Positions 1 through 64,000 of a DNA stretch of 64,000 nucleotides are shown piece by piece. Each line of letters begins with the position of its first letter. Position 1 is the first letter of the stretch. The translations under genes and the position numbers were made by a program. Source of the stretch: a virus; the IMG/VR virus record IMGVR_UViG_3300008108_000323, positions 1 to 64,000 of that record; one strand, given 5' to 3'. The notes beneath the pieces are model-generated. The model saw only the letters and a program-made list of their open reading frames with translations. It ran no database searches and was not told the origin of the DNA.

Positions 1-177
1 GCTGATTTCTACTTTCGGCTGAGGAGTCGAAATAGAAGAAGACAACTTAGAAGTCAACTGAGTCAAAACATTGTACCCATAATCTTGGGCGTAAACCATG
101 GCCATTTTATTGGGCAAGCTCAACCCCCTAAGGAGGAGCGATTGGTTTAAATCTAGGTTTGTAACTGGACTTGCCAT
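1..177 (-). CDS. Probable major capsid protein, N-terminal part only
   Basis: Open frame that runs off the left edge; 59 residues are visible, starting MASPVTNLDLNQSLLLRGLS. The start is the ATG at 175-177, just below the stop of the scaffold-like gene. I see no diagnostic motif in this short piece. The capsid call is inferred from gene order: portal, then a glutamine- and proline-rich scaffold-like protein, then this gene, which is the usual podoviral order. It would be co-transcribed with the two genes above it. Another small head protein remains possible. Confidence 0.5.
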   Translation of the reverse strand, partial: MASPVTNLDLNQSLLLRGLSLPNKMAMVYAQDYGYNVLTQLTSKLSSSISTPQPKVEIS

Positions 178-188
178 TTCTTAAATTT

Positions 189-1175
189 TTATCTTTTTTT
201 AGCGTTTAGGTAGGCGTTGAACGCATCGTCGGCTCCAGTGTTTTTCATACCCGGGTTACCATTTGATGATCCTGCACCACTGGACGGATTTGTTGTCGCT
301 ATCAACATTTCTTTCCGGCCAGCATTTTTGGCTGCGGTAACGTTTGCACGGACGATATCTTTTCCATACAAGCGCCATAATGCAAAGTCAGCCATTAGCT
401 CTGCATCTATAGATCCGTCGGGTCGATTCAAAGAAATCTCTTTCTTCAAGAATGTCGAGATTTTAGTGGACATTTCGTCCGTCACCTTAAATCCATACAA
501 TTCTTTACCTGAAATCTCTTTTGCAATCTGATCGACTTCTGATTCAAAACGCTGTACAGTCTGTTGGATACGATCATTCTTTTTAGCTGGCTCCTGAGTA
601 AGTTGTTTCAACTTCGACTCGGATTGCTGTAGGAATGTGTTTCTATACTCTTGTACTAGTTTTTTGCGTTGGAATAACGACATCTGGTTGAACTCTTCAA
701 CGGCAGAAGCGTAATCGTCTCCAGTGAAACCTTCTAGTTGCTGAAGCCCCATCTCAACGATAGTGGCATCATCCATAGAAGCGTAATCTGGAACGTTCAT
801 CTCATTGATAAAGTCTTTCAGAGTCTTTCCAGACTTCTTGAATTCCTTTAGCAATTTGATATCTTCATCTTCATCTACAACCGGAGCAGGGTCTGAACCC
901 GCTGGGGGATCAGTAACGTTCGGTGTAGGTGTAGTGGTTTTTTCGTACCATGGAATATCATCGGGATCAACAGGTGTCTCAGCAGCGGGGTCAACCGGAT
1001 CACCAGTTGGTGCTGGTGGTTGAGGGTCCGCAGGTGGAGTTGGATCAGCAGGGTCAGCTACAGGAGCTGGTGGTTGAGGATCTGCAGGTGGCTGAGGATC
1101 AGCATTACCAGCACCAGAATCGTTCTGCTGTTGCTGTTGTTGCTGCTTGATTTGTTGTTCGATAGTATCGTACAT
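189..1175 (-). CDS. Scaffold-like head assembly protein
   Basis: 328 residues. The N-terminus has an uninterrupted glutamine run, followed to about residue 70 by proline-rich repeats of the type PADPQPPAPV. The remainder is acidic and helical, with many E, K and Q (about residues 100-270), and ends in a basic tail. This mix of a disordered N-terminus and a charged helical body, placed directly between portal and the probable capsid gene, fits a capsid scaffolding protein. No protease motif is seen. A TAATTTTG box lies 6 nt upstream of the ATG. The scaffold role is inferred from composition and position only. Confidence 0.5.
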   Translation of the reverse strand: MYDTIEQQIKQQQQQQQNDSGAGNADPQPPADPQPPAPVADPADPTPPADPQPPAPTGDPVDPAAETPVDPDDIPWYEKTTTPTPNVTDPPAGSDPAPVVDEDEDIKLLKEFKKSGKTLKDFINEMNVPDYASMDDATIVEMGLQQLEGFTGDDYASAVEEFNQMSLFQRKKLVQEYRNTFLQQSESKLKQLTQEPAKKNDRIQQTVQRFESEVDQIAKEISGKELYGFKVTDEMSTKISTFLKKEISLNRPDGSIDAELMADFALWRLYGKDIVRANVTAAKNAGRKEMLIATTNPSSGAGSSNGNPGMKNTGADDAFNAYLNAKKR

Positions 1176-1181
1176 AGTTTA

Positions 1182-1189
1182 CAAAATTA
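1182..1189 (-). promoter_or_regulatory. Bacteroidota-type -7 box (TAATTTTG)
   Basis: Matches TAnnTTTG on the minus strand and ends 6 nt before the ATG of the scaffold-like gene, so the predicted transcript would be nearly leaderless. Confidence 0.45.
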
Positions 1190-1231
1190 TGTAAAAATTT
1201 TAAAATCCAAGTGTGTTCAGAAAAATATACA

Positions 1232-3460
1232 TTATTCTACTGGAACTTCTGCAGGTTGCCCGGTCATCTCGCTCTCTGCTGCTACAGGAGCTGCAGCTTC
1301 TGATTCAAGAGGCGCTTCGCCGGTAGGAGCAGGTGGAGCATTTTTAGCCATGTCACCAACAAACTTCAATTCAGAACGATAGTTGTTACCTTCCTGTGCA
1401 ACTTGAGCTTGTTGTTGCTGCATTGCCATTTGAGCTTCCATCTGTGCAGCTTGCATGATACGAGCTTGCTCTTCCTGTTGCTTACGCTCACGATCCTTCT
1501 TGGCCATTGAGTATTCAAGTTCCTTGAGAATCTCAGTGTAAGTTCTAGCTGTTTCAATACGCAAGTAGTCTCGCATATCGATAAGTTGATTTTGCATAGC
1601 TGCCTGAGCGATTGCGAGAATACGTTCTTTTGCTTGCTCGTCAACAAAGTCTTTTACTTTGATGTAAACGCCAAAATCTTCAAACTTGAAGTCTTCGGTG
1701 ATTTCCAAAAATTCTATTCCTCGGTCATCAAGAAGGCCAAGTGTATCTGTTTCCAAAGCGATCAAAGAAACTTTGTACTGGTTCAGGGCATACTGCAGGT
1801 CATTTTCAAGGAACTGGATGAAGCCTTGATACAAATAGGAAGTACCCAAGTTTGATTGGGCGATTGAACCTGCTTGAGTTTTGGCTCCAAGGTATCCTTG
1901 CTGTTGGCCCATGGCTACCTTGGGAACGTTGACAATCTCTTCCATAATACGTTCTTCTTCTCTGCGAAGAGTAATCATCATGTTGACGTTTGGATCTAGA
2001 GTCATGTCAACTACTTCGACAACCTTATTGTAATCAGCGTTGTTGAAATCCTCACCGGTCATGTTGCCATCGGTGATGTGAATCCCCATCCTTTCGAAAT
2101 CGTTTAGGATTTCTTGAGAAGTTGCGGAGCCAAGTTTATGTTTGTTCAAAACGAAAACCTTGCCTTTGGCACGGTCAGTCATCTTGGTGATTTCGTAAGT
2201 AAGATAGTCAATTCTATCTTGGTGCTTGTGAAGACGAGAAGCGATAGAACGTGTTTCGCCCATAACCATGTTTGGAAGAAATACTGAAATCGGCAGCTGA
2301 ACTTCACGTGGATCATCGGACCTGCGAACAATGTTCGTGGTTTCACCGTAGTCAACCACATATTTGTTGGCAATCAAAGTTCCTTTGTAAACAGTTTTGA
2401 TCCAGTACTTGGAGTTTTGGCGGGTTCTCATTTTTGAGAAGTGCTCATTTCCGTACTGGTCTTTTACTTGTTCGTAACGGAGTTCTTTGTAGCCAACCCA
2501 ATAACCTGTAACACAAGCTATCTTCGGAACTCCAGAGTAGTTGTACCACCAACGAAGTTTGTTGGAAGTGATGTACTCTTCACCCAACATCTTGTCCATG
2601 GTTTGGGTGTTGACGCTTTTGATTTCGTCGATTTCTTGGGGGGTCAGATATTCCAAAAACTCAGGACGAGACAAAATTTCACCGGGAGTAAGCCAGTCAA
2701 TTTTACCTACGTAGTGAGCCCTACTGTTAAAATCATCATCTACTGAGTTGTCCCAAATCAAGTTGTACGGTAGAATGATTTCTTTATACTGCCTTCCATT
2801 CTTGATTGAGTTTTCAATTCCGCAAACACCACCAAGCAAAAGATACAAAAATGATTGTTTGTACTTTTCGATGAAGCGGTTCCTGTAGAGAATATCATTA
2901 GCCAAACGTTGAGCAATCACTTCTGCGTACTCTTTGTAGTCATACAGCATGAAGCGCTCCAAGTCTTCTGGAGTTTCGAATTGTTCTACTCCTGTTGGAT
3001 TGAACTCAACTCCGTCTTGGCTCATGCGTTCAAAAATCTCTTGGTACTTGATCTTCACCATGCCCATGGCAAGCATCATGTTCTTTTTTGAAACTAGGGC
3101 CTCAGATGTACCTTTGACAGACGGTTCAATGTTTTCAATCATCTTGATAGCATTACCTATCATGAAATCAATCATTGAAGTTAACTTCTGTCCATTAATC
3201 CAGACAGTAGGTAAATCACAGTTGTTTTCGTCTTTAGTCTTGTAGTAGTAATCTTTGTTTTCTTGTTTACCCAAATAGTAAGTAAACATTCGTAGCATTT
3301 CATCTACAGGCTTTTCATATGTTGCAGTGTTCTGATACCCCAACATATTCTGCTGTGTGTTGTACTTTTCAGCAACGTAGCGCAGCGAATCCTTATACCA
3401 TTCAGCATCTTTTTGGTTTTCTGGTATAAATTGATTGGGTTGGTCTCTTAGAGCAATCAT
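1232..3460 (-). CDS. Portal protein
   Basis: 742 residues from the ATG at 3458-3460. A longer frame reaches 3484 but would begin with TTG inside the promoter. The length and the order terminase/portal/scaffold/capsid fit a podoviral portal, the dodecameric ring through which DNA is packaged. The C-terminal half holds a GQQQGYLGAKTQAGSIAQSN stretch, then helical segments and a glutamine- and alanine-rich coiled-coil-like tail (QQEEQARIMQAAQMEAQMAM), typical of portal barrel and crown regions. The product ends in a low-complexity A/P/E tail. The scaffold-like gene follows 57 nt downstream. I am fairly confident from length, tail and context, although portals lack a simple catalytic signature. 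Confidence 0.75.
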   Translation of the reverse strand: MIALRDQPNQFIPENQKDAEWYKDSLRYVAEKYNTQQNMLGYQNTATYEKPVDEMLRMFTYYLGKQENKDYYYKTKDENNCDLPTVWINGQKLTSMIDFMIGNAIKMIENIEPSVKGTSEALVSKKNMMLAMGMVKIKYQEIFERMSQDGVEFNPTGVEQFETPEDLERFMLYDYKEYAEVIAQRLANDILYRNRFIEKYKQSFLYLLLGGVCGIENSIKNGRQYKEIILPYNLIWDNSVDDDFNSRAHYVGKIDWLTPGEILSRPEFLEYLTPQEIDEIKSVNTQTMDKMLGEEYITSNKLRWWYNYSGVPKIACVTGYWVGYKELRYEQVKDQYGNEHFSKMRTRQNSKYWIKTVYKGTLIANKYVVDYGETTNIVRRSDDPREVQLPISVFLPNMVMGETRSIASRLHKHQDRIDYLTYEITKMTDRAKGKVFVLNKHKLGSATSQEILNDFERMGIHITDGNMTGEDFNNADYNKVVEVVDMTLDPNVNMMITLRREEERIMEEIVNVPKVAMGQQQGYLGAKTQAGSIAQSNLGTSYLYQGFIQFLENDLQYALNQYKVSLIALETDTLGLLDDRGIEFLEITEDFKFEDFGVYIKVKDFVDEQAKERILAIAQAAMQNQLIDMRDYLRIETARTYTEILKELEYSMAKKDRERKQQEEQARIMQAAQMEAQMAMQQQQAQVAQEGNNYRSELKFVGDMAKNAPPAPTGEAPLESEAAAPVAAESEMTGQPAEVPVE

Positions 3461-3481
3461 TGAATTTTTGCGAAATTTACA

Positions 3482-3489
3482 CAAATATA
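3482..3489 (-). promoter_or_regulatory. -7 box upstream of portal (TATATTTG)
   Basis: TAnnTTTG match on the minus strand, 21 nt upstream of the portal ATG. It lies next to the 24-nt palindrome at 3497-3520, which could be an operator. Confidence 0.45.
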
Positions 3490-3496
3490 GTTAAAC

Positions 3497-3520
3497 TAAA
3501 ATAAGAAACGTCTTATTTTA
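3497..3520. promoter_or_regulatory. Perfect 10-bp inverted repeat with 4-nt loop
   Basis: TAAAATAAGA pairs with TCTTATTTTA around a 4-nt centre. It lies immediately upstream of the portal -7 box, where an activator or repressor could bind. It is not followed by a T-run suited to a terminator. Confidence 0.45.
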
Positions 3521-3554
3521 CTATAAGAGTACTAAAGTTAAATAATGATTTGCT

Positions 3555-3756
3555 TGGCACTGAGGATATGCGTGAGCTATCCCAAAAAGGGTGCTCACCA
3601 TAAAAGACTTGCTCGTTTACTGTCTTCAATGACTGATGTGGAACATGCAAGCCCATCAGCTTGGAATCAACTGTCGAAGGTTGCACCCTCCGTCCGGTCC
3701 TGCGAATCATTCCTTAGTGCCATCGCTGTGCTGTGCCGGAATCCCATGGTAGCACA
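3555..3756 (+). ncRNA. Candidate structured RNA between portal and HTH genes
   Basis: Gene-free stretch with strong pairing. A 12-bp closing stem joins 3555-3566 (TGGCACTGAGGA) to 3711-3722 (TCCTTAGTGCCA). It has one G-U pair on the plus strand, which becomes an A-C mismatch on the minus strand, so the plus strand is favoured. Inside are GTGAGC/GCTCAC (3572-3577 with 3593-3598), AAGAC/GTCTT and CAAGC/GCTTG hairpins. TGTGCT/AGCACA (3727-3732 with 3751-3756) follows the closing stem. Both neighbouring genes are on the minus strand, so this RNA would be antisense to a read-through transcript. I recognise no known family. Overlapping small ORFs look like by-products. Confidence 0.4.
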
Positions 3757-3828
3757 CAACCCTAAAACGCCACCGTCTTTTCACCGACCGTCATAGGGGG
3801 GTACAAATGTAAAACTCTTTTTTAAAAA

Positions 3829-4254
3829 TCAAAATGTGCTCAGCATATTTTTTGAAATGAGATATTCCAAATCGTGGAAAAGCAAATCCCATGGATTGAT
3901 GTTCAGGCCAAACCCAAAGTCAATTGCAAAGGACATGATGTTATCGGTACGATAGTATTCCGGGGTGAGCAAATCTTTGTTCTTGTAGACAGATTCCAAT
4001 CCCCCGGACTTGCGTCTAATTTCTGCAGCCAGATCGTTCAGCGTCATGTTTCGCTTCTTCAAGATGTAATTTAGATTCTTCACTAGTATTTTGGCTAGGC
4101 TACTTATCTTGAGTTCTCTTTGGTCGTAGTAGTAGCTTTTCAGCAACTCTTGGATTCTACGATCTTCTAGAAATTTTGGACCGCCCTCTTGTTGGATGTT
4201 GATAATTTCCTGCTGGATTTCGTCAATTGTCAGTTGCCTTTTTAAAATTCTCAT
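3829..4254 (-). CDS. Small HTH-like regulatory protein
   Basis: 141 residues. The central segment LNYILKKRNMTLNDLAAEIR resembles the helix-turn-helix of Xre/Cro-type regulators (an 'LK.RNMTL.DLA' pattern). The N-terminus is helical and charged (TIDEIQQEIINIQQ). The gene is divergent from the SSB gene, and -7 boxes for both directions lie within 4256-4292, so it may control the switch between the plus-strand early unit and the minus-strand head genes. The regulator role is inferred from one motif and position; an HTH-like fold without DNA binding cannot be excluded. Confidence 0.45.
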   Translation of the reverse strand: MRILKRQLTIDEIQQEIINIQQEGGPKFLEDRRIQELLKSYYYDQRELKISSLAKILVKNLNYILKKRNMTLNDLAAEIRRKSGGLESVYKNKDLLTPEYYRTDNIMSFAIDFGFGLNINPWDLLFHDLEYLISKNMLSTF

Positions 4255-4255
4255 A

Positions 4256-4292
4256 TATCTTTGCTCTATTCGTTTTTACGGACACAAAAATA
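4256..4292. promoter_or_regulatory. Divergent promoter region
   Basis: Plus-strand TATCTTTG at 4256-4263 lies about 50 nt before the SSB ATG. Minus-strand TATTTTTG at 4285-4292 lies 30 nt before the regulator ATG. Both fit TAnnTTTG. Confidence 0.4.
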
Positions 4293-4313
4293 GGAAACCT
4301 AAAATTAAAATAT

Positions 4314-5006
4314 ATGGCACTAGGAAACAACTCGTCTGCAGTATTTGTAGACTTGCGTAACGGAAAAGTAATGCGTTACAGCAAAACAAACGAAATCGGA
4401 ACCTTCCCGATTGTAAATTCAAAAGGTGAAACCCGCTACTACTTCATGTATGATTACATTGAAGGCCACGTTACAAACTTCAGCACAAGAGAAGAAGAAA
4501 TCGCTGGCAAGGTTAAGTTGAAATTTCAAGTTCATCTTACTGACCAAGGAGAGAATTACATTTTGAAGATGGATGTTGATTCATCGTATTTCAGAATGTT
4601 CTGCTGCGTACTTCCAAACATTGATTGGAACTACCCTGTGCGTTTTATTCCTCGCATGAAGGAAGAGAACGGAGTTAAGAAAAGCTCTTTGATCGTGGTA
4701 AACAATGGCAACCCCATGAAGTTTGCTTTCACCAAAGACAATCCTAACGGAAAGCCTGATGTAACTTTCACCAAGAACAAGAAAGGTGAGATCATCGACA
4801 TTGACCGTGAAGAAGAGCAGAAGTTTTTCTTCGCCTTGATTGCTAAAGCCAAGTCTCAGCTGGTACATCCAGCGGTTGCACAAGATGCACCTAGTGGATC
4901 AGCGCCGAAAAACGGCATAATCAAGAGTCGAGCTTCCCACGATGAAGCAACAGAGGACACCTTTGGTTCAGAACCATTCACAGAAGACGACGGCTTACCT
5001 TGGTAA
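4314..5006 (+). CDS. ssb: Single-stranded DNA-binding protein
   Basis: 230 residues from the ATG at 4314; an upstream in-frame TTG (4227) overlaps the divergent gene and is less likely. The first 150 or so residues alternate beta-like stretches with aromatic residues, as in an OB-like phage SSB. The C-terminus is disordered and ends in an acidic tip, EPFTEDDGLPW, which resembles the acidic tail by which SSBs recruit partner proteins (consensus DDxxPF). It is followed by an unknown gene and a YqaJ exonuclease, a typical recombination/replication set. The family is assigned from the tail and context; the N-terminal fold is not proven by eye. Confidence 0.65.
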   Translation: MALGNNSSAVFVDLRNGKVMRYSKTNEIGTFPIVNSKGETRYYFMYDYIEGHVTNFSTREEEIAGKVKLKFQVHLTDQGENYILKMDVDSSYFRMFCCVLPNIDWNYPVRFIPRMKEENGVKKSSLIVVNNGNPMKFAFTKDNPNGKPDVTFTKNKKGEIIDIDREEEQKFFFALIAKAKSQLVHPAVAQDAPSGSAPKNGIIKSRASHDEATEDTFGSEPFTEDDGLPW

Positions 5007-5015
5007 TCAAAACTT

Positions 5016-5354
5016 ATGTCAAAAATAGCTAACCCTGCGTTAGCTCAAGTGATTGCTGACGGTCTTGTAAAGCCAGCCAGCGAACTCAAGTCAAAGAAAA
5101 ACCCTAAGAAAGTAGCAACTGAAGAAAACTCAGTTGCTGCTCTTCCCGGGGGTGATGCTTTGGCCAAGGTTGAGAAGAAAACACTTGAGCACATCCAACA
5201 TCATTACGATAAGGACGCAAAAATTCAAAAGCAGTCTTGCATGAAAGCAGCTGCATCCGTGTACAATCCTCCTTTTGGCGAAGACCCTGATCTTATTGCC
5301 AGTAAGGTTATTCAAATTGCAGAAAAACTATTCCAATGGGTGAACTCAAATTAA
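5016..5354 (+). CDS. Hypothetical protein between SSB and exonuclease
   Basis: 112 residues. The N-terminus is alanine- and lysine-rich, and the C-terminal half is probably helical (LIASKVIQIAEKLFQWVNSN). The last 19 nt overlap the start of the exonuclease gene, which suggests translational coupling and a shared role in recombination or replication. It is too short for a typical annealing protein, and I recognise no motif. Confidence 0.6.
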   Translation: MSKIANPALAQVIADGLVKPASELKSKKNPKKVATEENSVAALPGGDALAKVEKKTLEHIQHHYDKDAKIQKQSCMKAAASVYNPPFGEDPDLIASKVIQIAEKLFQWVNSN

Positions 5355-6340
5355 TCAACATAGACAAGGACACCAATCTTGATGAGTGGCTGGCCTTCAG
5401 AACAAACGGCCTTGGGGCTTCGGACATAGGGACTTTGATGGGATTGAATCCCTACAAGTCCAAGATAGAACTCTTCTATCAAAAACTAGGGCTCATACCA
5501 ATCAAGCAAGACGAAAACATTCCGATGTTCTACGGAAACCGTCTGGAAGAATTTGTAGCCAACATGTGGGAGTATTACGATGGTGAGGACGCTGAGTCTG
5601 TAATCCGTAATTACAACGAGGGAACCAAGATCCGACACTGTAGATCCGTATCTGGATACATAGTTAACAGCGATTACCCCCATTTGTTTTTATCCCCGGA
5701 CCGTATCATAGTGTCCTCAGAAACGGACAAACTGATCTACGGTGGAAAACTCATAAGGAAAAATTTCAAGGGTGTTCTGGAAGTAAAGACCATTAACGGA
5801 TTTGCCTCTAAGCAGTGGGAAGCAGGTATCCCGCCTTCATACGTGACCCAGCTGCAGACGTACTTGTTTGGCTTGGAAATAGAATACGGTGAGATTGTCT
5901 TCTTGGAAGATGGCCGAAAGCTGTGGTCTATTCCCATGGAGTTGAACATTAATCTTCGTGACCAGATTGTTTCTACCATGAATGAGTTCATGGACCGTAT
6001 TGCAGCAGCAAAGGCCGACATTGAAAACGTTCACCTGTATGAACCTGAGCCAGATGGAACTGAAGCTTTCGAAAAATTCTTGAACAGCAAGTATTCTGAC
6101 AGTGAGTCCAAGACTCTGCAGGGAACCGATGAGATGTTCCAGATAGCAGTTCGCCATAAAGTACTGAGCAGTGAAATCAAGGAAATGGAAAGCCAAAGTA
6201 GAGAATGTTCGAACCTTCTCAAGAACTACATGAAAGAGCACGAAGCAATTGACTTTGGGGAAGAGAAAGGAAAAATCAGCTGGAGAACCGACAACAGAGG
6301 AATTAGATCCTTACGTAACAACATCAAACTATCAAACTAA
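5336..6340 (+). CDS. YqaJ-type viral exonuclease
   Basis: 334 residues. It carries the features of the YqaJ/lambda-exonuclease branch of PD-(D/E)XK nucleases: an N-terminal W-x-x-F-R-x3-L-GASDIG segment (residues 19-32), a conserved glutamate in GNRLEEF (about 71), aspartate in SPDRII (122), the E-x-K catalytic pair in LEVKT (149/151) and the glutamine motif in YVTQLQTYLFG (172/174). Such enzymes resect dsDNA ends 5'-3' for single-strand annealing recombination. The SSB just upstream is the natural partner. The C-terminal third is helical and probably aids oligomerisation. No annealase was recognised nearby. Confidence 0.85.
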   Translation: MGELKLINIDKDTNLDEWLAFRTNGLGASDIGTLMGLNPYKSKIELFYQKLGLIPIKQDENIPMFYGNRLEEFVANMWEYYDGEDAESVIRNYNEGTKIRHCRSVSGYIVNSDYPHLFLSPDRIIVSSETDKLIYGGKLIRKNFKGVLEVKTINGFASKQWEAGIPPSYVTQLQTYLFGLEIEYGEIVFLEDGRKLWSIPMELNINLRDQIVSTMNEFMDRIAAAKADIENVHLYEPEPDGTEAFEKFLNSKYSDSESKTLQGTDEMFQIAVRHKVLSSEIKEMESQSRECSNLLKNYMKEHEAIDFGEEKGKISWRTDNRGIRSLRNNIKLSN

Positions 6341-6355
6341 ACAACTAGAGCAGCT

Positions 6356-6571
6356 ATGCCAAAAAAATATCAAGACGTTCCACCTGCGGTAAGAAAAGTC
6401 TTATCCATGCGTGATGAAGTTGAATATCATCTTTCACGAGAGAACAGAACCGTTGAACAAGAGTTCACATTGATCATAAACAAAGAATCGAAATTACCCA
6501 AGCGTTTGCGTGATTTCATTCTTGACTACTTTGAGGTACAGGAAAGCGAGCAGGTAGATGGAGAATTATGA
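6356..6571 (+). CDS. Hypothetical small acidic protein
   Basis: 71 residues, charged and probably helical, with no recognised motif. It starts 16 nt after the exonuclease stop, and its final codon and stop overlap the next ATG (ATGA-type overlap), so it belongs to the same operon. Confidence 0.55.
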   Translation: MPKKYQDVPPAVRKVLSMRDEVEYHLSRENRTVEQEFTLIINKESKLPKRLRDFILDYFEVQESEQVDGEL

Positions 6572-6771
6572 GTAAGAAAACAAAGCTCTACATTATGTTT
6601 GCACTGGCAGTGCTGAGCACACTGGTAACACCCCTGCTGGCAAGATGGTATCAAGCACACACCGGTATTTATCCAGTACCTACCTACTTTGTATTATGGA
6701 TTGGCTGGGGGGTAATTCTTATATCCATTATCACAGATGATTTTGATGATTTTAAAAACCAAGAATGGTAA
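6568..6771 (+). CDS. Small membrane protein altered by a 56-bp duplication
   Basis: 67 residues with two predicted membrane helices (about 7-24 and 40-55) and a short acidic cytoplasmic tail. The gene end lies in the first copy of a perfect 56-bp tandem duplication (6711-6822). Because 56 is not a multiple of three, the duplication changed the C-terminus: without it the protein would end KNQEFN instead of KNQEW. The second copy plus a few bases still carries the old ending but is no longer attached to the gene. Function unknown. Confidence 0.6.
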   Translation: MSKKTKLYIMFALAVLSTLVTPLLARWYQAHTGIYPVPTYFVLWIGWGVILISIITDDFDDFKNQEW

Positions 6772-6822
6772 TTCTTATATCCATTATCACAGATGATTTT
6801 GATGATTTTAAAAACCAAGAAT
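6711..6822 (+). repeat. Perfect tandem duplication, 2 x 56 bp
   Basis: Positions 6711-6766 and 6767-6822 are identical. The duplication overlaps the 3' end of the small membrane protein gene and places an untranslated copy before the next gene. No divergence between the copies suggests it is recent. Confidence 0.9.
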
Positions 6823-6832
6823 TCAACTAACA

Positions 6833-7420
6833 ATGAAAAAACTCCCCAAACTCCCCAAACCAACCACATCCCAGAAGACTCTCATAAAGTCCATATGCGA
6901 TTACTTCTACAATCAAGCTATCCGTTCCCCTTGGAGAACCGATTATATCGTCCTGAGGATGTCTGAAGAAGCCAGTAAGGATTACAACGATCTCATCTTT
7001 ATCCCGAACTTCAACAATAAAGACGATTTTGAGTTCTATTCGCCCTACAAATGCAACGCCTTCGCCAGTGATGATGCAAAAATTATCACAGGATCATACG
7101 ACTACCGACTTGCAAAACGACTCGGTGTGGTTTATGGCCAGCAAATGCAAAGCGTATTCTACAGCTGCTCATTAAAGTTCAAAGATGGAGAAACTGGACA
7201 CCTCGGTGCGATGAGTGACGGAAACGAAAAATTTCTCAAGGGCATTAATCTGATTGCTCACCCAATCTTCAAGTTTATTCCCCCAGTTACCCCGATTTCC
7301 AACGCTTCTAAAGGGTCGATTGTAATTCACCCCTCTGCACACGCTTTATTAAAAAGCAATTTCAACAGTAGGCATGTAAACTTTAATCTCTACGTTGTTG
7401 ATCTCTCGCTTTTGGTGTAA
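6833..7420 (+). CDS. Hypothetical protein, last gene of the SSB operon
   Basis: 195 residues, basic at the N-terminus (MKKLPKLPKPTTSQKT), then a mixed alpha/beta body with many aromatic residues; no membrane segment. It may be related to DNA-binding or sliding proteins of the same operon, but I recognise no motif. It is followed by a long palindrome and an intrinsic terminator, so it ends the early transcription unit that begins at the SSB gene. Confidence 0.6.
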   Translation: MKKLPKLPKPTTSQKTLIKSICDYFYNQAIRSPWRTDYIVLRMSEEASKDYNDLIFIPNFNNKDDFEFYSPYKCNAFASDDAKIITGSYDYRLAKRLGVVYGQQMQSVFYSCSLKFKDGETGHLGAMSDGNEKFLKGINLIAHPIFKFIPPVTPISNASKGSIVIHPSAHALLKSNFNSRHVNFNLYVVDLSLLV

Positions 7421-7429
7421 AAAAGTGTC

Positions 7430-7503
7430 TGTATAACTTTTTGTGGAACTTTTTTTGTCTCCACCCGGGAAAATCGGAGACCAAGTTTCTAAAAAGTTAT
7501 ACA
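7430..7503. repeat. Long imperfect palindrome downstream of the SSB operon
   Basis: TGTATAACTTTTT (7430-7442) is the exact reverse complement of 7491-7503. A second inverted pair, GTCTCC (7457-7462) and GGAGAC (7476-7481), is nested inside. The structure could act as a terminator extension, a protein-binding site or part of an origin. Confidence 0.6.
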
Positions 7504-7529
7504 AAAAGCTATACAAATACCAATTTTAA

Positions 7530-7562
7530 GGCCCTCTGGTAATGATCAGGGGGTCTTTTTTA
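7530..7562 (+). terminator. Intrinsic terminator
   Basis: A 9-bp stem with G-U pairs (7530-7538 with 7547-7555), loop GTAATGAT-like, is followed directly by a run of six T. It closes the SSB-exonuclease transcription unit. Confidence 0.75.
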
Positions 7563-8242
7563 TTACCCCCGGGTACGTTTACCCCCCGGGGTGATGTTTG
7601 TGTGAGGGGTGGAGGTTAACGATACAAAAATCTACGTCAAATCACACAAAAAAACACCCCCCATCTTCATGCATGTGCGGGGGCGCAAAACCGTGCGTGT
7701 TCTTCGTGCGGGGTTTAGCATGCGAAATAAAAATTCGACTGACCTTCGGTCAAATGGCGGTTTATATAGGTAGAACCAACATTTGTTGGTGTCGGAAGGG
7801 GATGGATTGGGGTGGCTTTAAGGATTTGAATCGGAGATTCAGTCAGCCTAAAGAAAGAATGTTGGTGCTTCTCCTAAAATCAAACAGTTCCTGTTTGCCC
7901 TAAAAAGTGTCCAATTTTTGGGACGGCTTCACCCCTTAAGCAAAGCTTACATTGCTATTTCTCTGGCACTTAAACTCTTTAGAGTTTAGTAGGAGGTTTT
8001 CCTCACCTGTGTACACGGCTGTGTGGGCGCATATAGGGGCGCTTTTTTCGGTGTGTGGAACTGCATGGGGAAACAAGGCTTGGATACATGCCCTTGGATG
8101 TATGTCTGTCCCTATAGGTTACGCAAGAGTTAACGTAGTTAAAGGGATTTGTGGATAAGTCTTTTTACCTTTAGGTAAGTGATGTGAATAAGTGGTTCTG
8201 AGTCCCCAAGTCCCAAACCGACTAATTACTTTGGGTTTTTAT
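7563..8242. other. Gene-free structured region, candidate origin
   Basis: No convincing gene in about 680 nt; the two possible ORFs are rich in C, W and G and run through repeats. The stretch holds many perfect short stem-loops: TGACC-TTC-GGTCA (7740-7752), ACCAACA/TGTTGGT (7775-7790), TGAATC-GGA-GATTCA (7827-7841), CAAACAG-TTC-CTGTTTG (7881-7897), TAAGC-AAA-GCTTA (7937-7949), TAAACTC-TTTA-GAGTTTA (7971-7988) and TTACC/GGTAA (8165-8178). ACCAACAT (7775-7782) can instead pair with ATGTTGGT (7859-7866). CCCAAA/TTTGGG followed by five T (8212-8240) resembles a terminator. Two DnaA boxes lie at its right end. An origin of replication is the best guess; a structured RNA is the alternative. Confidence 0.45.
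8150..8191. promoter_or_regulatory. Two DnaA boxes
   Basis: TGTGGATAA (8150-8158) is the reverse complement of the perfect DnaA box TTATCCACA. TGTGAATAA (8183-8191) is a second match to TTATNCACA in the same orientation, 33 bp away, so both lie on one face of the helix. The phage encodes a DnaA domain IV-like protein at 28249-28749. Confidence 0.55.
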
Positions 8243-8288
8243 AGAGTTACTACTAACCCTTGTAAAGGGTGTAGTTAGTAGTAACTCT
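8243..8288 (+). promoter_or_regulatory. Operon-leading hairpin A
   Basis: A perfect 15-bp inverted repeat (8243-8257 with 8274-8288) encloses CCCTT/AAGGG. It ends 25 nt before the gene at 8314. First of five similar hairpins, each placed before a gene cluster. Confidence 0.65.
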
Positions 8289-8313
8289 TAATATAAAAAC
8301 ACAAAGTAAAATT

Positions 8314-9174
8314 ATGAAGAACCAAACCAAACAAACCAAAATGCAGAGCATTCAAAATCAAGTTACCGAAGCAATGAAACAGAGTTTCATCGAATCGAGG
8401 AAAGTTTTTACTAAGGATGCAATCCTTAGCCATTTGGAATCTTTTGCCTCAAGAAAGACCAAGAAAGCGTGGCTATCCAAGCGCATTAACGACAGAGTCG
8501 TTTATCTACAGCTTCTAGCCCAAGCTTCAACCGAAGGTTGGAGGCACTTTTATGGTCAACCAATTCACCAAAAGTTCGTAGAACTTCAAATGGCGACTCT
8601 TCAATCTATGATTGACATTAGGCTATCTTTTGACCCAAAAAGTGAGCGTGAGTCTCTGAAAGAGACTTTCCTACGTCCTTTTTACGGTTCTGAAGCCCCA
8701 AGTCAACCGAAGGTTGTTGCTGAAAAACCAAAAGCAAGCAAGCCAGCGCCCCCTGCGAAACAACCGAAGGTTGAAAAGCCGACTGCCGAAAATCAAGTTT
8801 TACTTGAATTGACAAAATCAGTTACAGCCTTGGCAACTCAAATGGCATCTCTTACAGAGATGGTTCAAGCCAATAGCAAAGCTATTGTTGAACTTCAATC
8901 TCAACCAAAGGTTGTTGAGAAGGTTGTTCAAAAGGTTGTGAAACAACCTAAGGTTGCAGTAACTCAACCAAAGGTTGAAAGCAAGGTTGTCGTAACTCAA
9001 CCGAAGGTTGTCAAGAAGAAAGAAAGCTCTCAAATCAATCTTCTTGAAGCCTTCATGAAGACCAATGCTCCAAAGGAAGAAAAGAAATCTACGATTTCTC
9101 ACGAAGAGGCTTTTGAACACCGTTCTGACGTTGAAAAATCAGTTTGGAGAAAGTTTCGCATGGAGGTTAGATAA
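8314..9174 (+). CDS. QPKV-repeat protein
   Basis: 286 residues. The N-terminal part (about 1-125) is helical and basic with conserved W, H and Y residues. The middle is proline/lysine-rich and carries about eight QPKV or similar repeats around a coiled-coil-like segment (about 165-195). The C-terminus is acidic and helical. At DNA level the QPKV codons form stem-loops CAACC-N3-GGTTG at 8704, 8761, 8902, 8944, 8965 and 8998, with another at 8528. Longer perfect hairpins lie at 8411-8429, 8651-8667, 8846-8862 and 8871-8887. Function unknown; it could bind nucleic acid or act as a linker protein. First gene after hairpin A. Confidence 0.65.
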   Translation: MKNQTKQTKMQSIQNQVTEAMKQSFIESRKVFTKDAILSHLESFASRKTKKAWLSKRINDRVVYLQLLAQASTEGWRHFYGQPIHQKFVELQMATLQSMIDIRLSFDPKSERESLKETFLRPFYGSEAPSQPKVVAEKPKASKPAPPAKQPKVEKPTAENQVLLELTKSVTALATQMASLTEMVQANSKAIVELQSQPKVVEKVVQKVVKQPKVAVTQPKVESKVVVTQPKVVKKKESSQINLLEAFMKTNAPKEEKKSTISHEEAFEHRSDVEKSVWRKFRMEVR

Positions 9175-9239
9175 CCTCCATTTTTATCAAAAGTTCACTG
9201 AATCAAAGAAAAAACACACACAAATCAAAGAAAAAACCT

Positions 9240-9470
9240 ATGCAAAAGCAAATTATCAAGTTCGCTAAGAACATCATTGCCATTGTGGCGACAATCGCTA
9301 TCGTTACTTTAGTAATCAGCACAATTCTCTGTATCATGGCAAGCCTCGTATCGCCTTTTTCATTCGTAGAATGTTTTAGAAGTGGCGGTAACCATGCTAT
9401 CGTTTTCTTTACAGCCATTGTAGTAACCATTGGCGTTTTTGTAACTATCTCAAGTGAAACAAACCTTTAA
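9240..9470 (+). CDS. Small two-helix membrane protein
   Basis: 76 residues. Two hydrophobic segments (about 8-37 and 52-70) are separated by a short SFVECFRSGGN loop; the N-terminus is basic, so both ends are probably cytoplasmic. It follows an A-rich leader without a Shine-Dalgarno site. A holin is possible from topology alone, but it lies among early accessory genes away from the lysis candidates, so I leave the function open. Confidence 0.55.
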   Translation: MQKQIIKFAKNIIAIVATIAIVTLVISTILCIMASLVSPFSFVECFRSGGNHAIVFFTAIVVTIGVFVTISSETNL

Positions 9471-9480
9471 TTTCAAGACT

Positions 9481-9843
9481 ATGCTTTTCAAAGAATATCA
9501 AACCATTTACACCGACTTCATTCTCGATTTTAACCGTAGGTTAGACAAAGTAACTGACAACTGGGCTATCATTGTCGACAATCATGTAAAACATGGAACA
9601 AGTTCTGAAGCCACAATCCAAGATTTTATCTTGAATCTAAGTAGCCTCAAAGTATCCTTCGACAGATATCCCGAAGATATGCACTTCAAATTCCTACAAC
9701 CTAGGGTTGAAAGTATATCTTCGAAAGTCCTCTACGATATCGAAGATATTCGCCACATCGACAAAGATACTTTGGCTGATGTCGACGAACTAATCGGCGA
9801 ACTTGAGTACTACACTTGGAACATCCTAGAAAATAATAACTAA
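9481..9843 (+). CDS. Hypothetical helical protein
   Basis: 120 residues from the ATG at 9481. A GTG further upstream (9454) would overlap the membrane protein gene and is less likely. The sequence is amphipathic and acidic, with predicted helices; no motif recognised. Its DNA contains perfect hairpins at 9619-9633 (CAAGAT-TTT-ATCTTG) and 9697-9709 (CAACC-TAG-GGTTG). Confidence 0.55.
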   Translation: MLFKEYQTIYTDFILDFNRRLDKVTDNWAIIVDNHVKHGTSSEATIQDFILNLSSLKVSFDRYPEDMHFKFLQPRVESISSKVLYDIEDIRHIDKDTLADVDELIGELEYYTWNILENNN

Positions 9844-9862
9844 TCAAAGAAAAAATAAAATC

Positions 9863-10126
9863 ATGAGTGACTATCACATCGTAAAAAACATGCTCAAAAA
9901 CTTCGAGCAAATTGACAAACCACAACCAAAGGTTGACTTCGTGCCCTTTGAAGGTGACTATGTTCTGCTGACTGACGGCAAATCTGACGGCTCTGTCTAT
10001 CATCACACTTCAGTTGTAGAGTTCTTAAATGCTGGCTATGTCTTGAAACCTAATCAAGAGTTTAGGCGAATGACAGAACTGACTGTCGAAGAGATGTTGT
10101 ACTTTCTCGAACACCGACAAATTTAA
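9863..10126 (+). CDS. Hypothetical protein
   Basis: 87 residues. A helical N-terminus leads into KPQPKVDF, which shares the QPKV element and its DNA hairpin (9923-9935) with the gene at 8314. The remainder looks alpha/beta, with a hydrophobic EGDYVLLTDGK strand. Last gene of the hairpin-A cluster; no known family recognised. Confidence 0.55.
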   Translation: MSDYHIVKNMLKNFEQIDKPQPKVDFVPFEGDYVLLTDGKSDGSVYHHTSVVEFLNAGYVLKPNQEFRRMTELTVEEMLYFLEHRQI

Positions 10127-10155
10127 CCGAGATAGCCGAAACAACCATGCTGTTT

Positions 10156-10220
10156 ACTCTCTCTTCCTTTTATATAACCCTGAGTTCTTACGAAGGGTTA
10201 CATAAAAGGTTAGAGAGAGT
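10156..10220 (+). promoter_or_regulatory. Operon-leading hairpin B
   Basis: Three stacked stems: ACTCTCTC/GAGAGAGT (8 bp), CCTTTTAT/ATAAAAGG (8 bp) and TAACCCT/AGGGTTA (7 bp), with a 12-nt loop. No T-run follows. Confidence 0.65.
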
Positions 10221-10224
10221 TAGA

Positions 10225-10436
10225 ATGGCTCTGAACTACCTGCGATTTGGGAAAAGGACAGAAAAGATGCTGCCGAAGGCAGAGTGAGTTTGTTTCACCC
10301 TAATTTCTATGTTCAATATGTCAACATGATTTCTGACATCGTGGACTCAATCGATAGATTGTATCATGAACAATACAGCACAGAACCATTCAAGCCAACA
10401 GAAAAGTATCCTTATTTCGAGGACGAAACCAAGTAA
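10225..10436 (+). pseudogene. Small gene with lost or displaced start
   Basis: After hairpin B an ATG at 10225 opens only a 20-codon frame. A different frame is open from 10224 to the TAA at 10434-10436 and reads like real protein (LPAIWEKDRKDAAEGRVSLF and onward), but its first ATG is at 10326 and would leave only 36 residues. A one-base indel just after the ATG would join the two. Either the gene is broken, the sequence holds an error, or a non-ATG start is used. Confidence 0.4.
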
Positions 10437-10475
10437 ACCAAACCACAACACAACTCAATAAATTAAAGTAAATCT

Positions 10476-10658
10476 ATGAAAAAATTAGCAGCATTCATCA
10501 CAGCCTTGTCCTTTGCACTTTGTATCATTAGCATCAGACAATTTTCAATTGAAGGTATGGCTCATTCGGGGGTCTATCTCTACCTGTCAATCGCTACAGC
10601 GATAAGCACAGGACTTTGTCTAATCATCGCAAATGACTTGTTCAACAAGAAAGATTAA
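10476..10658 (+). CDS. Small membrane protein
   Basis: 60 residues with two hydrophobic segments (about 5-22 and 34-54) and a basic C-terminus (NKKD). It starts 40 nt after the possible broken gene and is closely followed by the next ORF. No family recognised. Confidence 0.55.
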   Translation: MKKLAAFITALSFALCIISIRQFSIEGMAHSGVYLYLSIATAISTGLCLIIANDLFNKKD

Positions 10659-10669
10659 CTATCTAAACT

Positions 10670-10915
10670 ATGATTATATTCATCGAAGAAAAGTATGTTC
10701 TAGAGGTAGCCAAGAGATTCTGGCTACCTTCTGAGAACAGTCCACTGAAAGCTATGACCTATCAAGTCATTTTGAAGGACGCAAGGTCAAAAGCAGAGTT
10801 AAACAAGCAAGTACTTCTTCATGGCGACGAAATTCTAAGCCATGTCAAAGACATTCTTCCGCAGTATTTCACCCAAATCGAACAACAAATCAAAAAAGAA
10901 CTAAATTTAAAGTAA
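10670..10915 (+). CDS. Hypothetical protein
   Basis: 81 residues. A short strand (MIIFIEEKYVLEVAK) is followed by charged helical sequence ending in KKELNLK. The stop is 2 nt before the next ATG, which suggests co-translation. A GGTAGCC/GGCTACC inverted repeat sits inside the gene. No known motif. Confidence 0.55.
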   Translation: MIIFIEEKYVLEVAKRFWLPSENSPLKAMTYQVILKDARSKAELNKQVLLHGDEILSHVKDILPQYFTQIEQQIKKELNLK

Positions 10916-10917
10916 TC

Positions 10918-11478
10918 ATGAAAAACCAAATCACTTTCGAAAACATCAACGTTGAAATCATTCACGAACAGTCACCCGAAAATCCAAGAACAAACGACAA
11001 TCTGACCCAGTTTGCTATGTTCCATAGAAAGTACACATTACCAAACGAAATAAACATCCCAAATTACGCTGATTTCTTTGGCTCATGGGAAGAAATGCAA
11101 ACTGACTTACAGTCAAATTTCAAACATGTGGTTCCTGTTTATATGCTTGACCACAGTGGGCTTGCTTTTTCTCTGAGTGACTTTAATGACCGTTGGGATT
11201 CGGGGCAAGTTGGATTCATTGTCGCCAAGGAAGGGACAGAGGAAGAGTTCATGAAAAATGCTCAGTCAGAACTTTTAACCTATGGTTATTACGTCAGCGG
11301 AGAGTGCTACGGCTTCCTAGTCTATGATTCAGAGTCAGAAGATGCGGAATCTGTTTGGGGATTCTACGGATACGACCATAAAGAAAGCGGACTCTTAGAG
11401 TCTCTGTTCCATAGCTTGCAATATAGCTTTGGTCTGACCCCCGAAATCTCAGCCAAAATCATAGAAGAAATAATCTAA
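10918..11478 (+). CDS. Conserved phage protein of unknown function
   Basis: 186 residues. The pattern FHRKYTLPNE, then LDHSGLAFSLSDFNDRWDSG (about 79-98), QVGFIVAKEG and SVWGFYGYD matches my memory of a family found widely in phages and mobile elements ('YDHSG...PWDSGQVGFIY...WGFYG'), whose function is unknown to me. It appears soluble and globular. It sits in the hairpin-B cluster with other accessory genes often carried with it. The family recognition comes from the motif only. Confidence 0.7.
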   Translation: MKNQITFENINVEIIHEQSPENPRTNDNLTQFAMFHRKYTLPNEINIPNYADFFGSWEEMQTDLQSNFKHVVPVYMLDHSGLAFSLSDFNDRWDSGQVGFIVAKEGTEEEFMKNAQSELLTYGYYVSGECYGFLVYDSESEDAESVWGFYGYDHKESGLLESLFHSLQYSFGLTPEISAKIIEEII

Positions 11479-11527
11479 TCAGAACACACAACACACAATA
11501 ATCACAGAAAAAATAAATTAAAAAATC

Positions 11528-11887
11528 ATGGGACGCTATTATTCAGGAGACATCGAAGGCAAGTTTTGGTTTGCCGTACAATCAAGTAACGCTGCCGACA
11601 GATTCGGTGTACAAGGTCAAACACCCGAAATGCTTCACTACTACTTTGACAAATATGATTTGCCAAAACTTGAAGCCGAAATCCAAAGGATTGAAGAGTT
11701 TCTCGGCAAAGACAAGCAAAAGCTAGACGAATTATTCGAAACACACGGTGGTTGGAATGACAAACTGCTCAAAGAAAACAACATCACAGAAAAACAATTA
11801 AGTGAATATGCTGACCTTATCTTAGGTTACAAGATTCACAGTTCGATATTGGAAAACGGACAATGTTCTTTCGACGCTGAATTGTAA
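11528..11887 (+). CDS. Conserved hypothetical protein (MGRYYSGDIEGKFWFAVQSS type)
   Basis: 119 residues. The N-terminus GRYYSGDIEGKFWFAVQSSN is characteristic of a small protein family scattered in bacteria and phages. The rest is acidic and helical with a possible coiled coil (about 40-75). Function unknown. It ends the hairpin-B cluster, and hairpin C begins 22 nt after its stop. Confidence 0.65.
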   Translation: MGRYYSGDIEGKFWFAVQSSNAADRFGVQGQTPEMLHYYFDKYDLPKLEAEIQRIEEFLGKDKQKLDELFETHGGWNDKLLKENNITEKQLSEYADLILGYKIHSSILENGQCSFDAEL

Positions 11888-11909
11888 CCACAAAAACCAA
11901 CCAACTTAA

Positions 11910-11964
11910 CATATTCCTTTTTATACTACCCTGATTTTATGAGGGTAGTATAAAAAGGGATATG
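11910..11964 (+). promoter_or_regulatory. Operon-leading hairpin C
   Basis: A near-perfect 23-bp stem (11910-11932 with 11942-11964) closes a 9-nt loop. Its one G-U pair at 11915/11959 would be an A-C mismatch on the minus strand, so the plus-strand RNA is the likely form. Confidence 0.7.
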
Positions 11965-11997
11965 GTAAAACAATCAAAAATCAATCAAACAAACAAC

Positions 11998-12765
11998 ATG
12001 CAAACCGAAAACGTATCAGTAGCAGAAACCAAAGTTGCCTACACAATTCCAAAAGTTATTTTGTCTGACGGCAAATCAAACTCAAAGACAAAGAAAAACA
12101 TCCGCACGACCAAGATATTATATCTTGCTCCCGAAGAACAGAACAAATTGGGTGTAAATCTGTGCCCTTTTTCATCCAAAGGATGTCGTAAGTCTTGTCT
12201 ATTTACAGCTGGTATGGGCGTTTATGCAAACGTCAAGAAAGCGAGGCTCAACCGAACTCACTATTATCTGCAAGATAGATTTACTTTCTTACATCAGACT
12301 GCTCTCGAAATCATTCGGTCTGCAAAAGTTCTCAAGAAATTAAACAAGCCATTGGCTATTCGTCTCAACGGCACTTCGGACATCAAGTTAGTTGAACAAC
12401 TAGTCTCAGCTTACGGTGACCACATCCCGGCAAACGTAGTTTTCTATGACTACACAAAAATCCCGAAAAAAGCAGGTAACTATACGTTAAAATCAGGACA
12501 TCGTTACCAAGTTGCCTTCAGTTTATCGGAAGATAATTGGGAAAGTTTTGATTGGCTCGTTAGCAACAAATTAGCTGTTGGCGCTGCTGTCTTTGCTGTC
12601 AAGAAAGACGAACCTTTGCCTGAGACTTACAAAGGAATGCCAGTTGTTGACGGCGATTCTCGAGACGATTTGATGCTCGATGTACCATTAGGTACAATCT
12701 TGGGTCTCAGAGCCAAAGGTAAAGCAATCAAGGACACATCAGGCTTCGTAATACATAACTTCTAA
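11998..12765 (+). CDS. GP88-like phage protein
   Basis: 255 residues from the ATG at 11998. An ATG at 11962 lies inside hairpin C and is less likely. A cysteine cluster CPFSSKGCRKSC (C56, C63, C67) is followed by a VKKARLNRTHYYLQDR segment and RLNGTSD (about 122-128), the pattern I associate with the 'gene product 88' phage family. The cysteines suggest a metal or iron-sulfur site. The biochemical role of the family is not known to me. First gene after hairpin C. Confidence 0.65.
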   Translation: MQTENVSVAETKVAYTIPKVILSDGKSNSKTKKNIRTTKILYLAPEEQNKLGVNLCPFSSKGCRKSCLFTAGMGVYANVKKARLNRTHYYLQDRFTFLHQTALEIIRSAKVLKKLNKPLAIRLNGTSDIKLVEQLVSAYGDHIPANVVFYDYTKIPKKAGNYTLKSGHRYQVAFSLSEDNWESFDWLVSNKLAVGAAVFAVKKDEPLPETYKGMPVVDGDSRDDLMLDVPLGTILGLRAKGKAIKDTSGFVIHNF

Positions 12766-12787
12766 TCACAGAAATCAAAGAAAAATC

Positions 12788-13084
12788 ATGATAACCAAAA
12801 CAAAAGCACTCGAAATCATCGACTCAGGCAAGTTCTTTTCTTGCAAGTTTGTAAAACAAAACGGAGAGGTTAGAACTCTCCGTGGCAGGACTGGTGTACG
12901 AAAGTACATCGACAAAAATGGTGTTTGCCAAACATTAAAAGGTGTGGGTATGAAATTCAAGCCTAAAGATATGGGCTACCGAGTTGTACTCGACCTTGAC
13001 AAGAAAGAATATCGAATGATAAACACGATTACAATCGTGGAATTTAACAAACAACCAATCGGAAACTTCAACCTAGCAAAATAA
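12788..13084 (+). CDS. WYL_2-like (SH3 beta-barrel) small protein
   Basis: 98 residues. KFFSCKFVKQNGEVRTLRGR followed by TGVRKYIDKNG resembles the small SH3-like beta-barrel proteins (WYL_2/Sm-like) common in Bacteroidota phages. The C-terminal part (YRVVLDLDKKEYRMINTITI) reads as more beta strands. These may bind nucleic acid. Family membership is a motif-level guess. A-rich leader, no Shine-Dalgarno. An 8-bp hairpin ACGGAGAG/CTCTCCGT lies within the gene. Confidence 0.6.
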   Translation: MITKTKALEIIDSGKFFSCKFVKQNGEVRTLRGRTGVRKYIDKNGVCQTLKGVGMKFKPKDMGYRVVLDLDKKEYRMINTITIVEFNKQPIGNFNLAK

Positions 13085-13088
13085 ATCT

Positions 13089-13418
13089 ATGATAAAAGTA
13101 TATTTTCAATCAATCACAGGTGGTCACTCAGAGTTAGTGGCTACCTTCAACGACGAAGAACTTTACATTAGATGCTTTCCTTTTTTAGAAAAACAAGCAG
13201 CTAAACAGGGCTGTTTTGTCACAGAGACAATTGTTCCCGAAAGCATTGATTCAATGGTCGCTGAGGATAACCAAGCCGTAGAACACACTTGTTTAAAGTG
13301 GTTCCCTGAGGATTTCCATGGCTCTCATGAAATGATGACTGAGTTCTTTGACGAACACAACGACCAAATCATCGAGTACATCAACGAATTATTCACCGCA
13401 TCAAAAACAAAATCATGA
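13089..13418 (+). CDS. Hypothetical protein
   Basis: 109 residues, acidic and globular, with no recognised motif. It begins 4 nt after the WYL_2-like gene, and its last 4 nt overlap the start of the next gene (ATGA overlap), so the three are probably co-translated. Confidence 0.55.
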   Translation: MIKVYFQSITGGHSELVATFNDEELYIRCFPFLEKQAAKQGCFVTETIVPESIDSMVAEDNQAVEHTCLKWFPEDFHGSHEMMTEFFDEHNDQIIEYINELFTASKTKS

Positions 13419-13993
13419 ATTTAGAATCATTAACCTATCAAATCAAACGCAAAACCGATATGGTTTATGCTGACTTGTTTCCTTATCTGAAAGCAAAGTT
13501 AGCCTTAACAGGCTTAAAGGACTTCGACATCGAAGACTACTTTTCTATCTTTGATGAAGTTCGTCAGGATATCGAAAAGGAAATGGTTATTCTAACCCTT
13601 TCAACGCCGTATTCCAACAATGCTTTCGTGAACAATCAAGTGTTGTCCTTCAACCCTATTCAGATTGATATCCTCAGAGATACAATCTACAGAAGATATG
13701 CCTTCCTATACAGCGATGATTCTAAGTTCTTTGCAAGAAAGTGTGACATCACTGGAGCTTTGATGAACGAAGGTTGGGTTGTATTTGACGACGTTTACGT
13801 CGCTTCAGAGTTAGCACTCTGTAACTACCTTAGAATTCATTCTGAGGAACCCGAGGTCGATGCTCAACTGACTGATGACCAACTCAGAGATAAATACTAT
13901 GAAAATGGTAGTTTCTTTTATACTGATTGGCATCACCCTACCGACATCACCTTTGCTCAATTCGAGGGGAAAACTTACCGAATCCAAGATTAA
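13415..13993 (+). CDS. Hypothetical protein with a CDITGALMNEG motif
   Basis: 192 residues. FFARKCDITGALMNEGWVVFDD looks like the start of a small zinc-ribbon-like element in accessory proteins (one C visible). A conserved DWHHPTDI follows near the C-terminus. Coupled to the preceding gene by ATGA. Function unknown. Hairpin D starts 10 nt after its stop. Confidence 0.55.
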   Translation: MNLESLTYQIKRKTDMVYADLFPYLKAKLALTGLKDFDIEDYFSIFDEVRQDIEKEMVILTLSTPYSNNAFVNNQVLSFNPIQIDILRDTIYRRYAFLYSDDSKFFARKCDITGALMNEGWVVFDDVYVASELALCNYLRIHSEEPEVDAQLTDDQLRDKYYENGSFFYTDWHHPTDITFAQFEGKTYRIQD

Positions 13994-14003
13994 ACCACAA
14001 ACA

Positions 14004-14068
14004 TTATCTATGTCTCTTTGAGTACACCCCATCTTGATGGGGGGTATACTCAAAGAGATAATAGATAA
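14004..14068 (+). promoter_or_regulatory. Operon-leading hairpin D
   Basis: TTATCTAT/ATAGATAA (8 bp) and TCTCTTTGAGTA/TACTCAAAGAGA (12 bp) stack under an ACCCC/GGGGT apical stem; the loop is ATCTTGATGG-like. Confidence 0.65.
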
Positions 14069-14111
14069 CCTAACCAAAACCAACAAAACGCAAAACGCAA
14101 AACACAAAACC

Positions 14112-14651
14112 ATGTCAATTAATCTGAAAAAATCGAACGACCTTACCGAAGGACAACAAATTCTAATCAAAGATTTAGAAACAAAGTTTATTAATCTGAA
14201 TCGTAGCCGGGGAAACGATGCTGATAGTTTGTTTTCCCATGTTGTTTTACAACAGCAAACCGAAATCCAACAAGCATCTGCCGAAGTCAAAGCAATCAAT
14301 GAGACTGTATTCAGTGAATTATTCGAAGAGTTTAGCCGAGTAGCAAACATTTTCACTAAGGAACTTAGCAAACTCAACATACCATTTACCATTGAGCACC
14401 CTAACGATGTTGGTTTCGGGGCTTCGATTGGAGTTGGTAACGGTTTTGGTGATGATAGTTTCTACATTACTTTTTCAAGATGCACTGAAATACGCTGGAT
14501 TCACGGTGTACATTTCACGGTGCTTCTCCCACAATGGCAATACTATCTCTTTGGTAACCCTCAGAAAAAATACAACACCATTGAAGAGTTCACAAAAAAT
14601 GAGTACTTCATCGAAAGAATAGGAAAACTTCACAGAAAACACAACAAGTAA
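14112..14651 (+). CDS. Hypothetical protein
   Basis: 179 residues from the ATG at 14112; an ATG at 14034 falls within hairpin D. The N-terminal half is helical and glutamine-rich (about 40-95, coiled-coil-like), and the C-terminal half is alpha/beta (VGFGASIGVGNGFGDDSFYI and after). No known family. First gene after hairpin D. Confidence 0.55.
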   Translation: MSINLKKSNDLTEGQQILIKDLETKFINLNRSRGNDADSLFSHVVLQQQTEIQQASAEVKAINETVFSELFEEFSRVANIFTKELSKLNIPFTIEHPNDVGFGASIGVGNGFGDDSFYITFSRCTEIRWIHGVHFTVLLPQWQYYLFGNPQKKYNTIEEFTKNEYFIERIGKLHRKHNK

Positions 14652-14655
14652 AACC

Positions 14656-14880
14656 ATGAATAAAATAGAAGAACTAGAACACCGACTTGCTATGGTCTTA
14701 GACGATATCAAAGTCATTAGAAAACACATCTTCAAACAAGATATAGCTGAAGTTTTTGAAAGGGCTACACCCCATTCTGATGAATGTTGGACACACTTCA
14801 ACAACATCGAGATTGCCTGTGACCTACAAAGCGACGAAAGCCTAACTTGGAAACCATTTAACCAATCAAAGAATAATTAA
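14656..14880 (+). CDS. Hypothetical small protein
   Basis: 74 residues. An N-terminal helical, coiled-coil-like segment (KIEELEHRLAMVLDDIKVIR) precedes a histidine-containing middle. Two nt separate its stop from the next ATG. No motif recognised. Confidence 0.5.
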   Translation: MNKIEELEHRLAMVLDDIKVIRKHIFKQDIAEVFERATPHSDECWTHFNNIEIACDLQSDESLTWKPFNQSKNN

Positions 14881-14882
14881 TC

Positions 14883-15359
14883 ATGACACCATTAGATTTA
14901 AAACCATTAGATTTAAAACAACTCGACCGCGATTACTTTTTCGCTGTACGTCCAAAAGTACTAATGCAGGAATTAAAAGACGTATTTGGACAAGTAGAAC
15001 TTGCAACTACTTCTAACGACATAGCACCTTGCTTGTTAATCGAACGCCGAGTTAGGTTGTTCTTACCTAATTCCATTCGTCAAAACGAAGAAGAAACAAA
15101 CGAATACCTTGTTTGCTACGATGACGGAGAAGATACTCCCAGTGAAAACACTCAAATGTTCATGTTTGATCGATTAGATCATGCTTCAGATAAAATATTC
15201 GAACTGCTTGAGGAAATCGAACCATGGAACGCTTTAGTTCACCAACTTAGAGTTGTATCAGGAGAGGTTGCAAATCTCACCAATACAGTTGAGGAATCGG
15301 ATACCTCAATCACTTTGCGAAAAATAATCAACAGAATCGAATTTAAACTACGAGGATAA
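14883..15359 (+). CDS. Hypothetical protein with duplicated start
   Basis: 158 residues. The first residues repeat PLDLKPLDLK, encoded by a short direct repeat (ACCATTAGATTTAAA twice), a sign of local slippage. The middle has alternating hydrophobic strands and the C-terminus is helical. Acidic overall. No family recognised. Confidence 0.5.
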   Translation: MTPLDLKPLDLKQLDRDYFFAVRPKVLMQELKDVFGQVELATTSNDIAPCLLIERRVRLFLPNSIRQNEEETNEYLVCYDDGEDTPSENTQMFMFDRLDHASDKIFELLEEIEPWNALVHQLRVVSGEVANLTNTVEESDTSITLRKIINRIEFKLRG

Positions 15360-15365
15360 AATCAG

Positions 15366-15701
15366 ATGACACAAGAAGAAATACAACAACGTAGTGAACA
15401 GATAGCTTTGATGAAAAATTATGAAATATCTGAGAACAAAGAATGTTTTAAATTGCCTAATAAAAATGGATGGATACGTTTAGAAGAATTCTATACAGAT
15501 TGGGAATGGTTGATGGAAGCTGTTACATTTTGTAAGTCCAAAATAGGTACTCCCTCCTCTGTCAAGATAGCTTGCTTGATAGCTTGCTTAAATGGTGACA
15601 TAAACAAGGCACTAATGACTGCTGAAAAAGAAGCTGTCTTCATAGCAGTATCCAATTTTGCCGAACTCTATAACAAAGGAGAAATCTATGGCCAAATATA
15701 A
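15366..15701 (+). CDS. Hypothetical protein
   Basis: 111 residues, mixed alpha-helical, with a repeated IACL in KIACLIACLNGD encoded by a 12-bp tandem repeat. No known motif. The end overlaps the start of the next small gene by 14 nt. Confidence 0.5.
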   Translation: MTQEEIQQRSEQIALMKNYEISENKECFKLPNKNGWIRLEEFYTDWEWLMEAVTFCKSKIGTPSSVKIACLIACLNGDINKALMTAEKEAVFIAVSNFAELYNKGEIYGQI

Positions 15702-15843
15702 AATAACACAGAAGGGAGACACTTTCTTTGTCTATAGAAGAGTTCTATTTTTCTTTTGGGTTTTTGAAAATCTACATGGAAATTTACATAACGCCAAGCG
15801 AGAAGTCGAATATTTAAAAACCAAAGAAAAAAGAGTACTATAA
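15688..15843 (+). CDS. Small hypothetical protein
   Basis: 51 residues from the ATG at 15688, basic, with a short aromatic hydrophobic core (VLFFFWVFENL). The upstream ATG at 15658 falls well inside the preceding gene, so the shorter form is chosen. Could be a membrane-associated peptide; too short for more. Confidence 0.45.
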   Translation: MAKYKITQKGDTFFVYRRVLFFFWVFENLHGNLHNAKREVEYLKTKEKRVL

Positions 15844-15845
15844 AT

Positions 15846-16067
15846 ATGGAAAACACTAATTTAGTAGGCATGAAAATCGATTACGAACAATACTTGTTCA
15901 GCCAACTTTGGGCTTGCAAGGATGAGAACTTCGCTGAGTTGCCGTATGACCAACAATGGGATGAAATCCCCGCACGTTGGAGAGACTTTGAAAAAAGTAA
16001 ATTCAACAATCCTGAGCAGCCTCTGTACGATTGTATCTTGGCTTACTTCGACGCTGACGAATCCTAA
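15846..16067 (+). CDS. Small acidic hypothetical protein
   Basis: 73 residues, starting 2 nt after the preceding stop. Rich in D, E, W and Y; LPYDQQWDEIPARWRDFEKS suggests a compact helical fold. No family recognised. Last gene of the hairpin-D cluster. Confidence 0.5.
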   Translation: MENTNLVGMKIDYEQYLFSQLWACKDENFAELPYDQQWDEIPARWRDFEKSKFNNPEQPLYDCILAYFDADES

Positions 16068-16072
16068 CCTTT

Positions 16073-16127
16073 ACTAACTCTTACTATATATCCCCTTATT
16101 TATGAGGGGTATATAGTTAGAGGTAGT
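16073..16127 (+). promoter_or_regulatory. Operon-leading hairpin E
   Basis: About 20 paired bases, with two mismatches and one bulged T, close an 8-nt loop; the apical CCCCT/AGGGG stem matches hairpins A-D. It ends 17 nt before the next ATG. Confidence 0.6.
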
Positions 16128-16144
16128 TAACAACCCAAAACAAC

Positions 16145-16537
16145 ATGAAACAAACCAAACGCAAACCATTCAGAATTTACCGGAACCTACACAAGAATTG
16201 CTTTAGCATTCAGATGTATGACCAAGCCAAGAAAGGCTACCGATTGCTTCAGCATGCTCACGATCTACTTTTGGCCAACGTCAAGACTTATGTTTCTGAA
16301 AGCGGGAGACAGCGTACTATCAGAGAACAACAGAAATGCGTTCATGCTTTTATTGAGTGTGAAACATTTATTACGTTCGAAGATATCAGCCATCTCTTGA
16401 GAGACGAACTGCAAGAACTGACCTACAACCCATACAAGGGAGACTGTTTCACAGTTGAAGGGGAACCTTTCATTCACGCTGACCTCGTTGTCTTGACTAG
16501 TTCTCCGAAGCCCAAGGCAATGATTTATCAAAAATAA
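16145..16537 (+). CDS. Hypothetical basic protein
   Basis: 130 residues. The N-terminus is basic (MKQTKRKPFRIYRNLHKNCF), followed by a conserved-looking SIQMYDQAKKGYRLLQHAHD segment and a beta-rich C-terminus. It may be a small accessory DNA-binding protein, but no domain is clear. First gene after hairpin E. Confidence 0.5.
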   Translation: MKQTKRKPFRIYRNLHKNCFSIQMYDQAKKGYRLLQHAHDLLLANVKTYVSESGRQRTIREQQKCVHAFIECETFITFEDISHLLRDELQELTYNPYKGDCFTVEGEPFIHADLVVLTSSPKPKAMIYQK

Positions 16538-16615
16538 ATTTGGAGATTACACAAACATCACTTTAATTCGCAATATCAATACACAAAAAACGCACACTTA
16601 AAAATCGGAAAAATC

Positions 16616-17572
16616 ATGGAAAACGCAAACACAATCAACAAAAACTCAACAATGAACACTGAACTTAACCTCGACAATTTCGAGAAGACAATGAACCTGC
16701 TCGAACGCACAGGGCTTAATTGGGAAGTCAAGAAAGAAAGACTTTACCACGACACTGGGCTTCAGACAGATTTCTACGGTATCTTTAGATACGAAAACGC
16801 AAACTCTGCAACTCCAACCACATGCTTCGGTACAGTCAAAGACAGATATCGTGTGTTCCAAAACTGGGAACTTGCCGATACAATTGTCCGAGCTACTGAC
16901 GGCATCGGAATCAACACCAACCGTGGCGGTCAATTAGACCATGGCAAGAAGGTTTTCCTTCAAGCCGAGTTGCCTGATGAATATGTTGGTAAGTCGGGAG
17001 TTAAACGTTGGGTTACCGTACTCAACTCTCACGATGGCTCTTCATCTATCTCCTTTGGTTCTACCAACGAGGTAGTTATCTGCTCCAATACTTTCTACAG
17101 AGCATACAAGGACACCGAAAAGTTCCGTCACACAGAGAATTCTAAAGAACGGATCGAAGTTGCCATTCGCCAGTTTCAAGAGACTATCAAAGAAGATGAG
17201 AGAATGTTCGAGACATTTAGAAGAATGTCTGAGACCGCCCCTCATGAGAGTGTTGTTGAGGCTGTGATAAACAAGATGTTTAGCTTGGACAGCAGAAACC
17301 AAAACATCGGGGAAGTTTCTACTCGTAGAAGAAACCAACTTGCTCAGTTTGCTCAAGCCTACAACATGGAACGTGACCTCGAAGGGGATACGGTTTGGGG
17401 CTTGTTCAACGCTGTGACTCGCTACACAAATCACATGGCTATGCCGGCCAAAGCAAATAAGAATTCCTATCTAATGACAGGAACTGGCGCAGAAATAAAT
17501 AACTTGGCTTACGACACCATTGTCGAGTGGCTCAACGAGAGGACTGCTAAAACATTGGTTTCGTTTTCATAA
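16616..17572 (+). CDS. DUF932-like phage/plasmid protein
   Basis: 318 residues. Features match the DUF932/phage-plasmid-like protein family: an N-terminal WEVKKERLY-like segment, FGTVKDRYRVFQNWELAD (about 72-89), KRWVTVLNSHDGSSSISFG (about 134-152), VVICSNTF and a conserved helical C-terminus. The family is widespread in plasmids and phages and is thought to aid replication or defence evasion; its activity is not established. Followed by a UUCG hairpin and the RNA-rich region. Confidence 0.75.
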   Translation: MENANTINKNSTMNTELNLDNFEKTMNLLERTGLNWEVKKERLYHDTGLQTDFYGIFRYENANSATPTTCFGTVKDRYRVFQNWELADTIVRATDGIGINTNRGGQLDHGKKVFLQAELPDEYVGKSGVKRWVTVLNSHDGSSSISFGSTNEVVICSNTFYRAYKDTEKFRHTENSKERIEVAIRQFQETIKEDERMFETFRRMSETAPHESVVEAVINKMFSLDSRNQNIGEVSTRRRNQLAQFAQAYNMERDLEGDTVWGLFNAVTRYTNHMAMPAKANKNSYLMTGTGAEINNLAYDTIVEWLNERTAKTLVSFS

Positions 17573-17587
17573 TGTTTCTTTGATTAA

Positions 17588-17607
17588 TCCCCCTCCTTCG
17601 GGAGGGG
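17588..17607 (+). terminator. UUCG-capped GC hairpin
   Basis: CCCCCTCC/GGAGGGGG (8 bp) with a TTCG loop lies just after the DUF932-like gene. It lacks a clear T-run, so it may be a processing or end-protecting hairpin ahead of the tRNA-like cluster rather than a true terminator. Confidence 0.5.
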
Positions 17608-17613
17608 GTTACT

Positions 17614-17731
17614 TGGTCAGGTAGCTTTAACGGTTAAGAGCAGGTGGGGAGGGAATTGTATTGTAACCCAATCCATCGGACACAGCTAGTACAAGTAGAG
17701 TGTAAATACAGGTTCGAATCCTGTCCTGACT
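17614..17731 (+). tRNA. Oversized tRNA-like element 1
   Basis: 118 nt. The 7-bp acceptor stem is GGTCAGG (17614-17620) with CCTGACT (17724-17730), followed by discriminator A; no CCA is encoded. The D stem GCTT/GAGC (17623-17626 with 17637-17640) has a GG-containing loop. The T arm is ACAGG-TTCGAAT-CCTGT (17707-17723). A 5-bp anticodon-type stem sits at the proper place, GGTGG (17642-17646) with CCATC (17672-17676), but its loop has 25 nt instead of 7. A long variable arm follows (ACAC/GTGT). No anticodon can be assigned. An insertion in the anticodon loop is the simplest reading. Confidence 0.5.
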
Positions 17732-17854
17732 ACAAATCTCGTTGGTATGGGGAATTTCAGCACACCCACCACGTAAAGAGAGCTGAACGGATTGAGAAGC
17801 CGTTTTGGTTGAAAAACTGAGAATATCTTGACAGCTTGGAAAGACAAGCAACAT

Positions 17855-17953
17855 AGTCAGGTGGCGGAATTGGTAAAGCCATGGCTGGTGAAATACAGTA
17901 ACCAGAGTGAAGAATAAAAAGAGTTCTTACAGGTTCGAATCCTGTCCTGACTA
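17855..17953 (+). tRNA. Oversized tRNA-like element 2
   Basis: 99 nt. Perfect acceptor AGTCAGG/CCTGACT (17855-17861 with 17946-17952) and T arm ACAGG-TTCGAAT-CCTGT. The D arm GGC/GCC (17863-17865 with 17878-17880) has the leucine-like GGCGGAATTGGTA pattern. The central stem CTGGT/ACCAG (17885-17889 with 17901-17905) carries an 11-nt loop and is set 5 nt rather than 1 nt from the D arm. The variable arm is AAGAA/TTCTT (17910-17914 with 17924-17928). Closest to a class II tRNA, but the anticodon is unclear. Confidence 0.5.
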
Positions 17954-18032
17954 CAACGCAGTTTTTAGAATCATTTGGTGATTCTATTCCCTGTATTTCT
18001 GCGGATACTAAATTAAAAACTACAGGGTATTT

Positions 18033-18160
18033 GGGGAGATGGTGTAAATGGATAAACACATCGGCAAGGGCCGGTAAGTATCTTTGATACGGCGGAAGAA
18101 GTACGGTATAAACTCCCGAGTTAATCCGCTTTGATGCAGGTTCGAATCCTGCTCTCCCCA
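18033..18160 (+). tRNA. Oversized tRNA-like element 3
   Basis: 128 nt. Acceptor GGGGAGA (18033-18039) with TCTCCCC (18153-18159), then A. D arm GTGT/ACAC (18042-18045 with 18056-18059). T arm GCAGG-TTCGAAT-CCTGC (18136-18152). Between the D and T arms lie several hairpins: CGGC/GCCG, GTATC/GATAC, and GCGGA (18092-18096) with TCCGC (18125-18129), which encloses more pairing. A 7-nt anticodon loop cannot be drawn. It differs from the others in acceptor and T-stem sequence, yet all the pairs are kept. Confidence 0.45.
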
Positions 18161-18372
18161 CACGATCCGAAACATGACAACGGATAGTATTCCCAATACG
18201 AAGAGAAACGGAGTGATGTCCGTATGGGAAAGTTGGTGGTAGATATGTAAATCACCCAGTTGACTGCTGAGACGGTAAGATCCCTCAAGAAGGAGAGTCA
18301 AAAAGTCTATTCCTAACCTAGCAATAGGGACAGCCACAGCACCTGTAAGTTGGATAAATCAGGGTGCTACTT

Positions 18373-18444
18373 GGTCATGTGGCGGAAATGGAACGCCCAA
18401 CACGGCAAATGTTGGATATGCAGGTTCGAGTCCTGTCATGACCA
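18373..18444 (+). tRNA. tRNA-Cys (GCA), near canonical
   Basis: 72 nt. Acceptor GGTCATG/CATGACC, D arm GCG/CGC with GG in the loop, anticodon stem CAACA/TGTTG with a 7-nt loop CGGCAAA, 5-nt variable loop, T arm GCAGG-TTCGAGT-CCTGT, discriminator A, CCA not encoded. Anticodon GCA lies at 18405-18407. Position 33 is G instead of the almost invariant U, which could weaken decoding. This is the only member of the cluster with a normal size. Confidence 0.7.
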
Positions 18445-18504
18445 CAAAATCGGCCATAAGAGGATTGGCATTGAGTTGTTGCAACTAAACAAAATGCAAG
18501 TGGT

Positions 18505-18579
18505 CTACCTCACCCCGTTCAATTCAGTTTGTTCGGGGTTGCGGTGGTGAAAGACGTTCTTATAAATAGTCAGGTGGCG
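18505..18579 (+). repeat. Spacer hairpin repeat, copy 1
   Basis: CCCCG/CGGGG stem with the loop TTCAATTCAGTTTGTT, then GGTGGT and AAAGACGTTCTTATAAATAG leading into tRNA-like element 5. Nearly identical to copy 2 (18706-18781), including the first bases of the tRNA-like element. Confidence 0.7.
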
Positions 18580-18654
18580 CAACATTAACAATAAATACCA
18601 ATCATGGTTATGTTGTGTGGTGGTACTTCAAAGGTTCGAGTCCTTTCCTGACTA
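18568..18654 (+). tRNA. tRNA-like element without D arm (element 5)
   Basis: 87 nt. Perfect acceptor AGTCAGG/CCTGACT (18568-18574 with 18647-18653) and T arm AAAGG-TTCGAGT-CCTTT (18630-18646). The sequence starts TGGCG like the D arms of elements 2, 4 and 6, but no D arm forms. Instead one long hairpin, GCGCAACAT (18577-18585) with ATGTTGTGT (18610-18618), takes the place of the D and anticodon arms. Either a degraded tRNA or a tRNA mimic; no anticodon. Confidence 0.4.
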
Positions 18655-18705
18655 CGCGCCTACGATTAGGTAGGAAGTTGGAATCCAAGCCAACAAGGGA
18701 AATGG

Positions 18706-18781
18706 CTACCTCGCCCCGTTCAATTCAGTTTGTTCGGGGTTGCGGTGGTAGAAAGACGTTCTTATAAATAGTCAGGTGGCG
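18706..18781 (+). repeat. Spacer hairpin repeat, copy 2
   Basis: Same element as copy 1, about 201 bp downstream, with a few substitutions; it leads into tRNA-like element 6. The loop sequence is identical to copy 1. Confidence 0.7.
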
Positions 18782-18884
18782 AAATGGTAGACGCACATTC
18801 AAATATAGTGGCACGAGGTTGAAGTAGCGAAAAGCAATACGACTACGGTAATCGTGTGTATAGGTTCGAATCCTGTCCTGACTA
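18770..18884 (+). tRNA. Oversized tRNA-like element 6
   Basis: 115 nt. Acceptor AGTCAGG/CCTGACT (18770-18776 with 18877-18883), D arm GCG/CGC (18779-18781 with 18792-18794) with the typical leucine-type loop AAATGGTAGA, T arm ATAGG-TTCGAAT-CCTGT (18860-18876). The centre pairs TTCAA (18798-18802) with TTGAA (18819-18823) around a 16-nt loop. A 36-nt variable region includes ACGA/TCGT. Leu-like in its ends, but no anticodon can be named. Confidence 0.5.
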
Positions 18885-18920
18885 CAAAATCCTGCCTAAC
18901 CCTTCGTGGCACATGGATGG

Positions 18921-18969
18921 TCCATCCGCCCCGTTCAATTAAGTTTGTGCGGGGTTGTGGTGGTAGAAA
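18921..18969 (+). repeat. Spacer hairpin repeat, copy 3
   Basis: GCCCCG/CGGGGT stem with loop TTCAATTAAGTTTGTG and a following GGTGGT. Diverged copy of the repeats at 18505 and 18706; here it precedes a protein gene instead of a tRNA-like element. Confidence 0.6.
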
Positions 18970-18974
18970 ATATT

Positions 18975-19496
18975 ATGTATTACAAAATCGTAAACCAAAA
19001 CAGCAAGTACTACAAAAAGCTAAAAGCACTTCTGGAGAAAGAAGAGAAAATGAAAGAGGAAAACAAGCAATTTGTAAAAGATTTAGTGCAGCTCTCATTC
19101 ACCAAATTTTGGGGCATTCATGGCCAGCAAAATTATATTAGGGTAACACAGTACAGTGGTTTTGTATTTCATGAGCCTGAAAAGGTTGATCCTAAGCTAT
19201 GGGTAAAGCACAAAACCATGGATGGCGTGTATGTTCCAAATAAGCGCACAAAAGCAGGTCGTGAAATAGCAGAAGCTTTAGACAATGGTATTCAAAAATC
19301 TTGGTTTGAAGAGCCTCATGATATTCTAGGTGTAAAAACACCAATAGGTGAGTTTTGTATGCCTGTGGTGCTTACATGCGGCGATGTTTTAGTCCTTCAC
19401 ATAGATGATAAATGCAATTTAAATAATGATGAAATTATTGAAATTACATCAAAAGAGTTTCACGATTTAACTAGACCATATGTAACATTTCGTTAA
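18975..19496 (+). CDS. Hypothetical protein inside the RNA-rich region
   Basis: 173 residues from the ATG at 18975, directly after spacer hairpin copy 3. The frame is open further upstream but would overlap the hairpin. The N-terminus is a charged, probable coiled coil (about 10-40: KKLKALLEKEEKMKEENK). The C-terminal part is alpha/beta with GVYVPNKRTKAGREIAEALD. It has fewer GC pairs and hairpins than its surroundings. No family recognised. Confidence 0.6.
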   Translation: MYYKIVNQNSKYYKKLKALLEKEEKMKEENKQFVKDLVQLSFTKFWGIHGQQNYIRVTQYSGFVFHEPEKVDPKLWVKHKTMDGVYVPNKRTKAGREIAEALDNGIQKSWFEEPHDILGVKTPIGEFCMPVVLTCGDVLVLHIDDKCNLNNDEIIEITSKEFHDLTRPYVTFR

Positions 19497-19502
19497 CCTC
19501 TT

Positions 19503-19813
19503 ACCACCTTCCCCACCCGCCTCGCTGTGTTTGTTCGCAGCGGGGCTGTGGTGGTGAAAAGCGACTTGATTAAATACGGTTCAGATTTCTAAATCTGCTA
19601 CTTACTTACGCAAGGAAGGATACCGTAATTGATGGCATATAGTAGTGATGCCTGTTCATGTCGCAAACAACCTGTACCCTTGAGAAACTCGTATTTAAAG
19701 ATAAGCAGGTTGGCTTCGAAATAAAAGAGAAGCATGGTTACTGGAAGAACGGATGCATATATGCGATATGGTTTTTACCATTGATTAATGCACAGTAAAG
19801 CATCTGTTCTTCT
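19503..19813 (+). ncRNA. Candidate large structured RNA
   Basis: A 310-nt gene-free stretch with nested pairing. It starts with spacer hairpin copy 4 (ACCACC/GGTGGT around GCCTCGCTG/CAGCGGGGC). GCGAC (19561-19565) closes with GTCGC (19660-19664) over TACGG/CCGTA, CAGAT/ATCTG and GGCAT/ATGCC stems. AACCTG (19669-19674) pairs with CAGGTT (19706-19711). A 14-bp stem joins 19743-19756 to 19800-19813; its two G-U pairs favour the plus strand. Placement beside phage tRNAs recalls large phage RNAs such as GOLLD or ROOL, but I see no specific match. Confidence 0.45.
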
Positions 19814-19837
19814 CTTTGAAAACAAGAAAACTAAACT

Positions 19838-20113
19838 ATGAAAGAAATAAAAGAAGAACCTAAACAAGAAACACTTCAAGAGCTTGCTAAAAAGTATTAC
19901 CCGCCATACCCTGATGGAATAATAACTAATGAAATAATAGCATTGAGAGAAGGGTTTGTAAAAGGATGTCAAGTACAATCAGATAGACTGTACAGTGAGG
20001 AAGATATGAAGGACTTTGGGAAATTTTGTGCTGAGTATGATTACAGATGTTTTGGTAGCAAAACTCAAGATGAAATGCTAAGCATTTGGCTGGAACAATA
20101 CAAAAAGAAATAA
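19838..20113 (+). CDS. Hypothetical protein with an EEPKQET element
   Basis: 91 residues. The N-terminal EEPKQETLQELAKKYY and the later SDRLYSEEDMKDFGKFC repeat the layout of the C-terminus of the protein at 27572 (EEPKQETIEEAA ... AERMYSEEEV). The two are therefore likely paralogous modules. This arrangement is common in Bacteroidota phage proteins of unknown function. A C-terminal W/Q-rich tail ends in QYKKK. Soluble and acidic. Confidence 0.6.
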   Translation: MKEIKEEPKQETLQELAKKYYPPYPDGIITNEIIALREGFVKGCQVQSDRLYSEEDMKDFGKFCAEYDYRCFGSKTQDEMLSIWLEQYKKK

Positions 20114-20117
20114 TATC

Positions 20118-20336
20118 ATGAGTACAATTAAAAAAATACAAAAAGGAGTATCACTGGAAAAAGACTTCAGGGACATGGATGACATGGAAAGACGCATCTT
20201 CATTACTTACATTTCGGAGCATATGCTCCACAACAATAACCACTTCAGAGAGATGGTTGAGATACTCACACGATGGGAACACGAGAGCCCTATACCTTCT
20301 CGATTGGACTTTAAACTTCAGGAAATAATCAAATAA
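20118..20336 (+). CDS. Hypothetical small protein
   Basis: 72 residues, helical and charged, with an MDDMERRIFITYISEHM segment. It starts 4 nt after the preceding stop and ends 4 nt before the next ATG. No motif recognised. Confidence 0.5.
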   Translation: MSTIKKIQKGVSLEKDFRDMDDMERRIFITYISEHMLHNNNHFREMVEILTRWEHESPIPSRLDFKLQEIIK

Positions 20337-20340
20337 ATTT

Positions 20341-20877
20341 ATGAAACGTAACATTAAAACTCTAGTAATTCATCCGAAGGATCACACAACGGATTTCTTA
20401 AGCGTAATTTATGCTGACTTGGACTGCACTGTTGTTAGTGCTGACACCTCAGACTTCGAACTCAGAATGCTAATCAAAGCTCATGATAGAATCATCATGC
20501 TTGGCCACGGTTACCCCGGTGGTTTGTATGGCCACAACAAACTGGTCATCAACTCTAGCCATGTTGAATTGCTTCGCAATAAAAAACTGGTGGGCATTTG
20601 GTGCTTCGCCAACCTCTTCTTCGAACCCAATGGCTTGCTCGGTATCTACTCTGACATGATCATCTCTGAGATGGAAGAAGCCGAAGTGTTCGGTGTAGAC
20701 TGCACCGAGGATGAGATTAACGAATCCAACTATCAGTTTGCTCTGGCAATTCGTGATGCAATCGTTGATGACTCTCCTGTAGAAACCTTCAAAAGCAACT
20801 ACCGCAGTGAGAACAACCCAGTTATAAACTGGAACCAAGACAACTTCTACCATGCGTATGACCTAATCCAAATCTAA
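20341..20877 (+). CDS. Caspase-like (clan CD) protein candidate
   Basis: 178 residues. RIIMLGHGYPGG places H56-G57 after a hydrophobic strand, and LVGIWCFANLF places C88 after the next strand. This His-Gly then Cys spacing is that of clan CD cysteine peptidases (caspases, CHAT, C25). The N-terminal KTLVIHPKD and the downstream FISE-like helices complete a small alpha/beta fold. Such proteins occur in Bacteroidota prophages, but their activity is not established to my knowledge. The peptidase role is inferred from two residues and spacing; it may instead be an inactive or regulatory fold. Confidence 0.5.
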   Translation: MKRNIKTLVIHPKDHTTDFLSVIYADLDCTVVSADTSDFELRMLIKAHDRIIMLGHGYPGGLYGHNKLVINSSHVELLRNKKLVGIWCFANLFFEPNGLLGIYSDMIISEMEEAEVFGVDCTEDEINESNYQFALAIRDAIVDDSPVETFKSNYRSENNPVINWNQDNFYHAYDLIQI

Positions 20878-20879
20878 CT

Positions 20880-21077
20880 ATGAGCAAAATAACCACTATC
20901 AAAGAATTAAGAGAGGCGATTGAGAAGTTCAACGATAACGACCTCGTTGTCGTAGAAATCCACGAAGGAGTTCGCCACAACGACCTGTATGATTTCACCA
21001 TTGATTGGATATCCGACATTGATCTCAATGACGGAACTCAAGTATCTAAAGTATCTGAAGTAAGAATATGCATTTAA
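20880..21077 (+). CDS. Hypothetical small protein
   Basis: 65 residues, acidic, alpha/beta, starting 2 nt after the caspase-like gene. ITTIKELREAIEKFNDNDLV resembles the N-terminus of small conserved proteins in phages, but I cannot name a family. The close spacing suggests co-expression with the neighbouring genes. Confidence 0.5.
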   Translation: MSKITTIKELREAIEKFNDNDLVVVEIHEGVRHNDLYDFTIDWISDIDLNDGTQVSKVSEVRICI

Positions 21078-21087
21078 AAATAAACCT

Positions 21088-21645
21088 ATGACACAACTCA
21101 GTCTTTTCGAAGGTATTGAGAACAAGGAGTTCTTAGAGTACCACAAAACTAACCCTCATCTTTATGAGGCTTTCAAACAAGTTGCATTCGATGCAATGAA
21201 AATGGGATTCAAAACCTACGGAGCCAACGGTATCTTTGAGATCATTCGTTGGAAACGTGCCGAGCAAGGTGACGGAGAATTCAAAATCAACAACAACTAT
21301 GCTCCGCTGTTCGCCAGACTCTTTGCTAATGAGTTCCCTGCGTATGCGGACTTCTTTAGATTTAGAAAGTCTAAGTTCACCAAGTATGTTGATACCCTTC
21401 CCAAGGAAGAGAAGACCACTCACGAAATCGTTTTCCCATACGAAAAATCTCTGATTATACTGAAGGTCACTCCTACAGAGGATGATTACTGGTGCGCTGT
21501 CAACTTTAGCGACCCTGCAAATGGTATGATGTATTACTTCGATGTTCACTACTCTCGACTGGCGGGTGAGATTTCTGTGTACGTTTACAACGGCAAGAAT
21601 CTGACTTCAGAAGGTAGAACTCCAATTCATAAAGTATATCTATGA
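21088..21645 (+). CDS. Conserved hypothetical protein
   Basis: 185 residues. MGFKTYGANGIFEIIRWKRA and DFFRFRKSKF (about 33-95) match a small family common in bacterial mobile elements, whose function I do not know. The C-terminal half is beta-rich (EDDYWCAVNFSDPANGMMYY). Its stop codon overlaps the ATG of the following small gene (ATGA). Confidence 0.6.
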   Translation: MTQLSLFEGIENKEFLEYHKTNPHLYEAFKQVAFDAMKMGFKTYGANGIFEIIRWKRAEQGDGEFKINNNYAPLFARLFANEFPAYADFFRFRKSKFTKYVDTLPKEEKTTHEIVFPYEKSLIILKVTPTEDDYWCAVNFSDPANGMMYYFDVHYSRLAGEISVYVYNGKNLTSEGRTPIHKVYL

Positions 21646-21764
21646 TCATAGGAGTATATCCATTTGTAATCCTGACAGGTTCAGCAGTGTGGTTTGGCAA
21701 TCTAACTCACCCTTATCCCTTTCGATATGTTTACTACTATCAAGAACCTGATCAAACAGTATAG
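21642..21764 (+). CDS. Very small hypothetical protein
   Basis: 40 residues (begins MIIGVYPFVILTGSAVWFG), with one short hydrophobic segment. It is supported by an ATGA overlap with the preceding gene and by overlap with the next small ORF. The coding status is uncertain. Confidence 0.4.
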   Translation: MIIGVYPFVILTGSAVWFGNLTHPYPFRYVYYYQEPDQTV

Positions 21765-21870
21765 AACTGATGATAGAGTACGGCACAACATCAACCTCGA
21801 GATTCGCCAATGGGTTGGTTACTTCTTTCTCTGGCTCCTTGTTTACATTGTCTACCTAGTGTTATTGTAA
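21727..21870 (+). CDS. Small single-helix membrane protein
   Basis: 47 residues. A charged N-terminus is followed by a strong hydrophobic C-terminal helix (VGYFFLWLLVYIVYLVLL). The stop shares a base with the ATG of the following RHH gene (TAATG), which supports translation. It could be a membrane-active peptide; no homologue recognised. Confidence 0.45.
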   Translation: MFTTIKNLIKQYRTDDRVRHNINLEIRQWVGYFFLWLLVYIVYLVLL

Positions 21871-22202
21871 TGGAACTACGTATCAAGAAAAAGAACGTGG
21901 TCGTGGTTAATGTAGATATTAGCCAAGACCAATATCAGAAACTCAAAAAGGTTGCTGATGAAAACGGATTCAAGACTCCTTCGGTGTTGCTTGATGACAT
22001 CGTACACTCCTACTTAAGTAGGAATCGTATGAGGTTGGCAAGGACAACGAAGGAGTTCGAGAAGAAGATAACCATGCCAGTTCAGATATCTCAAAAGAAC
22101 TTCGAAGCTTTGGTTAAATATTCAGAGGCTACTAAAATTTCAAAAACAACATTCATTCACCTTATCCTAAGGGAAATTCTAAAAAAGATTAAAGATCAAT
22201 GA
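21870..22202 (+). CDS. Tandem ribbon-helix-helix protein
   Basis: 110 residues from the ATG at 21870. Two similar halves, VNVDISQDQYQKLKKVADEN (about 14-33) and MPVQISQKNFEALVKYSEAT (about 70-89), each have a beta strand followed by two helices, as in ribbon-helix-helix DNA-binding proteins. A fused dimer would fit. Its 4-nt overlap with the recombinase gene suggests it controls recombinase expression or binds its site. RHH is inferred from pattern and not from a resolved fold. Confidence 0.5.
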   Translation: MELRIKKKNVVVVNVDISQDQYQKLKKVADENGFKTPSVLLDDIVHSYLSRNRMRLARTTKEFEKKITMPVQISQKNFEALVKYSEATKISKTTFIHLILREILKKIKDQ

Positions 22203-22888
22203 AAAGAGCAGTGTATTACACTCGTGTGTCTCATGACAATCAAGTTGAAGATGGTTCATCATTAGAAAATCAAGATGATAGAATCAAAAAGTTCTGCGAG
22301 CTTCACAATTATCAAATTGTAGGTTCGTTTTCTGACCCCGGGGTCTCTGGTCGTAAGTTTGAAAACCGTCCTGACTTCATGAAGATGATCAAAATGGTCG
22401 ACAAACATCAAACCGATGTAGTCATCGTCTATAGCCTTTCTCGTTTTGGCAGAAACGTGAAGGACACCTTGAAGTGGATTGCTTATCTCGAAGCCAAAGG
22501 AGTAGCCTTTTATACTCTTGACTTCCAGATCGACACCACCACTTCCCATGGGAAGCTAATGCTTCAGATGATGGCTGCCTTCGCTGAGTTTGAAAGCAAC
22601 CAACGTGGTGAACTGATTCAATCAGTAATGAAGTATCTCAAGAAAGAGCAGAAGGTTTACTGTGGCCCAACTCCTTTAGGGTTTGATAAGAAGGACGGAA
22701 GACTGGTGGTGAACGAAGAAGAGATGACTCTTGTCCGAAAGATATTTCTTTGGCATCCTAAGTTCTCCTACTCCACCATTGCCAGTATGTGCAATGAGTC
22801 AGGCTACAAAACCAAAAAAGGTAAGAAGTTCTGGCACACAACAATTGAAAAAATCGTAAATAATAATATCTATGAGCAGCATCTCTAA
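22199..22888 (+). CDS. Serine recombinase, short form
   Basis: 229 residues. The N-terminal resolvase domain contains the catalytic serine in YYTRVSHDNQ (S11), GSSLENQDDRIKKFC, and the arginine motif SLSRFGRN (R82, R85). It is followed by part of a 'Recombinase' domain (YCGPTPLGFDKKDGRL and on), but the protein ends before the zinc ribbon and coiled coil of large serine recombinases. It may catalyse inversion, resolution or integration. No att sites or invertible repeats were found in this window. It overlaps the tandem RHH gene by 4 nt. Confidence 0.8.
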   Translation: MKRAVYYTRVSHDNQVEDGSSLENQDDRIKKFCELHNYQIVGSFSDPGVSGRKFENRPDFMKMIKMVDKHQTDVVIVYSLSRFGRNVKDTLKWIAYLEAKGVAFYTLDFQIDTTTSHGKLMLQMMAAFAEFESNQRGELIQSVMKYLKKEQKVYCGPTPLGFDKKDGRLVVNEEEMTLVRKIFLWHPKFSYSTIASMCNESGYKTKKGKKFWHTTIEKIVNNNIYEQHL

Positions 22889-23069
22889 ACGAAATCCAAA
22901 GTTTTACAGCGCCAGTATTGTCCAAGCGTTTGTAAATGGTACTTGGTACTATCGCCTGTACATTAATCAAGACAAGATCCAAGACTGCGAGAGCCTACCT
23001 GAGGCTGTGCGCCTTCTTGAAAAACTAGTAGTGACTGAGGAGAACACCAATGACGAACGAAACAATTAG
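22872..23069 (+). CDS. Hypothetical small protein after recombinase
   Basis: 65 residues starting inside the end of the recombinase gene (17-nt overlap). IVQAFVNGTWYYRLYINQDK reads as beta strands, like the small N-terminal domain that mobile-element proteins use to bind DNA ends. It ends inside the next gene. No family recognised. Confidence 0.5.
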   Translation: MSSISKRNPKFYSASIVQAFVNGTWYYRLYINQDKIQDCESLPEAVRLLEKLVVTEENTNDERNN

Positions 23070-23373
23070 AATTTACACTCAAGGCGGTTTTGTCTTTGAG
23101 GTTAGCTATGACTGGGTACTTACTCACATGAGTCAGCATCAGTTTGTCCATACTCCGAATCGCAAATCTTTGAGAAACAAGATGGATGTTTTGGAATATG
23201 TGCGTAACCTATCATGGCCCGAGATCATGGAGCAACTTAAGTTCGTGGGAATAATTGAAGACTCAAGTCAAGATACCCTGAAGGATTCTGTCTTGGACTT
23301 AGTCGACAACCCTCTGAACTACGCACCTACCAAGCTAAAGAACATGCAATTTAAACTCACCAAAATAACCTGA
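23050..23373 (+). CDS. Hypothetical protein
   Basis: 107 residues, mixed alpha/beta, with no motif recognised. It overlaps the preceding gene by 20 nt and lies 2 nt before the replication helper gene, so it belongs to the replication operon. Confidence 0.5.
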   Translation: MTNETIRIYTQGGFVFEVSYDWVLTHMSQHQFVHTPNRKSLRNKMDVLEYVRNLSWPEIMEQLKFVGIIEDSSQDTLKDSVLDLVDNPLNYAPTKLKNMQFKLTKIT

Positions 23374-23375
23374 CC

Positions 23376-23747
23376 ATGACGGACGATCAAATACTATTGT
23401 ATACAATCGCTGAAATTTTACTCGAAGTAAATCTCCCTCTCGAGAAGAAAGAACGTATCCGCAACGCCATGTGTGGTATTTACGCACACGCACCCGAGCA
23501 AACCGAATTGACAGTCAAGAGCAAAAGGTTTGAAGTACCTGCGATCTCAGATGTGAAATCTCACATGGAAAGTTTACAGGTAGTCAACGCTGAACGACAC
23601 TCTGCTGAGTTCTGGCACTTCTATGAATCCAAGGGTTGGATGGTTGGTAAAAACAAAATGAAGAACTGGAAATCAGCAGCCAGTAGATGGTGTATGGAAT
23701 TACCTCGAGGTGGTTCCGAACAAGTGAAGAAGAGGATAATCGTATGA
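23376..23747 (+). CDS. Replication helper/initiator-like protein
   Basis: 123 residues. The C-terminal FWHFYESKGWMVGKNKMKNW (about 83-102) closely matches the 'FYxYY.sKGWkvGknkMkdWkaavrtW' block found at the end of phage and plasmid replication initiators and helicase loaders. The N-terminal half is helical. It overlaps the primase-helicase gene by 4 nt (ATGA), so a role at primosome assembly is plausible. Loader function is inferred. Confidence 0.6.
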   Translation: MTDDQILLYTIAEILLEVNLPLEKKERIRNAMCGIYAHAPEQTELTVKSKRFEVPAISDVKSHMESLQVVNAERHSAEFWHFYESKGWMVGKNKMKNWKSAASRWCMELPRGGSEQVKKRIIV

Positions 23748-25471
23748 GTTACGTTGCAGATTTTAACAGACTGGGGATCGATACCAAGGGTAAATTCTCA
23801 GGCTTTGGTAAGACCGTGTGTCCTCGTTGCGCCCATCTAAGGAAAAAGTCAAGTGAGCCAAGTCTATCGTTCAACATCGATGAAGGCTGGTACAAGTGTC
23901 ATCACTGCCAATGGAAGGGATCTGTTGTAGAACAGAAATACACTCGGCCCGAAAGCGTTGGTGATGCGTTGGATCCTCAAGTCTACCAGTTTTTTACTGA
24001 CCGTGGCATAGACTACGAAACCGTCAACCAATTTAAAGTTACGCAAAGCGTAGAGAAAATGTCTGACGGCAAGCAGCACAAGACAATTAACTTTAACTAT
24101 TGGGATGGTGATGTTCTCATCAACGTAAAGTACAAAACCAAGGACAAGCAGTTCAAAATGGTTTCCGGAGCCAAAAAGATTCCGTACAATTTGAACGCTA
24201 TCAAGAACAGCGACACGATTATTATCTGTGAAGGGGAAGAGGAGACGATGTGTTGGCACGTCGCAGGTTATCCTTTTGCTGTGAGCTGTCCTGCGGGAGC
24301 CAGTACTGGAAACAACAACCTCGAATGGTTAGACAATAGCTACAGCTACTTCGAAGGTAAGAAGATTTACTTGGCTACAGATAGCGATGGGCCGGGGAAG
24401 AAACTGAAGGAAGATTTATCTCGAAGGTTTGAACCTTGTGATGTCTTTGTGATCGAGTTTACTGAACACAAAGATGCCAATGACTATCTGAAAGCAAAGG
24501 GTAAGCAATCTTTGGTGAGTTTGTTTGAGCAAGCTAAGCCACTTCCAATTCCTGAGATTTCAACTGTCGATGACTTCAGAAGTGAACTTATGGATATCTA
24601 TGAAAATGGGTATCCTGTTGGTGATACTGTTGGTTATCCGGAGTTCGATGAACTGTTGACTTGGAAGCGTGGTCAGTTTGTAGTTGTTAGCGGAGTCCCC
24701 GGCTCAGGAAAATCTACATTCGTAGATCAAATCTGTTTGAGGCTGGCGCTGCGTAAAAACTGGAAGTTTGCCATGTTCTCTCCGGAGAATGACAACGTAC
24801 TTAAAAGTATCAGATTGGCTGAACAGATTACTGGTCAAGCTGTGGCTGGCCCTAATCAAAAGAAAATGCCTAAGCCAATGTACGAACGTGCTCTCACCTA
24901 CATCAACAACCATTTTTCTTTCTACGATACTGCAAACCTAGACGATTTTAAAATCGACAACCTACTTCGAATAGCTAAATCGCTGATTCGACAGAAGGGC
25001 GTTGACGGTATTGTTTTGGATCCGTTCAATTACATTGAGCATGACAACCAGAACGATATCATGAATGAGAAAATCGGCAGGATGCTTGTCAAAATTAAAA
25101 AGTTTGCTATCACGCATAAGGTGATGATCTTACTTGTGGCGCACCCGAAGAAGATGCAGAAGAGCAAGTCTGGCAACCAGTACGAAGTACCTCGCTTGTA
25201 TGACATCAGCGGATCTCACCACTTCTTCAACGTAACCGACAATGGTTTCGTGGTTCATCGTGACTACGATACTGGCCTTGTCGATGTTTATGTTCAGAAG
25301 GTGAAGCACTATTTCATGGGCAAGCTTGGGTATGCAACATTTGACTTTGACCCAACCACTGGAAGATACAAAGAATTAAGTCAAGATTTTTTTGAAAACG
25401 AATTACATCACTATGATCAAACCGATGTCTTTAATCAGGCTCCTCAATTACCTGATTGGCCAGAAATATGA
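23744..25471 (+). CDS. Primase-helicase
   Basis: 575 residues from the ATG at 23744 (the frame is open a little upstream but would overlap the helper gene). A zinc ribbon (C26, C29, C52, C55) is followed by a TOPRIM primase core with CEGEEET (E163) and DSDGPGKK (D213, D215). A RecA-like helicase domain has Walker A GVPGSGKST (317-325) and a later LDPFNYIEHDNQ Walker B-type segment. This is the T7 gp4/Twinkle layout, which both primes and unwinds at the replication fork. It probably acts with the family B polymerase and SSB encoded nearby. Confidence 0.9.
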   Translation: MSYVADFNRLGIDTKGKFSGFGKTVCPRCAHLRKKSSEPSLSFNIDEGWYKCHHCQWKGSVVEQKYTRPESVGDALDPQVYQFFTDRGIDYETVNQFKVTQSVEKMSDGKQHKTINFNYWDGDVLINVKYKTKDKQFKMVSGAKKIPYNLNAIKNSDTIIICEGEEETMCWHVAGYPFAVSCPAGASTGNNNLEWLDNSYSYFEGKKIYLATDSDGPGKKLKEDLSRRFEPCDVFVIEFTEHKDANDYLKAKGKQSLVSLFEQAKPLPIPEISTVDDFRSELMDIYENGYPVGDTVGYPEFDELLTWKRGQFVVVSGVPGSGKSTFVDQICLRLALRKNWKFAMFSPENDNVLKSIRLAEQITGQAVAGPNQKKMPKPMYERALTYINNHFSFYDTANLDDFKIDNLLRIAKSLIRQKGVDGIVLDPFNYIEHDNQNDIMNEKIGRMLVKIKKFAITHKVMILLVAHPKKMQKSKSGNQYEVPRLYDISGSHHFFNVTDNGFVVHRDYDTGLVDVYVQKVKHYFMGKLGYATFDFDPTTGRYKELSQDFFENELHHYDQTDVFNQAPQLPDWPEI

Positions 25472-25727
25472 AGTTGAGCATGTGAACCTATCACCGACCT
25501 CAATGAGAGGTGTGGTGACACTGTTCAGAAGAATTAAAATCTATGAGGTAAGGTTCTTTGATACCTATCTAGTAATCTACATCCAGTCAAAACCTATCAA
25601 GGTTTTTTCGGAAGGTTGGATAAGCAGAAACGGACAGGAACTTTACATGGATACGACAACTAACACAATGTACCACGACACAATAATAAAATACAAAACA
25701 AATGAATACGGTAGTATACGACATTGA
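25413..25727 (+). CDS. Hypothetical protein between primase and polymerase
   Basis: 104 residues from the ATG at 25413, which lies inside the end of the primase-helicase gene (59-nt overlap); ATG 25425 is an alternative. It overlaps the polymerase start by 26 nt. Basic, beta-rich middle (VTLFRRIKIYEVRFFDTYLV). Position suggests a polymerase accessory factor, but I recognise no motif. Confidence 0.5.
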   Translation: MIKPMSLIRLLNYLIGQKYEVEHVNLSPTSMRGVVTLFRRIKIYEVRFFDTYLVIYIQSKPIKVFSEGWISRNGQELYMDTTTNTMYHDTIIKYKTNEYGSIRH

Positions 25728-27558
25728 GATATTCCCTAATTTTTTCTCCTACACGGACATCGACATCAAAACCAAAGAGACAAATATATTTGTCCTTCAC
25801 GAAAGCCGAGATGATCTAAACAAACTTTACAAGTACCTGATGGAACCAAGGTATCGAATTGGGTACAACAACGTTCATTTTGACCGTGTTGTTTGTGATT
25901 TGATCACAGATAACATTCACAAAATGAAATCGTTTCCCACTAAAACGTATCTAGTTCATCTGTACAACAAAGTGCAGAACATGATGCGCGAAGAGCAGCG
26001 TGAGTTCTACAAGGGTGAGACTGAGATCGATTTGTTTCTGATGAATCACTTCAACAACAAGAGTAAGATGACATCACTCAAAGCTTTGCAGTGTAGTATA
26101 TTCTGGCCAGTGGTTCAGGATATGCCTTTTCACCACACAACCATGGTCACCGAGGAAATGATTCCCGAGATCCTAGAGTACAATATGAACGATGTTCTGA
26201 GTACCCAAGCCTTCTTTGAAATCTGCAAAGACCAACTCACCTTCAGAAAAGAACTGGGTAAGTTGAACAAGCGTTTCATGCTGAACATGCCAGACATTGC
26301 AATCGGCGAGGAAATCTTTCTCAAGGCGATTCGCAAGGAGTTTGGATTGAGCAAGAAAGAACTAAGGGACGCTGTTCAGTTTGACAAAACCATTGACTTA
26401 AATAAATGCATTCTGCCGTACGTAAAGTTTGAAAGTGCAGCATTCCAAGAATTGCTGAATAAAGTCAAGTGGACGGTAGTTTCTGACGCACAGAAGCTAA
26501 AATACAATGTCAAGTACAAAGGCTTTCAGTATGACTACGGAGTTGGGGGTGTCCATGGATGTATCGAACCGGGGGTTTATTGCAGCGATGACAACTATAT
26601 CATTATAGATATTGATGTGAAGAGTTACTATCCAAACCTTGCCATTCAAAATGACCTGCACCCAAAGCACATTCCTCAAGCAGCGTTTGTAGAAACGTAC
26701 AAGAGTCTCTTTGAAAAACGTGTCGAGGCACAGAAAGCCAAGAACAAAACAGAAGATGCAGGTTTGAAGCTTGCTCTCAATGGAGTGTTTGGTAAAACTG
26801 GTGAGGTTACTTCAGCCTTCTACGATCGTTACTACTTCTATTCGATTACTTTGAATGGACAGCTGTTGCTTTCTATGTTGGCTGAGAAGTTCGTAGACAA
26901 CGTTCCCGGCTTGGAAATGCTTCAAATCAATACCGATGGTATTACGATCCGAATCCCCAGAGACAAAGTTCACATCGTAGAAGAGATTAGCGAGGAGTGG
27001 TGCAAGCAAACCAAGTTAATTCTTGAGTCAGTGGAGTATTCGAAGATGGTAATCCGTGATGTAAACAACTATCTGGCCATAAGCATGGACGGTAAAGTCA
27101 AAAAGAAAGGTATATTTGAAACCGAAAAGCAACTGCACAAAGACAACTCATTCCTCATTGTACCAAAAGCTCTTGAAGCTTACTATGTAAGCGGTGTGCC
27201 AATTGAAGAAACTGTAAAGAACAGCAAGAACATCTATGATTTTTGTGGTAGATACAAGGCGTACAGTGGGTGGTCAGCGGTGTTCAACTACTTGGATAAG
27301 GAGAAAAACAAAGTTATTCAAGAGAACCATGGTAAGATGCTCCGGTTTTTCCCAGTGATAAAAGGTGGTGGTACATCCCTCAAGGTAAACGTTGACGGAC
27401 GAGTGCATAGCCTTTTAGCCAACCAGAAAACCATGAAGTTCAATCGTTACTATGAACCTGAGAACTTCGAAGACTACAACATCAACTATGAGTTTTTTGT
27501 AACTGAATGTTTGAAGATCATTGATGTCGTTGAACCTAAACAACTAAAACTATTTTAA
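25702..27558 (+). CDS. DNA polymerase, family B
   Basis: 618 residues. An N-terminal DnaQ-like 3'-5' exonuclease domain has Exo I YDIEIFPN (about 6-13), Exo II GYNNVHFD (about 53-60) and Exo III EYNMNDV (about 157-163). The polymerase domain has motif A DVKSYYPNL (305-313), motif B KLALNGVFGKTG (356-367) and motif C NTDGI with D412. Motif C reads NTDG instead of the usual DTDS, and the protein is short for family B. It should be the replicative polymerase; no clamp or terminal-protein gene is visible here. Confidence 0.85.
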   Translation: MNTVVYDIEIFPNFFSYTDIDIKTKETNIFVLHESRDDLNKLYKYLMEPRYRIGYNNVHFDRVVCDLITDNIHKMKSFPTKTYLVHLYNKVQNMMREEQREFYKGETEIDLFLMNHFNNKSKMTSLKALQCSIFWPVVQDMPFHHTTMVTEEMIPEILEYNMNDVLSTQAFFEICKDQLTFRKELGKLNKRFMLNMPDIAIGEEIFLKAIRKEFGLSKKELRDAVQFDKTIDLNKCILPYVKFESAAFQELLNKVKWTVVSDAQKLKYNVKYKGFQYDYGVGGVHGCIEPGVYCSDDNYIIIDIDVKSYYPNLAIQNDLHPKHIPQAAFVETYKSLFEKRVEAQKAKNKTEDAGLKLALNGVFGKTGEVTSAFYDRYYFYSITLNGQLLLSMLAEKFVDNVPGLEMLQINTDGITIRIPRDKVHIVEEISEEWCKQTKLILESVEYSKMVIRDVNNYLAISMDGKVKKKGIFETEKQLHKDNSFLIVPKALEAYYVSGVPIEETVKNSKNIYDFCGRYKAYSGWSAVFNYLDKEKNKVIQENHGKMLRFFPVIKGGGTSLKVNVDGRVHSLLANQKTMKFNRYYEPENFEDYNINYEFFVTECLKIIDVVEPKQLKLF

Positions 27559-27571
27559 AGAAGAATGTTAT

Positions 27572-28252
27572 ATGAAGAACATATATTTACTAGCAACAGA
27601 TAAGCCAAGTATACTGCATGAGTTTGGCGGTCAATTCCACATTGAAGCAAGTCTACAAGAAAACTTTAGGAGCCATCACATCTACATCACTTCTAATGAA
27701 GAAATTAAAGAAGGAGATTATTATTACAATTCTTTAGACAATGCAGTAAGAAAGAACAACACTATAAACCATAAATATCATCACAAAATCATCCTAACAA
27801 CAGACCCAGACTTAATCAATGATGGTGTACAAGCTATTGATGATAAGTTCCTTGAGTGGTTTGTTAAGAACCCAAGTTGTGAGAGTGTTGATGTAATTTT
27901 TGACTATAAAAGGTTTAGATGGAGTGAATTGGATAAATCCCAATGTTACAAAATCATCAAACCACAAGAAGAACCTAAACAAGAAACAATTGAAGAAGCT
28001 GCTGGAAAATCATTTGAAGAAATATGGGCATCGCTAACAACGGAACAGTCTGAATACTTAAAAGGTTATATTAACAAAAAGGTAGATGAAGCTAAAAAAT
28101 GGCAAGCAGAAAGAATGTACAGTGAGGAAGAAGTTATAAGACTGTTACAAATGTACAGGTGTGATTTATCTGCCGGTGTGACCCCTAATATAGGCGACAC
28201 CACACCGACATGGTTTGAACAATTTAAAAAGCAGAAGGAGAACCTAAAATGA
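27572..28252 (+). CDS. Conserved Bacteroidota-phage protein of unknown function
   Basis: 226 residues. HIYITSNEEIKEGDYYYNSL, LTTDPDLINDGVQAIDDKFL and EWFVKNPSCESVDV are typical of a protein family frequent in Bacteroidota phages and prophages. The C-terminal module (EEPKQETIEEAAGKSFEEIW ... AERMYSEEEV ... WFEQFKK) is shared with the protein at 19838. Function unknown. It overlaps the next gene by 4 nt. Confidence 0.65.
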   Translation: MKNIYLLATDKPSILHEFGGQFHIEASLQENFRSHHIYITSNEEIKEGDYYYNSLDNAVRKNNTINHKYHHKIILTTDPDLINDGVQAIDDKFLEWFVKNPSCESVDVIFDYKRFRWSELDKSQCYKIIKPQEEPKQETIEEAAGKSFEEIWASLTTEQSEYLKGYINKKVDEAKKWQAERMYSEEEVIRLLQMYRCDLSAGVTPNIGDTTPTWFEQFKKQKENLK

Positions 28253-28749
28253 AAAACGTACAAGAGTACACGATGGAGATCATTGACATCGTGATGAAGG
28301 CTGCCAATATCGAAGATATCTACAAGCACAAGATTCTCAAACAAATCTACAAAAATGAATCCTATCGCAAGTTCAAAACCAGAATCCTAGTCGATAAGAA
28401 ATCAATGGCTCCCAGAAAGCCTCAGGTCAAGTTGGTTTTTCATACGCTTCCGGCCAGCATTCAAAGAATCATAATACTTTCTTGTCAAGAGAATGAGGTC
28501 GATTTGGAAGTGTTTTGCAGCAACACCAGAAAGGAAGAGGTCCTTGAAGCACAGCGAATGGTGATATTCTTTCTTCACAAGAAAGTGGGTTACAATTCAG
28601 TAAGAGTTGCAATGTGGTTCATGAAGCATCACAGTACAATTCTGCATGCATGCAACGTACACGAAACAAGGATAGAAACGGAAAAGATATATACCGCTAT
28701 CTACAAAAGGTTTAGCGAAGAAGCGATGAAGATTATTTCTGAAGCTTAA
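28249..28749 (+). CDS. DnaA domain IV-like protein
   Basis: 166 residues. The segment EAQRMVIFFLHKKVGYNSVR through VAMWFMKHHSTILHACNVHE (about 103-143) matches the DNA-binding domain IV of DnaA, including the HHSTILHA version of the DnaA signature 'DHTTVLHA'. The AAA+ ATPase domain of true DnaA is absent. The product could bind DnaA boxes and recruit host replication factors. Two perfect boxes lie at 8150-8191. The gene's 3' end overlaps the convergent terminase gene by 17 nt. Confidence 0.65.
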   Translation: MKNVQEYTMEIIDIVMKAANIEDIYKHKILKQIYKNESYRKFKTRILVDKKSMAPRKPQVKLVFHTLPASIQRIIILSCQENEVDLEVFCSNTRKEEVLEAQRMVIFFLHKKVGYNSVRVAMWFMKHHSTILHACNVHETRIETEKIYTAIYKRFSEEAMKIISEA

Positions 28750-30574
28750 CTTCAACCCAAACCTTGACCGCTTTACCATTTACCATTTGAATAGTAGGGA
28801 TCTTCTTGGCCACTAACTCTGGCCCACGATCCCTTTTATTTTTCTCCAGAATCTGCTTGTGCTGAATTTCACACGATACCATGGCATCAATAATATCCGT
28901 GTTGTCTACGAGATAGTTCTTCGCTTCGTCGATAATTTCCTGAAAGTAAATCTCCATCCAGAATTTTCTCAAGTAGTCGATGATCAAAGCATTGCCTCGC
29001 TGTCCAGTTTCATCGCCTTTGTACCAACCATAGGTTCTATCTCCGGCATTGAATGCTTTACCCAGCAGGGTAGGACGATAAGCCAGTAAGTCTTGACGGT
29101 TCAACTGTCTGTACTGGTCTAGAATAACACCCCCTCGGTTCACCTCAATATTCACCTTTGCCTTTCCGAAATAATCCTGCATGAGAATTGTGTTGTGCAT
29201 GATTACATCTGGGTCCAACGCACGTTCCTTGTAGATCGCTACGTACCTATTTGTATCTGCATCTTTGATCGCAGTGCAATTGTCCGAACCATCATTCAGT
29301 TTATTGGAAACAAATGGGATTGGGTCCATGCCGGCAATATAGTTGTGCTCTGGGTTGTAGCGTTCAAGCATCAAAATCTTACCTTTCGGGTTTGGTTTGA
29401 CTTCGATTTTTCCATCTACATTCTTGATCAAGTCACACCGTTCGATTGGTGGTGGGTTACCAAGCAAAATCCTTTCTCTCTCTACCAACTTTGACATTAC
29501 GTCCTGAGGTAATGCACCTTTGGCGTTTGCAGTAAACACTTCTTGAATAGTGAGTGGATACTGCTTTATAAATGACTCCAGATACTTCTTGTCCTCTAGT
29601 TTGTCCAAGTTCTCTCTGGTCTTCATTACCCATTCTGTAGCAGCTTTTTCATCGCTGTGTCCATTGGGACAGAAGTTTAATATCTTACCTGTCTCTCTAC
29701 CTTTCTCATCGAGTTCTGGTGCTTTCTGAATCCCCATCCAACCGGGTAGAAAAACAGTAAGCATCTTGATGATCTCCGCATTTTTCCAAAGCTCAGCGCC
29801 TTTCTTCTGACCTTCTACAGATGATTCACCCGCACTACCCCCCATGACAATGGGAGCAACTTTGATGAAACCATCTTTGGTAGAAGCCTGAGCTGAACGA
29901 TAAACCTTGTCAGCGTAAGGATGCAGAAAGAACTCATCGAGGAATACATGCATCGCACGAAACGCTTCCAGAGAAGTAGGTTGTTCAACTGTATCACGAG
30001 TTACTATCTTCGAGTCCAACCCACTGATCTTACCAGTTGCTTTGTCCAGTTTACCCATGTGCAGGTAACCAGTCTGTCTTGTTGAGATGATCCCCGGACG
30101 ATAGTAAGAATCAATTCCGTCAAAGACAACACGAAGTTTGTCCTTGTACATTTCTTCAAGACGAGTTTTATCCGCTGAGGTTAGAAGTGAAGTGGAACCG
30201 GGGTTGGTAAATGCAATCCAGATTGGAATGACACCGCCGAAAGTTAATGACAAACCTGCTTCACGACGCTTGGTGACCATTAGGTCCCAGAAAGTATTCT
30301 TCGCTTCGTGGTATGATCCGTAGATCAAATCATCAAGGTCCCTCCAGACAGGACGTATTCTTGCACCTGTTGCTGTCTTGATCGTAGCTTGCGTAAGCAT
30401 GAAGTAGTGAGCAGGAGCTAAACCAAAACGTCCCTCAAGCCAGTACTGCTCACGTTCCTTCCCCCACCATAAATTTTTTTCTTTAGTGGTTGCGTTTTCG
30501 GATAGGCCGTACTTGCGCCACCACTTGTCATATTCGAACTTGGGGGCGCTGGGTTTTAGTTTTACTATTTCCAT
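28733..30574 (-). CDS. terL: Terminase large subunit
   Basis: 613 residues. The ATPase part has a Walker A-like KRREAGLS (102-109) and Walker B VFLDEF (D213, E214). The C-terminal RNase H-fold nuclease carries D417 in GMDP, E477 in NIEVNRGG and D563 in DIIDAMVS. It packages concatemeric DNA into proheads through the portal. It lies alone here, far from portal and capsid, with unrelated small genes upstream. A terS is not certain; the next gene upstream is the best candidate by position. Confidence 0.9.
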   Translation of the reverse strand: MEIVKLKPSAPKFEYDKWWRKYGLSENATTKEKNLWWGKEREQYWLEGRFGLAPAHYFMLTQATIKTATGARIRPVWRDLDDLIYGSYHEAKNTFWDLMVTKRREAGLSLTFGGVIPIWIAFTNPGSTSLLTSADKTRLEEMYKDKLRVVFDGIDSYYRPGIISTRQTGYLHMGKLDKATGKISGLDSKIVTRDTVEQPTSLEAFRAMHVFLDEFFLHPYADKVYRSAQASTKDGFIKVAPIVMGGSAGESSVEGQKKGAELWKNAEIIKMLTVFLPGWMGIQKAPELDEKGRETGKILNFCPNGHSDEKAATEWVMKTRENLDKLEDKKYLESFIKQYPLTIQEVFTANAKGALPQDVMSKLVERERILLGNPPPIERCDLIKNVDGKIEVKPNPKGKILMLERYNPEHNYIAGMDPIPFVSNKLNDGSDNCTAIKDADTNRYVAIYKERALDPDVIMHNTILMQDYFGKAKVNIEVNRGGVILDQYRQLNRQDLLAYRPTLLGKAFNAGDRTYGWYKGDETGQRGNALIIDYLRKFWMEIYFQEIIDEAKNYLVDNTDIIDAMVSCEIQHKQILEKNKRDRGPELVAKKIPTIQMVNGKAVKVWVEVKLQK

Positions 30575-30576
30575 TT

Positions 30577-30891
30577 TTACCTATCGGCTAAAGGAGTATC
30601 GTCTTCTTCTTCCTGTGCTGGATCCTTCTGAGCAGGGTACGCCTCAAGCAACGCAAGCTTCAGGCTCTTGTTGATCTTATCACCGGCCTGAAGAATCTGG
30701 AATAGGGCTTTAAAATAGGGATCGTCTAGATCAAGAGTTTTAGATTTGACACCGTCCATCAACTGCTTGGAAGCAGATACTAGCGTAGCATAGAAGTCTT
30801 TGGCAGGATCAAACATTTGAGCCTGTAGTCTTTCAATTGCATCCTCTTCGGAAATGCCTTCATCCTTTAGGAACTTCTTGAGTTTCTCCAT
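30577..30891 (-). CDS. Hypothetical protein, possible small terminase
   Basis: 104 residues, highly helical and acidic at the end (EEEDDTPLADR). It ends 2 nt before the terL start. Size and position fit a small terminase subunit, but no DNA-binding helix-turn-helix is obvious. It overlaps the upstream gene by 32 nt. Confidence 0.4.
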   Translation of the reverse strand: MEKLKKFLKDEGISEEDAIERLQAQMFDPAKDFYATLVSASKQLMDGVKSKTLDLDDPYFKALFQILQAGDKINKSLKLALLEAYPAQKDPAQEEEDDTPLADR

Positions 30892-31042
30892 TTTTCAAAT
30901 CTTTTAGGATTCGCTTCTGATTTTCGATTTCCTTCTGAACCTTGTTGGCTTCAATAGGATTGTGTTGGCCAGAATAATATTCATGCCAAGAGATTAGCTC
31001 TTCGAGTTTTTTAAAAGCTAATTCAAGTTCCTTTCTGCTCAT
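30860..31042 (-). CDS. Hypothetical coiled-coil protein
   Basis: 60 residues, almost entirely charged helix (ELELAFKKLEELISWHEYYS and on), consistent with a short coiled coil. Overlaps both neighbours. No family recognised. Confidence 0.45.
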   Translation of the reverse strand: MSRKELELAFKKLEELISWHEYYSGQHNPIEANKVQKEIENQKRILKDLKNGETQEVPKG

Positions 31043-31301
31043 TGTGTTGAATCATTTTTTCGAGATACCATCGTGCTTTTTTCAAATCCTCAATGCCGTT
31101 CTTGCTTTCGCACCGCCAAATATACTTAATTATGTTCGCAGTACAAACAGCATCGAGTCCATTTTTGTGGACAGTGGCAGATTCAATTGCATCAATGCAT
31201 TCAACTTTGCCTTGATTATAATGAGATGGGTGGTTAACGTTGTCGTTTATCTTCTCCTCAGAAGGAAGCCCACGACTAGGCCGACTATCAAAGTAATCCA
31301 T
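31023..31301 (-). CDS. DUF3310-like protein
   Basis: 92 residues. VNHPSHYNQGKVECIDAIES, CTANIIKYIWR and NGIEDLKKARWYLEKMI match the DUF3310 (SaV-like) domain, a very common small phage protein linked in some cases to nucleotide metabolism. All core residues visible in the motif are kept. Overlaps the spanin-like gene by 55 nt in another frame. Confidence 0.8.
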   Translation of the reverse strand: MDYFDSRPSRGLPSEEKINDNVNHPSHYNQGKVECIDAIESATVHKNGLDAVCTANIIKYIWRCESKNGIEDLKKARWYLEKMIQHNEQKGT

Positions 31302-31696
31302 ATGTAATTGTAATTTGTTTTTTCAACTGTGACTACTTTCCCGGGGACTTTTACTTCAAAAGGAACTGTATCTCTGACAGTAATTTCTTTAGGTTTTACT
31401 GTGAGCCAAACTCGATCACCTTTTTTGTAGATGAATACTTCTTTTGTTTCGTAGGCTGTGTCGTGCTTGAATATAAATGAATCTTTATATTCTGGAACCC
31501 GAATCTTCACGTCCTTGATAATGGTATCGGTTACTGTAACAGTATCGATCTGAACAAACTCAGGGTGTTTCTTCACCAGTCTTTTGTAACGGTCTTGAGC
31601 AGAACAACTGGTTAGAAGTGTTGTTAAGATAAAAGCTCCAATCAAAGAAAGAAGGATTATCCGCATTGCTTTGGGAAAGCTTATGTTATTTTTCAT
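31247..31696 (-). CDS. Unimolecular spanin candidate
   Basis: 149 residues from the ATG at 31696 (an internal ATG at 31666 would leave 139). The N-terminus is a lipoprotein signal: a basic start, a hydrophobic stretch and a lipobox ending LLTSC (C31, or C21 from the internal start). The periplasmic part is rich in beta strands and T/V/K. The C-terminus is a membrane helix (YIWITLIVGLVVGFLL) ending RRR. An outer-membrane lipid anchor and an inner-membrane C-terminal helix in one protein are the hallmark of u-spanins, which fuse the two membranes at lysis. Inference from topology only. Confidence 0.55.
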   Translation of the reverse strand: MKNNISFPKAMRIILLSLIGAFILTTLLTSCSAQDRYKRLVKKHPEFVQIDTVTVTDTIIKDVKIRVPEYKDSFIFKHDTAYETKEVFIYKKGDRVWLTVKPKEITVRDTVPFEVKVPGKVVTVEKTNYNYIWITLIVGLVVGFLLRRR

Positions 31697-31937
31697 CGCT
31701 GACAAAGATATTAACTACGCCCAACTTTCTCAAATAATCAAAGGTGGCCATAAGTTGTTCTCTTGTGTCGCAGGTTGGACAACCGCAGTAATAAGCGTAG
31801 CTTTTAAACAGTTCTCCTTTGGGAGTAACGTAACAACTCTCCTCATTACCCAGCGTCTCTATGCAGTGTTCTATATGTTGAGTCACGAATTTTTGTAATC
31901 CCTCAGCTTGATCCAGTGTTAATTGTACTTTTATCAT
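31686..31937 (-). CDS. Hypothetical protein with paired cysteines
   Basis: 83 residues. SCYVTPKGELFKSYAYYCGC continuing PTCDTREQLMA holds four cysteines (S-C, C-G-C, P-T-C), which could bind zinc. The remainder is helical. Leads the operon block with a TATTTTTG box 4 nt upstream. Function unknown. Confidence 0.5.
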   Translation of the reverse strand: MIKVQLTLDQAEGLQKFVTQHIEHCIETLGNEESCYVTPKGELFKSYAYYCGCPTCDTREQLMATFDYLRKLGVVNIFVSDEK

Positions 31938-31941
31938 AACC

Positions 31942-31949
31942 CAAAAATA
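31942..31949 (-). promoter_or_regulatory. -7 box (TATTTTTG), nearly leaderless
   Basis: Minus-strand TAnnTTTG match ending 4 nt before the ATG at 31937. Confidence 0.45.
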
Positions 31950-31953
31950 GTAT

Positions 31954-32049
31954 TTATTTTTTACGCTTGTTTACTAGCCACTCTAATAATATCCACAGCA
32001 CTAGAGTCCAGAACAGGCCAGCACCAACTGCAACTACGATTTCCATCAT
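31954..32049 (-). CDS. Tiny membrane protein
   Basis: 31 residues, read from the sequence. MMEIVVAVGAG is followed by a hydrophobic helix and ends NKRKK. It starts at 32049 and overlaps the stop of the following upstream gene by 4 nt, suggesting translation. A small holin-like or antiholin-like peptide is possible, but it is too short to decide. Confidence 0.5.
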   Translation of the reverse strand: MMEIVVAVGAGLFWTLVLWILLEWLVNKRKK

Positions 32050-32435
32050 TTTCTGAACTTAGCAACTTTCTTGGCAATGCTCTTTGGTTGAGCCACAAAC
32101 TGTTTTCCCTTTGCGTTTCCTTGTGCCTTTGCTTTATTCGTCGCTGCTTTCTCACCGGGGGATAGAGATTTCCATGCTGAATCAGGCAAGTATCTCTTCT
32201 TACCTTTCGAAGGAGAACCGTCGGATGTTCTCCATTTTTGATCTGACCACTTCTTGAGAGAGTTGTCTGAACTCTTTGGGCCTACGTATCCACCGCCAGA
32301 TTTCTTATAGCGCTGTGTTGCAATCTGAGCTTTGCGAGCTGACCATTCCCCGGGATCGCCACCTTTGCTACCAGCTTTTACACTGGCAACAATGGCTTTC
32401 CATTTACTTGGGTTTGTTTTTTTGGCGGTGCTCAT
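32046..32435 (-). CDS. Basic DUF5872-like protein
   Basis: 129 residues, very rich in K, S and A. WKAIVASVKAGSKGGDPGEW and KKWSDQKWRTSDGSPSK fit a basic domain found in phage structural or packaged proteins that I recall as DUF5872. It may bind DNA in the head. Overlaps the next upstream gene by 4 nt (ATGA). Confidence 0.55.
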   Translation of the reverse strand: MSTAKKTNPSKWKAIVASVKAGSKGGDPGEWSARKAQIATQRYKKSGGGYVGPKSSDNSLKKWSDQKWRTSDGSPSKGKKRYLPDSAWKSLSPGEKAATNKAKAQGNAKGKQFVAQPKSIAKKVAKFRK

Positions 32436-32572
32436 CCTTGACCTCTGTAAGGCTTCACATAGTTTTTGGAATCCTTAGACTTACTTGTTTTTGTCTTAGC
32501 GTGAACCCCGGGCCTAGAAACCTTTGGTTTGGCCTTCCAAGAAGAAGCTGTAGTTGTTTTTGCCTTAGCCAT
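32432..32572 (-). CDS. Small basic protein
   Basis: 46 residues, read from the sequence: MAKAKTTTASSWKAKPKVSR, then PGVHAKTKTSKSK and so on. Lysine- and serine-rich. Overlaps both neighbours by 1-4 nt. The same type of short basic protein is common in Bacteroidota phages; function unknown. Confidence 0.55.
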   Translation of the reverse strand: MAKAKTTTASSWKAKPKVSRPGVHAKTKTSKSKDSKNYVKPYRGQG

Positions 32573-32793
32573 TATTTCATTTTTGGTTTAGGCTTGGTCT
32601 TAGGTTTAGCCATTTTTGCCTCAGGACCCATGACGATACTTTGAATCTTGCTCATGGATTTCTTCACTTCACCCATTAGCTTTTTATCGCTACGGATAGT
32701 TTCTGCTCTCTGAAGAGTACGAACTGCATCTTCAATTTCCCATTGTCTCTCCATTGGAGATTTTCTAGGAGTGGATAATTTTGGTTTAGCCAT
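32572..32793 (-). CDS. Small basic protein
   Basis: 73 residues, beginning MAKPKLSTPRKSPMERQWEI. Charged and helical, with a lysine-proline tail. The stop/ATG junctions with the genes on both sides share bases, so they form one translated run. Confidence 0.55.
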   Translation of the reverse strand: MAKPKLSTPRKSPMERQWEIEDAVRTLQRAETIRSDKKLMGEVKKSMSKIQSIVMGPEAKMAKPKTKPKPKMK

Positions 32794-33164
32794 TATTTCA
32801 TTTTGTCTTGTATCTTCTGGGCGGTAACATCATTTTTCATCATGATGTTACCTTCCCATCGATGGATTAATTTTGATCCCTTGTATAAAGTTACACAGGG
32901 AAGTTTGCAGTGGACTTTAGGATTGTTCGTCACATCTTCATAAACATAGGTGCAGTTTGGAATTTTATCAAGCCCAGTAACAGTGTTCTGCTTGTTCCAC
33001 TCAGCATTCTGCTGTATCAATTTGTAGGCAACTGATTTCTCTGCCTTCAATTTTTTAGCTTTGTGGTCCTTGTCTATGAAAGGTTGGGAAACAAAAACGC
33101 CAAATCCCCATCCAGCGACAGCTGCGATGAGGAGTTTGCTTGCGATAGTAGCTGTGACTTTCAT
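32793..33164 (-). CDS. Membrane-anchored protein with thioredoxin-like tail
   Basis: 123 residues. One N-terminal membrane helix (about 8-27, IASKLLIAAVAGWGFGVFV) is followed by a charged linker, two cysteines (HCKLPCVTLYKG) and a RWEGN segment. The last part recalls the end of a thioredoxin fold (cis-Pro, a K-G turn and a W-x-G), but the N-terminal half of such a fold is missing. The role is unclear; holin/lysis-associated or redox membrane protein. Confidence 0.45.
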   Translation of the reverse strand: MKVTATIASKLLIAAVAGWGFGVFVSQPFIDKDHKAKKLKAEKSVAYKLIQQNAEWNKQNTVTGLDKIPNCTYVYEDVTNNPKVHCKLPCVTLYKGSKLIHRWEGNIMMKNDVTAQKIQDKMK

Positions 33165-33445
33165 TACTTTTGATCGTAAACTCTGTCTTCTAGCTTCTTG
33201 ATGCTTTCCTTGATATCAGTAACGTCCTTTTGAGTTGTTAGGATTGCTTCTCTGATTAGCTCATCTTTCAACTTAAATTCTACTTCTGAAACCGGAGGCT
33301 TCGGAAGTAGCTTGGCTTCTTCAATGTCTTGCTTTAGTGTGTAGTAAACCCCCAAAAGAGACATGATACCGCCGATAATGGCCACCAGCATCTGCGTACT
33401 GAACTGCCATTTGCTGTCCTGATTTATTTCAATCTGGTCGCTCAC
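33164..33445 (-). CDS. Membrane protein with coiled coil
   Basis: 93 residues. One membrane helix (about 20-38) is followed by a charged segment ending in a coiled-coil-like DVTDIKESIKKLEDRVYDQ. Topology is like that of many holin-associated or inner-membrane spanin-like subunits, but it lacks a partner signature. Start is ATG; it overlaps the next gene by 4 nt. Confidence 0.45.
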   Translation of the reverse strand: MSDQIEINQDSKWQFSTQMLVAIIGGIMSLLGVYYTLKQDIEEAKLLPKPPVSEVEFKLKDELIREAILTTQKDVTDIKESIKKLEDRVYDQK

Positions 33446-33663
33446 TTCTTCTTAGGCTTTTTGGTTAAGTTTTTCCACATGCTTTTTGCAGCAGTGGCTT
33501 TGCCAATTTCCTTAGCTTTAGCAGGTGACATTCCTTTTTTCTCGTAAGAAGCAGCAACTTTACTGGCCACGGTTTTGAACTCCTTGCCTTTACCTTGGAG
33601 ATCAACTCCTGCTCTTGCTTTCTTAACGATTGCAGAACGCTGTTTCTTAGTTCCGTATGGCAT
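33442..33663 (-). CDS. Small basic protein
   Basis: 73 residues, about one third lysine plus arginine. MPYGTKKQRSAIVKKARAGV and KGMSPAKAKEIGKATAAKSM read as short basic helices. Probable nucleic-acid binding. Function unknown; one of a run of such proteins. Confidence 0.5.
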   Translation of the reverse strand: MPYGTKKQRSAIVKKARAGVDLQGKGKEFKTVASKVAASYEKKGMSPAKAKEIGKATAAKSMWKNLTKKPKKK

Positions 33664-33664
33664 G

Positions 33665-33982
33665 TTACTTGAATCTTTTAACTTCTTTGTACTTGCCGAT
33701 ACCGCTACCGGCCATACCCTTACCTTTAACTACGGTCTTTTTGGTAAGGCCACCTTTGGTCACAGTTTTTGTTTTTTCCTTAACCATCACATCTTTTCCG
33801 TCAACGGTGCGAGATGCCATACCTTTGGTCTTTACTACCTTTCTTCCGGGTTTTGGTGTAGAAGTAGAGGATTTGTAAGACTTGCCTTCTGGCATTTGGC
33901 CAGCGTACTCGGCAACTTTTTTAACAGCTGCTTTTAATTTAGCCTTTCCGGGCTTCATTAGTGATTTTATTTCTCTTGGCAT
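33665..33982 (-). CDS. Small basic protein
   Basis: 105 residues. MPREIKSLMKPGKAKLKAAV is followed by a strongly basic, threonine- and glycine-rich low-complexity region. It could be a DNA-condensing or internal head protein, but this rests on composition only. Confidence 0.5.
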   Translation of the reverse strand: MPREIKSLMKPGKAKLKAAVKKVAEYAGQMPEGKSYKSSTSTPKPGRKVVKTKGMASRTVDGKDVMVKEKTKTVTKGGLTKKTVVKGKGMAGSGIGKYKEVKRFK

Positions 33983-33987
33983 GACTA

Positions 33988-34257
33988 TTACTTTTTCTTT
34001 TGCTTTATTTTTGTGATGGTCTTCTTCATCTTCAAAGGCTCGATGGTTTTTGTCATCATCTTCTTTTTCGGACCAAGTTCCAACTTAGCGCTTTTTGGTT
34101 TTGGCTGCGATTTAGCGTACATGGATTTTTCTTTCATCTCCATTGCTTTACCTTCTTTCTTTTCGTGTTTCATCTCAGCCTTTTTAGAAGAGTACTTCTC
34201 CATACCACCGTACTCAGAAACTTTCTTACCGACGGCTTTTTTCATTGGATTTTTCAT
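33988..34257 (-). CDS. Small basic protein
   Basis: 89 residues, lysine- and methionine-rich with little hydrophobic content. Preceded by a nearly leaderless -7 box, so it heads a block of small proteins. Confidence 0.5.
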   Translation of the reverse strand: MKNPMKKAVGKKVSEYGGMEKYSSKKAEMKHEKKEGKAMEMKEKSMYAKSQPKPKSAKLELGPKKKMMTKTIEPLKMKKTITKIKQKKK

Positions 34258-34261
34258 GAAT

Positions 34262-34269
34262 CAAATATA
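34262..34269 (-). promoter_or_regulatory. -7 box (TATATTTG), nearly leaderless
   Basis: Minus-strand TAnnTTTG match ending 4 nt before the ATG at 34257. Confidence 0.5.
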
Positions 34270-34277
34270 ATTATTTT

Positions 34278-34514
34278 TTAACCACTCATTTTGCCCTTGG
34301 CGATATTTTTAGCGTGACGAGATTCAAATGCTTTGCGCTGACCAACAGTTTGGTTTGTTTTAACGCCTTGTTGACCAAAGCGAATTGTCTTTACTTGATC
34401 TCCCTCTTTAGCCACAACGATGTGACTCTTCTTTGGGTGTCCGGGTGTAGCTTTAGGTTTGTTGTAACCTGAAACCCCAGCTCTACTCAGCCGGCTGTCC
34501 TTCTTGATTGGCAT
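34278..34514 (-). CDS. Conserved small basic phage protein
   Basis: 78 residues. SRLSRAGVSGYNKPKATPGH, KSHIVVAKEG and TIRFGQQGVKT with RHAKNIAKGKMS match a conserved small protein found in many phages and some bacteria; no function known to me. It overlaps the holin-like gene by 32 nt. Confidence 0.65.
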   Translation of the reverse strand: MPIKKDSRLSRAGVSGYNKPKATPGHPKKSHIVVAKEGDQVKTIRFGQQGVKTNQTVGQRKAFESRHAKNIAKGKMSG

Positions 34515-34707
34515 TTTTTCTTGCGAATTTTTCTATAACCGTACCAAGACCATAAGCAATTGCAATGTATTCAAGTGCTTCCAGTCCGCGATCACTTTTA
34601 TTTGCGAAGGTGTAAACCGCTACGCAAACCACAGCAAAAAAGGATATTACACGCTTGTGTGATACCCCTTCGCTGCTTGAGAACATATCTAAAAAGAAAC
34701 TTTTCAT
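34483..34707 (-). CDS. Holin-like small membrane protein
   Basis: 74 residues with two membrane helices (about 18-35 and 44-60), a short loop, an N-terminal soluble segment and a basic C-terminus. Size and topology fit a class II holin. It lies in the same block as the spanin candidate. Holin is inferred from topology and needs a lysis test. Confidence 0.45.
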   Translation of the reverse strand: MKSFFLDMFSSSEGVSHKRVISFFAVVCVAVYTFANKSDRGLEALEYIAIAYGLGTVIEKFARKNANQEGQPAE

Positions 34708-34713
34708 TGTCAG

Positions 34714-34739
34714 TAGTCACCTATTTTAACTAGGTGCTA
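34714..34739. promoter_or_regulatory. Intergenic hairpin
   Basis: TAG-CACCTA/TAGGTG-CTA (stem 34714-34723 with 34731-34739) lies between the holin-like gene and the gene above. No T-run follows on the minus strand, so it may be a processing or pause site. Confidence 0.4.
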
Positions 34740-34755
34740 TTTTCAAAAGTAATTT

Positions 34756-35025
34756 TTATTTATCACTAAAACAAGCCAAAGCTTGAGCCTTCACCAAAAT
34801 GGTCAAGTCGTGGTGTTCTCTGATAAAAACCTTGAGGGTTTCGGTATCAGATTGATCTAACTCCAACGCATTGCCAGCGTAAAGTGCTTGGGCCCAGCCG
34901 AAATATTTTAGTACATCCCCCTTTGGGGTGTTCACCAACATTTGGGCAACTAGTTTTCCAATGTTTGAGTTTGTTAACTCTTCACCATCCAAACCAAGGA
35001 TGGGCATGTTCATATCGATTCTCAT
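34756..35025 (-). CDS. Hypothetical protein
   Basis: 89 residues, beginning MRIDMNMPILGLDGEE. Short and helical toward the end (IREHHDLTILVKAQALAC). It overlaps the upstream gene by 4 nt (ATGA). Position and length match small proteins often found beside structural genes in phages; no motif recognised. Confidence 0.5.
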   Translation of the reverse strand: MRIDMNMPILGLDGEELTNSNIGKLVAQMLVNTPKGDVLKYFGWAQALYAGNALELDQSDTETLKVFIREHHDLTILVKAQALACFSDK

Positions 35026-35312
35026 ATTTTAGTAAGGTTTAATTCGTTCAGAACCCATTCAATTGCGTAACTCTCGTCTGATTCCCACAGGGCATATTCG
35101 CTTTCTTCCATTTCCAAATCGCCATCCATTAAAACTGCACCTGCTGTTTTTGTAGGTTGCTCGTCTGATTCATCTGCTGGAATGATTAATTCTGAATGAA
35201 GGGCCCAACGAAAAACAGGAGATACGTCAGAAAGTGGAGGATTCAAAAGCGATACACTCAAATACTTTGCTACACCCTTTGTTGGAATTTTTACATCTTG
35301 AATCTGGATCAT
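35022..35312 (-). CDS. Hypothetical protein
   Basis: 96 residues, mixed alpha/beta and acidic. Preceded by TAACTTTG 5 nt upstream. Coupled to the gene below. No known family. Confidence 0.5.
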   Translation of the reverse strand: MIQIQDVKIPTKGVAKYLSVSLLNPPLSDVSPVFRWALHSELIIPADESDEQPTKTAGAVLMDGDLEMEESEYALWESDESYAIEWVLNELNLTKI

Positions 35313-35317
35313 ACCGA

Positions 35318-35325
35318 CAAAGTTA
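35318..35325 (-). promoter_or_regulatory. -7 box (TAACTTTG), nearly leaderless
   Basis: Minus-strand TAnnTTTG match ending 5 nt before the ATG at 35312. Confidence 0.45.
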
Positions 35326-35354
35326 CAAATTAAATTTTAGATACGCCTGTCGTA

Positions 35355-35735
35355 TTAATTTCGAGTTAGCTTTATCAGATCGGCATCCAAAGCTTTAGAT
35401 ACACCAGTACTTATCGTTCTTACGTACTCACTGTAAGAAGTCAAACTCTTGAGGTAATCAATCACTGGTACAATATCAGACGGCAGGTTGTTTATATCCA
35501 GAGTATCACCATTCATCATCACTTCAGTAGTGGTATTGAAATAAGCGTTTATGCTTATGAAACTGGTGTCGTAAGTGTAGTCTTGAATTACAGTATCGAC
35601 ATTGTCTACTGTTTCGTATGTTACTACTGTCAAACTTACATATACATATGCAGGTTTCAAATCGATCCGAGTGAGTAGTAAATCTCTTTTAAGTCCTGCC
35701 TTCATCGGTAAGGCAAATTTCTCTATGTATTCCAT
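35355..35735 (-). CDS. Hypothetical virion-associated protein
   Basis: 126 residues, beta-rich in the middle (PAYVYVSLTVVTYETVDNVD) with a helical C-terminus. It lies in the block that codes virion proteins. No motif recognised. Confidence 0.5.
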   Translation of the reverse strand: MEYIEKFALPMKAGLKRDLLLTRIDLKPAYVYVSLTVVTYETVDNVDTVIQDYTYDTSFISINAYFNTTTEVMMNGDTLDINNLPSDIVPVIDYLKSLTSYSEYVRTISTGVSKALDADLIKLTRN

Positions 35736-35757
35736 TTTGTTGTTGGTTTATTTCTAT

Positions 35758-36561
35758 TTATCCCCCTAAGAAAACTTTTCTTCTTCTTGCTACGATTGCA
35801 GTAGATTCTAAGCTTACTGAGGCCCCAGTAAAAGTAATATTACCCGGGGTTACATTCAAGTTTGAAAATCTATTCAGCGCAACAGGTGCTCCAGTAAATG
35901 TGACGTTGCCCGGAGTTACGTTCAAAGTTATGTTTTTAGTTAACGTAACAGCAGCTCCAGTAAATGTAACATTGCCCGGTGTTACATTTAAGTTTGCAGT
36001 TTTAGTTAAAGTAATGGGTACTCCAGTAAAACTAATGTTTCCCGGAGTTACATTTAAGTTTGTGTTTCTGCTTAGAGTAACAGGTACTCCAGTAAAAGTT
36101 ATAAAGCCATTGGTAACATCTAAGTCTGTATTTACACTGGCTGTGATGCCTTCTCTATACCTTAGCTTTACGCCTTGATACGTTACTGCAGCCGTGTGAG
36201 AATCATAGGCCCTTACTACTATCCTTGTGTTGGGTGGTATTTCTACAGGCTCTGGTAAAAATATCGAAGGGGGAGATTTTAAGTAATAACCTACCAGCGT
36301 ATCGTTTCTATAGCTATAAGGTATCTGTACTTCTACTACCTCGGAACCCGCTGTACCTATGCCAATTTCTAAGACGATTTGAACGGTAGTGTCTACAGTA
36401 GGTACTAAAGTAGGTTGAAATGTAATATTCTCAAGATATATAGTCTTAGATACCCCTGCCGACAGTTGAGTCCAAGCGGGAGTACCCCATGCAGCAGTAG
36501 TAGAATTTATACTAATGCCGGCAGAGGTACTCGGTAGACTCAATATATCTAAAGCGGCCAT
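35758..36561 (-). CDS. Virion protein with five 22-residue repeats
   Basis: 267 residues. The first 143 are beta-rich and resemble the whole protein of the neighbouring gene (36565-36996), sharing W-T-x-L-x-x-G patterns and the NDTLVGYYL/GDTLVGYVP element. Residues 144-253 are five repeats of the type TNLNVTPGNISFTGVPITLT. Each gives two short strands, so they should stack as a beta fold. The C-terminus is basic. A tail-fibre, decoration or adhesin-like role is plausible, and repeat number could vary by recombination. Confidence 0.6.
   Translation of the reverse strand: MAALDILSLPSTSAGISINSTTAAWGTPAWTQLSAGVSKTIYLENITFQPTLVPTVDTTVQIVLEIGIGTAGSEVVEVQIPYSYRNDTLVGYYLKSPPSIFLPEPVEIPPNTRIVVRAYDSHTAAVTYQGVKLRYREGITASVNTDLDVTNGFITFTGVPVTLSRNTNLNVTPGNISFTGVPITLTKTANLNVTPGNVTFTGAAVTLTKNITLNVTPGNVTFTGAPVALNRFSNLNVTPGNITFTGASVSLESTAIVARRRKVFLGG
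35803..36132 (-). repeat. 5 x 66-bp coding tandem repeat
   Basis: Encodes residues 144-253 of the protein above; similar but not identical units. It keeps the reading frame, so gain or loss of units would yield functional variants. Confidence 0.75.
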
Positions 36562-36564
36562 TTA

Positions 36565-36996
36565 TTATACTATTTGGTATAGTAATTTTATTCCTGTTAG
36601 AGTATTGGAGGTTGTTGCTAAAGAGTATGCAACTCTTACTGAGATTCTTGTATTAGCTGCGATTTGTCTAGGTTCAGGAAAAATGACTATGTTACTGGGA
36701 ACATAACCCACCAGAGTATCACCACGTATACTTGCGGGTATTTGAAGTATTGTTGTCTCAGCACCTGCACCACCTGTGCCTATTTCTATAATCCACTCAT
36801 AAGTAGTATCCGCTGCTGCAAGAGGAGTATGCCAACACCAAGTCAAACCCGCTATGAAAAAAGTAGAAGTAATTGTAGATGCAGGGACCAGTTGTGTCCA
36901 TGCACTCAAACTCCATGCAGCACCCCCCGAAGAGGCTCTTGAAACACCTGCTGCGAGAGCAGGATATGCCAAATATCTATTCGTTGTGGTTGCCAT
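36565..36996 (-). CDS. Virion protein, paralogue of the repeat protein's N-terminal domain
   Basis: 143 residues. WSLSAWTQLVPASTITSTFF, TTYEWIIEIGTGGAGAET, IRGDTLVGYVPSN and ARTRISVRVAY-like segments align with the N-terminal half of the next protein downstream. Beta-rich virion domain. Probably arose by tandem duplication, one copy later gaining the repeats. Function unknown. Confidence 0.6.
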   Translation of the reverse strand: MATTTNRYLAYPALAAGVSRASSGGAAWSLSAWTQLVPASTITSTFFIAGLTWCWHTPLAAADTTYEWIIEIGTGGAGAETTILQIPASIRGDTLVGYVPSNIVIFPEPRQIAANTRISVRVAYSLATTSNTLTGIKLLYQIV

Positions 36997-37001
36997 TTCT
37001 T

Positions 37002-37442
37002 TTAAACTTTAGCTATGATACCAAGGCCGTTAGCGCCGAAGTTTATGGTGAGTGTGTCTGTGTCGGTCAACGTCAAATCTGCACCTAAATCCAACCACCC
37101 AATCAGTGGATCTGCTGGAGAAGTAGGATCATCATCGTAAAACACTACATATCTAAATGCTGCTACACTACCGCCACTTGCAGTAAGTACCAGATCAGTT
37201 GCTGTGAGAGGTGCTGAACCTGAAACTTGCTCCAGAGTTATACCTGTAACTACCCTACTTGATAAGTTAGTATATGATATCTGAGTTAAGTCTGTCAACA
37301 ACGCAAAGGTTGCCACAGGGGGATTTGCTGCAGCGCATAACGCTACGGTTACTGTACATGTTGCATCACTGCTGAAGTCATGAACTCCCTTGCCTACGTT
37401 TTCTATGAACTGGTTAAACCATTTTAGAGTATCTGCTGCCAT
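37002..37442 (-). CDS. Virion structural protein
   Basis: 146 residues, beta-rich, with hydrophobic strands (CTVTVALCAA, TDTLTINFGANG). It starts MAADTLKWFNQFIENVGKG. The pattern resembles head-decoration or tail proteins in phages of this type. Assigned from context and composition. Confidence 0.55.
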   Translation of the reverse strand: MAADTLKWFNQFIENVGKGVHDFSSDATCTVTVALCAAANPPVATFALLTDLTQISYTNLSSRVVTGITLEQVSGSAPLTATDLVLTASGGSVAAFRYVVFYDDDPTSPADPLIGWLDLGADLTLTDTDTLTINFGANGLGIIAKV

Positions 37443-37457
37443 TTTTTTATTTATTGA

Positions 37458-39836
37458 TTAATCTTCTGTAACTAGGAATGAAATGTTAAACTCATCTACT
37501 GTACCTGATACAGCAGACAATTCTAACCATATGTAACTTCCAGCCGGAATTGAAGGGCTGGCGAAAGTTGTCGTGTTTGCTCCTGAGGTAGATGTTGTTG
37601 TTCTAGCCAACGAAAACAAATTCGTAGGAGTAGCGCTGTCACGAGTTGTGGCGTATTTTATTTGCCATGTAACAGAAGGGCTACCGCTTCCTACAACCAC
37701 ATCAAATAGCTTTCTAATTGTTATGGCCTTATCTGTTTTGTACAGGGTTACCTTATCTGTAGCGGTCGGGCTCCAAATACTTACTGGCTTGATTAAGTCA
37801 GCACTAAGGACCAAAGTATTGCTTCCATCATACCACTTGTGCTTTCCTGCAGTACTGTTGTAATAGATATGGCCTGCTTCTGATACGCTTGGGTTAGAAG
37901 TACGAGCAGTAAAGCGTAAAGTATCTTGAACTCTTACCCACTTATCTGTGAAGCTACCTCTGAGGATCTGAGTCCCAACTGCAGAGCCGTTAGCCAGTAT
38001 GAATGTATTACTAGCAGTGGTTTCTAAAAACCCCGCCTGATAACCCAAGAAAACATTATAGTTACCCAAGTTAGGATAACCCGCCTGATAACCTACATAA
38101 ACACTACCATCGTTTTGTCCACTGGCCGTAGCTACACCGTTTTGATAACCTGCTTGATATCCAACAGCTACCATGTATCTACTCCAAGGTGCGAGTTGCA
38201 TTGCACCTGCTCCGACAGCTACGTTACTAGTAGTAGTTTGCAAAGAGTTAAACCAACCCATTGCGTTAAACCCTATTGCAGTATCGTTCGTAGAAGTTCT
38301 GAGACCATACCCAGCTGCAGCCCCTACTACGGTAGCTGCATCAGCAGTTGCTGCTGACATGTCTCTTCCAGCTAGATAACCTATGAGTACGTGTCTTCCG
38401 TTTGTCACGTTTCTTCCCGCTGTATGTCCAATTGCTATTGAGTAATCATCTTCGCCTCCGTTACCTACAAAATTTGCAAACGTATCAAATCCAATACCTA
38501 TTGTACCATACCTTGTATAATTTAGCAAAGCCTGATAACCTACGGCTACGTTATTTCCACCAATTTGGTTAGCATATAAAGCAAACACACCAATGGCTGT
38601 GTTAGCTTCTCCTGATGTATTTCCCCTTGATGCACCTCTACCCACAGCTATGTTGTTGAAACCTGTGGTGAGGTTCCTCAAAGGTTCGTTATTACTGGTA
38701 TCAAATCCTATTGCTATGTTATTATTAGCAGAAGTCATTGAATTACCAATGGAGTTGTTACCGGCGAAGAAGTTGTTGAACGCTGTTGTTATTGACGGAT
38801 AGGTTGCGCTGTCAGAACCAAATATGAAGTTATTCAGGGTTGAGTCGTATCTCACTACCCACTTGCTTCCTATTTTATAGCCAACGTTATCGGAACCAGT
38901 TTGACTTACGTCTATGAATGCTGCGGATCCAGAAACCGTCAGAACGTTTGTTGTTTTATTCCACGTAAAATCTGCGTCTGCTCCAAATACCCCTCCGTCG
39001 TTAAATTGGATTTGTGTATTAGCACCTGCAACACTAGCACCCCCAAAAGTTGGTGTCCAGTTTTTCCAGTAACCTAAAGCTGAATCATAATACAACAAAT
39101 CTCCGTTACTGGGAGTTGTGATGACAACGTCATGCAACTCATTAATCTCGTAACCGTTTTTAATTAGAATAACTATTCTACCAAGTGTGGGATGTGATCG
39201 TGCAACATAACCCAAAAATACAGAGTGATCAGGCTCGGAAGGTACTGTTGTGGTCCAACCACCTGCTACTGTAGGTGAGAGCCATAAAGCATCACCTGCT
39301 GCAAAAGCTGAAGTATCTAAATCATGGAGAGTTCCGTTGGAAGCTACATAGCCGTCTGCGTTGTTGAGAATATCTGCTACAACAAAGCCAAAAGTTTTAG
39401 AGGATGTGGCTTCGGTGTTTGCTTGTGCTCTGAGTGCGTTTGGTCTGTTTCCAGTTGCTCCGCTCAAGTAAACAACTGTGCCCTTGGTCAATGTAGAACC
39501 AGTTGAGTTTCTTACGATGATTTCAGTTCTTTCCGCACTATCTACTACTCCGTCGTCATCATAGTCGTATACTGATTTCAGCATATCCCCGGGAGTATAA
39601 CCCAGTGCTCCAATAACATCACTGGATAACAAAGTTATTGCACCAGTTCTACTATTGAAAGAGCTTACTGCACTAGTACTAGTTGAACTTACGATAAGTT
39701 TGATGTTCTCAGCAATCCTGCGAAGGCGCTGTTCCTTTACTTTGTACTCGTTGTTCTTGGTAGTATCGTACAGTCTCTTGTATTCAATGGCTGATGCAAG
39801 GACATTGGACGCTATGATTTCGGCTTCTGTAGCCAT
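37458..39836 (-). CDS. Tail fibre with YadA-like head repeats
   Basis: 792 residues. The N-terminal part is helical (LYDTTKNNEYKVKEQRLRRI) and may attach to the virion. The central region (about 340-620) repeats short blocks such as NIAIGFDTS, NIAVGRGAS, NVAVGYQALL and YSIAIGHTAG, as in the left-handed beta-roll of trimeric autotransporter heads. The C-terminal domain is beta-rich (TDKVTLYKTDKAITIRK and on) and could bind a receptor. A trimeric receptor-binding fibre is likely. Confidence 0.7.
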   Translation of the reverse strand: MATEAEIIASNVLASAIEYKRLYDTTKNNEYKVKEQRLRRIAENIKLIVSSTSTSAVSSFNSRTGAITLLSSDVIGALGYTPGDMLKSVYDYDDDGVVDSAERTEIIVRNSTGSTLTKGTVVYLSGATGNRPNALRAQANTEATSSKTFGFVVADILNNADGYVASNGTLHDLDTSAFAAGDALWLSPTVAGGWTTTVPSEPDHSVFLGYVARSHPTLGRIVILIKNGYEINELHDVVITTPSNGDLLYYDSALGYWKNWTPTFGGASVAGANTQIQFNDGGVFGADADFTWNKTTNVLTVSGSAAFIDVSQTGSDNVGYKIGSKWVVRYDSTLNNFIFGSDSATYPSITTAFNNFFAGNNSIGNSMTSANNNIAIGFDTSNNEPLRNLTTGFNNIAVGRGASRGNTSGEANTAIGVFALYANQIGGNNVAVGYQALLNYTRYGTIGIGFDTFANFVGNGGEDDYSIAIGHTAGRNVTNGRHVLIGYLAGRDMSAATADAATVVGAAAGYGLRTSTNDTAIGFNAMGWFNSLQTTTSNVAVGAGAMQLAPWSRYMVAVGYQAGYQNGVATASGQNDGSVYVGYQAGYPNLGNYNVFLGYQAGFLETTASNTFILANGSAVGTQILRGSFTDKWVRVQDTLRFTARTSNPSVSEAGHIYYNSTAGKHKWYDGSNTLVLSADLIKPVSIWSPTATDKVTLYKTDKAITIRKLFDVVVGSGSPSVTWQIKYATTRDSATPTNLFSLARTTTSTSGANTTTFASPSIPAGSYIWLELSAVSGTVDEFNISFLVTED

Positions 39837-39840
39837 CTGG

Positions 39841-40434
39841 TTAGATTATGTCTTTGGATTCGATCAAGGTATAAGTAAATGAATTTCCATGCAAAGCAGC
39901 AGCTTTATTACAGATTATCATAAACTCATCAAAGTCTTTTACACGTTTGAAAACTTGACAGCCATGGCTCCAGTGATCAATCCAAGTTGAGTCTTGTCCT
40001 GCTTTATGGATATTGATCCCATCATTGTAGGAATCTGTAATTTTGTTTTCGTCATACTCAAGGTCCTTGTCGGCATCACGGTATAAACGTATGTGTCCTT
40101 TTTGGCAAAGGGCATTATACTTACCTTGGTGCTTTCTGATAAAGTGAGACCCCGGATACTGGCCCGGAACCACACGAGCAGTTCCAGTACCTTTGTTCCC
40201 CAAAAGCATTGGTGCTTTTCCGGGATCAGTTGTAGCTGCCCAGCAAAAGAACTTCCACGTACCGTCATCTCCCTTGAAGGAAATAGTCAGCCAATCATCA
40301 AATACATTGGTGACTTTCTTTCCGGGTGCGTTGTTGCGGATTCCGATTACGTTTACGTTATAAGTTCCTTTTTCAAAGTACTGATAACCTTTGGCCTTTA
40401 CAGCTTTTTCTACTTGTTCTCTTGTGAAACTCAT
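39841..40434 (-). CDS. Lysin-like protein with an L,D-transpeptidase-type motif
   Basis: 197 residues. The C-terminal region has GINIHKAG (H143) and DHWSHGCQVFKR (H157, G158, C159), close to the YkuD pattern H-x(14-17)-[ST]HGC but with 12 residues between H143 and S156. The N-terminus is beta-rich. It probably cleaves peptidoglycan and could be the endolysin, or a virion-associated enzyme. It is not a typical lysozyme or amidase. The catalytic call depends on this motif. Confidence 0.5.
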   Translation of the reverse strand: MSFTREQVEKAVKAKGYQYFEKGTYNVNVIGIRNNAPGKKVTNVFDDWLTISFKGDDGTWKFFCWAATTDPGKAPMLLGNKGTGTARVVPGQYPGSHFIRKHQGKYNALCQKGHIRLYRDADKDLEYDENKITDSYNDGINIHKAGQDSTWIDHWSHGCQVFKRVKDFDEFMIICNKAAALHGNSFTYTLIESKDII

Positions 40435-40440
40435 AATTTA

Positions 40441-41058
40441 TTATCCTCCTCCAATTGGGTCTAAGTAATCAGGTATTCCGTCTCCATCGGTATCAATTGG
40501 ATTGTTAGGGTCAGGACCTGCTTCCATGTTATCAGGAATGCCATCAGCATCTGAGTCCCAATCCAAATAGTTTGGAATAGTGTCGCCATCGGCATCACCA
40601 ACTCCTTCTACTACATCTGGAATGGTGTCACCATCGGTATCCTGCAAAGGTCCTTCACCACCGCCACCACCGCCTTCACCCTCACCCGGATCAATGATGA
40701 TTTCTCCACCACCGGTTCCAATGTCAGGGGTTCCGTCTCCGTCACCATCAACCAAGTATTCCTGTCCAGTCACACTCAACAAGAAGTTATTATACTCAGC
40801 CTGTGTAACGAAGGTGTTTACACCACAAACACTGGCAGATAAACCTATAAGTTGATTTACCTCATCCGATGTGAGATATCCAGCATGGTCAATAGCAAAA
40901 AGATACATCAAAGCATCTTTTTGATTTTTGATCTTACCCTGACAAGGAGCATCATACTTAGCAGACTCCTGCAGAGCAAGTTCACTAGTGCCAATAAACT
41001 TAGTCAAGAATATCTTGGACTTGACTAAAGCTTCAATTTGTAACGCAGTAAGTGCCAT
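40441..41058 (-). CDS. Calcium-repeat (TSP3-like) virion protein
   Basis: 205 residues from the ATG at 41058; the frame stays open upstream but overlaps the neighbouring gene. The N-terminal half is helical. The C-terminal third is acidic and carries D-x-D-G-D repeats ([40 protein letters not shown]) as in thrombospondin type 3 calcium-binding repeats. A glycine-rich linker (GGGGGGEG) precedes it. Such tails may stiffen adhesive surface proteins with calcium. Confidence 0.6.
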
Positions 41059-41594
41059 TAGCAACCACAACTTCCAGACAAACCTGTGTTTCCACAGCCA
41101 GCAACCAAATCGTTGAATTCGTCCAACAGAGTTTGAGCCAAAGTCCACTGTTCTGAATCCTCGGCCAATACCATCTTGTCATAGATGAATTTCAGTTCTT
41201 CAAAATTTGAATTATTCTGAATCGCAAGTTGGGCCAAAGTAGCTTTAGCTGACTCGTATCTCAAGAAATATGTTGTCTCAACTGGAACACTGCCCCCAGT
41301 GAAGGTAAGTGTAACGGTGTACAAACCATCTGGTGCAGTTGGAAGCTGAGCAAATATATCTACTTGGCGGTAAGCTGCAGTCCAAAAGGTAGAAGTATAC
41401 AAACCTGTGATTGCATCAGCAACAGTTTGGCCGGGTCTGAGCACTGTACATGCCAACGCACTAACTGCCGACCGTGCGGTATTCGGAGAACCCCACCCTT
41501 CAGGGTTGGTCGTAGCATTGTAATCGCCAGTCACATCGCTCAAAAGCATGGTGTACTGACCATTTACAATATCGAGTTTAACATTAAGTGCCAT
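41058..41594 (-). CDS. Virion protein upstream of the calcium-repeat gene
   Basis: 178 residues. The N-terminal two thirds are beta-rich ([20 protein letters not shown]), and the C-terminus has a helical tail and a [11 protein letters not shown] cysteine cluster. Its stop and the next ATG overlap. A TAATTTTG box lies 4 nt upstream. Function unknown. Confidence 0.5.
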
Positions 41595-41598
41595 AATT

Positions 41599-41606
41599 CA
41601 AAATTA
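41599..41606 (-). promoter_or_regulatory. -7 box (TAATTTTG), nearly leaderless
   Basis: Minus-strand TAnnTTTG match ending 4 nt before the ATG at 41594. Confidence 0.5.
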
Positions 41607-41627
41607 CTATTTTATTTTTATAAAACG

Positions 41628-44600
41628 TTAATCAAAAGGAACTAACTCAACTCCTTCTCCAAGATCAAGAGCTGCACCTGACTGTTTGTTCACTGTTTCT
41701 CTTTGCTTTTTTATGGTTTCTACTGCAGGAGACTTCTTAGTACCTTCGTCAAAAGGAACCGCAGTAGCACCATTCCCTAAATCTAAACCGCCAGCAGATT
41801 GTAGTTCAGATGACACTTGATTTCTACCTGTGATAATGGCTGTTTTAGGGTCAGTGTTCATTTCGCTAAACAGTTTCATAGCACCCTTGGCGTAGTCCTT
41901 AAAGCGATCTGGATTACTGATCAAATCCATATCCATTTTAAAATACTTAGATCCTTGTTGAATATTTTGATTATCGTAAAGCATATTCATCACAGGGCCA
42001 ATTGGTGTTAGTCGTTCAGTTATATACATCTCGGTATATCTTTCTGGATCTTCTTGGTACATCTTTCTACGCTCTGCGCTAACAAACGTATATGTGGCAA
42101 GTTCTGCAACTTCTCTACCAACTGCATTCAAGTCAGCCAATATTGAACCAAGCTGCTGATAACCCATTAAGATGTTGATATTTTCGTCGCCCATTATAGG
42201 TGCGCCTGTTCTTGCATCTTTGTTTATAGATGAGTTTACATCAATGAGATTCTTGTAAAGTCCGCTATCAATAACGTATTGCTGAACTAACTTACGAGTA
42301 ATCATACTGCTGTACTGAAGATAATTGTTGTACTCTTCAGGAGCAAACTTGTATGCACCAGAAGGAGTATCAACGCTACGTGGAGGTAGAGTCGGCAAAC
42401 ATTCCCAAGCGTCGCCTTTTTTAGTAGCCAAATAACACAATGCTTCCCAATCAGGAATGTCATAACCCGCCACTGCACGTGATGCCTTAAATACATCGAA
42501 TGTATTGTACAAGAAGCTCCCCATCAATGAACCTGTAGGTGTCTGAAGAACTGGTTTACCAAAAGCATCATACTTAACTGGAAGAGACTTCTGATCAATT
42601 TGGACAAAAGGTAAGTCAACATACTGGGTAGGATCTCCAATTGGCCATCTCTCAGCCATTTTAGTTGCTAGTTTATACCAGTACAAGGTAGCTGCACTAT
42701 CTTCAACTTTCATGCCCATTGCCTTAAAGGCAGGTGCTTCTTTAGCATCGTAATCAACCATGTATTTCCTTCTCCACTTGTCTATCCATGACAAACTATT
42801 TGGAACCATGCCTGAACTTAGAGTCACAGTGATATCTGCGAGAAACGCCGGTAGTTTATTTTCGTCCTCAGAACTAATCACAGTGGCTACACTAAGCAAA
42901 CCTCTTACGAATGTTTGATCCAAAATATACTTACCTGCAGATTCCCAGTTACCAAATAAGCTCAAAGTAAAATCCTGAGTTATTTTTTCAAAATCCCCAC
43001 GGTTCTGATACTTCAATTCATTTTGTTCTAGCAACTTGCTTTCTTTGTATTGGATGTATAACGCTGCGCCAAAAATACCCAGAGCACGATAATCAATGAT
43101 CAAATCGTTTTCCTTATCCCACAACTCGTTTCTTTTTGATTTGTAGTTAGGGTCAAACATTTCCTTGAATCTTTCTTTAACCAAAGTAAGGTTGATTGAG
43201 TAAGGTCGCTCGAATACATACGAGTAAGTCATACTCTTGCCCTTATCTTCATTTTCATCATCAGGCGCACCGCTAACAGCTCCACCCATAACCATTTGCT
43301 TTGCGATAAACTGAACCCCGGTCCCAACGAGTGCTCTAGCCAATACACGGTCCAAGGATCTCGCATCATCTCTGCGATCGGCTAATGTCTCTGCGTAATC
43401 AGCAGAAGAAGCATCCGCTATTCCGCGCGAACGAGTATAGGCTTTGTAACCATTTGTACCTAGCTTCATCAAAGCATATTCTGGTAAGAAGAACTCAAGC
43501 AATTCCAAAGCGTAGTTAGAAGGGATTCTTGTAAATGGAATAATACTAGTACCAATCAATCTAGACGCTTTAGCAATAAGTGAATTTTGATTGATTTTGT
43601 CACGAGTCAAGCCTTGAATTTTGCTTATTTGGTCAGTGGTGAAGTTGTCGTTAGCATAAACATAACGCATCGCTTCTTTGCTGGCTTCAGTATTCTGAAA
43701 ATCGCTATTTACTTCAATATAAGCTTTTCTAACTGCGTTGTATTCTGCTGTTAATCTTGCTTTTTCCGAACTACTTGTAGCATTTTTTATAGCTTGTTGG
43801 TAATTATCATGCTGCTTTGTGAACTTAAATTGTTCTGACAAAGCTGAGAAGTAAGCGAAATCTCTAAACACAGCATCTGTCGCACCCATTACACGGAAAA
43901 CTATATCAGGTACTACTCCAAACAAACTCTGAAGAGCAGCAATTGCTTGCTGTTTTTTAGGAATTTCACCCAACATGTTCATTTTAAATCCGTGTTTTTC
44001 GGCCAGCTCTTCATTTGACATGTCGCTGTAACCAGCTGCCACACGCATTTGATCAAGCTTAAGTCCCCAGAATTTTGCAAATGATTTGTAGAAACTGTAA
44101 CCTTGAACATAACTATCAGGGTTTTGATAAGCCTGACTCATGGTTCCGTCCTTGAGGATTTTATAAGCTCGCTTTATACCCAAGGGCATGCCGTAACGAA
44201 CGCCGGACCACCAATCCTTCAGTGAAGTTTTAGTGAACTGTTTTTCAGAAATACCCAGCTTAAATGCTGCCAAACTAATAGCTGATTTCAAAGGATCCAC
44301 TATCAAACTGGTGATGAATTTAGTTACGTTTGACAGCGTGTTTATAGATATAGAACCCGGAGTCATCAACCCACCTTTAATGAAAGTGCGATACATATCA
44401 GTTATTGAGTCATCTCCTTCGTATGGCTGACGAGCATCAATAAAGCGTTGAGCTGCTTCCTGCATTTTCTCATAAAGGCCAGTGTGGTATTGCAAGTTAG
44501 TTTTGGAAGGATCTGAACTTGAGATACCAAATGGATCTGATTCTGCAATTGCTCTACTTTGCTTATAAAGTTCTTTGATTTTATCAAGCTCGACTGCCAA

Positions 44601-47600
44601 ATCACGAATCTTCTGTTTAGCTTTTTCTGGGATGTTTAAACCTTTCTTTTCGTTACGTATAAACATTCCTTCTGCACTAGACAAGTAAGTATCTTTTGTG
44701 AGTTGTCTAAACAACTGCAACATTCTACCGATACCTGTACCAGCCTTCAATATACTGCTATACATTTCAGCAATCGCTTTGGGATTTGCACCACTTTGCT
44801 TAGCTGCAATCAAATCTTTAATTGCTTTGGCCAATGGAACATCGCCGTCTTCAACTGCATCGAACAATGTCTGAAGTATTACAGGATACTCAGTTGGATC
44901 CATGTTCTCGATCTCATCGATAAGTTCTTTCTGAGACCGAACCACACGCATTGCTTCCTCTTCGTTTTCCATTACATCAGCTTCATCCTTGAACATACCT
45001 TTGCCCTGCTGCTGCTTGGCAATGTTTGCTCTTTGCTTCAACGAGAAGTAATCCTGAACGTCACTTGGTTCAAAGCCACTCCGCATCAAAGCAGCATAGA
45101 GTTCAGAATCTGTAACGCCTTCGAACTCAGGATTAGCTTTGATCTCCTTGATAAACTCAGAAATATCATCAAATATGTCAGTAGACTTTCTCTGTTTCAA
45201 ATCATTTACTCTAGCTTCACCAAGCATTGCGTCATACATCTTACGCATTGGCTCGCTGATTTCCATTTCAACAGGAGTGCCTTTTATTCCACCATATACT
45301 TTTAATAGCCAGCGTTTGAAGTCTTCGAACATCTTGCCCAATGCTCCACTAGGAGCCTTGCCATCATACAGGTACTTCTCAAATCCTCTTGCAAAAGCTT
45401 CTGAGGTTTCTTTTGTCCAGTTTGAGTGACCAACTGAATCCATGAACATTTGTTTTTCAACAGCTGTCATAGATGATTCCCAAACGTGCGCCAGCTCGTG
45501 CATTGCAGTGGTTATATTTGGGTTAGTTAGCGCAAAAATGATATGCTTACCCTGATCTGTTTTAACTGTTGCACCGTGAGCACCAGCTTGGTTTTGCTGG
45601 AATAGAGCCATACCTTCAGCGACTTTGTTAAGACTTTCTTCAGTCAACTCTATCGAGTTAAATAAATCAGTAGGTATATACTCATCACTGGTATTGGCAA
45701 GTGCGACTTTCTCAAGAAACTTTGGATCTAACTGACCTACTTCCAAAGGCTGACCAGTATTGATGATAGATTGGCCCTCTCTATTGAAATATACTGGATA
45801 TTGCTCTGCACTAAGAGTAATTTGTGTTTTAGAATTCAAATAAGTATCTCTTTCGAGTCTAACTGTCTGAACGCTAAAATTAAATTTTGAAGAAAGTTTT
45901 TGAGCAATACTAGGTAGTGTTTTATTATAAAACGTATTTATACCTACCTTCATATCTGTCTCAATTGCACCAACTTTTGGACCAACCGCATGTCCGTTAG
46001 CCAAGACTATTTTCTTCACGCCATAATCAGCAGCAACCTTCATTGCATGTTTCAAAGCAAGTTCTGCAAACTGCCCAGATTCTGTGATTGGAGTAGTTTT
46101 TTTAAACTTGACCATTGCTTCTCTCATTTCTTCTTCACGTGCCAAATAAGAAGATATCTGAGAATCTGAATACCCTTTTTCAACAAGGTCGGCTTTTATT
46201 TTCTCTACATCACCTTTTGCTTTGTTTTTTGCAGCATTGCCATCTAGGATTATACTAGACCGCACAGAATCTTTATACTTATATTTTATGTCATCTAAAA
46301 CTTTTGTTCTAAATTCTTGAATTTTATCAGATTGAATTTCCTGAAGGTATAGAACTCTTTCGCCATTGGACGCAACGACAACTTGTGTTCTCAAATGCAA
46401 CATTACTTCAGATGGAGTATTCAGAAAATGCTTTAGATTGTAATAAGATATAGTCAATGAGTCACGACTTTTCACAAGTTCTTCTAACTGATTTTCAAGC
46501 TGATTCATTTCTTGAGCCATGAGTTTTGTAGGTGTTTTACCTTGAGAACTCTTTTCCATTTCGGAAAGCTTTGAAATTATATTTGCTATTTTCTCATTGT
46601 AATCTCTAAGTAATTTGTTAGATGAAAAAGGAAGTGTCAATAAGTGTTCTTTGTAAGTACCTTCTATACTTCCGGGAAATATTGTTGTGTACTTAGTAAA
46701 CTCATCTAATTGCTCAGTACGCTTCATTTCATCCTTAAGTTCTACATAAATTTTAACTAATGATTTTAAATGCTGTTTATTTTTATCACTTAAATCAGTT
46801 CCGTTAAACTGTGCTAAATCAGAAAGTGCTTTCTTAAACGCATCAAACTCTTTGCGTCCAATATATTTTTCGTAAAGCTCTACATTTTCATCCTTGATAT
46901 CGTCTAAACTGATAATTTCAACTGTACCATCGCTTTTCTTTACAGCAACTGGTTCTACAATTCCCCGAGTATCAAAAGTTTCGTCTACACGCTTGCTATC
47001 CTTATCAGAAAATCCAAGTAATACAACATCTGTAACTGTTCTTTTCTGACTTGCTGACTCTGGGTCATAAACTACAAAGCTGGGAATATTTGAAGCCCAG
47101 TCCATTAGCTCTTGAGAACTTATGAATTCTTTTCCCTGATTACTCTCAATGAACCCATCTATATCTAGCCAATCTAGTTCTGCGGTTTTAGCGCCGTATT
47201 TTGTCAACAGGCTTTTTAAACTCGCAAGTGCGATTCTGTTTTTACCACCAGCTTGCTCAATGACTTTTGCCGATGCGTATGCTGTATTAGAATAAAAAGC
47301 TGTGCCTATATTCTTTTCAACTAACTCACGCATCTTTATTTTATCTCTGAGATCCTGCTGTTCCTTTGGACTCAGTTGTTTAAGATTGTCTACAAAGTTG
47401 GACGCTGCTGAACCAACGAATAGGTCAGGATTGTTTTCATACCTGCTATAAAGGTCATCGAACTTCTCTTGAGAAACTAATCCAGTATCAACCAGTTCCG
47501 CTTGCAATTCCTGCTTGGTAAAGTCACTTATTTTTTTGTAAGGATCATATATACCATTGGCAAAGTTTGCAATTCCGGGGAATGTTTGATAAAACATCTG

Positions 47601-50600
47601 ACGCGCTTCTGCATCAGTTGCTTCTGCCAGATAGGTTTCTGCTTGTTTTGACGAAGCAACTTTCGAGTTTATTGCTTGTATTTTTCCATCTATCTCATTG
47701 GATAAGGTTACTGGATCAGGTAAAACAAAGCCTTCGCTTTCCATTTGCATCAGTTCATCAAAATCGTAAAGAACGTCTGTACTACCGTCATCAAAAGTAA
47801 ATGGTTCCTGACCAAATGCCTTTTCAATAAACTCCATGGCTATTTTGTAATCAGGAGAGTTTACCAACGCAATAAGATTTTCAACTTCTGGGATTGTCAG
47901 TGAGCCATCCGAACTAGATATGATATCATTAATTTGCTGCAGTGCTTGAAGCGAATCAAAGTATTTATACAGATTTTTACCTTTTCCTTCCAGATCACTT
48001 ACCAAGCCTTCTAAACCATCGGCGAATGTTTTTAATTCCTGAAATATTGATTCTGCAAAATTCACATCTACTGGAGCAGCGTTAGCTGCAGTTACCCCAA
48101 GTGTTGTCTTCGCAGTTGGCTGTACTTCAGCAACAATCAACTCCTCGCTATTCAGCCCTGCAAATCTGCTTGTGGTTACAAATGCGTTGTGAATACTCTT
48201 GAGTCTAGCCAAGCTCTTTGGTCCATAAGAGTCAATGAAGTTGTTGTAAATTAATTCAAGTGCTTTACTGTCGGCTTCAGTCAAGTCATATTTATTCGAA
48301 AAGGTTGCGATTGCTGCTGCAACTGTCTTTGGTTCGTGGCTCAAAAACAGAACTTTAGAAATGTCATTGAATACACTAGCATAAGAACCAAACTGAAAGA
48401 TATTTTTGTCTGCATAAAACTCTACAACATCATTTATCAATTTTTCAGTATTCTCATCTATCACACCCGCAGCTTTAAGTTCTGATACCTTAGTTCTTAC
48501 TGCAGTAGGAGTAGCAAATTTTGAAGACTCAGGTATCGCAAGTTCATTCTCCATGAACTGGACAGATTGTCTCAAGGCTTTCTGCACTTGAGGTGCTATA
48601 CTCTTATTGAACACATCACTGTAAGTACCTATATCATTTGTTACTCCTGTATATTTGGCTATGTTTATTAAAATTTCACCCGGTGATGTCATTGATTTAC
48701 CATTGCCAGTATATAAGTGATTTGGTGAAAACGAAACTTGCGGTAAATTGACATCATCAACAACACGAACGGTCATCAAACCAATGTCAGGATAATTGTC
48801 GTAAAGATTTTGATGATCACTAATTGGTATTACTGATTCAATATTAATCATTCTCCCACCCAAGTTAACAGGTCGTTGACGATAATCGAACATGGTTCTC
48901 TCACCAAAAAGAGATGTTCTTTTTCCAAAGCTTGGTTTTCTAACATACTCGGGAGTTTTTCCTTCCTGAGCAGCAGTTAAACCAGATGTGAAATCAAAAA
49001 TACTCTGTAATATAGAAAAGAAGTTTGCTTTGCCACTAAAATCTATATTACCAGTTGTCATGTTGAAATACTTTTTTACTTCGGTATTAGATATTTTAAA
49101 CGTAGGATCAAAAGCAATAGCTTCACCTTGCTCATTCAAAACAACCCCGGTCATCAAAGCTATTTTTTCTGGGCTAAACTTTTTCTCATTTAGCTGCATG
49201 GCTTTCACCATGTTTGGATAAATCTCCGCTGGAACCATTGTAGCAGGACCCTGATACAGTGGAACTAGATTAGGAGACATCTTGAGCCAATCTTGAAACT
49301 GCTGTTCCGTTCTCTTCAGCATTTCAATGCGAGTATCCATGAATTGCTGTAGGGTAATGCCAGCACGAGTAGCCTGTGATTCAAATTGTCTTATAGCTAC
49401 CTCAGCAAACATTCTCTTTCTTCTTAGATTCTGTTTCCATTGGAATGGCTTTTTCATTGATGATGTGAAGCCCCAAACCTCAGCACCTTTTTTCAAGAGA
49501 TCCTTTTTGTACTTTTCACGTGTAGCATCGTTCTGCTGAATCAAATTAACTGCTTCGTTGTATTTGTTCATGTCCACCAAACCTGCAGCTTTAGCCTTAG
49601 CCATTGCTTCAATTTGAACTGGGTCAGCGCCAGAAGCGACTGGTTCACCAGTGTTTTCCATAAACTCCTGTGCAGTAATCTCACCACTTAAAAAACGTGC
49701 TGCATCAATCTGTTCATCTTTTATAAATGCGCCTTCTTCCTGTGTGTCTTGAAGAATCTCGGCTACTTCTTTGCGCCTTTGATTTTCCTTTACTAATTCC
49801 ACTGCCTGTTTCTTAAGGTCAGCCTTACGGTTTTTAGTCGTGGCAGTTGACATTGGAGTTTGGCGAACAAACTTTTCAGTGGCACTAAACGTATTGGAAC
49901 CAGTATACTTATTAGCAACAAAATTGTTAAAGTCCTTTCTCAGTTTCTGGAAGTCTTTCAAACCAGTTTTGTCATTACCAAAGATATCAGAAACTTTACT
50001 TCGGCTGTTCTGAAGCAAGTTTACAATGAAGTTGTCAATCGCATCTTCTTTTGACATTCTACCATCAGAAACCATTTTACCAAAAACTTCATTGAAGGTG
50101 GTATTTCTGGCTACAGCTTCACGAACTTTATCGGTAACCGCATCTCTGTTTCTTTCTCTGACTGGTTGGCCAGTATCCATGTCAGTATCTTGTGTGGTGA
50201 ACAGAGTATCGTCAAAGTCTCTAAACAAAGGAGCCATGTAGTCTGCAACCTTGGCTGCTTTTTTACGAGCCAAGTCTGTGATTACAGCTTTTCCGTTCAT
50301 GAAGAATGAAGTCAAGTTTATCTTCATCTTCGAGCCCATGTTTTGACTAATCTCTGAAGCCGTGTCCTTTACATTGGTGTCGTCAACTTTAACTTCCTCT
50401 GCTACTCCTGTGAAGAGACCAGTTCTTGCCTGAGCATCTGCATCAAACTTTGGATTGTAGCGAGCGTTTGCACTGGCCTCGACTTTCTGAATACGTTCTT
50501 TTTTACGGCGTGAGGTTTCAGTTGTATTCTGATAGGATACTTTGTTGTTATCTCTACCTGTAGATGATTCATTCTCGACCTGTGACTTTCTTCTGTCCTC

Positions 50601-53174
50601 AAGGTTTTTGATTGCAACGTTCTCAACTTTTTCTCTAGAAACAATGCCATGCTCCTTGGACTGACTCTCAACATACTCGACAGTTTTTTGATTCAGTGGA
50701 ACAAATTCTTCTGTAGTGCTAGTCAAACCCTTTGCTTCCAACTGTCCGGTTTCTGAGTTGTATCGGTATATAACTTTGTTGTCAACTACACCGTTTACGC
50801 CAGAAACATAGAACTCTTCTCCCATGTTGCCTGTTCTCTTTTCTACCTGTACACCTTCTGAACCAGCTCCAGAACTTGCGAAGCTGCTTGTGGTAGTTTT
50901 TTGATCTGATTCCACAGGCCCTGAGGACATAACAAGCGGTTGATCAACTGGAACCATTGTAGCATTACCTCTACCATCTATAGCTGCAACAGTAGCAGTA
51001 GTAGCCTCATAGCCTTCGTCACCGCCACCGTTCCTTGCATTTTTAATTGTAGAGTCCAATAGATCAAGTATTTCTCTGTCAGTTTCAGATATATTTTCAC
51101 CATAAGTGGATTCCAAATACTGGGCAAATTGTGCTCGTGATTTAAATAGAACGTCAATATTACTTACATTGAAAGTAGAAAATACCAATGAAGTAAACGC
51201 AATTGAGCGTAGTGTAAATAATCTTGAATCTTCAGTTTTACCATACGCATTTTCTACAGCTTCAGTTATATCAAAACCATTTTGCTTAAATTCACCCCAA
51301 ACATTCGCAAATGTCTCTTCTGTAAAAGAACCCGCTGCTCCAGAAACAGTTCTACCAAACATGGTAAACATCTTGCCAAAGATGTTATTTGGCACAAATC
51401 TGCCCAACTGTAATACCCCTGTTGCTTTATCATATGCTTGAGTACCCAATTTTTCAGCAACGCCCGAAGTACCATCTTGTCCGGCCAGCTCATAGCTTAG
51501 AAAATCTACACCATAAACAGCAGCTGCTTTCTCAAATAACTGAAAAGCACCGACACCAGTTCTACCGTAGCGAGATGCCATATATGTACGAGCAGCCACA
51601 CCCGCTTGAGATGTAAATACCTTACTTAAAGTTGCAGCGGTAGGTTTAGCATACATGCCAATTTGAATAGCTGCGCCCAATGAACCGATGATACCCTGTG
51701 CAAGCGCTTGGTCTTCTTGAACTTCCTGCAGACGGTTAATGACATCAGGATTTACGTACATGCCGTTTTCCTGCAATACTTGAACTGCTGTCGTGAGTTC
51801 TTCAGCAGGTGTCAAATATTTATCTCCAGTGAAAACACTAGCTGCATCAGTAACTCCTTTACTCACTTCAGCAACGAAGTTTGAAAACACACCAGTTGCA
51901 TCAATCTTAGTCAAATCGGCGTTAGTATAGATAATCTTGTTAAGAGCTTTGATCTCAGCTTTCTTTTCAATGATTTTATCTCTTAGGTTACTAGCGTAGA
52001 TATAGTTAGCTTTTTGTTCATCGGTAGGAAGTGTTTGCATACCGAAAGCGCCAACTGTATTTAGATATAATGTACCGAGCCAACCAGCATCTTTAAGGCG
52101 AGCTGCTTCGTATCTTTCGTCTAAGCCCTCTTTAGTATAAACAGCACGACTTGAAGATCCATCAAACCCTTTGAGTTTTTTCTCTAACTCTTCTACTTGT
52201 TCGTAGAGAACATTTCGTCTTTCCTTGAGTATAATTCTGTCGGTTTTCTTTTCACCCTGCATGGTTTGAACAAAAACCTGCTGAGCTTTTTCTTTAGCTT
52301 TACCTTCAAGTCTGCTTCCATTTACATCGAAGAACTCTTGTTGAGGTATTGCGTTGAAACCAAAAAATCCGCTATCACGTTTAATCTGTTCTATCTGAGA
52401 CTTGAGCGCCTGAACTTTTTTCAGTTGTTCTGGGCCCAGTTCAGTATTTCTCATTGGAAACTTAGGAGCAGATGCGTATATTTCCTGAATTTGATCATAC
52501 AGACTGGAGATTTTCTTTTCGTCTTCAGATAGCTCAGACAACGCTTGGTTCTCACGATTTTCATCGTACTTAGAACGCATCACACCCTTAGCATCTTTGT
52601 AGAATCCAAGTTGCTTTCTCTTATTCTCGTATGAAGTAAGTCCAACGGACCTTTCATATTGAAGTTTATATCCGTTTAGAATTTCGTCTATTTCATAATC
52701 ACGCAAGCCTTGCTTCGTAAGTAACTCTACAAGTGTCTCTTTGTTTAAAGCGTTATATCCTTTACCTGCGGTATATGGCACATCAATGTTGATTGAATTG
52801 CCCATGTCAGATTCAAATATAACCCTACCCAAATCTTCTTCGGATAAGTTTGAAATAGAACCGGCGTTGGGATTTTCATCAAAGACAGTTCCAGATTTTC
52901 CAATGAAGTCTCTTTTAACAACATCTGAACCTTTTGCGATTCGCATTTTGCTGTAATCTTCAGAGCGACTAATTAGAGCTCCTATATTACCACCTTCTAT
53001 AACAACTGGTTTCAATAAGTCATTGACAGTTGAATAGCCAATCTCTTTTAGTTTAGCGCCGTACTTTCTTTGATAAGCATCCCTGTTTAAAGGGTCCTGA
53101 AGGTAAGTGTAAAAATCCTTTGGAGTTTGAAAAGGTTGGCCATATGCATCTACTGCAACACCATTAGACTTCAA
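41628..53174 (-). CDS. Giant polyvalent virion protein with metallopeptidase motif
   Basis: 3848 residues in one frame, 18% of the window. Likely an ejected internal protein, like those in phages with large polyvalent proteins. The first part is helical. The middle is low complexity, with S/T-rich linkers. Around 2270-2430 a segment LYLQEIQSDKIQEF and KHAMKVAADYGVKKIVLANG resembles modules often seen in large phage polyvalent proteins. TTAMHELAHVWE (H2559-E-L-A-H2563) is a zincin HExxH motif. The last third is mostly helical. I see no RNA-polymerase DxDxD motif. Functions other than a virion/ejection protein are inferred. Confidence 0.7.
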   Translation of the reverse strand: MKSNGVAVDAYGQPFQTPKDFYTYLQDPLNRDAYQRKYGAKLKEIGYSTVNDLLKPVVIEGGNIGALISRSEDYSKMRIAKGSDVVKRDFIGKSGTVFDENPNAGSISNLSEEDLGRVIFESDMGNSINIDVPYTAGKGYNALNKETLVELLTKQGLRDYEIDEILNGYKLQYERSVGLTSYENKRKQLGFYKDAKGVMRSKYDENRENQALSELSEDEKKISSLYDQIQEIYASAPKFPMRNTELGPEQLKKVQALKSQIEQIKRDSGFFGFNAIPQQEFFDVNGSRLEGKAKEKAQQVFVQTMQGEKKTDRIILKERRNVLYEQVEELEKKLKGFDGSSSRAVYTKEGLDERYEAARLKDAGWLGTLYLNTVGAFGMQTLPTDEQKANYIYASNLRDKIIEKKAEIKALNKIIYTNADLTKIDATGVFSNFVAEVSKGVTDAASVFTGDKYLTPAEELTTAVQVLQENGMYVNPDVINRLQEVQEDQALAQGIIGSLGAAIQIGMYAKPTAATLSKVFTSQAGVAARTYMASRYGRTGVGAFQLFEKAAAVYGVDFLSYELAGQDGTSGVAEKLGTQAYDKATGVLQLGRFVPNNIFGKMFTMFGRTVSGAAGSFTEETFANVWGEFKQNGFDITEAVENAYGKTEDSRLFTLRSIAFTSLVFSTFNVSNIDVLFKSRAQFAQYLESTYGENISETDREILDLLDSTIKNARNGGGDEGYEATTATVAAIDGRGNATMVPVDQPLVMSSGPVESDQKTTTSSFASSGAGSEGVQVEKRTGNMGEEFYVSGVNGVVDNKVIYRYNSETGQLEAKGLTSTTEEFVPLNQKTVEYVESQSKEHGIVSREKVENVAIKNLEDRRKSQVENESSTGRDNNKVSYQNTTETSRRKKERIQKVEASANARYNPKFDADAQARTGLFTGVAEEVKVDDTNVKDTASEISQNMGSKMKINLTSFFMNGKAVITDLARKKAAKVADYMAPLFRDFDDTLFTTQDTDMDTGQPVRERNRDAVTDKVREAVARNTTFNEVFGKMVSDGRMSKEDAIDNFIVNLLQNSRSKVSDIFGNDKTGLKDFQKLRKDFNNFVANKYTGSNTFSATEKFVRQTPMSTATTKNRKADLKKQAVELVKENQRRKEVAEILQDTQEEGAFIKDEQIDAARFLSGEITAQEFMENTGEPVASGADPVQIEAMAKAKAAGLVDMNKYNEAVNLIQQNDATREKYKKDLLKKGAEVWGFTSSMKKPFQWKQNLRRKRMFAEVAIRQFESQATRAGITLQQFMDTRIEMLKRTEQQFQDWLKMSPNLVPLYQGPATMVPAEIYPNMVKAMQLNEKKFSPEKIALMTGVVLNEQGEAIAFDPTFKISNTEVKKYFNMTTGNIDFSGKANFFSILQSIFDFTSGLTAAQEGKTPEYVRKPSFGKRTSLFGERTMFDYRQRPVNLGGRMINIESVIPISDHQNLYDNYPDIGLMTVRVVDDVNLPQVSFSPNHLYTGNGKSMTSPGEILINIAKYTGVTNDIGTYSDVFNKSIAPQVQKALRQSVQFMENELAIPESSKFATPTAVRTKVSELKAAGVIDENTEKLINDVVEFYADKNIFQFGSYASVFNDISKVLFLSHEPKTVAAAIATFSNKYDLTEADSKALELIYNNFIDSYGPKSLARLKSIHNAFVTTSRFAGLNSEELIVAEVQPTAKTTLGVTAANAAPVDVNFAESIFQELKTFADGLEGLVSDLEGKGKNLYKYFDSLQALQQINDIISSSDGSLTIPEVENLIALVNSPDYKIAMEFIEKAFGQEPFTFDDGSTDVLYDFDELMQMESEGFVLPDPVTLSNEIDGKIQAINSKVASSKQAETYLAEATDAEARQMFYQTFPGIANFANGIYDPYKKISDFTKQELQAELVDTGLVSQEKFDDLYSRYENNPDLFVGSAASNFVDNLKQLSPKEQQDLRDKIKMRELVEKNIGTAFYSNTAYASAKVIEQAGGKNRIALASLKSLLTKYGAKTAELDWLDIDGFIESNQGKEFISSQELMDWASNIPSFVVYDPESASQKRTVTDVVLLGFSDKDSKRVDETFDTRGIVEPVAVKKSDGTVEIISLDDIKDENVELYEKYIGRKEFDAFKKALSDLAQFNGTDLSDKNKQHLKSLVKIYVELKDEMKRTEQLDEFTKYTTIFPGSIEGTYKEHLLTLPFSSNKLLRDYNEKIANIISKLSEMEKSSQGKTPTKLMAQEMNQLENQLEELVKSRDSLTISYYNLKHFLNTPSEVMLHLRTQVVVASNGERVLYLQEIQSDKIQEFRTKVLDDIKYKYKDSVRSSIILDGNAAKNKAKGDVEKIKADLVEKGYSDSQISSYLAREEEMREAMVKFKKTTPITESGQFAELALKHAMKVAADYGVKKIVLANGHAVGPKVGAIETDMKVGINTFYNKTLPSIAQKLSSKFNFSVQTVRLERDTYLNSKTQITLSAEQYPVYFNREGQSIINTGQPLEVGQLDPKFLEKVALANTSDEYIPTDLFNSIELTEESLNKVAEGMALFQQNQAGAHGATVKTDQGKHIIFALTNPNITTAMHELAHVWESSMTAVEKQMFMDSVGHSNWTKETSEAFARGFEKYLYDGKAPSGALGKMFEDFKRWLLKVYGGIKGTPVEMEISEPMRKMYDAMLGEARVNDLKQRKSTDIFDDISEFIKEIKANPEFEGVTDSELYAALMRSGFEPSDVQDYFSLKQRANIAKQQQGKGMFKDEADVMENEEEAMRVVRSQKELIDEIENMDPTEYPVILQTLFDAVEDGDVPLAKAIKDLIAAKQSGANPKAIAEMYSSILKAGTGIGRMLQLFRQLTKDTYLSSAEGMFIRNEKKGLNIPEKAKQKIRDLAVELDKIKELYKQSRAIAESDPFGISSSDPSKTNLQYHTGLYEKMQEAAQRFIDARQPYEGDDSITDMYRTFIKGGLMTPGSISINTLSNVTKFITSLIVDPLKSAISLAAFKLGISEKQFTKTSLKDWWSGVRYGMPLGIKRAYKILKDGTMSQAYQNPDSYVQGYSFYKSFAKFWGLKLDQMRVAAGYSDMSNEELAEKHGFKMNMLGEIPKKQQAIAALQSLFGVVPDIVFRVMGATDAVFRDFAYFSALSEQFKFTKQHDNYQQAIKNATSSSEKARLTAEYNAVRKAYIEVNSDFQNTEASKEAMRYVYANDNFTTDQISKIQGLTRDKINQNSLIAKASRLIGTSIIPFTRIPSNYALELLEFFLPEYALMKLGTNGYKAYTRSRGIADASSADYAETLADRRDDARSLDRVLARALVGTGVQFIAKQMVMGGAVSGAPDDENEDKGKSMTYSYVFERPYSINLTLVKERFKEMFDPNYKSKRNELWDKENDLIIDYRALGIFGAALYIQYKESKLLEQNELKYQNRGDFEKITQDFTLSLFGNWESAGKYILDQTFVRGLLSVATVISSEDENKLPAFLADITVTLSSGMVPNSLSWIDKWRRKYMVDYDAKEAPAFKAMGMKVEDSAATLYWYKLATKMAERWPIGDPTQYVDLPFVQIDQKSLPVKYDAFGKPVLQTPTGSLMGSFLYNTFDVFKASRAVAGYDIPDWEALCYLATKKGDAWECLPTLPPRSVDTPSGAYKFAPEEYNNYLQYSSMITRKLVQQYVIDSGLYKNLIDVNSSINKDARTGAPIMGDENINILMGYQQLGSILADLNAVGREVAELATYTFVSAERRKMYQEDPERYTEMYITERLTPIGPVMNMLYDNQNIQQGSKYFKMDMDLISNPDRFKDYAKGAMKLFSEMNTDPKTAIITGRNQVSSELQSAGGLDLGNGATAVPFDEGTKKSPAVETIKKQRETVNKQSGAALDLGEGVELVPFD

Positions 53175-53757
53175 CTTGTTGAACTGGTCTTGTGCTTCCC
53201 GTAGCTATATTCTCACCAGTGAACTGAGTCTTTTCATATTCTGATAACCCCCCGCTAATTTTTGTATCGAAATCATTCTCGCTTACAAACTGGAAATACT
53301 TGCCTAATACTGATTTCTTTTCGTTGTAGAACTGAGATCGCTGTGCTGGGTCAGCTAGAACAGCTTCTAGTTCTTCTTTACTCTTGATGAAAGTATTACC
53401 AAAATATATGACATCACTGTAATCCTGCTTGGTAGCGGTATACAAAGCATCTATGTCAAAACTTGAACCTGATAGTGTCTTTAACTCCTGTTCTCTAGCT
53501 GCAATCTGCTCCTGAGTAATTTCAGGCTGCTGCTCATTCATCGCTTTTACTATGGGAACATCTTGTTTTGGTTGACCTGAAATAGCTTTTTCCAACCCAG
53601 CTTTAAAAGAAGATGTTGTTTTTTTAGGTGCAGTAATATCTACTCTACCTTCTAAAAAACTTTCTGGTTTAGTACCAGTAGTAGAAGTATTGATTACAGG
53701 CTTACCCCCAATCGTAAGTCCCCCTTGTCCGGAGTTAGGTTTTTTCTCTTCAGGCAT
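53164..53757 (-). CDS. Hypothetical virion protein
   Basis: 197 residues. Disordered N-terminus (EEKKPNSGQGGLTIGGKPVI), then helical, with IAAREQELKTLSGSSFDIDA. Overlaps the giant gene by 11 nt, suggesting coupled expression and possibly a partner role in the ejectosome. No motif recognised. Confidence 0.5.
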   Translation of the reverse strand: MPEEKKPNSGQGGLTIGGKPVINTSTTGTKPESFLEGRVDITAPKKTTSSFKAGLEKAISGQPKQDVPIVKAMNEQQPEITQEQIAAREQELKTLSGSSFDIDALYTATKQDYSDVIYFGNTFIKSKEELEAVLADPAQRSQFYNEKKSVLGKYFQFVSENDFDTKISGGLSEYEKTQFTGENIATGSTRPVQQVEV

Positions 53758-53761
53758 ATTA

Positions 53762-53769
53762 CAAATATA
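53762..53769 (-). promoter_or_regulatory. -7 box (TATATTTG), nearly leaderless
   Basis: Minus-strand TAnnTTTG match ending 4 nt before the ATG at 53757. Confidence 0.5.
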
Positions 53770-53807
53770 ACACCTGAAGAGAAAACTATTTTAATGATAA
53801 TTTATTT

Positions 53808-55385
53808 TTACTTGATATCGTCTTGGTCACGAACACCGGCCATGATCTTGAAGAAAGCAGCGTCCCAGTTTTGCAGACTTTCATCACTCCAGTTACTTCG
53901 TTGGGTGATTTGAGATAGCAATGGAGAACCACCAGTAGTCTTTTGCTTACGAGAGGCTTGCGGTATAACCCATCTACCACTTGAATCAGGTTGGTAAAGA
54001 GGTATAGCATAGCCACCAACACCAATTTCAGGAACTTTCGATACGTTCAGCTGACGTTGGTTTCCAATAGCAAAAGGGAACATCAAATACTTTGTGCCAG
54101 CTGCGTCGGCAGCTTTTCGCTCTTCAACAGTCATTGGTCTAAGATAAGTTACTTCTTTTCCATTTTCCGTATACTTTGCAGTAATCGCAGGGAAAATTGC
54201 AATGTGACTTATTTTAAAGTCTTTTTGTACTGATTCCGAAGTAAACGCAGGTACACCCCTGGCCATATCAACTATGTAAGAATTCGTTGCAATTTGAACA
54301 TCTGTTCCACCCGCATCGCTAGAAACTGCAGCTGATAAATCAGATACCAAGGCGTTTGATGTTCTTTTGTAGTTTGCAGTTAACGGCCCCACAGTGAAAT
54401 CCGTAGGTGCGGTTTTTTTATTCGCATCTACAAATACTGAAACGTTAGTTCTGTTGAACAGCTTGTCTTGATTTTCATACTTGGCCGGGATGTTTGGAAG
54501 AATTGTTTCATTGAACAATTGATTATACAAATCATCAAACGTCATTGCATAAGGGTCCAGCGCATCAGGCTTGCCGTCGGAAGCAAGCTGTGCTCTATAC
54601 TGTAGTTGGGCATTTGGATTTTTTGTAAACCAGTCTTTACCTAAATCAAATGCGTTTGTATCCTCCTTTACATCAGGGTTTGTCTTTTTTAATTCCAAAG
54701 CCTCTGCTCGAGTCGCAGGAATACTTATGTATCTGTCGATTTCTATTCCCTCTTTACTAGTTGTCTTTTTTTCAGATATAATTACACCTTGCGTCTTTAG
54801 ATCAAGGACAGTTGGGTCATTAAAGATTTTTGTAAAGTCATATCTATCATGGAATAAAACTTCAGGGAGAATAAATCCATCACTAGGTTCAATCGGCTCT
54901 ACATAACCATCCGCAAACATCTGGGGATTTCTTTGATATATACCCAAAAGTTCTTCTTTACTTTTTGCAGTTTTCAGCGCTTCATACAACATCTCCATAC
55001 CCGGAGAAACAAAAACATTTGATTTTTTAGTCTGTGCGTTTTGTATCTTGTCTTCAATGTCAAAAAAGTATTTTGAATCGTTCAGATAATTATTCCTCTT
55101 TGCCTTTAAATCAGCTTCACCTTGATAAGACTTTTCTATTACATTTGAGTCTTTTTCTTTTTCAGCCCTAATTAGAGTTTGAATAAACTTGACTGTTTCA
55201 TCCTTATTATCATTAATGAAAACATTATGATAAGCATCGTTATCTACAGTTACCCTGCTTCGAATTGCCTGAAGTTCTCTAGCCTGTCTATCTAACGCTG
55301 CGCTGTCATCTACTACAGGAGCCTTAAGTTTAGGAAACTTACCTGTTGCGCCTATTGCTGCACCTAATGAAAATCCACTTGCCAT
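53808..55385 (-). CDS. Virion protein
   Basis: 525 residues. The N-terminus is glycine- and alanine-rich (MASGFSLGAAIGATGKFPKL), then helical segments. The C-terminal half is alpha/beta with a basic end. Placement between internal virion proteins suggests another internal or tail-associated protein. No known family recognised. Confidence 0.55.
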   Translation of the reverse strand: MASGFSLGAAIGATGKFPKLKAPVVDDSAALDRQARELQAIRSRVTVDNDAYHNVFINDNKDETVKFIQTLIRAEKEKDSNVIEKSYQGEADLKAKRNNYLNDSKYFFDIEDKIQNAQTKKSNVFVSPGMEMLYEALKTAKSKEELLGIYQRNPQMFADGYVEPIEPSDGFILPEVLFHDRYDFTKIFNDPTVLDLKTQGVIISEKKTTSKEGIEIDRYISIPATRAEALELKKTNPDVKEDTNAFDLGKDWFTKNPNAQLQYRAQLASDGKPDALDPYAMTFDDLYNQLFNETILPNIPAKYENQDKLFNRTNVSVFVDANKKTAPTDFTVGPLTANYKRTSNALVSDLSAAVSSDAGGTDVQIATNSYIVDMARGVPAFTSESVQKDFKISHIAIFPAITAKYTENGKEVTYLRPMTVEERKAADAAGTKYLMFPFAIGNQRQLNVSKVPEIGVGGYAIPLYQPDSSGRWVIPQASRKQKTTGGSPLLSQITQRSNWSDESLQNWDAAFFKIMAGVRDQDDIK

Positions 55386-55397
55386 TTTTATTGTTTA

Positions 55398-56063
55398 TTA
55401 AGAACCACCAGCCCCTACCGAAGCAGCAATGTTTTCACTTCCTCTTTTGATAGCTGCGCCCGCTGCCTTCTCAGCGTATGTTCTGAAATCTCTAGAAGCT
55501 TTAATATCCTTTTGGGTAATTAAGCTCATCGCTCGATTCATGCGTTCTACACCGGACATAGCAAGTTGCTTTTCAGCTACATCTGCTTGTGTTATTCTAG
55601 CTTCTCCTGTTGTTCTATCAATTGCTGCAGTACGACCAAAAAAAGCTGAAGCCTGAGGTGATCCTTGAGCAACAGCATTCATGCGCTGAGCTTGCGCTCT
55701 ATTGTTTTCCATACGCATTATGCCTCGCTGTTCGCTTCCGATACCCTGTTGCATGTTATTTTGGTATATGGATTTCATTTCAGCGTATGGACCTTTCGTA
55801 GCTAAATACCCCGGGAAAGGTAAGCGGTTTGCTTTCCTTAATTGAGATATTCCAATTGCCATTTGAAGTAATCCCATTCCAGCAGATACCGAACCAGCAA
55901 GACCGCTGCCACCGCCACTACCGCCACCACCAGATACAGTTTTAGTAGCAGGGGTAACACCAGACATTCTGGTAGCGCCACCAATAGCGTCACCAACGGC
56001 CCCAGTAGCTCCAGCAGCTGTACTGCCACCACTAGCTCCTAAAATAACTCCACCGACGCTCAT
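55398..56063 (-). CDS. Internal virion protein, paralogue
   Basis: 221 residues. A glycine-rich N-terminus (SGGGGSGGGSGLAGSV) is followed by a helix-rich region with QMAIGISQLRKANRLPFPGY. The gene downstream shares G-I-Q-M-x2-G-Y-x2-L-R-K-A and LPFPDY. This is the layout of small internal proteins of podoviruses that bind the portal or are ejected with DNA. The two are tandem paralogues. Confidence 0.55.
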   Translation of the reverse strand: MSVGGVILGASGGSTAAGATGAVGDAIGGATRMSGVTPATKTVSGGGGSGGGSGLAGSVSAGMGLLQMAIGISQLRKANRLPFPGYLATKGPYAEMKSIYQNNMQQGIGSEQRGIMRMENNRAQAQRMNAVAQGSPQASAFFGRTAAIDRTTGEARITQADVAEKQLAMSGVERMNRAMSLITQKDIKASRDFRTYAEKAAGAAIKRGSENIAASVGAGGS

Positions 56064-56065
56064 AA

Positions 56066-56629
56066 TTATTTTAACATGTATTGAATTCCTTGAACTAAAT
56101 TCTCAGAGCCGGTGGCAATTGCTTGACCGGCTGCTTCCTGAGCCATTAACTTGTACTCTCGTTTAGCTGATACTTCACGCTGTTGTATTGTGCTTATTTC
56201 ATCTGCTGATCTAGTCATACCTGAAATAGCAGCCCTTCTATAACTTTGATCCATCTTACTTAAATTTACTTCGGTAGATAGTCTGTCCAGAGCCCCAATC
56301 CTAGAGGCAGCTTGACCTGCAAACTGAGGTGTTGTCTCAGCAAGTGAACGTAATGTTTTAGCTGTTTGACCTGCAGTTTCTTTTCTAACTCCACCAAGCG
56401 TATCATCTCCCAAACCTTCTTGATACTGCTTGCGATACATTTCCATGTTTTCGTTAGCGTACTGCATTCCAGAAGTGTAATCAGGAAAAGGAAGTTTCCT
56501 AGCTTTTCTCAATTGATTATATCCAACTAACATTTGGATACCACCAGCTATGCCACCAATGGATTGCCCAACAGCTTTACCTGCTCCTTTTGCCAAGTTG
56601 GCCAGCATCATTATTGTCATTGGATCCAT
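56066..56629 (-). CDS. Internal virion protein, paralogue
   Basis: 187 residues. Starts MDPMTIMMLANLAKGAGKAV; GGIQMLVGYNQLRKARKLPF matches the gene below. Helical through the centre with SGMTRSADEI. Two nucleotides separate it from its paralogue. Likely part of the ejection apparatus. Confidence 0.55.
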   Translation of the reverse strand: MDPMTIMMLANLAKGAGKAVGQSIGGIAGGIQMLVGYNQLRKARKLPFPDYTSGMQYANENMEMYRKQYQEGLGDDTLGGVRKETAGQTAKTLRSLAETTPQFAGQAASRIGALDRLSTEVNLSKMDQSYRRAAISGMTRSADEISTIQQREVSAKREYKLMAQEAAGQAIATGSENLVQGIQYMLK

Positions 56630-56634
56630 AATTA

Positions 56635-56642
56635 CAAATTTA
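56635..56642 (-). promoter_or_regulatory. -7 box (TAAATTTG), nearly leaderless
   Basis: Minus-strand TAnnTTTG match ending 5 nt before the ATG at 56629; a TTG lies 19 nt further upstream, fitting a -33 element. Confidence 0.55.
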
Positions 56643-56649
56643 AGTTTTT

Positions 56650-58440
56650 TTATTTGTTATACAATCTTGAATTTGCTCTATACTTAACTACGTAATTCAC
56701 CAACTTCTGGAACAGGTTGGGAGCAAACGTCAACTTAACCTTTAGGAACCTGCCCCACAATCTAGAAGTATCGCCAGAATTGATACCTGTGACAGTAGAG
56801 TCATTCTTTACAGGAGAGTAGTAAAAGTCTTCCAGCTCTTCAAACTCACCACTTGTCAAGAAAGAGACATGGTCACGTGTACCAAAATCAACTCTCTCAG
56901 GAGTAGTATGAGTAACCACTTGAATGGCTTCGAAAGTTTTACTGAGGTTAGGATCAATGTTTACTACACCTTCGATGTGGCCATTATACAGCGCTTCATA
57001 GAATGTGTTGTAGTTACCTGAATTGTGAACGTAAATTTTGTTCTGTTCGTTTGGCTTGGTCGTGTAAACGGTATTTCCACGAGTAGTCATAATGTTTGGC
57101 CAAGCTGATTGGAAGCAGATAAATCCGTTCTTCACTTCATCATATACCAAGGTAAATATCTTGTAATACTGTGGGTGAGTAGCAGGTGTTCTTCTTGCCC
57201 ACAAACTTGTATAGCTTGCACCTAGGCCCGGAACCGTATTTATGGTATCTACGCCTGATGATATTTTCTCATATACATATGGCACACCGCTTATATCTCT
57301 TTCGGCTGTATCGAACTCACCGTAATAATTAAAGCCAGTGCCGTCTCCCTGATGACTAACTTTTACCAGAGCCCCAAGCGGATAAGACTTCACAGGCAAA
57401 GTATAAGTCGAATCATTATAAGTCTGAAACTCCGGGATAGTTGGGTTAACCGCCTTGAATGTAAACATGGCTTCATAAAACCTTTGGTTATATCCCGCAG
57501 TAACGCCTTCACCAGAAATTGGTCTGAGTGAATCAGTATGCCATGTAGTGTTGTTGATCAAGAATGACATCAAACCCTTGTCAGAAAGCACTCGAGTTCC
57601 ATCTCCACCAAAGCGAACGATCTTCTTGGTTTCAGAATTGTACCAGTACAAGTTTTCATCACCACTGAAAGTCTTACCTTTTACTACACTTCGTTTGTTG
57701 GTAGAACCAAAGCTGCTCAACTTCTGGCCCTTGTTTGTCAAGACTCCACCAGAACCCAATACGATTTCTGTACCTTGATCACTCACCAACATTTGTGAAT
57801 CGCTGATGTAGTGACGTATGAAAGCATTTGGCTGAAGGGTGTATAGGTTACCATTAATGGTTTCCAACTCAATAATCTCTCCGTCGTTAGTCTCCAAGTC
57901 AACTACGTCAATCGGTTTGAAGATTCTATAGTTGTCTTTTTCGGAGCCAGTGCTTTTGATCTGAGACCAGCGGATTGAGGCGGGTCGTTTTCCATCCCAA
58001 CGATTATCTGCATCATATCCGTTTTCAGTAAACAGATTGTCTATGACGTTATATTGGGAATCGTAATTATTCTGATTGTCTACTTCAGGCCACTGTTCTA
58101 GCCAATAAAGCAAACCTGTTCCCCAAGATCCTTGAGGTAGCTCGGCGTAGGTAACTACGTTTGAACCTAAACTAGCTATTGTCAGCGTTGGAGACCAGTC
58201 TCGGATATACGCATTACCTGCACGTTTGTAACCAGTTTCATTTAACCCGGTGATAGTTGTTTCCAAATACTGAGGGAAAACATATCCCGGGCCAGCGTGT
58301 TCCAAATTATGTTCTATTGTATGGAACATCTGAGTATTTGAAACATTCTGAGAATAGAAAGAGTAGGCCAATCCAAATCCATAGTGCAGACCGTTGTACG
58401 TACTCATTCTTATTTTAAGTGTGCTCTTCTGAGTAAACAC
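56650..58440 (-). CDS. 3' part of long tail protein, broken by frameshift
   Basis: 596 residues counted from a GTG at 58440; the frame stays open upstream without an ATG. The -1 frame of the gene before it reads ERIYILTGNERGVQNNVEVF then GGDVFTQKSTLKIRMSTYNG, continuing directly into this part. So this segment and the upstream gene form one product of about 1.5 thousand residues. The body is beta-rich, as expected for a tail hub, stabilisation or fibre-attachment protein. GTG 58440 is probably not a true start. Confidence 0.6.
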   Translation of the reverse strand: MFTQKSTLKIRMSTYNGLHYGFGLAYSFYSQNVSNTQMFHTIEHNLEHAGPGYVFPQYLETTITGLNETGYKRAGNAYIRDWSPTLTIASLGSNVVTYAELPQGSWGTGLLYWLEQWPEVDNQNNYDSQYNVIDNLFTENGYDADNRWDGKRPASIRWSQIKSTGSEKDNYRIFKPIDVVDLETNDGEIIELETINGNLYTLQPNAFIRHYISDSQMLVSDQGTEIVLGSGGVLTNKGQKLSSFGSTNKRSVVKGKTFSGDENLYWYNSETKKIVRFGGDGTRVLSDKGLMSFLINNTTWHTDSLRPISGEGVTAGYNQRFYEAMFTFKAVNPTIPEFQTYNDSTYTLPVKSYPLGALVKVSHQGDGTGFNYYGEFDTAERDISGVPYVYEKISSGVDTINTVPGLGASYTSLWARRTPATHPQYYKIFTLVYDEVKNGFICFQSAWPNIMTTRGNTVYTTKPNEQNKIYVHNSGNYNTFYEALYNGHIEGVVNIDPNLSKTFEAIQVVTHTTPERVDFGTRDHVSFLTSGEFEELEDFYYSPVKNDSTVTGINSGDTSRLWGRFLKVKLTFAPNLFQKLVNYVVKYRANSRLYNK

Positions 58441-58457
58441 ATCTCCACCAAAAACTT

Positions 58458-61271
58458 CTACGTTGTTCTGAACCCCACGCTCATTTCCAGTGAGAATATA
58501 AATTCTTTCGCATACGTTCCAGAACCAGTTGGGTATAAACCTACGGCTCCCGGAAAAGTTGCTTGCATGCTACTACCTAATTTAAAAACAGTACAGCTTT
58601 TCATACTGCTGAAAAAAGGAGTTGCAAAAGCTACACCCTCAGGTGGAACACTGATTCCATTTTTAACTTTATCGGCTATGTCCCAAGCTGTAACTTCTCC
58701 AGTAAGAAAACGTCTAGAATTTAAAATACTAATGTCTGTGTAAGGAACCAAGGTAGTATTAAAACACCCAGTGTATTCTTGATATACAGATTCGAAATCT
58801 CCTGTGCTGAAACCCTGAAGAGTTAATTCATCACTTGGTATCGGAACCCCCAAAACTTTTAACTTGTCACCTGCTGCAAAGTCATATTGTGTCTGATTAA
58901 AGTAGATATCAGGAGAATGAAAATAACCAAAAGCAGACGCACCTGTACTACCGAGCTGTATATCGTTCTGATACGAAGTTGTTCTAAAGTTTAAGCTGTG
59001 GTCTCTTCTACAGTAGTTTTGAGGATAACTAGAAAAAGTATAGCTAGGTGTTCTTGCAACATCTTTGTGGTACGGTATCAAGTGTGTCTGACCGAGTGAA
59101 TTATTATCAAGAACACCGCCGATTAGAATACCAGTGGCCAAAACCTCAGGGATTCTATCTGCTCGAACAATTCTATAAGCTTTTATCAACTTGTGCAGTG
59201 GCTCATTATTCACCTCGTAGCTCAAATCGATATTTCCAAACTTAGGATAAACTACATTCACCAATGTAGAATCCAAGTCAGTCATATTCGTAGTGGTGAT
59301 GTTGTTGGCGCTTCTTCTATTTGGAAGAGTCACGTTAGTCGCAGTTGTGTCAAAGCGGATGTCATCAAGATAATATGGAGCAGACCACTTTCCTGTTTCT
59401 TTCCACTGAACCTGAATCCCAAAACGATAGGTATCATTCATCATGTACCCTGTACGAGTTAGTACATTCTGAGGATCCTGATATTCTCCAAATCGATAGT
59501 GCGGATATGTTCTATTGCAGTCGTTCTTACCAAAGCGATTACTCTTGCCTACAGAAGTAATTGTTTTTACTTCTAGAGAGTGTGTTATTTGCTGAGCCCA
59601 TGCAGTGAGTTCCGCATCAACCAGCTCATCGATGTTGGCCAGAAACAATCGGTTTGAGTTTAGTCTCAGACTGCTTACCCTAGTTACCTTGGCCGTTAAA
59701 GCGAGAAGCTCAGGTATAGACAGCGGAAAATTATCTTGGCCGTTGTTACTATGAATTACTTCTATTGAAGTTTCATTGTTCAAACGGTATCTCTGAACCA
59801 TGGTGGCAGTGAAGGTTTCGCCTTCATACTCAATGGCAACTAACTCAAAGTAAGTAAACTCACCGGGAGGAATATTATTAACCTGTAGCTTAATTGCTTT
59901 ATTGGTTAATGTGCCCGGCTGATCACCTTTGATCAAGGATGGTTCATTAGTATTTGCTTGGAATACGTTGATGGGACCAGTTGGATACAGGTAATCTGTT
60001 CCAACAAAGTCATCTGTTACAAAACGACCAGTGTAACGCTTGTTACCGCACAAAAGTGATCCCCCACCCTCAACACTGGCGATGTACTGCATTGTAGCTG
60101 CAGGAGTATCTACAAACAAAGTTGTTTGCTTGTCAACTTTTGCAATGTCAATCTCTCCACCGTTTGAACTGAGTACTCCATCCTGAACATATGGATATGG
60201 AACACTCAGGGCCCTTGGTCGATTAACTCCGTCTGTCCAGTAAATATTTACATCCTGTGTACGCTTTTCAACTTGTGCCTGAATTTGATAATCGACATTA
60301 AAGTTAAGCTGCTTGGATCTAAGTAGACGAGTATAAGTATAGGTTTCGGTAGCAGGATTAAACTGAACTACACCTACTTCACAAAGGCTATTGTATGGAG
60401 TGTAGTATGTCGCAGCGAGGTAATTGCCAGTGGCAGAGAATACTATTGTGTCGTTGCCAACGCTCTCCATTCCTATGATTTTAAACTTAGGCGAAGCTGC
60501 TAGGAAACTTATATACTCAGAAAGCTGAACAGTGTAGTCGATTAGGTTTCCTGTCTCTAAGATTTCAAAATCAGTAAAGCCAGAATTTGTTACATCGAAA
60601 TACGCTGTAGTACCTGTGACATATGTAACAGTGCCGTGCGTGAACCCGCCCGATAATCCGTTCAACATAGTCTGCACTTGAGTTGCAAGACTAGTCATCG
60701 GCGAAAGGTCAATGGTCTGAGTCCCAGTGCCAGCTGTGGTGAAGTCAATCTTGTTGATTAGAGTAGACTCAGTATACAGCTCTATCGTTGTTGGGTTGAT
60801 TACTTTTACGTAGTATGCTGCCCCGCTCACCAAAGGCGAAGGAGGTGTTCCACCAACGTTGAGATACCCCACAACTTGACTATTTGCTAAACCGTGTGGC
60901 GCACCAAAAGATATTTGATCGGTAGTGGTATTTACGCTGGAGATCAATATCGAAGATCCAACATAACTTCCAGTAAAACTACTTGGGCCAAGAACAATCC
61001 CAGAACTATTTATAACAGAAACGGAACCGCTAAAGCTATAAGGATACTCGGCTCTCAAGTAAACACGCCAAGTACTTACGCTCTCAGTTGGGTCAGGAAT
61101 AGTAACCTTTAACGCATTACCAAAAACTGGAGAAATACCAGTCATGTTAGCACCGGCATCGTCACGGTGTCTAATATTTTGGGCATCTATATAATTACCA
61201 CCAGATACCAACTGCAAGTCGGTATCCTTGTCCATAAAGCCGTTCTGAAGTAGTCTTACTATCTGGGACAT
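58458..61271 (-). CDS. 5' part of long tail hub/stabilisation-like protein
   Basis: 937 residues in frame; the end (SLEMSVGFRTT) appears only because the frame shifts. MSQIVRLLQNGFMDKDTDLQ and LVSGGNYIDAQNIRHRDDAG are typical of the N-terminus of long podoviral tail proteins. The rest is beta-rich with many S/T/V. The shift point lies near 58505-58511 (GCGAAAG on the minus strand). A programmed -1 frameshift, a natural mutation or an assembly error would each give this picture. Confidence 0.6.
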   Translation of the reverse strand: MSQIVRLLQNGFMDKDTDLQLVSGGNYIDAQNIRHRDDAGANMTGISPVFGNALKVTIPDPTESVSTWRVYLRAEYPYSFSGSVSVINSSGIVLGPSSFTGSYVGSSILISSVNTTTDQISFGAPHGLANSQVVGYLNVGGTPPSPLVSGAAYYVKVINPTTIELYTESTLINKIDFTTAGTGTQTIDLSPMTSLATQVQTMLNGLSGGFTHGTVTYVTGTTAYFDVTNSGFTDFEILETGNLIDYTVQLSEYISFLAASPKFKIIGMESVGNDTIVFSATGNYLAATYYTPYNSLCEVGVVQFNPATETYTYTRLLRSKQLNFNVDYQIQAQVEKRTQDVNIYWTDGVNRPRALSVPYPYVQDGVLSSNGGEIDIAKVDKQTTLFVDTPAATMQYIASVEGGGSLLCGNKRYTGRFVTDDFVGTDYLYPTGPINVFQANTNEPSLIKGDQPGTLTNKAIKLQVNNIPPGEFTYFELVAIEYEGETFTATMVQRYRLNNETSIEVIHSNNGQDNFPLSIPELLALTAKVTRVSSLRLNSNRLFLANIDELVDAELTAWAQQITHSLEVKTITSVGKSNRFGKNDCNRTYPHYRFGEYQDPQNVLTRTGYMMNDTYRFGIQVQWKETGKWSAPYYLDDIRFDTTATNVTLPNRRSANNITTTNMTDLDSTLVNVVYPKFGNIDLSYEVNNEPLHKLIKAYRIVRADRIPEVLATGILIGGVLDNNSLGQTHLIPYHKDVARTPSYTFSSYPQNYCRRDHSLNFRTTSYQNDIQLGSTGASAFGYFHSPDIYFNQTQYDFAAGDKLKVLGVPIPSDELTLQGFSTGDFESVYQEYTGCFNTTLVPYTDISILNSRRFLTGEVTAWDIADKVKNGISVPPEGVAFATPFFSSMKSCTVFKLGSSMQATFPGAVGLYPTGSGTYAKEFIFSLEMSVGFRTT

Positions 61272-61273
61272 AG

Positions 61274-61765
61274 TTACATGTTAGCTGCTCGTTGAAGTTG
61301 GTATTCACGCTTGTAGTTTTCCATCACTGGAGCATAGCGTTCAAAATGTCTGCGAGAATACTTCCAGCCAATGTATGCTACAAGCATACGCTCCCACTGA
61401 TCTTTGAGATATACATTTCCAGCTTGGTCAACAGGAAAACCTTTGTACTCAACGACAAATTTGGAACCATCTGGTATTTCTAACGCAGACGCAAATATTA
61501 CATGCTCGTTCTGGATTTCGTAATCATAGTGTTCACAGTACTTTGCACCTTCGCAAGTACGAACTTCTATAATTCTCACCCAGCCTTCAGGCAAAGGAAG
61601 TCTTGAATCGATGACTTCGTCAGTGGCTGTAAAGTAACGCATGTTTTCACCAGAGCGAAATGTCTTCAGTACTTGATTAATAAGTACTTTAAACCACATT
61701 GCGTTTTCGGAATAACTAACTTGTAGTTCTTCACACGCAGCTGCTATAACATCTTCGATCTTCAT
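61274..61765 (-). CDS. Head-tail adaptor-like protein
   Basis: 163 residues. Starts MKIEDVIAAACEELQVSYSE, a helical N-terminus, followed by EVRTCEGAKYCEHYDYEI and a basic helical C-terminus. Size, order (ring-like genes next to tail hub) and fold suggest a connector/adaptor between portal and tail. Two nucleotides separate its stop and the start of the tail gene. Inference from context. Confidence 0.5.
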   Translation of the reverse strand: MKIEDVIAAACEELQVSYSENAMWFKVLINQVLKTFRSGENMRYFTATDEVIDSRLPLPEGWVRIIEVRTCEGAKYCEHYDYEIQNEHVIFASALEIPDGSKFVVEYKGFPVDQAGNVYLKDQWERMLVAYIGWKYSRRHFERYAPVMENYKREYQLQRAANM

Positions 61766-61768
61766 CTA

Positions 61769-62425
61769 TTAGTTCGGTTTATTTGGGATTGTATCTAATG
61801 AATCTGAAACCACATCAGCCGTGCGAACCATTTGTCTCAATAGATCGTTGGTTATTGCAGTAACAATATCATTTTCCAAAGCAGCATCTATGGGATATTG
61901 GTCAACATCCGGACGATAGTTTGGAACTTGAGTAGGGTCATTAAACAACGCTTTGACCAAAAGCTTGCGCTGCTTTGGATTTTTGTAAACGTTGATGTAA
62001 AACTTTCCGTCATAGTCAGCTTGATAATCCCAAGCTATTCCTTTTTCTTTTTGAAAAATAGAATGCATAGACAGAGCCGTATAGTTTGAGCGAATACGAA
62101 GAAAGGGCTTTTGGCCATTAACGTGCCCAACATATACAAAACCATCATGTCTATCATCAAGCCTAATAACAGTGGGACAAGGAAATCTAACAACATCACA
62201 ATCTGCTTCTACTTCTGCTTCTAATAATTCTACACTGTAAGCTTGTACACACGCTTCATTGATTCGGTCAAACATTGGTTGTCTACTGGTAGCAGACAAA
62301 ATAGATGCTCTAGCTATATGAATCCTAGACTCGATGTAAAGGGAATCATAACGCATTTCATCAGTAGTGTTACCACCATTTACATTACTAGTAATACGGT
62401 GTACAATTTCTGGTAGTGTACTCAT
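61769..62425 (-). CDS. Ring/adaptor-like protein
   Basis: 218 residues. A helical N-terminus with YDSLYIESRIHIARASILSA is followed by beta-rich sequence (PTVIRLDDRHDGFVYVGHVN) and a helical end. Resembles neck or ring proteins that decorate the portal of podoviruses, but no motif is exclusive. Confidence 0.5.
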   Translation of the reverse strand: MSTLPEIVHRITSNVNGGNTTDEMRYDSLYIESRIHIARASILSATSRQPMFDRINEACVQAYSVELLEAEVEADCDVVRFPCPTVIRLDDRHDGFVYVGHVNGQKPFLRIRSNYTALSMHSIFQKEKGIAWDYQADYDGKFYINVYKNPKQRKLLVKALFNDPTQVPNYRPDVDQYPIDAALENDIVTAITNDLLRQMVRTADVVSDSLDTIPNKPN

Positions 62426-62428
62426 TTA

Positions 62429-63253
62429 TTAGGGGTTCAGTGCTATGTCTTGAGCAGAACTCTGACGAAGCTCGACATCTCGAACTTGGCCAGCGTAGGT
62501 CATTACACATTCGTCAGCTAGACGATATAGGAACTTTTCTGTATAAGCTGTTATCTGAGTTGCCCCAGTCGACAGAAAGATGTGGCCAGTCGCAAGGGTA
62601 GGTTGAGCAAAGTAGTCAATAATTATCCCATTGGCTTGAGGAAACAAGTAAAGAGATTTGTTATTTACACTTCCAACTACACGGTTTTGCAATTGATATT
62701 TTGGATGAAAAATAGTAGGTGCATGATATACGTCACGCTTTCTATCCGAAAAATAAGGAGTAGCTTCAAAAGTTCTAACTAGGTAAACTGGAGCAGCAGC
62801 ATCAATTGTCGTAGCAGTAGATACTGTAAAATTCAACTTGGTTGTTGCTATAACTGTTCCGGTCACAGCTAATACTTTGATCTGATCCCCAACTCTTACA
62901 GTATGACCACTGGATGAAAAGACGGTTGTGTACGGACCCGAGCCAGTGGTCATACGAGTAAGAGCACCCAGAAGGGTATCGTAGGTACAGGCAACACGAA
63001 ACAAGTGCATGTATGTCCTGTCCAAGCTAGACAAGTCGATGTAAGGAGCAGCGACTGCCTTGACTTCATCTTTAATTAAAAGGCTCCACAGTTCATCGTA
63101 ATCCTTTTGAGAATCCAAATCCCTGTAAACCCTTTCACATAACCGATAGATAGTATCTTCAATAATGCGATCGGCCTTTGCAGTGTCAATGTATGCACTG
63201 TAGGCTTTATCGATCTTTTGTTGAAGAAGCGTGTAAAATTGTGCCCCGGTCAT
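62429..63253 (-). CDS. Ring/tail-tube-like protein
   Basis: 274 residues. Helical N-terminus (AKADRIIEDTIYRLCERVYR), beta-rich middle (TKLNFTVSTATTIDAAAPVY) and helical end. Third gene of a close-packed set of structural proteins (3-nt gaps), read right to left after the leaderless -7 box. Confidence 0.5.
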   Translation of the reverse strand: MTGAQFYTLLQQKIDKAYSAYIDTAKADRIIEDTIYRLCERVYRDLDSQKDYDELWSLLIKDEVKAVAAPYIDLSSLDRTYMHLFRVACTYDTLLGALTRMTTGSGPYTTVFSSSGHTVRVGDQIKVLAVTGTVIATTKLNFTVSTATTIDAAAPVYLVRTFEATPYFSDRKRDVYHAPTIFHPKYQLQNRVVGSVNNKSLYLFPQANGIIIDYFAQPTLATGHIFLSTGATQITAYTEKFLYRLADECVMTYAGQVRDVELRQSSAQDIALNP

Positions 63254-63259
63254 TTAACA

Positions 63260-63267
63260 CAAATGTA
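63260..63267 (-). promoter_or_regulatory. -7 box (TACATTTG), nearly leaderless
   Basis: Minus-strand TAnnTTTG match ending 6 nt before the ATG at 63253. Confidence 0.5.
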
Positions 63268-63279
63268 CAAAAATTTATT

Positions 63280-63879
63280 TTAATCTGATATATCTTTTTG
63301 CTTCTTAAGTTTTTCTACCTTATCCTTGTAAAATTCAATCATCTCTACCATTTCTTCACTGGTGAACTTCCTTACTTCTTTGGATGCTTTTACTACTTGG
63401 TCGGCCATGCCTTCTCCGTAGATTTTATCCAGCCTTTTGCCATACTCATACTGCATTCCGCTCATGCCGACATTGCATGCGTAGCATTGAGGAGCACAGT
63501 TTCTCTCCAGATATCTAGTCGACATGAAGCGTCGGGATTGAAAGTGACCATTCTGGATAGCCTTGTAATGATGGGGGTTGTCGCAAGTGAAACACTTCAC
63601 CATTCCTTTGGCATCTGAATTCTTTAAACGAATGTACAATGAGAAGATAGTGTCTAGTTTTTTAGTCAACTGAGAAATGCTCATGCGTTTCTTCTCACGC
63701 TTGATTGCTCTCCGTTCCTTTGCTTTTTCGTCACTTGCTTTTTTAACACAAGTGGCGCACAACTTTTTAGACTTGTTGGCGTAGGGACGATTTCTTTTGC
63801 AGCCGGAGCATACGGTTTCCTTTACGGGTTTTTCTAAAACCCCTTTGACTGGAATCTTTTTTTGTTTTTTCTGTACCAT
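63280..63879 (-). CDS. NinG-like recombination protein
   Basis: 199 residues. ETVCSGCKRNRPYANKSKKL begins with a zinc-type CxxC element, and KREKKRMSISQLTKKLDTIF, CFTCDNPHH and QNGHFQSRRFMS with CYACNVGMSGMQ follow as in lambda NinG (Rap)-type proteins, which act on recombination intermediates. Strongly basic. It lies apart from the YqaJ/SSB set but could serve the same recombination pathway. Confidence 0.75.
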   Translation of the reverse strand: MVQKKQKKIPVKGVLEKPVKETVCSGCKRNRPYANKSKKLCATCVKKASDEKAKERRAIKREKKRMSISQLTKKLDTIFSLYIRLKNSDAKGMVKCFTCDNPHHYKAIQNGHFQSRRFMSTRYLERNCAPQCYACNVGMSGMQYEYGKRLDKIYGEGMADQVVKASKEVRKFTSEEMVEMIEFYKDKVEKLKKQKDISD

Positions 63880-63896
63880 AAACTTTACTTTAAACC

Positions 63897-63917
63897 AAAA
63901 ACCCCTCTGTTGAGGGG
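63897..63917 (-). terminator. Intrinsic terminator for the gene at the right edge
   Basis: On the minus strand CCCCTC-AACA-GAGGGG (63902-63917) is followed by five T (63897-63901). It sits 26 nt below the stop of the partial gene. Confidence 0.75.
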
Positions 63918-63943
63918 CCCTTGGTAACTATGAAGAACAATCG

Positions 63944-64000
63944 TTATACTGTTAAAGCATCAACAATTGCAGCTTTCTTGGTGCGATTCTTCTTGATCTC
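63944..64000 (-). CDS. Partial gene at the right edge
   Basis: Only the last 18 codons are visible (EIKKNRTKKAAIVDALTV). Basic C-terminus; the identity cannot be told. It is followed by an intrinsic terminator, so it ends a transcription unit. Confidence 0.45.
   Translation of the reverse strand, partial: EIKKNRTKKAAIVDALTV

Follow-up and report, generated by a model that had tools for sequence, protein, structure and literature searches.

Programmed -1 ribosomal frameshifting occurs in phage tail genes, the G/GT pair of lambda being one example. The closest described counterpart of the gene considered here is gp44 of the crAss-like phage PhicrAss001 (PDB 7qok, 7qol and 8ckb; Pfam PF25731). 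PMC10172136 describes gp44 as forming a hexamer at the end of the tail and states that the muzzle protein is highly conserved among crassviruses. The locus studied here lies in a window of 64,000 nt, the whole stretch of DNA that was analysed, taken from the 66,819-base IMG/VR virus record IMGVR_UViG_3300008108_000323. It is like frameshifting of the lambda G/GT type in that the reading of a tail gene carries on in a -1 frame further downstream, and like PhicrAss001 gp44 in its match to PF25731 and in a profile match to that protein. It differs from the former in having no slippery heptamer, no conservation of the frame change in relatives, and sequence missing at the junction. It differs from the latter in that the gene is very probably interrupted by a deletion, whereas its intact relatives encode single proteins of 1367-1573 aa, read through under translation table 11.

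The two frames lie on the minus strand. The first ORF (58458-61271) encodes 937 aa from an ATG start to a TAG stop at 58460, and the second (56650-58440) encodes 596 aa, with GTG as its first available start. An initial annotation had taken the two for one tail-protein gene, with the -1 frame continuing the first ORF into the second, where there is no ATG. Re-reading the sequence agrees with this: the -1 frame spells ERIYILTGNERGVQNNVEVFGGDVFTQKSTLKIRMSTYNG, which leads into the ORF at 56650-58440. Both frames are open together for 28 codons (58541-58458, the stop included as the last). Within this overlap homology switches to the -1 frame, leaving 58458-58502 (minus strand, ending at the TAG at 58460) as an out-of-frame tail of the first ORF.

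Both frames are parts of one gene, which in this uncultivated crAss-like phage encodes the muzzle, a protein of the tail tip. The crAss_MUZ family PF25731 matches the first part at 114.4 bits and the second at 79 bits, compared with 160.8 bits for the intact protein of the related contig L013; the Pfam cut-off is 27 bits for this family as for PF25729 and PF25702. The C-terminal domain PF25729 falls just below the cut-off both in the window (24.5 bits) and in L013 (24.4 bits). The N-terminal muzzle part (58504-61271, minus strand, approximately 922 residues) corresponds collinearly to residues 1-923 of its L013 counterpart, with 85.7% identity over 923 residues in a tblastn comparison. The C-terminal part (56650-58503, minus strand, -1 frame) is 85% identical to L013 over 618-621 residues and has no start of its own that is conserved in relatives. 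A profile built from 12 relatives matches the muzzle of PhicrAss001, gp44, for which a structure has been solved, at an E-value of 2.4e-06; single-sequence searches of solved structures gave no match, nor did a blastn search of the region against a phage collection. The tail-gene neighbourhood is that of a crassvirus muzzle, as the gene just upstream (61769-62425, minus strand) encodes crAss-like ring protein 2 (PF25702, CrAss_Ring_2, 34.9 bits). Directly downstream of the muzzle gene lie two adjacent paralogues, at 55398-56063 and 56066-56629 (minus strand), with approximately 35% cross-identity to each other's homologues. A similar arrangement is seen for the adjacent ORFs at 35758-36561 and 36565-36996 (minus strand), with approximately 40% cross-identity.

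A single frame was found wherever relatives could be compared. The frame is open across the break point in all 18 distinct related contigs, comprising 16 IMG/VR contigs retrieved with either part, one partial contig from a profile search and one contig from a metagenome-assembled genome (MAG), and the whole gene is one ORF in 17 of them, the remaining contig being cut at its 5' end. The outcome that would have told against a single gene, namely relatives encoding two separate proteins, did not occur (0/18 split). The single intact frame of a muzzle gene is thus broken in the window and open in its relatives, and the window gene is a damaged copy of a PF25731 family member gene. The usual hosts of crAss-like phages are Bacteroidetes, and Sphingomonadaceae lie outside these; one relative (L021, RFPL01000025.1), with a muzzle of 1429 aa, is on a contig assigned to a Sphingomonadaceae MAG, where a binning error is possible.

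Comparison with relatives at the nucleotide level shows what separates the two frames. In the related contigs L013, L014 and L015 the matches to the two muzzle parts share a frame and are separated by approximately 100 nt; in the window there is no such gap, and the two parts meet directly. The blastn blocks from each side end on window base 58503, and L013 positions 8769 and 8863 both align there, so that approximately 94 nt between these two positions are absent at the junction (58502-58504, minus strand), with a one-base overlap at the join. Pairwise and eight-sequence alignments agree on this absence. As 94 is 3 x 31 + 1 and so not divisible by three, what follows the gap comes to stand in the -1 frame. 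The initial annotation had placed the change point near GCGAAAG, and this motif is indeed found at 58511-58505 (minus strand), but the change is not one of a single base. Nor would the joined frames give the one natural-looking protein that was proposed, since the loss of approximately 94 nt would leave the product without approximately 31 conserved residues.

The peptide encoded by the missing stretch matches six of the six relatives searched and is absent throughout the window's own 66,819-base record. Among 12 aligned sequences, 9 of its 31 residues are invariant, compared with 221 of 1570 overall; this conservation is above average and not extreme, in that 12% of 31-residue windows hold as many invariant residues. 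A repeat search in the relative gave no direct repeat shared across the two ends of the deleted stretch, and two exact DNA patterns around the junction were found in no other viral contig. An intron or insertion splitting the gene was rejected as an explanation, as the window lacks sequence and has gained none, and no copy of the missing peptide turned up elsewhere in the record. Changes relative to L013 fall at codon positions 1, 2 and 3 in the numbers 106, 49 and 331 for the N-terminal half and 68, 56 and 230 for the C-terminal half. To judge from these counts, both halves look like recently functional coding sequence with no other decay, and the third-position bias implies that the break is either recent or absent from the phage itself.

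We therefore consider it very likely that the split muzzle gene reflects a frame-breaking deletion of approximately 94 nt in the contig, whatever its source. Such a loss would by itself shift the downstream muzzle part into the -1 frame, with no recoding needed, and recoding could not restore the approximately 31 missing residues. The product of the broken gene would probably not work.

Programmed -1 frameshifting, by which ribosomes would read through both frames to give a single functional protein, does find some encouragement in the overlap, where the second frame is open through all 28 codons and lacks a conserved start. The initial annotation had already remarked that the zero-frame codons GCG AAA do not form an X-XXY-YYZ heptamer, and no such heptamer is found anywhere in the 28 overlap codons; the nearest candidates, each with three of four matches, are AGGTTTA at 58541, CCCAACT at 58532 and GGGGTTC at 58475. 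A downstream stimulatory structure, proposed in the same annotation as a check, is likewise not apparent, because the 111 nt of RNA from 58510 to 58400 have no folding advantage over shuffled sequence (z = -1.26; 25 of 200 shuffled versions fold equally well, in a test of folds without pseudoknots). A frame change is seen in none of the 18 related contigs, and the product would still miss the conserved residues encoded by the lost stretch. Programmed slippage is rejected on the relatives, the slip-site search and the folding taken together, and we regard this reading as exceedingly improbable.

Gene fission, in which the muzzle would be made as two separately translated proteins, is scarcely more credible. 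A GTG does open the second ORF at 58440, with GGTGGAG just upstream. However, of seven aligned relatives just two keep GTG at this codon, the other five having GTC or GTA, and GGTGGAG belongs to conserved Gly-Gly-Asp codons. Since the GTG is not conserved, a separate start for the second ORF is rejected. No split is seen in any of the 18 relatives, and the conservation of the lost stretch also speaks against fission.

A second, similar lesion lies approximately 5.3 kb from the muzzle break, in a giant gene on the minus strand. An N-terminal piece of this gene (53219-53757, within the ORF at 53164-53757) matches residues 1-181 of a 4084-aa ORF of L013 by tblastn, and the remainder (41628-53198, with an ORF at 41628-53174 that has a TTG start) matches residues 229-4084 with 77% identity. 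Between them, at 53199-53218 (minus strand), the window has 20 nt where the L013 contig has 142 nt, a net loss of approximately 122 nt that breaks the frame. The break point is open in all 10 related contigs that contain it. Unlike the muzzle lesion, this one carries sequence, approximately 20 nt, with no counterpart in relatives. The giant protein and the neighbouring product of 53808-55385 have no Pfam match above the cut-off and no PHROG match.

For the rest of the record, the ORFs of 90 codons or more in two related contigs were compared with it, and 42 of 47 and 57 of 68 were matched in the window's record. Both comparisons show the second frame break in the giant gene, and no third clear frame break was found among the genes compared with the two relatives. 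A comparison between the two relatives themselves (47 ORFs, 38 matched) gave no split large gene. Other matches in several pieces belong to tandem paralogues, to the ends of contigs, to a region of reshuffled small genes at 33.6-34.3 kb and to one short L014-contig ORF (55953-56333) that has stop-containing matches in two frames. Two stop-containing matches were inspected; one has its stop at the poorly matching start of the alignment, and the other lies in a 110-aa ORF. The count of two clear breaks leaves aside multi-stop matches of the window ORFs 4227-5006, 7598-7903, 33575-33937 and 40441-41148, a one-stop match of the window ORF 23687-25471 in the L014 contig, stop-containing matches of the L014-contig ORFs 3922-4320, 12357-12803 and 55953-56333, and a three-stop match of the L013-contig ORF 48030-48362 in the L014 contig. 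The matches left aside mostly involve short ORFs. One of the window ORFs concerned, 40441-41148 (minus strand, 235 codons), is 93% and 85% identical to the two relatives, in which it meets 4 and 2 stops; either it is a wrong frame on conserved DNA, or the stops are odd.

Some further features of the record were noted. In the L013 contig the counterparts of its two ends (window position 1 and record position 66819) lie next to each other, separated by 9 nt that the record lacks, so that by this comparison the record is nearly a full circle; an end repeat was not found in it. In the reshuffled small-gene region, window positions 34117-34283 match the L013 contig at 166 of 167 nt, while neighbouring aligned stretches are 74-89% identical. 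Within this segment, in an area where small genes are rearranged relative to L013, begins a small Lys-rich ORF (33988-34257, minus strand); one reading is that the segment represents a recent exchange. At 17855-18884 (plus strand) there are three Rfam tRNA matches, of which ARAGORN calls one, a tRNA-Cys (18373-18445), the remaining two being long (99 and 115 nt) and lower in score.

As to where the muzzle deletion arose, we judge an assembly or library artefact to be the likelier source. Two fresh frame-breaking lesions in one contig favour an artefact, and the initial annotation's view that a mutation or assembly error was at least as likely as slippage is borne out by the missing sequence and by the intact relatives. 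Repeat collapse is a common assembler error, but the one-base overlap at the junction and the lack of a spanning direct repeat show that the loss is not of that kind, which counts against an artefact.

The same junction provides the best argument for a real deletion in the sampled population, in which a defective or minority genome, probably non-viable, would have lost approximately 94 nt of its muzzle gene. End joining or slippage in replication would be expected to leave such a junction, with its one-base overlap and no spanning direct repeat. In addition, single-base frame breaks were not seen in the compared genes, weak or short-ORF matches aside, so the contig looks otherwise accurate. 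Against this, the second frame-breaking lesion lies in another large conserved gene nearby, two independent recent lesions would be unusual in a genome abundant enough to assemble, and the stretch lost from the muzzle is conserved. We therefore hold a real deletion to be possible but on balance doubtful. A stronger version, in which the lineage has truly lost the 94 nt, the muzzle still assembles from two polypeptides or from a shortened fusion, and the break in the giant gene is likewise tolerated, seems to us very improbable.

Overall, tracing the split to a deletion in the contig, more likely than not introduced during assembly or library preparation, disposes of a misleading case for programmed frameshifting in the tails of crAss-like phages. 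It also means that a contig that is nearly circular by comparison with a relative carries two frame-breaking gaps, with the result that gene counts split two large genes. A genuine muzzle deletion would be informative about how much of this protein the phage can do without.
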